Shown here piece by piece: positions 1 through 25,304 of a stretch of 25,304 nt of DNA. Position 1 is the stretch's first letter, and every line of letters starts with the position of its first letter. Under the pieces are notes generated by a model that was given only the letters and a program-made list of their open reading frames with translations, had not been told where the DNA came from and did not search any database. The position numbers were made by a program, and so were the translations under genes. Origin of the DNA: a virus; IMG/VR virus record IMGVR_UViG_3300028800_000297, positions 1 through 25,304 of that record; one strand, written 5' to 3'.

Positions 1-32
1 TTGCGGAGCGTATAGACTTTATCGCGCCCGGG

Positions 33-218
33 ATGGCGGGTTGGGACGACATGACGGAAGGTAAGATATGCCGTAAAGCCGCCCGCGAGATTGCAGAGTT
101 GCGGCAGCGTGAGAGGGACCTGCGAGATTTGTGCGCCAAGCGCGAGGGTTACGGTTCACGCCGCATCACTATCGAGCAAATCCTCGCCATACTCGATAAG
201 GCCGCCCCAACAGCATGA
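33..218 (+). CDS. Hypothetical small protein, possibly 5'-incomplete
   Basis: A 61-residue reading if ATG 33 is used. The frame is open back to base 3 (upstream residues read AERIDFIAPG), so the true start may lie outside the window. The protein is charged and probably helical, with an Arg/Glu-rich stretch at about residues 14-40. No known domain is recognised. Its stop overlaps the ATG of the next gene in an ATGA junction, suggesting coupled translation in a phage operon. Function unknown. Confidence 0.6.
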   Translation: MAGWDDMTEGKICRKAAREIAELRQRERDLRDLCAKREGYGSRRITIEQILAILDKAAPTA

Positions 219-487
219 GTAACACCTTTCTCCGCGCTCTCGACCACGGTGGCGGGTTTGAAGGTGCGCTACGTAAAGAAGCGTTGCGACGATTCGAGGC
301 GATTCGGAAACTCGTGGACGCCGCGTGGACGCTTCAAGACTGCGGAAACCTTCCCGACGCAATCCGCGCCCTCATCGAAGCGGAGTGGCTGCCTACCGGG
401 GCTCGCACCCTCGCCCCCGTAGCCTGGCAGATTGAGGTGCCGCTACCCGGAGGCTCGACGCAGACAATAGTGCGGGAACCGGGATGA
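215..487 (+). CDS. Hypothetical protein, 90 aa
   Basis: ATG 215 overlaps the previous stop by 4 bases. The N-terminal half is predicted helical (ALRKEALRRFEAIRKLVDAAW); the C-terminal part is Pro/Gly-rich (VPLPGGSTQTIVREPG). No family recognised. The stop again overlaps an ATG, that of a 16-codon mini-ORF at 484. The dense overlaps on one strand are the main support that it is a gene. Confidence 0.6.
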   Translation: MSNTFLRALDHGGGFEGALRKEALRRFEAIRKLVDAAWTLQDCGNLPDAIRALIEAEWLPTGARTLAPVAWQIEVPLPGGSTQTIVREPG

Positions 488-534
488 GGCTCACACTCAC
501 CCTCCTCATGGCGGTAGCGTTGGTAAGTGAGTGA
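484..534 (+). CDS. Candidate 16-aa hydrophobic mini-ORF linking two genes
   Basis: The peptide reads MRLTLTLLMAVALVSE. Its ATG overlaps the previous stop (ATGA) and its TGA overlaps the GTG start of the next gene by 8 bases, so it exactly bridges the neighbours. It looks like a bare hydrophobic segment or signal-like peptide. It could be a translational-coupling leader, a remnant of a membrane gene, or chance. No clear ribosome binding site of its own is visible. Confidence 0.3.
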   Translation: MRLTLTLLMAVALVSE

Positions 535-793
535 GATAACTGCCCCGCTCCCCGAAACCGACCGCGAAAAGATAGCCGTCATGCAATTGCTTTCGATAAT
601 GCGTGGAGACTGGGACGATCAGACCGTAAACATCGAACTAGATGTGCGACCCGTCCGACGTTTCGGGGCTCAGTTCCATCACGGAGCGCGAGATATGGGC
701 GTGACGTTTACGCTGCGCGCCTGGTGCGATCGTCCGAGGGATGCGGAACCGGACGAAATAATGGACCCACCGCGCAGCAGTCACGCGAAGTAG
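527..793 (+). CDS. Hypothetical protein, 88 aa
   Basis: GTG start at 527 inside the 3' end of the mini-ORF upstream. The 88-residue product is soluble and mixed charged (e.g. TVNIELDVRPVRRFG, GVTFTLRAWCDRP), with alternating hydrophobic segments that suggest beta structure. No domain is recognised. It is the last gene before a short gap holding a palindrome and a possible promoter, so it probably ends the left-hand operon. Confidence 0.55.
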   Translation: MSEITAPLPETDREKIAVMQLLSIMRGDWDDQTVNIELDVRPVRRFGAQFHHGARDMGVTFTLRAWCDRPRDAEPDEIMDPPRSSHAK

Positions 794-835
794 TTGCAGC
801 AGGAAAACTAACCATGCGTATAGTATTTCATACTA
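794..835 (+). promoter_or_regulatory. Possible promoter with overlapping palindromic operator
   Basis: A TTGCAG at 794-799 and a TATAGT at 819-824 resemble -35 and -10 boxes, but their 19-base spacing is long. The -10-like box overlaps a perfect inverted repeat at 821-835 (TAGTAT, 3-base spacer, ATACTA), which is a plausible repressor site. A 9-codon ORF (MRIVFHTTR, 814-843) also lies here. All inferred from sequence only. Confidence 0.25.
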
Positions 836-850
836 CGAGGTGAGCGCTTA

Positions 851-1546
851 GTGAAAACGCCTTCTTCGCATTTTACAGACGATAGCAGTAGCGCTATCGG
901 GTTGGATCATCGGGCAGAATCAGGGACTCTTTCAGGGTCCCTTTCTTCTTCTGGCGGCATCAAGTCGTTCTACGAGAAGCAGCGCATCGAAGCCGAACGC
1001 CACGACCGAGAAGCCCTAGAGCGTCGGACTGCCGAGATTCGTGAAGAATCGAAAACCTGGGGCGATAACCCAGAGGGATGTACGATCGAGGAGGCCCGCA
1101 AGAAAGCACAATGGGAACGCGATCATCCGGTAGAGCCCGGTAAACAGCAAGACCACGAAGGCGCAAAGCGCCGCTTCGTAGAGCATCTGATGCGCCCCCC
1201 GGTAACACCCAAGGGTGGCGGATCCAAGTCCAGCCGGCGCAAGACCGCGAAGAAAGGAACCTGGATTTGCGGCGAGTGCGGGTTGGAGTGGTGTGAGCAT
1301 CGCCCCGTTCGGAGCAAGGGTGGCCGAGTACCGAAGGACGGTCAGGCACGGCGCGTTCGTGAACGAGTGCGCCTCTCTGATCTTACCCTGACCGAACTTG
1401 AGGGCTTGGGGCTTTCATCCTCGGATGCCTTGGCGTTGTTTGCAGTGGCGTACAAAGAAAAGCGCCCGCTCGATGATGTGATTTCGGAATTCAAGAAGGC
1501 CAACGGCTACCGGACGCGATCCGAAAAACTTTCGGCAACGGCGTGA
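851..1546 (+). CDS. Hypothetical protein with Cys/His zinc-knuckle-like motif, 231 aa
   Basis: GTG start at 851, 231 residues. The first 36 residues are Ser-rich and low complexity. Residues about 38-100 are highly charged and probably coiled-coil. A Lys/Arg-rich linker precedes a compact Cys cluster, CGECGLEWCEH, which could bind zinc. A basic C-terminal half follows, with a probable helical domain (LSDLTLTELEGLGLSSSDALA). This fits a nucleic-acid-binding protein, but no family is recognised. The DNA of the Ser-rich segment also contains a terminator-like hairpin (922-942), so the translated start could in principle be later than 851. Confidence 0.65.
   Translation: MKTPSSHFTDDSSSAIGLDHRAESGTLSGSLSSSGGIKSFYEKQRIEAERHDREALERRTAEIREESKTWGDNPEGCTIEEARKKAQWERDHPVEPGKQQDHEGAKRRFVEHLMRPPVTPKGGGSKSSRRKTAKKGTWICGECGLEWCEHRPVRSKGGRVPKDGQARRVRERVRLSDLTLTELEGLGLSSSDALALFAVAYKEKRPLDDVISEFKKANGYRTRSEKLSATA
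880..899. repeat. Inverted repeat (7-base arms)
   Basis: CGATAGC at 880-886 and its reverse complement GCTATCG at 893-899 are separated by 6 bases. It lies inside the 5' end of the 231-aa gene, between the upstream palindrome and the terminator-like hairpin. It could be a second operator or an RNA hairpin. Confidence 0.4.
922..952 (+). terminator. Terminator-like hairpin inside the start of a gene
   Basis: AGGGACTC at 922-929 pairs with GGGTCCCT at 935-942 (one T-G wobble) around a 5-base loop. A pyrimidine run TTCTTCTTCT follows at 943-952. The layout resembles an intrinsic terminator, although the U-tract is broken by cytosines. Its position early in a coding region suggests attenuation or simply Ser-codon repetition (TCT TCT TCT). 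Confidence 0.35.
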
Positions 1547-1553
1547 GGCTGGG

Positions 1554-1585
1554 TACACAGAGCGCCATTCAATGTGGTATATATA
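1554..1585 (+). promoter_or_regulatory. Possible promoter
   Basis: TACACA at 1554-1559 (4/6 to TTGACA) lies 18 bases upstream of TATATA at 1578-1583. The stretch is clearly AT-richer than its surroundings. It is followed directly by a non-coding, structured segment ending in a terminator, which raises its plausibility. Weak consensus match. Confidence 0.3.
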
Positions 1586-1667
1586 GGGGGGAAGGCCCTG
1601 GTGCTTCCGGGGTGTCCCCAGAGTTTTGACCGCCGAAACTGCCGCCGCTAATACCGGGGCAGTTTTT
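1586..1667 (+). ncRNA. Candidate leader RNA or small RNA (about 80 nt)
   Basis: Between a possible promoter and an intrinsic terminator there is no ORF. The stretch can form a first hairpin (GGAAG 1590-1594 with CTTCC 1604-1608) and then the terminator hairpin at 1636-1665. The terminator ends only 14 bases before the start codon of the next gene. This could be a cis-acting attenuator or riboswitch-like leader, or a free small RNA. No known RNA family is recognised. Confidence 0.3.
1636..1667 (+). terminator. Intrinsic terminator / attenuator
   Basis: AAACTGCC at 1636-1643 pairs perfectly with GGCAGTTT at 1658-1665. Extra pairing inside the loop is possible (CCG 1645-1647 with CGG 1655-1657). 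A run of five T at 1663-1667 follows the stem. It sits just upstream of the ribosome binding site (GGAG 1673-1676) of the gene starting at 1682. Confidence 0.6.
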
Positions 1668-1681
1668 GTATTGGAGCCCAT

Positions 1682-1942
1682 TTGGATACCAATGGATTAG
1701 CGGCCTTAATAACGGCGCTAAATTCTCCGTGCTGCTGCGAGTCCGGCGTTCATGCCGGTTGCCTGAAGCCAAACGGGACGGCGCACCGCGAGTGCCGTGA
1801 GCCAATGGATCGCTGGTGGAATGACGAACTAGAGCCGCGATCAGTAGCGACTCGCGGTAGACGCGAGATTCAGTCGAACCCGGTTTCGGGCTGCGAGGAC
1901 AAGCGCAACCCCGCGATCGTGCGAGGCTTGCGGGTAGCGTGA
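1682..1942 (+). CDS. Hypothetical Cys-rich protein, 86 aa
   Basis: TTG start at 1682, supported by GGAG 5 bases upstream. The N-terminal third holds CCCESGVHAGC and a later Cys (HREC), which could form a small metal site. The C-terminal half is Arg-rich. No family is recognised. Its stop overlaps the GTG of the next gene (GTGA). It lies immediately after a terminator-like element that may control its expression. Confidence 0.5.
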   Translation: MDTNGLAALITALNSPCCCESGVHAGCLKPNGTAHRECREPMDRWWNDELEPRSVATRGRREIQSNPVSGCEDKRNPAIVRGLRVA

Positions 1943-2127
1943 GCCACGAATGGTATGATGGTGAGCCGTTTGACGTTTGCCCGAAATGCGGCGAGCAGAT
2001 CGAACGCTACGGCGAGTATTCAGACGAAGAAATCGCCAGGTTTAGCGCCACAGAGCGTGCTCGATATGACTCGTTCCAGCAGCAAAACATGGCCGACCAC
2101 GACCTAGACTGTCCCGGGGACGAATAA
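1939..2127 (+). CDS. Small zinc-ribbon-like protein, 62 aa
   Basis: GTG start overlapping the previous stop by 4 bases. Residues 14-17 are CPKC, and a lone Cys lies near the C-terminus in HDLDCPGDE, preceded by His; together they could form a CxxC...H/C zinc site. The protein is acidic (EYSDEEIARF). Such small ribbon proteins are frequent in phage early regions, usually without known function. A hairpin follows the gene. Confidence 0.6.
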   Translation: MSHEWYDGEPFDVCPKCGEQIERYGEYSDEEIARFSATERARYDSFQQQNMADHDLDCPGDE

Positions 2128-2133
2128 GCCTTT

Positions 2134-2175
2134 CGCTCATCGTTGAGCCTCGCGCCGAGGATGAGCGTTCATTTT
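2134..2175 (+). terminator. Bipartite hairpin, weak terminator before the endolysin gene
   Basis: CGCTCATC at 2134-2141 pairs with GATGAGCG at 2160-2167. An inner stem, CTCG 2149-2152 with CGAG 2156-2159, stacks on it. The following TTCATTTT is a poor U-tract. It ends just before the ribosome binding site of the amidase (GGAG 2177-2180), so it may act as a partial terminator or a translation control. Confidence 0.45.
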
Positions 2176-2185
2176 CGGAGATCGC

Positions 2186-2716
2186 TTGAATATCGTTACC
2201 CCGCATTACCCGGTACCAGCTCGTGATATGTCGCCGCGCCCCGTATCGGAAATCACTGACCTAATCATTCACCATTCCGATGGCCCCGGCAATCAGGACA
2301 TCCTGGCGATAGACCAGGAACACCGGGCCGAGGGTTGGGCGATGATCGGGTACTCCTACGTCATTGCGGGTAACGGCATGATCTACAAGGGCCGTCCTGA
2401 TAATGTTGTTCCGTCTGCAGCGTATGGGCGCAATACCCAGAGCGTGGATGTGTGCCTCCTCGGGGATTTCCAGCCCGGCACCGATGGCTTCCAGTCGAGC
2501 GTGCCGGTAGCGCAACTTCAGTCCCTCAAAGATTTGTCCGTCTACCTGCACCAGCAGTTCCCGACGATTGTTCGCACGATCGGCCACCGTGACGTCGCCA
2601 CCCTGTATTACCCACAGGACGAGGGCGATTATTCGACGGCTTGCCCCGGGACGGTGCTGTGGGATTTGCTTCCCCAGATTCGGTCTTACGTTTCGAGCAA
2701 ACTGACGAAGCCTTAG
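2186..2716 (+). CDS. N-acetylmuramoyl-L-alanine amidase (endolysin)
   Basis: A 176-residue Amidase_2/PGRP-fold enzyme, which cuts the bond between N-acetylmuramic acid and L-alanine in peptidoglycan to release phage at lysis. The zinc ligands expected for this family are visible: His29 in IIHHS, His134 in GHRDV and Cys153 in TACPG. Tyr56/Tyr58 in GYSYVI match the conserved region near the active site. The whole protein is the catalytic domain with no cell-wall-binding extension, as in T7-type lysozymes. It has no signal peptide, so a holin would be needed. TTG start with GGAG 5 bases upstream. Its stop overlaps the next GTG. Confidence 0.92.
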   Translation: MNIVTPHYPVPARDMSPRPVSEITDLIIHHSDGPGNQDILAIDQEHRAEGWAMIGYSYVIAGNGMIYKGRPDNVVPSAAYGRNTQSVDVCLLGDFQPGTDGFQSSVPVAQLQSLKDLSVYLHQQFPTIVRTIGHRDVATLYYPQDEGDYSTACPGTVLWDLLPQIRSYVSSKLTKP

Positions 2717-2844
2717 TGCGAAGGCCCCCAGAGTCCCGCCGCTTTCGGTGTTTGGAATGTAATCGGGTGGAGTGGATAGACGATCCGATGCCCGTTGAGA
2801 ATTGCCCCAACTGCGGTTTTATCTTAGAGGAGCGATATGCGTAA
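2716..2844 (+). CDS. Small zinc-ribbon protein, 42 aa
   Basis: GTG 2716 overlaps the amidase stop by one base (TAGTG). The product holds CLEC and CPNC pairs about 17 residues apart, a classical four-Cys zinc ribbon (FRCLECNRVEW ... ENCPNCGF). A longer reading from 2641 would lie inside the amidase gene, so the short form is preferred. The stop overlaps the ATG of the next gene by 8 bases. Role unknown; rubredoxin-like ribbons of this size are common in phages. Confidence 0.65.
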   Translation: MRRPPESRRFRCLECNRVEWIDDPMPVENCPNCGFILEERYA

Positions 2845-3328
2845 ACTGCTTGGTCTGGTGGCGCTGTTTGCGCTCTCGTTCTCTCCGATGGTGGCTTTTG
2901 CTGCTGTCGTACAACCGGGACCCACCACCAACACCTCGGGTGTCTGCACCAATGGAAATCCCTGTGAGCCGGCGGTGGGCGACCAACCCTTTGTGGCGGT
3001 GCCTACGACTTCTTTGGCGCAGATCATTGCTGCTCCGACCAATGCCGTTCAGGCCATTCACTTCACTTCCATCTCAGCAATGGGGTATGAATCGGCTACG
3101 GGTGGGGTGCTGGAGATTGAGCAGGGCACGGGGACTAACTGTGCTTCCAATGCCTCGGTCATCGCTTACGTTCTCTATCTCCCGGCTTCGGCTGGCGTAG
3201 CGACGTTCTCGGTGGGGTCGGGGAATGGCTCGGTGCTGATTGTGAAGCCAGGGTATGCGGCGTGTGTGATCGTAGCGGCGGGAACCATTACGGCTGCTGG
3301 CATCTGGGGCACCTACGCAATCCTGTAG
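2837..3328 (+). CDS. Secreted small protein, paralog of the gene at 15329
   Basis: 163 residues beginning with a clear Sec signal peptide (MRKLLGLVALFALSFSP, cleavage likely after AFA near residue 22). The mature part is rich in Gly, Ala, Ser and Thr and looks beta-rich. It has four Cys (SGVC, NPC, TNCASN, AAC) that could form disulfides after export. It is clearly related to the protein at 15329: both share YESATGG or VESATGG followed by a GTGTNCASN motif, and a terminal GTYA. The ATG has AGAGGAG upstream. Function unknown; an envelope or surface role is inferred. Confidence 0.8.
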   Translation: MRKLLGLVALFALSFSPMVAFAAVVQPGPTTNTSGVCTNGNPCEPAVGDQPFVAVPTTSLAQIIAAPTNAVQAIHFTSISAMGYESATGGVLEIEQGTGTNCASNASVIAYVLYLPASAGVATFSVGSGNGSVLIVKPGYAACVIVAAGTITAAGIWGTYAIL

Positions 3329-3538
3329 ATGGCGATTACTTTAGCCGTCGAGAGATTCAATGGTCGCAAGGAAGTCCTGTTGTTATTGGATGGCGACCGA
3401 TTAAAGTTTTCGGTGAACTCCCCCAGCAGGGTTGAGCCAGTCCTAAAGGCGGCTCGTGAGCTTGCAAAGGCATTGGGTTCACCGTATGAGTTCGAGGTCA
3501 CACTAGCACCGGGCTATGAGCCCAGGAGATACGACTGA
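3329..3538 (+). CDS. Small 'GDRL' protein, paralog of the gene at 5084
   Basis: 69 residues, ATG directly after the stop of the secreted protein. The central pattern GDRLKF ... ARELAKALG.PYEF recurs in the protein at 5084 (GDRLRF ... AELLARAIG.PVEY), so the two are homologous. A beta-hairpin followed by an amphipathic helix is likely. No known family is recognised. Both copies are next to genes for exported proteins, which may be meaningful or accidental. Confidence 0.65.
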   Translation: MAITLAVERFNGRKEVLLLLDGDRLKFSVNSPSRVEPVLKAARELAKALGSPYEFEVTLAPGYEPRRYD

Positions 3539-3992
3539 CTTGGCTCGTTCCAAGACGACAAGAGCAATCGCACTGTATCAGCGCGGTTTTAATTTCAGGG
3601 AGATCGGTGAGCGCTTAGGGGTTTCGGCTTCTACGGCACGGCGATGGCTCATCAAGGCGCACACGGTGCAGACGGCTGATGGCCCGAAAGTCCTGGCTCC
3701 AGTCGGATGCTGGGTAGTCCGAGACCCGCAAGAAGAACTGGACCGCTACGCTCGCAAGGCACAAGAAGAAGTCTTGCGGTATTGCGAAGAGGCGGATTAC
3801 GGCAAGCCGCATACTCCAAAGCGTCAACCGTTGACCGAGGGTTTTCCGATTGCTCCGGAACCCCCAACCCCAGCTTCGATGTCTGGTGCTCGCTGCGTTC
3901 ACGAGTATTCCGATGGTAGGCCCTGCAACGTCTGCAATCCCAAGTCCACGTTCTTTACCCGATTACTGAGAGCAGCGGGCTTCAAGGCGTGA
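3516..3992 (+). CDS. Helix-turn-helix protein with C-terminal Cys motif
   Basis: 158 residues from ATG 3516. An in-frame TTG at 3540 with AGGAG 11 bases upstream would give 150 residues and overlap less with the previous gene. Residues about 17-47 form a resolvase/Hin-type HTH (ALYQRGFNFREIGERLGVS, then ASTARRWL), so DNA binding is likely. The C-terminus has a possible metal site (RCVHEYSDGRPCNVC). It may be a transcription regulator of the phage or a terminase-small-like protein. It sits away from the large terminase, so a regulator is preferred. Confidence 0.7.
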   Translation: MSPGDTTDLARSKTTRAIALYQRGFNFREIGERLGVSASTARRWLIKAHTVQTADGPKVLAPVGCWVVRDPQEELDRYARKAQEEVLRYCEEADYGKPHTPKRQPLTEGFPIAPEPPTPASMSGARCVHEYSDGRPCNVCNPKSTFFTRLLRAAGFKA

Positions 3993-4159
3993 CGGTAGCC
4001 GAGCTAATCGAAAAGCTAAAGGCGATGCCCCAGCAGGCCACGGCTGTGTACCCAGACTGTGGCGGCGAGGAGCAAGAAATAACTGACGCCGAGGCGCAGT
4101 ACGAAATGGGATACCGCGACGAATCCGATATGGATTTGGTATCGGTGTTGCTTAGTTGA
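3989..4159 (+). CDS. Small phage protein of the TVAELIEKL type, 56 aa
   Basis: GTG 3989 overlaps the previous stop (GTGA) and the TGA stop overlaps the next start (TTGA). The product begins MTVAELIEKLKAMPQQATAV, a pattern I recognise from many small phage proteins that start with a helix (AELI..L..MP..A.V). The rest is acidic (GGEEQEITDAEAQYEM). Function is unknown across that group. It lies exactly in the gap between two confident genes. Confidence 0.7.
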   Translation: MTVAELIEKLKAMPQQATAVYPDCGGEEQEITDAEAQYEMGYRDESDMDLVSVLLS

Positions 4160-5082
4160 CGGCAATCAGCCGAAACGCTCCATGCCCCTGTGGATCCGGG
4201 ACGAAATACAAGAAGTGCTGTGGAGTAAGCATCCTCGCTGAAACCCCAGCGATACCAGAACCGGAAACCCCTGCGGTCAGGACGATGCGAGAGAAGCCCG
4301 AGATACAGAAGCCCGGCATTACGGTGCTGCTTCCTACTCGTGGGCGGCCCACCATCGAAACCCTGTGTGCGATGGCAGCGACCGACAGCATTCCCCTGAT
4401 AGTCATCCCGGCATCAAGAATGGGGATTATCGCCGCTCGTAATGAGTTGGCGAAGTCCGCCCCTAAGTTTCCTAACCATGCAGGCTTCATCCCGAAGCTG
4501 GGATGGTATGCGCTCTGGGTAGACGACGATGCCTTCTGGCGCAACGGTACGATCTCACGAATACTGAAGTCGCACATCACCACCGAAGCCACGCATCCGG
4601 GGACTGAGCATATCGTTGCCGGCTGGTTCACGGGTAGAAGTGCTCACGCAGCCGCCAAGGCGTACCGAGCAGACGGAACCCAGCCCAAACCGGGGCGCAT
4701 AGACGACTGCGATGATGGTGACGTGGTAGAGGTAGACCGGGTGGGCTTCCATTTCGTTCTTCACAGACAGTCGTTAATCACCAAGATGCACACGGAGTAC
4801 GGGGAGAATCTATTTAGCCCTGAGGGCACCAGTGAACTGGGTGAGGATACGGCATTCTGCCGTAGGGCCCGGAACATGGGTGCAAGGATTTGGGTGGATA
4901 CGGGATGCCCGATCGCTCACATAGACGACGACGGCGTTGCCTACTTGCCGGGTGAAGGCCCGATGAGAGTGGTGGGGTCAGAGTTGCACAAGATCGAGAC
5001 ACTGCGGAACTATGGCGACCTAGAAGATGCCCAGCGCAAGCATGAGGTATCCGGGGGCGTCACCATGATGGAGGCGGTTTAG
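4156..5082 (+). CDS. Glycosyltransferase-like protein with N-terminal SEC-C motif
   Basis: 308 residues, TTG start overlapping the previous stop. Residues 5-23 are a SEC-C zinc motif (RNAPCPCGSGTKYKKCCG), as found at the C-terminus of SecA. After a Pro-rich linker, residues about 54-260 resemble a GT-A-fold glycosyltransferase. ITVLLPTRGRP is the nucleotide-binding strand, WVDDDAF (residues 121-127) the metal-binding DxD, and GEDTAFCRRARNMG (229-242) the usual catalytic acid region, with His255 after it. Substrate unknown. Phage enzymes of this type may modify host surface sugars, phage DNA or virion proteins. The domain order is unusual. Confidence 0.8.
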   Translation: MTAISRNAPCPCGSGTKYKKCCGVSILAETPAIPEPETPAVRTMREKPEIQKPGITVLLPTRGRPTIETLCAMAATDSIPLIVIPASRMGIIAARNELAKSAPKFPNHAGFIPKLGWYALWVDDDAFWRNGTISRILKSHITTEATHPGTEHIVAGWFTGRSAHAAAKAYRADGTQPKPGRIDDCDDGDVVEVDRVGFHFVLHRQSLITKMHTEYGENLFSPEGTSELGEDTAFCRRARNMGARIWVDTGCPIAHIDDDGVAYLPGEGPMRVVGSELHKIETLRNYGDLEDAQRKHEVSGGVTMMEAV

Positions 5083-5083
5083 A

Positions 5084-5383
5084 TTGTCGGTAAGGCTTGA
5101 GATACTGTCTTCGGACGATACGTTAGTTGGTAAGGCCAACCTAGAGGGTGGCGACCGTTTACGTTTCGTAGCCGACAGCGAAGCGCGCATCGGCCACATC
5201 AAGCCCGGCGCAGAGCTCCTAGCCCGCGCCATCGGTATTCCGGTGGAGTACGTCATTGCCGAGCGCAAACCCGAGCCCGCTCCGATCATCAAGGATCGTG
5301 AGGCTGCGAAGGAAGCGGTAGGCAAGGCCCTGGATTCCTATGCTGCCGGTAATCGTACCCGCGATCTACCCAAGAAGCGCTAA
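5084..5383 (+). CDS. Small 'GDRL' protein, paralog of the gene at 3329
   Basis: 99 residues, TTG start with GGAGG 9 bases upstream. The first 65 residues match the 69-residue protein at 3329 (GDRLRF, then AELLARAIGIPVEY). A Lys/Glu/Pro-rich tail of about 35 residues (ERKPEPAPIIKDREAAKEA) is added. It directly precedes the secreted LamG-like gene, with no gap. No known domain is recognised. Confidence 0.65.
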   Translation: MSVRLEILSSDDTLVGKANLEGGDRLRFVADSEARIGHIKPGAELLARAIGIPVEYVIAERKPEPAPIIKDREAAKEAVGKALDSYAAGNRTRDLPKKR

Positions 5384-6250
5384 ATGTCGCCGCGCAAGGT
5401 TTTGGTGTGGCTTGGCCTCGCCTCGCTCTTTCTCTGTGGGCAAACAGCCCCATTCAGATATAGCGAGAGTCCGGTAATCGTCATCCCGAATATAGACGGC
5501 GTAATCTGTGGGGATACAACGGTAACCCATTACTGGAAGTTTGCCGATAGCCCCACAAGTTCAACCCCCGGCCCCGCACCCACACAACTGGGGGACTCGG
5601 CATCAGGCTGTGCCTCTGCACTACCTAGCCCTGTACCTCTCAATGCCAGCACCCCGACAGCATCACCCTGGCCCATCATTGGGGATCCAGGGATGGTAGC
5701 AGACGGAACAACGAGTGCAGAGCTAACCAATGGGGTGGGAGCATTGCAGGGCCAGTTCTTCACGATCGCCGGTTCGGGATTATTCTCCACTGCTTGCAAT
5801 GCCAATGCCGGGGGAAGCTGCACGGCAGACTTCAGCCTAGAGTGCATCGTAGACCCCAGCGGCCTCACGGCCACGACATCCTACTTCTTCGACGCAGACG
5901 GCACGGCATCAGGCTTCGGCCTGGGCCTCAATGCCTCCACGGGTCCGGTGATTAACCTCAACGGAACTGCGGTCACGAGCTTTGCCGAAAGCAGCAGTGC
6001 GGTGCCTTACGTCATCGCCTACTCCTATGCCGCATCAGGTCAGGTAAGCACCCTCTACGTCAATGGGGTGCAAGCCGAAACGATAGCCAGCCCAGCGCCC
6101 CAAGCCTCAGTCAACAGCATTACCTACTTCGGTAGCAAAACCGGAGCGGCTGGTGGATGGAACGGAAGACTGGAAAAATGTGCGCTACGCAATGTGCAGA
6201 TGACCCCGGCGATTGCCCGAAGCGATTACCTCTCAACAGGATTGCCTTAA
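5384..6250 (+). CDS. Secreted LamG/concanavalin-like protein, 288 aa
   Basis: ATG follows the previous stop directly. The N-terminus is a signal peptide or anchor (VLVWLGLASLFLCG). The remainder has the layout of a LamG-type beta-sandwich: an opening strand (YWKFAD), a central FSLECIVDPSG, a strand series (VINLNGTAVTSF, VPYVIAYSYAASGQVSTLYVNG), and a closing segment (WNGRLEKCALRNVQMTPA). Such domains bind glycans or ligands at surfaces and occur in phage tail and receptor-binding proteins. The signal peptide makes an envelope location more likely here. Located just before the terminase genes. Confidence 0.7.
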   Translation: MSPRKVLVWLGLASLFLCGQTAPFRYSESPVIVIPNIDGVICGDTTVTHYWKFADSPTSSTPGPAPTQLGDSASGCASALPSPVPLNASTPTASPWPIIGDPGMVADGTTSAELTNGVGALQGQFFTIAGSGLFSTACNANAGGSCTADFSLECIVDPSGLTATTSYFFDADGTASGFGLGLNASTGPVINLNGTAVTSFAESSSAVPYVIAYSYAASGQVSTLYVNGVQAETIASPAPQASVNSITYFGSKTGAAGGWNGRLEKCALRNVQMTPAIARSDYLSTGLP

Positions 6251-6260
6251 CTTCACTCTC

Positions 6261-6695
6261 ATGGATGATTCGGAACAGGCTCCAACTGGCGCGCGTAAGG
6301 GCGGGGGTGGGCGTAGCGCTCGCACTCCGATGCAGATAGAGCGCCAGGAGCGCGTGTTTAAGCTAAGTGTGCTGGAGCGCAGGACTGTTAGGCAGATCGC
6401 GGCGATTGAGAAGATAGACCCCAAGACGGTGCTGTCTGATCTAAAGCAAGAGGCGGCTCGACGCGCCGAGGAACGCGCTGCGACCAGGGAACAGGACATT
6501 GAGATTCATCTCGCCCTCATAGATGATCTGCGCGAGCAGGCTCTTGCGGCGAAGGGGATACCTGGGACTGGAGCGTTTGGTGCCGCGTCCAAGGCTATTG
6601 AGATGCGTGGCAAGATTCTTGGGCTTGAGGCTCCGTTGAAGGTGGATGCGGGGCTGGCTGACGTTCTTAAGGCTCTCACCGAAAAGGGTGAATAA
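6261..6695 (+). CDS. terS: Terminase small subunit (probable)
   Basis: 144 residues from ATG 6261; a TTG at 6213 would add 16 residues but overlaps the previous gene. After a Gly/Arg-rich N-terminus there is a HTH-like segment (VFKLSVLERRTVRQIAAIE, then KIDPKTVLSDL). A charged helix follows, then a C-terminal part typical of small terminases (AASKAIEMRGKILGLEAPLK). The small subunit recognises the packaging site and stimulates the ATPase. It directly precedes and overlaps the large subunit by 8 bases. The assignment rests on the HTH, the length and the position. Confidence 0.75.
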   Translation: MDDSEQAPTGARKGGGGRSARTPMQIERQERVFKLSVLERRTVRQIAAIEKIDPKTVLSDLKQEAARRAEERAATREQDIEIHLALIDDLREQALAAKGIPGTGAFGAASKAIEMRGKILGLEAPLKVDAGLADVLKALTEKGE

Positions 6696-8145
6696 CCAAG
6701 ACGCATACCGCAAGCTGGCCGCGATTATTCGAGAGCATCGTGGCGACAAGGTTTGGCTGGTTAAGAATCTGATTGGTGTAACGCCGCACCCGGGCCAAGA
6801 GAAATGGCTGCGAGGCGCTGTGAAGCGCGAGAATCTTCTGGTCACTGGTAATCGCTGGGGCAAGTCTGAGATTACCGCAGCAGATCATATCGCGTCCTGC
6901 CTCACCTTCGATGGCTGGACTGCAGAGATGGTTAAGAAATACGCGGAACGCAACGAGCCGTATCTCTCGATCAACATTGCTCCGCGGGCACCGCAGGCAG
7001 CGTATGTGTATCAGAAGATGCGCCAGATGCTCGGCAAGCCACACCTTAAGCCCTTCGTCAAGCGATATCTGCTCTCGCCGTTCCCGACGATTGAGTTCGT
7101 CAACGGGGCCAAGTTCGAGGCCCGAACGACAGACAAGGATGCCAAGAACCTTGAGGGTGGCAACTGGGACCTCATCAGCTATGACGAAGCGGCCATCGAG
7201 CGCAAGTTCACCGAGGTGCGCGAGCTTTTGCAGATGCGCGTCTTCGACCACGGCGGTCGAATCAAGTACGTCTCGACGCCAAATGGCCGCAACGACTTCG
7301 GTATGCTGTTCCTCGCAGTCAAGGACGAGATGGATCGCGGCCAAGACAAGGGCCGTTACGCACAGGGTGGACCGACAACCGAAAACATTTTCAATACCAA
7401 GGATGATCTAGACCAACTTACGGCGGGTCTATCTGATCGCGCCAAGCGTCAAAGAGTCTACGGCGAAGTTGTCGACCCTGATGGTTTGTTCTTCTCCTAT
7501 GATGGGTTGAAGGCGGCAATCAGTGACCAGCTTACCGACTGGAATAGGATTATCAAGGGTGACGAGAACCTTATCGCCCACTGCGAGATATATCCAGGCC
7601 AAGACGAAGATCATGATGGCAGACCGTGGATTGCGGAACATCCCGGTGATCGGTACGTTCATTTCTGGGATTTAGCTCGCAAGCAAGACTGGACCGTCGG
7701 AATCACGCTCGATATATCGGGCAAGAAGATGGTGCAGGTTGAGTTCGAGCGGTTCCAGGGGATGGATTGGTCGGATGTCTTTAATAAGATTCGCCACCGG
7801 CACAACAAGTACAAGGTGAGCGCGGTCAACGACAATGGTGGTGGTTCTACCTCACAGACGTACATCGACTCCACCGGGATAGGTGATGTGGCGATGGATG
7901 CGTTGCGGGACATCAACGCTGGTGGTTTGACGTTTACGAAGCAGACCAAGGATGAGGCGCTGGCCAATCTGCAGTCGGCATTCGATATGCATGAAATCGA
8001 GTTCCCCGAGATTCTGGTGGAGTTCGATGAGCTCAAGTTTTACGAAAGAGAAGACGCTGATCTGGTGCAGGATTGCGTTATTGCCCTGGCTGGAGCGGTG
8101 CAGTTCGGTAGGCGACACCCGGTTATGGAGTCGTGGACATTCTAA
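6688..8145 (+). CDS. terL: Terminase large subunit
   Basis: 485 residues from GTG 6688, which overlaps the small-subunit stop by 8 bases; an ATG at 6646 is also in frame. The ATPase part has a Walker A-type loop (TGNRWGKSE, about residues 53-61), Walker B with catalytic acid (DLISYDEA, 161-168) and a coupling motif (YVSTPNG, 194-200). The RNase H-like nuclease has FWDLA (Asp328), YIDSTGIGD (392-400) and a late acidic patch (DADLVQDC). It powers DNA translocation into the prohead and cuts the concatemer. Full-length family member. Confidence 0.93.
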   Translation: MNNQDAYRKLAAIIREHRGDKVWLVKNLIGVTPHPGQEKWLRGAVKRENLLVTGNRWGKSEITAADHIASCLTFDGWTAEMVKKYAERNEPYLSINIAPRAPQAAYVYQKMRQMLGKPHLKPFVKRYLLSPFPTIEFVNGAKFEARTTDKDAKNLEGGNWDLISYDEAAIERKFTEVRELLQMRVFDHGGRIKYVSTPNGRNDFGMLFLAVKDEMDRGQDKGRYAQGGPTTENIFNTKDDLDQLTAGLSDRAKRQRVYGEVVDPDGLFFSYDGLKAAISDQLTDWNRIIKGDENLIAHCEIYPGQDEDHDGRPWIAEHPGDRYVHFWDLARKQDWTVGITLDISGKKMVQVEFERFQGMDWSDVFNKIRHRHNKYKVSAVNDNGGGSTSQTYIDSTGIGDVAMDALRDINAGGLTFTKQTKDEALANLQSAFDMHEIEFPEILVEFDELKFYEREDADLVQDCVIALAGAVQFGRRHPVMESWTF

Positions 8146-8162
8146 GATTCTAGGAGGTTGTG

Positions 8163-9629
8163 TTGCCGCGAGATTCCAAGGGCCGTTTTACGGCAAAGGC
8201 TGCGGCAAGCGCACCATCTGACGCCTCGCTCCTCGCCGGAACCCTGGCCGATATGTCGGCAAGGCAAATCGGTGACAACGAGATTTACTGGGCCTTCTAT
8301 CGCTCCCACCCGTGGATTCGGGCGTGCGTTGACATCATCGCCAACGCCGTATCCTCGGAGGGCTACGATCTCGTTCCGGTAGACGATGACGACAAGCTCA
8401 ACGAGGACGACCCCAGGCTTAAAGACGTTCACACCTTCTTTCGGGTGGCGTGGATTGGTCGCTTCAACACGCAACGCAAAGCCATCAAGGCGCTGGTCAC
8501 CGATCAGCAGACCTATGGCTGTGCCTACGTCCGCAAGAAGTACGGCCAGCAGGACGGCAAGAAGACCATCGTTGCGCTGGAACGCCTGGATGCCCGGTAT
8601 ATCATCCCGCATCTGGCGCAGGACAAGCGCAGCATTGACTACTTCGTGTTGATGCCGGCGAAGTCCAAGGTTTCTGGGGCGGTGCAGGAAGCCGCGCAGC
8701 AGATGACCTGGATCAACGGCAACCAGGGCGAGCGCATTGACGCAAAAGACGTTATCATGCTTTCGACGGACTACGGTGGAGATGCCGTGCTCCCGTCACC
8801 CTCTCCGCTCGAAGCCCTAGACCTCACCTGTGCGATGGATCTCAGCGTACGCAAACACCGCAACGCCTTCTTCGAGAATGGCGCAGCGGTTGGGAACGTG
8901 CTCTGCAATATCACCGCAACGGACGACCAGGTAAGAGACGCCCAGAAGAAGCTCACGATGCAGCACGTCGGGTCTAACCGGGCGTACAAGAACATTGCAC
9001 TGGGTGGGGACTGGAAGATGGTTAACCTGATGCAGGCTGGCCGTCACGAGTTGGATTTCGTTAAGGGCACGGCCATCGTCATTGATGAAGTGATGGCGGT
9101 CTACAAGGTGCCTCCAGGTAAGCTCCGCAACGTCCAGGGCGCTTTAGGCCAGGCTGGTAAGGAATCGGACGACGAGACCTTCGAGCAAGAGTGCGTGCTG
9201 CCGATCGAGGAGTGCCTGTACGAGACGCTGACGCTGGAGATCCTGCAGAACGAGTTTGAGATTGACGACCTGCGGATGGTCCCGGCACGACGCAATAAGC
9301 TAAGACTTGACCGATTCAAGGCAGCGGTAGACGGTTCTAAGATTGGGATGACGGGGAACGAACTGCGCGACCTCATTGGGTTGCCGCGGATTGATGACCC
9401 GAAGTTCGAGATGGATGTGCCCTTGTATCTGGGTGTGACCAATAAGGGTGGCGTTGCGGCTGATGAGGCTCCGAACACGGATGCCCAACAGCCTGGCGAG
9501 ATGGACGACGTAACGCAACAGGGCGAGATGGAGTCGGCACCCGAGAATACAACGGTCGAGAATCCGGGGGCAGCGAAACGCACCGCAAAAAAAGCTCGCG
9601 GGAACGGCATGAAAGCGTGGCTGTACTAG
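8163..9629 (+). CDS. Portal protein
   Basis: 488 residues. TTG 8163 is favoured because AGGAGG at 8152-8157 lies 5 bases upstream; GTG 8160 would be too close. Visible portal traits are FYRSHPWIRACVDIIANAV near residue 40, the SSEGYDLVP strand, and a PPGKLRNVQGALGQAG segment before the long stem/wing helices. A charged C-terminal tail ends in basic residues. The dodecameric portal forms the DNA channel at one capsid vertex and docks the terminase. It lies between terminase and minor head protein, as usual. Confidence 0.9.
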   Translation: MPRDSKGRFTAKAAASAPSDASLLAGTLADMSARQIGDNEIYWAFYRSHPWIRACVDIIANAVSSEGYDLVPVDDDDKLNEDDPRLKDVHTFFRVAWIGRFNTQRKAIKALVTDQQTYGCAYVRKKYGQQDGKKTIVALERLDARYIIPHLAQDKRSIDYFVLMPAKSKVSGAVQEAAQQMTWINGNQGERIDAKDVIMLSTDYGGDAVLPSPSPLEALDLTCAMDLSVRKHRNAFFENGAAVGNVLCNITATDDQVRDAQKKLTMQHVGSNRAYKNIALGGDWKMVNLMQAGRHELDFVKGTAIVIDEVMAVYKVPPGKLRNVQGALGQAGKESDDETFEQECVLPIEECLYETLTLEILQNEFEIDDLRMVPARRNKLRLDRFKAAVDGSKIGMTGNELRDLIGLPRIDDPKFEMDVPLYLGVTNKGGVAADEAPNTDAQQPGEMDDVTQQGEMESAPENTTVENPGAAKRTAKKARGNGMKAWLY

Positions 9630-10417
9630 CCAGCAAACACGAAGACCGCATACTAGAAGCGGCCCCAGCCCTCGCAGACAAACTCGACGCCGCACACAAG
9701 AAATTGGTTAGCGACTTCTGGCGGGTAACTCCGCTGGCCAGGAAGGCCGATTCATCGGCTGCGCCAGCCATCACGGCAACCGAGGCCGCGGCCATTAAAG
9801 AAGTGGTCAACAAGTTAACGGGCGATGCCTGGAGCCAGGCGCTCTACGACGAGCTTTCGGTAATGGTGGAAACCGGCTACATCAATGCCGGCGACATCCT
9901 GCAAGCAGCGGGGCTGGACCTGAAGATCGACTGGAATACAGTCCCGGCCATAACGCTCGATGCGATCCGCAAGCACGCTGAAGACTTCGCCTTCATGGTG
10001 AACCAGCGCGAACAGCAAGCCCTATTCGATGTGATCGACGCAGCGGTAGCAGAAGGTCAAACCACAGCAGAACTGGCCGGCATCATCGGGGATACTTTCT
10101 CCGAGGGTTACCATGTGACGGACGACACCGGGCAGATCGTCAAACGCATACCCACCGACAATTGGTCGAAGATGGTGGCGCGGACAGAGTTGAGTCGGGC
10201 TCAGACGATGGGCAACCTTGCGCTCTACAATGCAGCGCAGATCGAGAAGGTGATGTATGTCACCAGCCAGGGCGAGAACGTCTGCGATATATGCGAACCG
10301 GACGACGGGCAGATTTACTCACTCGCTGACGTTGAGGGCCTGATTCCGCAGCACGCCAATTGTGCTTGCTCGTGGATGGCTGCAGACGAAGATGTTGCTT
10401 ACAAGGAGGCGGCTTGA
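9617..10417 (+). CDS. Minor head / head morphogenesis protein (Mu gpF / SPP1 gp7-like)
   Basis: 266 residues, GTG start overlapping the portal by 13 bases. The C-terminal domain is diagnostic: ARTELSRAQTMGNLALYNAA, then VMYVTSQGENVCDIC and HANCACSW. It forms a probable metal site from Cys223, Cys226, His246, Cys249 and Cys251. The N-terminal half is helical and Ala-rich. Proteins of this family associate with the portal and enter the head, and in some phages aid DNA ejection. Full-length for the short form of the family. Confidence 0.9.
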   Translation: MAVLASKHEDRILEAAPALADKLDAAHKKLVSDFWRVTPLARKADSSAAPAITATEAAAIKEVVNKLTGDAWSQALYDELSVMVETGYINAGDILQAAGLDLKIDWNTVPAITLDAIRKHAEDFAFMVNQREQQALFDVIDAAVAEGQTTAELAGIIGDTFSEGYHVTDDTGQIVKRIPTDNWSKMVARTELSRAQTMGNLALYNAAQIEKVMYVTSQGENVCDICEPDDGQIYSLADVEGLIPQHANCACSWMAADEDVAYKEAA

Positions 10418-10533
10418 ATCTAAGTACGGATTCTGATGCGTGGATGGCTCTGGAGATAGTCAAGTCTTTTGGCGAAGCCCACCCTCTGTATAAACTCGCC
10501 GTGAACTATATCAATCGGAGGCTTTATTCTTGA
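10414..10533 (+). CDS. Mini-gene, 39 aa
   Basis: TTG 10414 overlaps the previous stop (TTGA). AAGGAGG at 10403-10409 gives a near-perfect ribosome binding site 4 bases upstream. The product reads MNLSTDSDAWMALEIVKSF and continues as a short helical protein ending NRRLYS. No family is recognised. It begins a block of very small genes between the head morphogenesis and protease genes. Confidence 0.55.
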   Translation: MNLSTDSDAWMALEIVKSFGEAHPLYKLAVNYINRRLYS

Positions 10534-10583
10534 GTTTTACCGTTGGCTGCGCGCTAGCCAGTAAGCTGCGGGCGGGTCGCTAG
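10530..10583 (+). CDS. Candidate 17-aa mini-ORF
   Basis: TTG 10530 overlaps the previous stop (TTGA), with GGAGG at 10517-10521 and 8 bases of spacing, so initiation is plausible. The peptide is MSFTVGCALASKLRAGR. The TAG stop abuts the ATG of the small membrane protein. It may serve to couple translation rather than make a working peptide. Confidence 0.35.
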   Translation: MSFTVGCALASKLRAGR

Positions 10584-10706
10584 ATGACTTGGTGGGGCTG
10601 GGCGCTCTGTGGAGTAGCAGTGATTGTCGGCTTAGTCGCCGCATCCGCGCTCGTCTACGGCGTCATCGTTCTCGCTGACCTCGCCATGCGTGGCGGTGGC
10701 GGGTAG
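10584..10706 (+). CDS. Small membrane protein, 40 aa (holin-like size)
   Basis: ATG directly after the mini-ORF stop. The product has one strong hydrophobic segment (WALCGVAVIVGLVAASALVY, continuing to VIVLA, residues about 6-31) and ends MRGGGG. A single-span protein of this size could be a pinholin-type lysis protein, a membrane regulator, or an unrelated small membrane protein. The amidase gene is far away, so the lysis role is only a guess. Confidence 0.55.
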   Translation: MTWWGWALCGVAVIVGLVAASALVYGVIVLADLAMRGGGG

Positions 10707-10707
10707 A

Positions 10708-10932
10708 ATGTGCGTTGAGCCACAGGTTGACACGAGTCGTGAGTGCGCCGAACGGTTAGCATCTGCGTGCGTGTCAGAAGAAAACCGAGAGCCATTCATC
10801 CTTGGATTCATCGCCGGTGAGGCGTGGCTTCGGGGCGAGTTGTTAAGAAGGATGCAAAGTGCGCCACAGATCGTATTCGGTGAGCGCCCATCCCGTGCTT
10901 CTCTGCGTGGTCCGTGGGACCCATTGACTTGA
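10708..10932 (+). CDS. Hypothetical protein, 74 aa
   Basis: ATG 10708 lies just after the membrane protein stop; GTG 10690 in the same frame would add 6 residues and overlap that gene. The product is helical (RECAERLASACVSEENREP, FILGFIAGEAWLRGELLRRM) with three Cys. No family is recognised. Its stop overlaps a TTG in the next gene (TTGA at 10929-10932). Confidence 0.55.
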   Translation: MCVEPQVDTSRECAERLASACVSEENREPFILGFIAGEAWLRGELLRRMQSAPQIVFGERPSRASLRGPWDPLT

Positions 10933-11513
10933 TTGACTACCCTGACTATTCAATCTTTCCATCCGAAGCAGGCTTTACCGGAAATCGTGGAATGTGCCCC
11001 AACACGGAGCGCTACCACGCCGCTGACCCAGACTCCACGGAGTTCGAGGTATTGGAGCTTGTGGCGGCATTCGTGCGAGCCCTACAACCGGAAACGGTGA
11101 TCGAAACGGGATCGGCATTCGGCTATGGCAGTCAAGCTATCGGTAACGCCCTAAAAGCCAACGGACACGGCAAACTCTACTCGCTGGAAATCATGTATCC
11201 TCGGATTGCAGAAGCCAAAGAGCGGTGCGAAGGCTTGCCGGTGGAGTTCATCAACATGAGTTCGTTGGAGTGGACCCCACCGACCAAAGATGTGGGGTTC
11301 GCGTTCTTCGATAGCCTCACGCATCTTCGTGGTGACGAGTTCATGCGGTACTTACCGTTTATGACGCCCGGAGCCATCGTAGCCTTCCATGATACCGGCC
11401 CGCAGCATTTGGTGTGGGGCAAGGTCTGGGAACTGCAAGGGAGACAACTGTTGCGAGCGATCAACCTCCGTACCCCAAGGGGCGTGGCGTTCTGTCAGGT
11501 GCTCAATGATTAG
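10914..11513 (+). CDS. SAM-dependent methyltransferase (class I)
   Basis: 199 residues from GTG 10914; TTG 10929 overlapping the previous stop is an alternative start, giving 194. The Rossmann glycine motif is VIETGSAFGYGSQAIG, about residues 62-77, followed by a LYSLEIM strand with the acidic residue that would bind the ribose. FAFFDSLTHLRGDEFMRYL and PGAIVAFHDTG match motifs of the Methyltransf_24-like group. The target is unknown; no DNA-methyltransferase catalytic motif such as DPPY is seen. As cargo in the head module it may modify a virion or host molecule. Confidence 0.78.
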   Translation: MGPIDLIDYPDYSIFPSEAGFTGNRGMCPNTERYHAADPDSTEFEVLELVAAFVRALQPETVIETGSAFGYGSQAIGNALKANGHGKLYSLEIMYPRIAEAKERCEGLPVEFINMSSLEWTPPTKDVGFAFFDSLTHLRGDEFMRYLPFMTPGAIVAFHDTGPQHLVWGKVWELQGRQLLRAINLRTPRGVAFCQVLND

Positions 11514-11598
11514 AAAAGCCTATTACGGCTGGCAGATTCCCGCCTTCGGTGATTCGCAGTGGATTGTGCGTGATGGGTACTGGGAGCGCGTGAAGTAA
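11506..11598 (+). CDS. Small aromatic-rich protein, 30 aa
   Basis: ATG 11506 overlaps the methyltransferase stop by 8 bases and has AGGTG just upstream. The product begins MIRKAYYGWQIPAFG and ends DGYWERVK, so one residue in five is Trp or Tyr. A longer reading from 11389 would be embedded in the methyltransferase and has unnatural composition. No family is recognised. Confidence 0.45.
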   Translation: MIRKAYYGWQIPAFGDSQWIVRDGYWERVK

Positions 11599-11599
11599 G

Positions 11600-11971
11600 G
11601 TGCCTAAGTATCGTCTACACCCCAAGGCCATCCAGGAGTTAGACGAACGTCGCAAGACGATTGCTTCAGCCCTGGGCGCTCATATCATCAGCGAACAGCA
11701 AGCCCGAGAGCAAGCCTGGGATGCGTTAAAGAGACTGATCGCTCAAGCGATGGTAGAAGTAGCAGATGGGGAGAGCACGGACAACGTGCCCATCGTCTGC
11801 AATGGCTGCGGCAAGGTGGTTGTGGTTGCCGGCGATGTCCTGCGGTACGAATGCCCATGCAGCCCAAGCACCGAGCGATATACATTCCAAAGCCGCAAGC
11901 TCGATCTCCCATTAGGGGCCGGACGAGTAGAAGATTACATGGCGGCAAACACGGGTCGCAGACAGATATAG
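11600..11971 (+). CDS. Hypothetical protein with CxxC/CxC site, 123 aa
   Basis: GTG 11600 lies one base after the previous stop. The N-terminal half is helical and charged (LDERRKTIASALGAHIISEQ). The C-terminal half has a CNGCGKVVV turn and a YECPC turn about 19 residues apart, like a zinc ribbon. It ends before a short gap with the ribosome binding site of the protease. No family is recognised; a small structural or regulatory role is possible. Confidence 0.6.
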   Translation: MPKYRLHPKAIQELDERRKTIASALGAHIISEQQAREQAWDALKRLIAQAMVEVADGESTDNVPIVCNGCGKVVVVAGDVLRYECPCSPSTERYTFQSRKLDLPLGAGRVEDYMAANTGRRQI

Positions 11972-11993
11972 ATTCCAGGTTAGGGAGTACGCC

Positions 11994-12584
11994 ATGCCGG
12001 GTGAGGCGTTAGGTTCAGTCGTTGAAAAGGCTTTCGTTTGGCACGACAGAGTGCGAGAGCATATCGCCAAAGAGGTGAAGGCGCGTTCCGAAAAATCCGC
12101 AGCGGTGACTACGGAAACTAAGTCAACTAACGACAAGCAGGTAGTGACTTTCAAGGCGATCGGCTGCGACGAGTGGGGAGTAATCACTGGCATCGGTGGC
12201 GCGGCAGGCTCTCTGCTGAAGCTGGACGGCGACGAGGAGTTCTTGGAAAAGGGTGACCTCGTAAAACTTGCCTGGGGCTTCACCGCCTCGGCGCAGCGCC
12301 AGTTCAAGGCTAACCACGACGACAACCATCTCCTCGATGCGGACCTCGTACAATCGTGGGTCGGTGCCCCCATCATCAAGGCTGGCGAAGTTGCGCGAAT
12401 CCTGGGTGACCATGAGTCGCTAACTCGCGACATGGAAGTAGTTGGCATTAACACTGAAAAGGGCAATGAAGGCTGGTGGTTCGTGACGGTTCGTCCGCAC
12501 GACCCGCGAGTTATCGAAGCTGCGAAGGCTGGCCTAATCGAAGGCTTTAGCTGGGGCGCATCAGTCACCAAGACACCCGTTTAG
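11994..12584 (+). CDS. Prohead protease (XkdF-like)
   Basis: 196 residues, ATG with AGGGAG upstream. The pattern fits the XkdF-type putative serine protease: EWGVITGIGGAAG, then FKANHDDNHLLDADLVQSW, then EGWWFVTVRPHDPRVIE and IEGFSWGASV. His108 and Ser186 are the likely catalytic residues (inference from the motif positions). It would process the scaffold and capsid proteins during head maturation. It lies just before the scaffold and major capsid genes, the usual order. Confidence 0.82.
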   Translation: MPGEALGSVVEKAFVWHDRVREHIAKEVKARSEKSAAVTTETKSTNDKQVVTFKAIGCDEWGVITGIGGAAGSLLKLDGDEEFLEKGDLVKLAWGFTASAQRQFKANHDDNHLLDADLVQSWVGAPIIKAGEVARILGDHESLTRDMEVVGINTEKGNEGWWFVTVRPHDPRVIEAAKAGLIEGFSWGASVTKTPV

Positions 12585-12607
12585 AATTCCAGTAGTGAGG
12601 TTCCAGC

Positions 12608-13855
12608 ATGGCTGAAAAAGCTAAACGGCTGTCGGATCCGATTGCCCATGAGCTTTCCATTATCTTTGGTGAACACAAGGGCAGTCGCTGGGCACCTGTC
12701 AATCCCGAGGCCATCGTTCTCGGCTTGAAGGGCAAGCCGGTAGCCGATGAAGGCAAAACTTTCGTTGAGCGATTGAAGTCGTGGTTCGTTGGAGCGGGTG
12801 ATGAGCCCACCAATCTGGATTTCGTGTGCTCGCTATTCTGTCAGGCGTACTACGATCTGCAGAATGCCATGTGCATTAATGAAGACGATGTTCGCCAGAC
12901 AGCGGTCGAAGGCGTTCTGGAGAAATTCACCGCCGAGTTCGGCAAACTAAATTCTGAGAAGGCCGGAAAACGCCATAGCGCTGCAGACCAAGCCAAGATC
13001 GACGGCATCAAAGATGCACACGAGAAGGCTGGTAAGGCGCTGGACAAAGCCGCCGCCGCTCTAAACGCCGCCAAGGATCACGTTTCGGGATTATACCCGA
13101 GCGAGTCCGATGTGCAGCAACGCAAGGATGGCGACACCACGAATACCGATGACGCGGCGAAAAAGGCTGGCCAGGTTCTCGTTGAGGATTTGGATTACAA
13201 GGCTGCTTGCGAGGAGATCGGTGAGCCATTCGAGGGCCGCATCGTCAATAAGGGTGATGAAGAAGGTGCTTACGGTGACGTTGAGTACGCCGACGCCAAA
13301 AACAAAAAGTATCCCGTAGATACCAAAGAGCACGCCAAAGCGGCGTGGTCGTATATCAATCAGCAAAAGAACGCGGACAAGTATCCGTCCGACGAACTCG
13401 CTACGATAAAGTCGAAGATTCGAGCCGCCTGCGACAAGTTTGGCGTCGAGATCAGCGACGATTCTTCCAAGTCTGGAGAACTAGACATGACTAAGGATGA
13501 AGTTGCGGCTCTCGTTGCCGACGCCGTTAAGGGTGCCGTTGCCGAAGCCGTCACCGCCGTAAAGGCCGACGCACAAGCCGAACTCGATGCCGCCAAGGCA
13601 GCTGCTGCCGCTGAAGTAGAGAAGGCGAAAGCCGACGCTGCCAAGGCTGCTGCCGATGCCGAAACCGCACAGGCAGCGGAAGCCGCTGAGAAAGCCAAGC
13701 GTAAAGCCGCCGAGAAGACGATCAACGATGCGGCCCGCACCCCGGGTTCGCAAAGTGGTGGCGATGAGCGCACCCAAAAGGGTGCCGATGGCTTGACCCC
13801 GCTCCAGCGTGCGGTCAAAGCCGCGAACTCGGGCTCCGTTATCATCGCAATCTAA
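12608..13855 (+). CDS. DUF6582-type protein with C-terminal scaffold-like coiled coil
   Basis: 415 residues, ATG 12608 with GTGAGG upstream. Residues 1-130 are an unrecognised helical region. Residues about 232-284 match the DUF6582 pattern (KKYPVDTKEHAKAAWSYIN, then LATIKSKIRAACDKFGVE). Residues about 294-375 are an Ala/Lys/Glu-rich coiled coil typical of scaffolding proteins. The tail is LTPLQRAVKAAN, then SGSVIIAI. Placed between protease and major capsid, it most likely guides capsid assembly. An internal ATG at 13487 may make the scaffold separately. Confidence 0.75.
   Translation: MAEKAKRLSDPIAHELSIIFGEHKGSRWAPVNPEAIVLGLKGKPVADEGKTFVERLKSWFVGAGDEPTNLDFVCSLFCQAYYDLQNAMCINEDDVRQTAVEGVLEKFTAEFGKLNSEKAGKRHSAADQAKIDGIKDAHEKAGKALDKAAAALNAAKDHVSGLYPSESDVQQRKDGDTTNTDDAAKKAGQVLVEDLDYKAACEEIGEPFEGRIVNKGDEEGAYGDVEYADAKNKKYPVDTKEHAKAAWSYINQQKNADKYPSDELATIKSKIRAACDKFGVEISDDSSKSGELDMTKDEVAALVADAVKGAVAEAVTAVKADAQAELDAAKAAAAAEVEKAKADAAKAAADAETAQAAEAAEKAKRKAAEKTINDAARTPGSQSGGDERTQKGADGLTPLQRAVKAANSGSVIIAI
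13487..13855 (+). CDS. Candidate nested scaffolding protein (internal start)
   Basis: ATG 13487 lies in the same frame as the 415-aa gene and has GGAG at 13475-13478, 8 bases upstream. It would give a 122-residue protein beginning MTKDEVAALVADAVKG, which is just the coiled-coil scaffold-like part. Lambda makes its scaffold Nu3 in the same nested way from gene C. The internal start is an inference; it could also be an ordinary Met codon. Confidence 0.4.
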   Translation: MTKDEVAALVADAVKGAVAEAVTAVKADAQAELDAAKAAAAAEVEKAKADAAKAAADAETAQAAEAAEKAKRKAAEKTINDAARTPGSQSGGDERTQKGADGLTPLQRAVKAANSGSVIIAI

Positions 13856-13865
13856 GTTTCCAACG

Positions 13866-13938
13866 GCGGCGATAGCGCCGCGCCTACAAATAGATGGAGC
13901 GCTTTGTAGCGCCTCCTGATTCTCCTATGGTGGAGAAT
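13866..13938 (+). promoter_or_regulatory. Three-hairpin leader of the major capsid gene
   Basis: Three hairpins stand in the short gap before the capsid gene. The first is GCGGCG 13866-13871 with CGCCGC 13876-13881. The second is GGAGCGC 13896-13902 with the imperfect partner at 13909-13916. The third is ATTCTCC 13919-13925 pairing perfectly with GGAGAAT 13932-13938. The third hairpin covers the ribosome binding site (GGAG 13932-13935, 7 bases before the ATG), so it may control capsid translation. Confidence 0.55.
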
Positions 13939-13942
13939 ACTA

Positions 13943-14980
13943 ATGGAGTATTCCAACAAAGCCTACTTGAACACTGTTGTAGGCGCAAACGCTAATCGTG
14001 AGGATCTCTCGAATACCCTCTACCTCACGGACGGACCGCAGCGTCCCATCGTCGCAAGCATTCAGCACACCCGTGCAACCAACACCACGCACAAGTGGCG
14101 TGAGATTGGTCTGACCGTTGCTTCGCGTACCGCCGTCGCCGGTGGCGGTGCCACGTATGCGGAAGGCGGCTTGCCCAACGCGAACGCCCAGACGCCGACC
14201 CAGCCGGTGAACGTCACCTGCAACGTCGGTCGTTTGGCGCAGGTGTCGGACAACGAAATGGCCGCGTTCAATGGTGGTGGCGCGATTCAACTTGCCGAGG
14301 GCGAGATGGAACGCCTCATCCAGGATGCGATCGACTTCGAGTCGGCCCTGGTGGCTATCGAAGTGATGAACCAGATGGAGTGGATGCACGTTACCGGCTC
14401 CGCGTCGAACACGACGATGGAAGGCGGCGAGTGCAACGGTCTTATCACCTGGATCACCACGACCAACGGAGCGTACTCGGTCGCCACTGGCGGCACGAGC
14501 ACGATTCCGGTGCAGATGCAGGAGATGTTCCTCAAGGACGGCGGTCGCGGTTCGGCCCAGAACTACCCGGCGTTGCACGCCGACACCTACCTGGTGCCGC
14601 CCGAGCTCATCCCGGACTTCAACTCGTATGTTGCCAATGGCGCAGGTCGTCCGGTTGCGGTAACGCTCACGGCTGACCAGGCTGCGATTGGTCTTCCGGC
14701 TGGTGTCTCGGTGAGTTCGTACAACGACGGCTTCGCTCAAGTGAAGATCGAGGTTGAGCCCTACCTGTCGCCGGCATACAACACCTCGGTGTCGCAGCCG
14801 AGCATCCTTGCGATTCGCAAGGCTCAAATCAAGCAGGCCGACCTCATTCCGTTCGGTGCCAACCCGTTGGCGAAGACGGACACGAGCATCAAGCGTCTCA
14901 TCAACTGCGTCTTCACGCAAGAGCACAGCGTTGCGAAGCACACGTACATCATTCCGAACGTGACTTCGGCGGTCGCTTAA
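13943..14980 (+). CDS. Major capsid protein (SU10/DUF5309-like)
   Basis: 345 residues, ATG with GGAG 7 bases upstream. The C-terminal part is characteristic: IPFGANPLAKTDTSIKRLI, then FTQEHSVAKHTYI, as in the SU10/DUF5309 capsid family with an HK97-like fold. The N-terminal part contains a long acidic helix (LAEGEMERLIQDAIDFE). It follows protease and scaffold genes and has very even, C/G-ending codons, as expected for a highly expressed gene. It builds the capsid shell. A long antisense frame opposite it is a codon-bias shadow. Confidence 0.87.
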   Translation: MEYSNKAYLNTVVGANANREDLSNTLYLTDGPQRPIVASIQHTRATNTTHKWREIGLTVASRTAVAGGGATYAEGGLPNANAQTPTQPVNVTCNVGRLAQVSDNEMAAFNGGGAIQLAEGEMERLIQDAIDFESALVAIEVMNQMEWMHVTGSASNTTMEGGECNGLITWITTTNGAYSVATGGTSTIPVQMQEMFLKDGGRGSAQNYPALHADTYLVPPELIPDFNSYVANGAGRPVAVTLTADQAAIGLPAGVSVSSYNDGFAQVKIEVEPYLSPAYNTSVSQPSILAIRKAQIKQADLIPFGANPLAKTDTSIKRLINCVFTQEHSVAKHTYIIPNVTSAVA

Positions 14981-14995
14981 CCCTAACCGTATTCT

Positions 14996-15022
14996 GTAGG
15001 GCTGGATTGCTTCTGGCCCTAC
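14996..15022 (+). terminator. Hairpin after the capsid gene (recurring type)
   Basis: GTAGGGC at 14996-15002 pairs with GCCCTAC at 15016-15022. The stem continues inward with two G-U wobbles and two further pairs around TTGCT. No good U-tract follows (TTCATT). It probably protects or marks the 3' end of the capsid message or acts as a partial terminator. It belongs to the hairpin group also seen at 15264, 15845 and 20919. Confidence 0.55.
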
Positions 15023-15041
15023 TTCATTCTCGGAGGCCAAG

Positions 15042-15245
15042 ATGGCTGTTGTATTAGACTTGACCCAGAGCGGTTCGGGTAGCACCAAGATTGCGGCGCA
15101 ACCCGGTGACACCGTTTCTTTCCAAATCGCCAACACGCTCATCAATGATGAGGCTGCTCTGGCGACGGCGATGACTGCGCTCGGTGCGCTTACCGCCGTG
15201 ACTGGCGTCACTTTCACCTTCTCTCTGGCTGGCGGCGCGTCCTAA
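15042..15245 (+). CDS. Small protein after the capsid gene, possible decoration protein
   Basis: 67 residues, ATG with GGAGG 5 bases upstream. The sequence is beta-like and free of Cys (VVLDLTQSGSGSTKIAAQPG, then DTVSFQIANTL), ending GVTFTFSLAGGAS. Its place after the major capsid gene and its strong ribosome binding site suggest an abundant virion protein, such as a head decoration protein. That is inferred from position only. Confidence 0.6.
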   Translation: MAVVLDLTQSGSGSTKIAAQPGDTVSFQIANTLINDEAALATAMTALGALTAVTGVTFTFSLAGGAS

Positions 15246-15263
15246 ACCGTCTTCCGGCAACCC

Positions 15264-15289
15264 GTGCGGCTGGCTTCGGCTGGCCGCAC
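15264..15289 (+). terminator. UUCG-capped hairpin (recurring type)
   Basis: GTGCGGC at 15264-15270 pairs with GCCGCAC at 15283-15289. The stem continues through a T-G and G-T wobble pair and two GC pairs to a TTCG tetraloop (15275-15278), 11 pairs in all. No U-tract follows directly. Such stable loops usually shield the 3' end or stop RNA decay. Confidence 0.55.
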
Positions 15290-15311
15290 CATACAGCCGC
15301 TCATTTATTTC

Positions 15312-15326
15312 TGACTACAGGAGTCA
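15312..15326 (+). promoter_or_regulatory. Ribosome-binding-site hairpin
   Basis: TGACT 15312-15316 pairs with AGTCA 15322-15326 around ACAGG. The ribosome binding site AGGAG (15319-15323) of the secreted protein gene lies in the loop and 3' arm. The stem is only 5 pairs, so it may be weak. Confidence 0.35.
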
Positions 15327-15328
15327 CC

Positions 15329-15817
15329 ATGAAGCGTTTACTCGCAGCGGCTGCATTCGCCGCCATGACGTTCGCGTCGTTCGCCCCGGCATCGGCGCAG
15401 GTTTACAAAGACAGCCAACTCGTTAACGCGAGCGGGCTGTGCACTCAGATCATCTCGGGATACCCGGTGGGCTGTGCGCCGACGATCGGCGACAAGCAGT
15501 TCACCTATGATGCGGGTTCGACCAAGACGCTGACGCAGTTCATCGCTGCGCCCACGGCTGGGTCGGTTCGCATTGCGTCGGGCTTCGTGTACGGCGTTGA
15601 GTCGGCCACTGGCGGCACGCTGGAGCTTGAGACTGGTACCGGTACGAACTGCGCGTCGAACACAACGATTCTGTTCGCGGTTGCTCTCGGTGCCTCGGGT
15701 CTGGTGACTGTCACGCTTCCCCAACTGATCGCGCCGGCAAAGACGGCGGTGTGCTTCTTCGTATCGGCGGGCACGCTCGTTGACGGCGGAGCCTTCGGGA
15801 CTTACGCGGTCTATTAG
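15329..15817 (+). CDS. Secreted small protein, paralog of the gene at 2837
   Basis: 162 residues with a clear signal peptide (MKRLLAAAAFAAMTFASFAP, cleavage likely after ASA, residue 23). The mature protein shares with the 2837 product the segment around VESATGGTLELETGTG, TNCASNT and the ending GTYAVY. It has the same spacing of four Cys. It lies inside the head gene block right after the capsid genes and has a strong ribosome binding site, so it is likely made late and in quantity. A virion protein with a Sec signal would be unusual. An exported late protein acting on the cell envelope is more likely, but unproven. Confidence 0.8.
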   Translation: MKRLLAAAAFAAMTFASFAPASAQVYKDSQLVNASGLCTQIISGYPVGCAPTIGDKQFTYDAGSTKTLTQFIAAPTAGSVRIASGFVYGVESATGGTLELETGTGTNCASNTTILFAVALGASGLVTVTLPQLIAPAKTAVCFFVSAGTLVDGGAFGTYAVY

Positions 15818-15844
15818 TCTTCGTTAGGAGACCGCGCCCCCAAG

Positions 15845-15876
15845 GGGGCTGACTTCGGTTGGCCCCTACGATTTTT
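15845..15876 (+). terminator. UUCG hairpin with delayed U-tract (recurring type)
   Basis: GGGGC 15845-15849 pairs with GCCCC 15862-15866. The stem continues through T-G and G-T wobbles, A-T and C-G to a TTCG loop (15854-15857). A run of five T at 15872-15876 begins 5 bases after the stem, so termination would be partial. Confidence 0.55.
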
Positions 15877-15878
15877 AT

Positions 15879-15891
15879 CTTTCCGTGAAAG
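15879..15891 (+). promoter_or_regulatory. Ribosome-binding-site hairpin of the adaptor gene
   Basis: CTTTC 15879-15883 pairs with GAAAG 15887-15891 around CGT. The likely ribosome binding site AAAGG (15888-15892) lies in the 3' arm, 9 bases before ATG 15902. Weak but of the same layout as at 13919, 19641 and 21787. Confidence 0.3.
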
Positions 15892-15901
15892 GTCGGGTTG
15901 A

Positions 15902-17110
15902 ATGGCGTACCTTGTAAACCCGCCCTCTTACCTTTCGTTGGCAACCTTCAAGGGTATGGCCAACGACCTGGACATCTCGTCCTATACCGACGCGCAGCTT
16001 ATTCAGAAGCTCAATGCGGGGTCGGCTTGGGCGAACTCCATCATGCGCCGCAACCTCCTGGCGCAAGAGCAGACCATCCGCTACATCGGTGATGGCACCG
16101 ATAAGCTGGATCTCGGCAAAGAGCCGTTGCTCTACATCAAGCGAGCGCAGATCGTGATTCCGGGGCCTACGGGACTGGCCGTTCCGGTCAACGAGCTCCT
16201 GGTGGACTACGAACATGGCGAGATTTTTGAGTATGCGCCACTGTACTTCGCGGGTGCTGGCTATCGGTCGATCTTCCCCAAGGGTGCGCCATTTGACGTA
16301 ACCCTGGGCTGGGGATATGGCTACACCGTTGCGGTTGCACCTCCGATTGCGCTCTCCGATGTGTCGGGTAGCGGAACGGGGCTGACGGCAGGCGCTTACA
16401 ATGTCGCGGTCACGGCCAAGACGTTCTGGGGCGAGACTTCTGCGATCGTGCAGCAGTACACCAACTCCTCTGGCTTCATCAACATCGTGGTAACGTCGGG
16501 GATAGGCGTCTACACCTACCGAGTCTACCTGTCGAGCGCGGCGCATAACACCACGCTCAACGGCGGCATCTCAGCGGGTGTATCGAGCCTGGTGGTGACT
16601 TCGGCAACGGGCATCACGGCGAATGCCTACTACCTCTTGGATACCGGAGTCGGAACCCAAGAAGTGGTGCAGGTGGCGTCAAGCTACGCTAGTGGGACAA
16701 CGATTCCGCTGGCTGCGGCAACGGCCAACGCCCACCTCACGGGCGTTCCGTTCATCCCAGCCCCGATGAATACGGCAGAGCTTCCGGTGACGGCGTTCGG
16801 TGGCAACCCCATCACCTTCATTGCCAACTCGCTGGTGCCGAGCAACAATCTTGTGTCGGCCACGTTGCCGACGACGGACACCAGCGCACCACCGTTGCCT
16901 TGGGAGTTGCAGGAGGCTGTTCGCCTTCTTGTTCTGTCCAGTCTTTACGAGCAGAACAATCTCGCCAATCGCGGCCTGTACCAGCAGAAATCCGGTGAGC
17001 GATCGCTGACATGGAAATCCACGGAGGGCATGAGCGGTAAGGGTGTGCCAACGATGGCCAGTCAGGCCGAGCAGTTGCTGACCGGATACAAGTACCAGGG
17101 CATCGTGTAA
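15902..17110 (+). CDS. Head-tail adaptor with inserted beta domains
   Basis: 402 residues. The N-terminal about 150 residues (YLSLATFKGMANDLDISSYT, then LIQKLNAGSAWANSIMRR) and the C-terminal segment (PWELQEAVRLLVLSSLYEQ) resemble the helical gp6/gp15-type connector that sits under the portal. Between them are a FN3/Ig-like domain (about 165-215, GAYNVAVTAKTFWGETSA) and a second beta domain (about 216-284, TLNGGISAGVSS, then QEVVQV and ANAHLTG). The latter recurs in the tail tube protein. Typical adaptors are 100-250 residues, so this one is long. Confidence 0.72.
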   Translation: MAYLVNPPSYLSLATFKGMANDLDISSYTDAQLIQKLNAGSAWANSIMRRNLLAQEQTIRYIGDGTDKLDLGKEPLLYIKRAQIVIPGPTGLAVPVNELLVDYEHGEIFEYAPLYFAGAGYRSIFPKGAPFDVTLGWGYGYTVAVAPPIALSDVSGSGTGLTAGAYNVAVTAKTFWGETSAIVQQYTNSSGFINIVVTSGIGVYTYRVYLSSAAHNTTLNGGISAGVSSLVVTSATGITANAYYLLDTGVGTQEVVQVASSYASGTTIPLAAATANAHLTGVPFIPAPMNTAELPVTAFGGNPITFIANSLVPSNNLVSATLPTTDTSAPPLPWELQEAVRLLVLSSLYEQNNLANRGLYQQKSGERSLTWKSTEGMSGKGVPTMASQAEQLLTGYKYQGIV

Positions 17111-17497
17111 ATGGGCGACTCATTCAACCCTGCGGTGCTGACATCCAAAGCTATCTCGTGGCCCCAAGACATCGACACTGTGACGATCGTTCGATACGCA
17201 ACCACGGTGCCGGGCGGTGTGCCAACGAGCACGCCCACCACGATCTACAGTGGTGCTGGTGACTTCCAAGAAGGCGGCGGCGGCATCTACTACAACCCCG
17301 AGGGCGCAGTAGAGGAAGCCGAAGCAAAGTTATTCATTGACGCCACGCCGCTGCCCACCTTTGAGGTGGATGATCGCGTGACGTATGCCGGTGATGGCAA
17401 GACGTATGCGGTGGTGTCGGTCAACTATAAGCCGTTTGCCTTCCCGTACATCGAGCTTCTGCTCAAGCGCGGCCCGGGCAAGGATGTGCAGAAGTGA
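17111..17497 (+). CDS. Head-closure / head-tail joining protein (probable)
   Basis: 128 residues, ATG right after the adaptor stop. The sequence is beta-rich, with a Gly-rich turn (DFQEGGGGIYYNPEG) and FEVDDRVTYAGDGKTYAVVS, the usual pattern of small beta-barrel closure proteins (SPP1 gp16-like). It would seal the connector after packaging. The function rests on place and fold-like pattern rather than on a conserved active motif. Confidence 0.6.
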   Translation: MGDSFNPAVLTSKAISWPQDIDTVTIVRYATTVPGGVPTSTPTTIYSGAGDFQEGGGGIYYNPEGAVEEAEAKLFIDATPLPTFEVDDRVTYAGDGKTYAVVSVNYKPFAFPYIELLLKRGPGKDVQK

Positions 17498-17652
17498 AGC
17501 GCTCTCGCGTAATCCTTCGCCAACTCAAACAGCGCAAGACGAAGACGGCCAACAAGTCTGCGGCCAAGTGGTCAACGGTAATCCCGGGAGAGATTGGCGA
17601 GCCACTGCACGCAAAGTCCCGTCGTTCGATGCGCCAATGCTTCGCTCGTTAG
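17494..17652 (+). CDS. Small, very basic protein, 52 aa
   Basis: GTG 17494 overlaps the previous stop (GTGA). The product is strongly basic (MKRSRVILRQLKQRKTKTAN, then KSRRSMRQCFAR). It could bind nucleic acid or packaged DNA, or be a connector-stage accessory protein. No family is recognised. The TAG stop overlaps the AGGAG ribosome binding site of the next gene. Confidence 0.5.
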   Translation: MKRSRVILRQLKQRKTKTANKSAAKWSTVIPGEIGEPLHAKSRRSMRQCFAR

Positions 17653-17661
17653 GAGAAGATA

Positions 17662-17961
17662 TTGTCACCAAGAGATTTTGCCTACTGGCTTCAGGGATTT
17701 TTCGAGATTACCGGTAAGGATGCCACGCTAACCAACGATCAGGTGGAGATGGTTCGCCGTCATCTCGATACGGTATTCGAGCACGAGGTGCTTGAGCGCA
17801 CGAGCGAGGAGCAACGTCGATTAGACGAAGCGCATAATCCTCCGGGGCTTAAGCCGTCCGACTTTCCTCGGGACTGGAATGACATCCAGAATCCGCCCGA
17901 CCCGGGCAACCTTTATTGGTCTTATACGACCGTACCGGGTTGGCCAATAATCACCTGCTAA
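17662..17961 (+). CDS. Conserved phage protein of the FAYWLQGFFE type, 99 aa
   Basis: TTG 17662 with AGGAG 6 bases upstream. The N-terminus SPRDFAYWLQGFFEITGKD and the following LTNDQVEMVRRHLDTVFEHE match a widespread small phage protein that I recognise by pattern but whose function is not known. The C-terminus is Pro/Trp-rich. Located among head-tail connector genes. Confidence 0.72.
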   Translation: MSPRDFAYWLQGFFEITGKDATLTNDQVEMVRRHLDTVFEHEVLERTSEEQRRLDEAHNPPGLKPSDFPRDWNDIQNPPDPGNLYWSYTTVPGWPIITC

Positions 17962-17983
17962 AGATTCTCCACGGGAGGGCGGC

Positions 17984-18121
17984 ATGAAGAACTTACTGTC
18001 GGTCCTCTCCGATTCGCGGGTGTTGGTAATCCTGGGCGTTGCGGCGGTTTACGGATGCATGGTTCTGGTAGACAAGTACGGACCCAAGACGCCCCGCGAT
18101 CCTGAAGACTGGTATCTGTGA
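17984..18121 (+). CDS. Small membrane protein, 45 aa
   Basis: ATG 17984 with GGGAGG upstream. One transmembrane segment is visible (VLVILGVAAVYGCMVLV, about residues 13-29), with a charged C-terminal tail (DKYGPKTPRDPEDWYL). Its stop overlaps the next GTG (GTGA). It may be a second holin-like or membrane-anchored accessory; the place among tail genes gives no direct function. Confidence 0.6.
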   Translation: MKNLLSVLSDSRVLVILGVAAVYGCMVLVDKYGPKTPRDPEDWYL

Positions 18122-18645
18122 AGTTAAGCATCCGGGTAGCCGGTGCAGACAAGATTCGCGGTAAGCTGGCAGCGATGGGCGCACGCCTGCGCGATCTTGG
18201 ACCAGCCTACCTTCGCAGCAGTGTGGTCGTTCTGACCGCAGCACAGGGTAGAATCCGGGCAGACGGTCCTGGTTGGCCCCCAACTGCAGAGACTGAGCGC
18301 GGCTCCCCATTGTATCGCAGCGGTGCGCTGTTTCGTTCGTTGCAAGTCGGTGGCGAGGGCAACGTGCAGGAGATTCTGGCTAACGGCATCCGGGTTGGAA
18401 GCAATCTGCGGACGCCAGATGGCCAGTATAATATTGCTAGACTACAGCAGTACGGGACGGGACCGATAACGCCCAAGAACGGCAAGCTCCTCGTCTTCGA
18501 GATCAATGGGCATAAGGTTTTCTCCAAAGGAACGAAGGGTGTACCACCGCGCCCATTTCTCTTTATCTCTGGCGATGATGCTCAGAGAGTAGCCGGTGTA
18601 TTCAGCAGCTATGTAATGGGGGGCGGGACAAATGTCAGTTCTTAG
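18118..18645 (+). CDS. Tail completion / virion morphogenesis protein (Phage_tail_S, gpG-like)
   Basis: 175 residues, GTG start overlapping the previous stop. The segment GWPPTAETERGSPLYRSGAL and the C-terminal RPFLFISGDDAQRV follow the Phage_tail_S / Mu gpG pattern, as does LQQYGTGPITPKNG. Such proteins complete the tail or neck before head-tail joining. The basic N-terminal helix (DKIRGKLAAMGARLRD) also fits. Next gene overlaps by 14 bases. Confidence 0.7.
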   Translation: MKLSIRVAGADKIRGKLAAMGARLRDLGPAYLRSSVVVLTAAQGRIRADGPGWPPTAETERGSPLYRSGALFRSLQVGGEGNVQEILANGIRVGSNLRTPDGQYNIARLQQYGTGPITPKNGKLLVFEINGHKVFSKGTKGVPPRPFLFISGDDAQRVAGVFSSYVMGGGTNVSS

Positions 18646-19225
18646 CCCTGCAGAACTAAGTGATGCACAGTGGACGTATCTCGTCGCCGCGTTGAAGTCG
18701 GAAGCGGGACTTGGTTCACCACCATCGGGCACAACCTCGGGCAACAGGCTGACCGGCATTCAGTATGTCGGTGCTGGATACCATCTTTGGACCGAGAGCA
18801 ACCCGTCGATCGGCGTGCAACTCAAGGAGTGCCGCGAATACAATGGCGATGCCTTCGGGCTGCGCTCCGCAACAAGCCGCCATGTGTTTGTCTCTACCTT
18901 TGACATCATCATTGGTGTCCAGTCCACGGATGCCACGGCAAGCTCGCGCTTTGGGGCCAACATCAAGGCAAACGCGGAAGATGCGATGTTCCTGTTGCGC
19001 CCTTACATCTCGGGGCCTTCAGGATCACCCGGTTCGGGAATCAGCGCGGTTCTACGTGATCCGCAGTATCGTCTTTTAGGTTCTACGAACGGACAGAACA
19101 ACTGCGCCCGGTCGCAAATCACGGGCATAGATTACGAATGGGAAATCGGACCCGGCGAAAACGCTCAGATGTGGGCGTATGGACTCATTACGTTACAGGC
19201 CGGCGCACTCGTACAGATCGGATAA
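18632..19225 (+). CDS. Tail terminator-like protein (probable)
   Basis: 197 residues from ATG 18632, overlapping the previous gene by 14 bases. It has a helical start (LSPAELSDAQWTYLVAALKS) followed by beta strands (HVFVSTFDIIIGVQS; YEWEIGPGENAQMWAYGLIT). The order just before the tail tube gene and the size are those of a tail terminator, which caps the tail tube. No defining motif is seen, so this is inference. Confidence 0.5.
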   Translation: MSVLSPAELSDAQWTYLVAALKSEAGLGSPPSGTTSGNRLTGIQYVGAGYHLWTESNPSIGVQLKECREYNGDAFGLRSATSRHVFVSTFDIIIGVQSTDATASSRFGANIKANAEDAMFLLRPYISGPSGSPGSGISAVLRDPQYRLLGSTNGQNNCARSQITGIDYEWEIGPGENAQMWAYGLITLQAGALVQIG

Positions 19226-19240
19226 CTAGGAGGCCAGCAA

Positions 19241-19576
19241 GTGGCTAAGACTCTGAAATATACGTCGCCTTATCAAGACAAGGCGCTATTCCCCGAGGTT
19301 GGCCTCGTTTTCCATCGCGATGTGCCCAAGGTCGTTACTGACGAACAGGCTGCGATTCTGCTTGCCCGTCACGAGTATCCCTTCGTTGAGGGTGATAATG
19401 CGATGGTCACGGAGCACGCCAAGAAGTACCCCAACTTCGTGCCGCACCCCAACCCTTTGGTGGGTCAGCAGAAGCATCCGCACCTTGAGTTATGCGACGA
19501 TGCTGCACCCGCTCCGGTGGAACGGCCAGCGTTCACGCCGACTCCCGTCGTGGCTCCTGACGTAAAAGCCGCCTAA
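19241..19576 (+). CDS. Hypothetical protein before the tail tube gene, 111 aa
   Basis: GTG 19241 with AGGAGG 7 bases upstream, so translation should be strong. The N-terminus KTLKYTSPYQDKALFPEVGL is beta-like. A helical stretch (VVTDEQAAILLARHEYPFVE) follows, then a Pro-rich tail (PAPVERPAFTPTPVVAPD). No family recognised. The position suggests a tail accessory protein. Confidence 0.6.
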   Translation: MAKTLKYTSPYQDKALFPEVGLVFHRDVPKVVTDEQAAILLARHEYPFVEGDNAMVTEHAKKYPNFVPHPNPLVGQQKHPHLELCDDAAPAPVERPAFTPTPVVAPDVKAA

Positions 19577-19592
19577 CTCTTTTTCAGCGCGT

Positions 19593-19653
19593 GCGTGGCA
19601 TTGAGTCACGCTCCTCTTGAGCGACATACCGTGTCGCTATTCCCGTTTGGGAG
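19593..19653 (+). promoter_or_regulatory. Three-hairpin leader of the tail tube gene
   Basis: The first hairpin is GCGTG 19593-19597 with CACGC 19607-19611. The second is AGCGACA 19620-19626 pairing perfectly with TGTCGCT 19632-19638 around TACCG. The third is TCCC 19641-19644 with GGGA 19649-19652. The last covers the GGGAG ribosome binding site, 6 bases before the start codon. The layout parallels the capsid leader. Confidence 0.5.
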
Positions 19654-19659
19654 CCCACA

Positions 19660-20907
19660 ATGCCCGGTCTATTCGTCCCTCAAGGGGAACTCGAAACCCT
19701 CGGCATCGGTAAGGAAACCACGTTTGGAACCCTTGCCACGCCGACCATCTGGCACTGCTTCAAATCGTTCCAACCCAAGACGACCGTAGACGCGATCGCT
19801 CGCGCCCCCCGCGCCTCTATCGCACAACCGGCCCCAGGTACGGGCGGACGCTCGGTGTCCATGACGCTCGACGTTGAGCCGGATCCCGACACCTTCCCGC
19901 AGCTTCTGGCCTACACGCTTGGCTCGCAGACGGGTCCGGCGACGACGCTGTATTCGTCCACGCTTAACGGTGCAGTGACGGCTGGCAACACCTCGATCAC
20001 GGTGGCGTCGTCGCTGTTCTGCTATACCGGCGAGTCGATTTCGATTGGCGGCACGACCCCGGAAACGGTGGTCATCTCGCAGGTCAACGGCGCGAACATC
20101 AAGCTAAAGACGGCGCTGGCGAATAACCATGCCAACAATGCGACGGTAACGGCGACTGGCGGAACGGGCGGCGGTGGCGGCGGTGGCAAGCTCATCACCA
20201 TGACGATGGGAAGCCCGCTTCCCTCGTTCTCACTTGAGGTCGCACGACCGGGCGCAACGTCCACGGACTACCTGGGATCGTGCGTTGACCAACTAACCCT
20301 CTCATGCGCTGCGAAACAGGGCCTTCAGGCCAAGTTCTCGCTGTTGGCACAGAACGACGTTACGCAGGGTTCTCCGACGACAGCGGCACTGTCGGTACTC
20401 AACCCCTACATCTTCGAGCAGCAGTTCACGTTTGCTCAGATGGGCGGCGAAGTTCTTGGTGGCGGCACGGCGGCTTCGCTGCTGTCGTTCCAGTTGACCA
20501 TCAACAACAACCTCAACAAGAACTACTGGACGTTCGGCTCAGGTAATATCGTTCGCTCGTTCCCGGAGCAGCAGCGCAAGGTATCGGGCACGGTGACGCT
20601 TGGCTTCGAGTCCTCGACGCAGTTGACGAACTTCAACTCGGCGCAGAGTGGCGGAAACAACACCCTCTATTCGATGATTATTCCGTTGGTTGCGACTGAT
20701 CTAACGTCGGTCACCAACCCGATGGCGATGGGTATTTACATGCCCAAGATATTCCTGCAGACGATGGACATTCAGGATGACACCAGCAAGGCGCTGCAGG
20801 TCACCTATTCGTTCTCGTGCGGCGAGTCGGACGTTGCGAACGAGGCAACCGGCCCCAATGACAACATCACGATCTACTCGATCAACAGCGCGTCGGCGCA
20901 ATACTAA
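19660..20907 (+). CDS. Major tail tube protein (probable) with inserted beta domain
   Basis: 415 residues, ATG with GGGAG 6 bases upstream. The start (LETLGIGKETTFGTLATPT) and the middle and C-terminal beta parts (LTINNNLNKNYWTFGSGNI) fit a tail tube subunit. An extra domain at about 101-168 (TLNGAVTAGNTS, then TVVISQVNGANIKL) is related to the one in the adaptor and is followed by a poly-Gly linker (about 168-176). It would polymerise around the tape measure and may display the extra domain outside. Located before the chaperones, as usual. Confidence 0.77.
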   Translation: MPGLFVPQGELETLGIGKETTFGTLATPTIWHCFKSFQPKTTVDAIARAPRASIAQPAPGTGGRSVSMTLDVEPDPDTFPQLLAYTLGSQTGPATTLYSSTLNGAVTAGNTSITVASSLFCYTGESISIGGTTPETVVISQVNGANIKLKTALANNHANNATVTATGGTGGGGGGGKLITMTMGSPLPSFSLEVARPGATSTDYLGSCVDQLTLSCAAKQGLQAKFSLLAQNDVTQGSPTTAALSVLNPYIFEQQFTFAQMGGEVLGGGTAASLLSFQLTINNNLNKNYWTFGSGNIVRSFPEQQRKVSGTVTLGFESSTQLTNFNSAQSGGNNTLYSMIIPLVATDLTSVTNPMAMGIYMPKIFLQTMDIQDDTSKALQVTYSFSCGESDVANEATGPNDNITIYSINSASAQY

Positions 20908-20918
20908 AGAACAACGCT

Positions 20919-20948
20919 GCGAGGGCTGGCCTATTGGTCGGCCCTCGC
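20919..20948 (+). promoter_or_regulatory. Long hairpin after the tail tube gene (recurring type)
   Basis: GCGAGGGC 20919-20926 pairs with GCCCTCGC 20941-20948. It continues inward for 5 further pairs (with two G-U wobbles) to a TATT loop, 13 pairs in all. No U-tract follows. It begins 11 bases after the tail gene stop and ends 4 bases before the GAGGAG site of the next gene, so it may shield the message end or influence initiation. Confidence 0.6.
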
Positions 20949-20964
20949 CAATGAGGAGTCAGTC

Positions 20965-21561
20965 CTGGGAGCTCGCCAAGCCGTCGCCAACGCCCAACGT
21001 CGCGGAATCAGTGTCGATGAAATAGAACCGGAAGCCCCCAAACAGGTGGTTGATAGCCCCGGCGTTGACCTGGACGACCCGCAGCAACAGGAAACGATCT
21101 TAAGCGCCGACCCGGTAACGGTAAAGCTATCCTTCGATGAAGTGAAACTTTACCGTCCATCCGTGGCTATGCGGCGTGATCTTTACGGTTTCATCTCTGA
21201 TGTGTACAGCGAGGTTTCGACCCAGCCGCGCCTCATGCGGATGCAGTTGTTTCTCTCCAGCCTGACCGATGAGTCGGAGCGAGAGCAGGGCATTGCGATG
21301 TATAACGCGGCCATCGCTAATGGATTGGCAATCACGCTCAACCGTAACAAAGAATTTCGCCGTGATCTCTACATCCTGTGCTCGAAACTTCGTGGCAAGC
21401 CGGGCCAGATTGGAAAGCAGCAGGCCGAGGAGTTAGGCAACGAGCTCGCTGAACAAGCGACACCCGAGGACACGGTAGCGCTTTACGCGCAACTGCTAGT
21501 CCTTGCCGGATTGGGTGGGGCTGTCAATGCCCGCCCTCCGAGGCGTCATCGGGCGGCGTAA
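20965..21561 (+). CDS. Tail assembly chaperone, G-like part
   Basis: 198 residues if started at CTG 20965, which has GAGGAG (20953-20958) 6 bases upstream. The first canonical in-frame start is GTG 21046, but it has no ribosome binding site. The 27 codons before it read as plausible protein (GARQAVANAQRRGISVDEIE). The main domain is helical (LYRPSVAMRRDLYGFISDVY, then EEFGNEL-like helices) with the size of a lambda gpG-type chaperone. It would bind the tape measure during tail assembly. A downstream -1 frame likely extends it (see the T-like part). Confidence 0.7.
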   Translation: MGARQAVANAQRRGISVDEIEPEAPKQVVDSPGVDLDDPQQQETILSADPVTVKLSFDEVKLYRPSVAMRRDLYGFISDVYSEVSTQPRLMRMQLFLSSLTDESEREQGIAMYNAAIANGLAITLNRNKEFRRDLYILCSKLRGKPGQIGKQQAEELGNELAEQATPEDTVALYAQLLVLAGLGGAVNARPPRRHRAA

Positions 21562-21572
21562 GTGCCCATGAG

Positions 21573-21752
21573 ATGATCGCCCTAGTGGCAGAGGTCACCG
21601 GGCTTTCGCACGATGACGTAATGGAGCGATTTACGATGGAGCAAGTCGCCCTAAAATTTTACTTCAAGCTAAAACGGGAGATAGCCAAAGAGGAGCGTTC
21701 TGCGAAACTCACTGCGGTCTATCTCGCTAAAGTCTTAGGACTTACGACCTAG
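21573..21752 (+). CDS. Tail assembly chaperone, frameshifted T-like part
   Basis: ATG 21573 begins 59 residues (MIALVAEVTGLSHDDVMERF ... AKVLGLTT). The same frame is open upstream from 21453, and just before the ATG reads SGGVSAHE. That gives a continuous SGGVSAHEMIALVAEVTG, typical of the C-terminal half of gpGT chaperones. It is in the -1 frame relative to the G-like gene, so a programmed -1 frameshift within 21453-21561 is likely. No perfect slippery heptamer is seen; GGGTGGG at 21513-21519 is one candidate. Independent initiation at 21573 is the alternative. Confidence 0.65.
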   Translation: MIALVAEVTGLSHDDVMERFTMEQVALKFYFKLKREIAKEERSAKLTAVYLAKVLGLTT

Positions 21753-21787
21753 AGCCGCTGTCTATTACGACGGCGGCTTTTTTCTTT
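21753..21787 (+). terminator. Strong intrinsic terminator before the tape measure gene
   Basis: AGCCGCTGTC 21753-21762 pairs with GACGGCGGCT 21769-21778 (10 pairs, one T-G wobble) around TATTAC. TTTTTC and a further TTTT follow. It starts one base after the chaperone stop. Either the tape measure gene is reached by read-through or antitermination, or it has its own promoter, which is not evident. Confidence 0.8.
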
Positions 21788-21800
21788 TCCCGAGAGGGGG
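21787..21800 (+). promoter_or_regulatory. Ribosome-binding-site hairpin of the tape measure gene
   Basis: TTCCC 21787-21791 pairs with GGGGG 21796-21800 (two wobbles) around a GAGA tetraloop. The purine-rich ribosome binding site (GAGGGG) lies in its 3' arm, upstream of ATG 21811. It overlaps the U-tract of the terminator, so the two structures may compete. Confidence 0.35.
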
Positions 21801-21810
21801 TGGTTTCAGT

Positions 21811-24800
21811 ATGTCGGACAACGATCAAGCATTAACCGTCGAGATTCTTGGTGACGCCACTTCGGCTGTTGAGGCCACTCAGGTAAGCCAAGCATCTCTC
21901 GACAAACTCACCGCAGCCATTGGTGAACTCACCGCTTCGTTTATCTCGCAGAACACCGCATCGGAAACGGCGACCGCTGGTGTTGCGAAGGTGGGCGTTG
22001 CCGCTGCCACATCCAGCAGGGAACTAACCGAACTATCCACCGTTGGTGGAAGTGCGGCACGAGCGTTCTCTGCGCTGGGAATTGCCGGCGGCGAAGCGGC
22101 AGGCCGCGTTGAGGCACTGACTGGTGCGCTTGGCGGGATGGGTGCGGTTGCCCCCGAGATATTGGCGGTGGGCGCGGCCATCGGCTCATTGTTCGTTGCC
22201 CTTGAATTCCTCAAGAATGGAATTAAGTCGGCCATCGACTTCCAGTCGCAGATGCTGACGATGAAGGAGGCAATCGAGGCGCAGGGCGGTGCGTGGAGTG
22301 GGCTGTCCCAACAGATTCAGGCTTTCGTTGCTACTGAGTCGATGGCTTCCGGCTTTACGAAGAACGAACTGGCTGCATCGTTAAATATTCTCATCACCTC
22401 GCTTTCGGGCCTTGAGGGCGCGAATGCCGCCGTATCCGATTCTGAAAAAATCCTTGCAGTTGCGGAAGAAACCGCAATCGCCAAGCATAAGGATTTGTCC
22501 GAGGTTGTTCGTGCGTTACAGTCGGCAGAGGTTGGTCGTGGGTTAGCCCTTGCCCAACTCGACCCGCGCATCAAGACGCTTATTAAGGACCACGCCGACC
22601 TTGATACCGTCCTCAGGGTTTTGCACGAGGACAACCAGAAGCAACTGAGCGATACCCAGGGAACGCAGATGGCGACGGAGCGCCTTCATGCGGCCTACGA
22701 TGGGCTTGGTCAGACGATCGGTAATTACTTTTTACCGATACTATCCAAGGTGGCTGCTGTTGCCATCGGCAGCATCCCGGCTTTGGGCGATCTTGCCCGC
22801 GCCCTCGTTGATGGGCTCGGTGGGGCGCTTGGTATCGTTGCACACGGCGCAGCGACGGCCTATCACGGCCTGCTGGCAATAGCGACACTTGGTGTTGGCG
22901 ACCTGAAGGATGCCAAGGACGAGTTCAAGGCATTCACCGACCAAGGCAAAGACATGGGCAAGTCGCTCTATGGTGCCACGGTCGGCTGGATGGGCGATGG
23001 AGCGAAAGCTGCTGGTGATTTTGCCACGGCGTATGGTCGTGCTCAGAGTCAAATCGCTAGCTCGATTCAAAAACATATCTCGCTAGTCAAGGACCTGCAT
23101 ACCACATTCGATCCCACGCTCGGCAATACGCCAACGAGTGGCAGTGGCGCTGGAGCAGTTGCGGGACCGTCTGCGTTCACGCAAGATGCGGTGCAGCGCA
23201 CGCAAGATCAGACGGCGGCGAGCAATGCCTTACGAACGGCGACGGATGCACTGTCCGAAGCAAAGAATCGTGCTGCCCTCATTGAGAACGCGCTTGAGAA
23301 CGCGGTCAAACTCTCCACGACCACGACCGAGAAAAGCGCGGCACAGGCGAGGCTCGATGCCCAGGTGGTGGCCGATGCCGCTGCCCAGCATAAGATTCTG
23401 AATGATGCGGTCTACTCGGAGCAGCAGCGCCTCGATCAACTGACCGGAGCGCAGGCGTCGGCTCGCACGCAGTACGAAGCGCTCAACAAGCAACTGCAGG
23501 ATCACCAGAAGTCCCTGGAGGGCGCGAAGAAGGAATCGCTGGCGACCAAAGAGTCTACAGCGCAACTCGCCGCTGCGGTGTCGGACGCGAAGGCGAAGTA
23601 CGAAGACATCAACCGCGCCGTAAGCACGCTATCGTCTGGACTCAAGACGCAGCAAGACGAACTGACGCGCACGGCCATAGCGTCCCGCAATGCTGCACAA
23701 AAGCAGGCAGAAGACCTGGCCGCGACTCAGCTTGCCTTCAACGACGCGATGTCCAAAGAGGAACGAGCCGAACAGGAGTCTGCGGCGAAGCGCTCGATGA
23801 CGACGCGCCAACTGATCGAATACGATAAGCAGCAGTACGCCGAAGACTATCAGAACTATCTGTACTATAGTCAGCAGAAGGACGCCGCGACCGCCAAACT
23901 CTTTGGCGATAAGGTTATTCAAGATTTACGCGACCTCAACCAGGACAAGAACGCGCTCTATCAGCAGGACTACAACAACCTCAAGCAGTGGGCAGATCGC
24001 GCCGGGCAGATGTTCGGCACCTTCTTCGATAGTCTCGTAACTGGCGGTCATACCCTGCGCGATATGTGGAAGCAAGTCTGGCAGCAGATTCTTCAAGACT
24101 TCTCGCAGATGCTTTCCGAGATGGTCGCCAAGATGGTGACGAGCGGCCTGCTAAATATGCTGAGTGGCCTTTTCGGTGGCGGCGGTGGCCTTGGAAGCGT
24201 AGCTAACGGTGTTGTCGGCCTCGGTGTCGGCACGATGGGCGGCGCTGCGGCACGCGGTGGTTCCAGCCTCGGCGGTGGCGGCGGCGCAGGTGCTGCAGGC
24301 CCTTCGGTTGCCGGCGCAATGGCGTCTGCCCGTTCTGGTGCGATGGCATCCAATACGGGCGGTGGCAGTGCTGGTGGATGGGGTGGAAACGTATCGCAAG
24401 GCACGGGCTCTGGTTCCCTCGGTGGCTGGGGTAGTAACCTCGGTCAGGGCGTCGGCAGTTCGAGTTCGTCCTACGGTGGCGGGTTCGGTACTTCATCGCT
24501 TGGCGGTGGTGCGGGGGCCGCATCTCTGCTCACTCGTGGCGGGGGCTTTGGGGCGCTAGGTGGCATTCCGCTTGCGGGACTTGCTGGCGCTGGGATCATT
24601 GGGTCTATGCTCGGCAATCTGATTGCTCCGCACAACACTAACGCCATGATGGGTGGAGCTGCGGGCGGTGCAGCGGGATTCGCTGGCATGGAAATGCTGA
24701 TGGCCAACCCCGCATTCCTCGCGGCGCTTGGCCCGTATGCAATCCCCGCGCTCATTGGTGCCACGCTACTCGGTGCCGTGTTTGGCAGCGAGATAGGGCA

Positions 24801-25304
24801 TCTCTTTGGTAACCACTTCAACGCCGCCGACGAACCCGACATCAATCAGACGCAGGCGTGGGGCCAAGAGCTTGCCGACCTTCAGGGCTCGACTGCGGGC
24901 AATCCGATGAACGCCAATGGGCAAGCGTTCACGATGGATTCCAACACCAACAGTCAGACGCAAGGTAAGGGCTGGAACGTCCTTCTAGAATCCTTCGTAC
25001 AGAAGTTTCGTGGCAAGCAAAAGACGTTGCCTCAATCGCTACAGGCCGGATTCTCTGACATCGAAGCGCTCTGGGGTGGTGCAACCAATTCCCCCGACTT
25101 CAACGGCAATGGAAAGAACGGGCAGTTGCAGATCGGCAGCGGCAGGACGGCAGAATGGACGACGTTCTGGCAGTATGTGTCGGCCTACGGACCCGCCATC
25201 GCGCAGTTGATGAATATGTACACGGCAACCGACCTCTACTCGGCCAGCCTCAACGGTTCGGTAAGCAGCATGGGTGGCTACACGCCTTGGGTGATCCGTT
25301 CTTA
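21811..25304 (+). CDS. Tail tape measure protein, 3'-incomplete
   Basis: At least 1,164 codons, open to the right edge with no stop. It sets tail length and is ejected with DNA. Residues about 1-440 contain Ala/Gly-rich helices and a hydrophobic stretch (ILAVGAAIGSLFVALEFL, 116-133). Residues about 450-700 are a long coiled coil. Residues 736-790 (FGTFFDSLVTGG, then WKQVWQQILQDFSQMLSEMV) match the lambda gpH-type C-terminal region. A Gly/Ser-rich segment at about 788-910 is followed by two more hydrophobic segments (about 915-940 and 970-990) that could insert in the membrane. Chaperones immediately upstream support the call. Confidence 0.9.
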   Translation, partial: MSDNDQALTVEILGDATSAVEATQVSQASLDKLTAAIGELTASFISQNTASETATAGVAKVGVAAATSSRELTELSTVGGSAARAFSALGIAGGEAAGRVEALTGALGGMGAVAPEILAVGAAIGSLFVALEFLKNGIKSAIDFQSQMLTMKEAIEAQGGAWSGLSQQIQAFVATESMASGFTKNELAASLNILITSLSGLEGANAAVSDSEKILAVAEETAIAKHKDLSEVVRALQSAEVGRGLALAQLDPRIKTLIKDHADLDTVLRVLHEDNQKQLSDTQGTQMATERLHAAYDGLGQTIGNYFLPILSKVAAVAIGSIPALGDLARALVDGLGGALGIVAHGAATAYHGLLAIATLGVGDLKDAKDEFKAFTDQGKDMGKSLYGATVGWMGDGAKAAGDFATAYGRAQSQIASSIQKHISLVKDLHTTFDPTLGNTPTSGSGAGAVAGPSAFTQDAVQRTQDQTAASNALRTATDALSEAKNRAALIENALENAVKLSTTTTEKSAAQARLDAQVVADAAAQHKILNDAVYSEQQRLDQLTGAQASARTQYEALNKQLQDHQKSLEGAKKESLATKESTAQLAAAVSDAKAKYEDINRAVSTLSSGLKTQQDELTRTAIASRNAAQKQAEDLAATQLAFNDAMSKEERAEQESAAKRSMTTRQLIEYDKQQYAEDYQNYLYYSQQKDAATAKLFGDKVIQDLRDLNQDKNALYQQDYNNLKQWADRAGQMFGTFFDSLVTGGHTLRDMWKQVWQQILQDFSQMLSEMVAKMVTSGLLNMLSGLFGGGGGLGSVANGVVGLGVGTMGGAAARGGSSLGGGGGAGAAGPSVAGAMASARSGAMASNTGGGSAGGWGGNVSQGTGSGSLGGWGSNLGQGVGSSSSSYGGGFGTSSLGGGAGAASLLTRGGGFGALGGIPLAGLAGAGIIGSMLGNLIAPHNTNAMMGGAAGGAAGFAGMEMLMANPAFLAALGPYAIPALIGATLLGAVFGSEIGHLFGNHFNAADEPDINQTQAWGQELADLQGSTAGNPMNANGQAFTMDSNTNSQTQGKGWNVLLESFVQKFRGKQKTLPQSLQAGFSDIEALWGGATNSPDFNGNGKNGQLQIGSGRTAEWTTFWQYVSAYGPAIAQLMNMYTATDLYSASLNGSVSSMGGYTPWVIRS

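Follow-up and report, generated by a model that had tools for sequence, protein, structure and literature searches.

The two exported proteins encoded in the window (the whole stretch of 25,304 nucleotides of the virus record IMGVR_UViG_3300028800_000297) belong, as judged from their sequences, to one large, previously unnamed family from many uncultivated phages, and they are paralogues that arose by duplication. The family combines a predicted Sec signal peptide and an even number of Cys residues with a C-terminal domain that is modelled as a jelly roll. For its function we tentatively favor a late, periplasm-folded binding protein, a surface or glycan adhesin, which would act outside the cytoplasm around the time of lysis. 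The genes of the window needed for the argument are as follows.

2186..2716, plus strand: amidase endolysin (Amidase_2 PF01510; phrog_822), upstream of copy 1
2837..3328, plus strand: exported protein, copy 1, of 163 aa, with a signal peptide at about 1-22, Cys at 37/43/102/143 and a predicted C-terminal jelly-roll domain
5384..6250, plus strand: third exported protein of the window, with a signal peptide and a Laminin_G_3/concanavalin A-like lectin domain (PF13385, E=8.9e-10)
13943..14980, plus strand: major capsid protein of SU10 type (SU10_MCP PF17236, E=4.5e-22; phrog_1328), two genes upstream of copy 2
15042..15245, plus strand: 67-aa protein, between the capsid gene and copy 2
15329..15817, plus strand: exported protein, copy 2, of 162 aa, with a signal peptide at about 1-23, Cys at 38/49/108/142 and a predicted C-terminal jelly-roll domain
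15902..17110, plus strand: 402-aa gene after copy 2, at the position of a head-tail adaptor

Both open reading frames were found, with the expected sizes, where an earlier note on this DNA had placed them, and each carries the signal peptide and the four Cys residues attributed to it as well as the common motifs ESATGG, GTGTNCASN and GTYA. Signal peptides throughout this study were called by a heuristic test of n-h-c architecture. Good ribosome-binding sites precede both starts (AGAGGAGCGAT-ATG and ACAGGAGTCACC-ATG), and the predicted signal peptides are of the KR-hydrophobic-AxA type, MKRLLAAAAFAAMTFASFAPASA followed by Q and MRKLLGLVALFALSFSPMVAFA followed by A. Neither copy contains a lipobox, the signals ending in ASA before Q and in AFA before A. 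The endolysin said to adjoin copy 1 was identified by its Amidase_2 profile match. For copy 2, described as lying between capsid and adaptor genes, the capsid gene was confirmed by the SU10_MCP profile, while the supposed adaptor at 15902 gave no profile match. The lectin-like protein at 5384..6250 contains seven Cys, one of which (C18) is located inside the predicted signal peptide.

Copies 1 and 2 share 41% identity over 150 aligned residues (E=2e-24), and Smith-Waterman alignment of their mature parts gave a score of 226, while 1000 shuffles averaged 39.6 and never exceeded 74. The proposed paralogy was thus substantiated, and chance similarity or a low-complexity artefact was rejected as the source of the likeness. 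Both copies also fall within one iterated profile (E=2.5e-25 and 8.6e-20), which excludes that their profiles are unrelated. The sole close orthologue recovered by protein-based searches of the collections is encoded by the contig IMGVR_UViG_3300047471_000411 (L003); it is 79% identical to copy 2, and its gene is located directly downstream of the capsid gene in that phage. The 67-aa protein also has a homologue in L003, in swapped order, its gene being located there after that of the exported protein. In the phylogenetic tree, both copies and the L003 homologue form a supported clade (99/93), in which copy 1 branches outside the pair of copy 2 and L003 (100/97), indicating that the gene had been duplicated before the window phage and the L003 phage separated; the L003 contig starts after the point where copy 1 would be. 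The pN/pS ratio between copy 2 and its L003 orthologue is 0.22 while that of the capsid protein is 0.38, which shows stronger purifying selection on copy 2 than on the capsid protein. A selected role, suspected earlier from the duplication, is supported by this ratio and by the signal peptide and even Cys count kept across a large family.

Single-sequence searches of viral contigs and phages gave no matches, nor did a search of genomes with a small alignment. The family was found by scanning viral contigs for DNA encoding the shared motif GTGTNCA, which yielded 111 stretches, and a profile seeded with the two window copies and the L003 homologue was then iterated. It detected 63 ORFs of IMG/VR phage contigs at E<=1e-3, 62 of them below 1e-8; this sample is biased by the search motif, its ORFs were called greedily in unannotated contigs, and the hosts are uncultivated. 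The family domain comprises about 100 residues at or near the C-terminus and contains GTGTNC and, towards its end, another conserved Cys. Most members are 120-180 aa long, and in the others the domain forms the C-terminus of exported proteins of 300-1156 aa, including a 685-aa protein of G002, a 57-kb relative of the window phage. Two genes each were detected in two records, three domains within one gene in one record and mostly a single copy elsewhere, each record being possibly a fragment. The window proteins gave no PHROG or Pfam match, including the known decoration-protein profiles, and no significant NCBIfam match; for the ten family members scanned, neither PHROG nor Pfam gave a significant match. 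A test for homology with the small beta proteins encoded behind the capsid gene of a Bradyrhizobium phage did not support it. Among 50,697 phage records, matches were found only in two near-identical cultured Synechococcus phages, for which no papers were found in the open-access literature searched, and in one metagenomic podovirus. One of these Synechococcus phages is Yong-M4-211, whose family protein is UPT53194.1 and whose laboratory host is PCC 7002. In the GTDB genome set, a motif stricter than the family detected three Acidobacteria MAGs only, confirmed by the profile. From these few matches we conclude that the family is in essence a viral one, of which culture has sampled almost nothing.

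Signal peptides were called by the heuristic test in 37 of 47 complete family ORFs but in only 66 of 435 other ORFs from the same loci, and, for proteins shorter than 250 aa, in 23 of 25 family ORFs as against 28 of 275 others. In a wider count, 53 of the 62 family ORFs were positive, a few calls being doubtful and several negatives being cut by contig ends. The n-h-c architecture is kept across members only about 25% identical. An even Cys count in the mature part was found for all 33 short exported members (four in 27, two in 6), whereas comparable neighbours used as controls showed an even-to-odd ratio of 36:21. Among neighbours from other families this ratio was 25:4 for predicted-exported and 86:55 for non-exported proteins, and the even counts of the exported neighbours lend independent support to the predicted signals. 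The first Cys pair varies in layout among the short exported members but is always paired, with a spacing of either about 28-46 residues or about 6-12 residues, the latter being that of the window pair. Both domain Cys are invariant in 56 alignment rows, the first of them being imposed in most rows by the search motif, which fixed one of the four Cys but not Cys parity. When the Cys codon was left free in the motif search, at least three members were added, all with the Cys; as most of the matches listed were unrelated, this is a weak test. The even Cys counts represent a strong predicted disulphide signature, for which export followed by oxidation is the simplest reading, and a cytoplasmic head protein with an uncleaved signal would sit badly with this parity. 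For copy 2, the predicted disulphides are C38-C49 and C108-C142.

The mature part of copy 2 was modelled by AlphaFold2 using 56 family sequences (pLDDT 82.2, pTM 0.74; with just three close sequences, pLDDT 35.5). The model is a confident jelly roll with eight strands at residues 33-138 of the mature protein, the first 30 or so residues, with the first Cys pair, being poorly predicted. A sequence search of the PDB gave no match. In the Foldseek search against the PDB, the first match was a porphyran-binding CBM (8xmz, E=9.9e-4), followed by C1q, TNF heads and the spore proteins BclA, Ena and ExsF with a probability of about 1, and the trimeric KHP40 phage cement protein reached the best query TM-score (0.53/0.58). 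Matches among viral models included uncharacterised phage proteins, collagen-repeat proteins, and one protein each of the minor-tail, tail-repeat and pectate-lyase kinds. Since E-values are moderate and TM-scores lie between 0.35 and 0.6 overall, the model supports a C1q/TNF-like jelly roll as the fold class and no specific function. The TM-score of the CBM is low (0.36) and no CBM sequence family was matched in Pfam by the window proteins, so that glycan binding is a hint at the level of the fold only.

The C1q globular head, TNF ligands, BclA and Ena/ExsF resemble the family in the eight-strand jelly roll, as predicted, and in its C-terminal position on long repeat proteins. The family differs from these heads in the lack of a PDB sequence match, in TM-scores of only 0.35-0.5 and in its own GTGTNC...C Cys pair. 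The C1q/TNF-like superfamily is characterised by a trimeric, ten-strand jelly roll, which the eight-strand model of the monomer resembles. Phage cement proteins such as that of Helicobacter phage KHP40 are similar in fold and are often encoded near the capsid gene, but they are cytoplasmic, whereas family members have a Sec signal and Cys of the disulphide type. T5 Llp, an early-expressed lipoprotein, and other receptor-blocking proteins are likewise small exported phage proteins, from which the window proteins differ in lacking a lipobox, in their structural-operon position and in fold class. Exported relatives of tailspikes and depolymerases (pectate-lyase-like) are encoded beside family genes in the contigs L026, L055 and L034; the window proteins contain no such enzyme domain. 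In conventional tailspikes, a signal peptide is absent and the N-terminus forms a virion-binding domain.

Major capsid genes of four types are followed by a family gene, either immediately or two to three genes downstream: SU10_MCP (window and L003), phrog_212 (L018, with homologues in L085, L116 and L126), phrog_3437 (L039) and phrog_10 (L128). Portal genes adjoin family genes in L034, L060 and L130. The place of copy 2 in the head operon, which had appeared odd for an exported protein, is therefore real but no isolated oddity, as it recurs in unrelated phages. In G002, the gene for the long protein lies downstream of large tail-region genes, and in the Synechococcus phages the family gene follows tail genes and immediately precedes that for a 786-aa exported protein, with the endolysin shortly after. 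The gene next to a family gene encodes a signal peptide in 25% of cases, compared with 7% in control loci. Exported neighbours include a polysaccharide lyase in L055 (PF14099, E=1.3e-29), a pectate-lyase-like protein in L026 (PF12708), whose domain starts at residue 48 right after the signal peptide, so that a virion-attachment domain would hardly fit, a protein of L091 (at 10485) that is a tail-collar fibre by its profile match, and LamG lectin-like proteins in L130 and the window.

The preference for a surface- or glycan-binding role rests on the exported neighbours: several are glycan-active, and in at least one a virion-attachment domain would find little room. In this scheme, both copies would be made late from the structural operon, near the capsid gene, which is normally among the most strongly expressed genes. 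The proteins would then be exported and become oxidised in the periplasm; we propose that they need the signal peptide for a fold that relies on disulphides, bonds that form poorly in the cytoplasm. Since Sec takes proteins only to the periplasm in diderm cells, lysis is assumed to let them reach the outside. Around lysis the proteins might bind envelope or extracellular glycans as adhesin or lectin heads, which would release progeny that might otherwise stick to surface and matrix. The two copies differ in their first Cys pairs and have diverged at their N-termini, and they may bind different targets, and the exported LamG, polysaccharide lyase and pectate-lyase-like neighbours could form a matching set for glycan binding and glycan cutting.

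Against this adhesin role stand the low TM-score of the CBM match, the assumption that lysis lets the proteins out, the tail-collar fibre among the exported neighbours (L091), and the recurrent capsid and portal neighbourhood, which would fit a virion component equally well or better. An exported virion component is the main rival reading, though we regard it as rather unlikely: the protein would become oxidised and form trimers in the periplasm and would bind heads, portals or tails while virions leave at lysis, aiding adsorption as a decoration or as the head of a fibre. The TM-score of the KHP40 cement protein and the C-terminal position of the domain in long, repeat-rich exported proteins, as in G002, also speak for it. 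Tailed phages, however, are thought to build their structural proteins in the cytoplasm, where their virions assemble, no described precedent for Sec-exported parts was found in the open-access literature searched, the gene position may merely give high late expression, and the exported L026 protein lacks an N-terminal virion-attachment domain. This decoration model, which has perhaps a minor chance of being correct, is more novel than surface or glycan binding and would fit both the capsid-gene neighbourhood and the cement-like fold.

Receptor masking or superinfection exclusion, in which the domain occupies or blocks a receptor from the cell side, protects infected cells and frees progeny from debris that bears the receptor, in the manner of T5 Llp, appears less probable still. 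Export, late position, small size and duplication with divergence agree with it, as does the presence of the domain in long exported fibre-like proteins, but without a lipobox neither window copy is a lipoprotein of the Llp/Cor type. Detection of the strict motif in only three GTDB genomes indicates that this is no common prophage gene; superinfection exclusion of the lysogenic kind is thereby made less likely, and lysogenic conversion was judged unlikely on the same near-absence from bacterial genomes, the pattern being stricter than the family. An accessory role in lysis, together with the endolysin on the envelope, is suggested by export and by the location of copy 1 just downstream of the amidase gene, but is very improbable, copy 2 and most relatives being away from lysis genes and the proteins having a jelly-roll binding fold with no enzymatic motif and no spanin features. 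Least probable of all is that the N-terminus is a hydrophobic leader without export function and the protein a head protein of the cytoplasm: the head-module location and the cytoplasmic assembly of capsids would agree with it, while the conserved n-h-c architecture, the Cys parity and the clustering of other exported ORFs alongside family genes all argue against it.

As a Sec-exported jelly-roll family found repeatedly among head genes and exported glycan-active neighbours, these proteins suggest that the late phage programme includes a stage outside the cytoplasm, one without a name in current databases. It is conceivable, if improbable, that some tailed phages complete their virions after leaving the cytoplasm, with Sec-exported, disulphide-bonded head or fibre proteins folding in the periplasm and being added to capsids or tails as the cell lyses; if this were true, part of the tailed-phage virion would be assembled after release from the cytoplasm.

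A LamG / concanavalin A-like domain is found in the third protein of the window that is predicted to be exported, and in podovirus MW202554 a predicted exported LamG protein (L130 12922-13713) adjoins a gene of the family. The features found in the window and in relatives of its phage (contig stretch L017; L014, from the 57-kb relative G002) are as follows.

Window 5384-6250, the LamG protein, immediately 5' of the terminase genes
Window 4156-5082, SEC-C motif protein, 5' of terminase
L017 483-1370, SEC-C motif homologue, 5' of terminase, with a match to glycosyltransferase family 2
L017 5996-6883, predicted lipoprotein (MRKLLLGLLIGLTAC), flanked by minor head and capsid genes
L014 15168-17651 (-), 827-aa Cys-rich protein, predicted exported, family not assigned, amid head-tail genes

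Successive genes with predicted signal peptides form runs in four phage contigs, and the members include large fibre-like proteins.

L091 3903-12128, run including a collar-domain tail fibre
L034 6478-11510, run
L024 6478-12627, run
L072 2998-5448, run

In Acidobacteria metagenome-derived genomes, the family gene is part of a small conserved cluster (L132 3880-5314; L133 2892-4601; L131 7321-8000), together with genes for a predicted exported protein of about 200 aa and a 115-aa MQ-VS-G-I-VPTPG protein. The surroundings of this cluster look like cellular genes.
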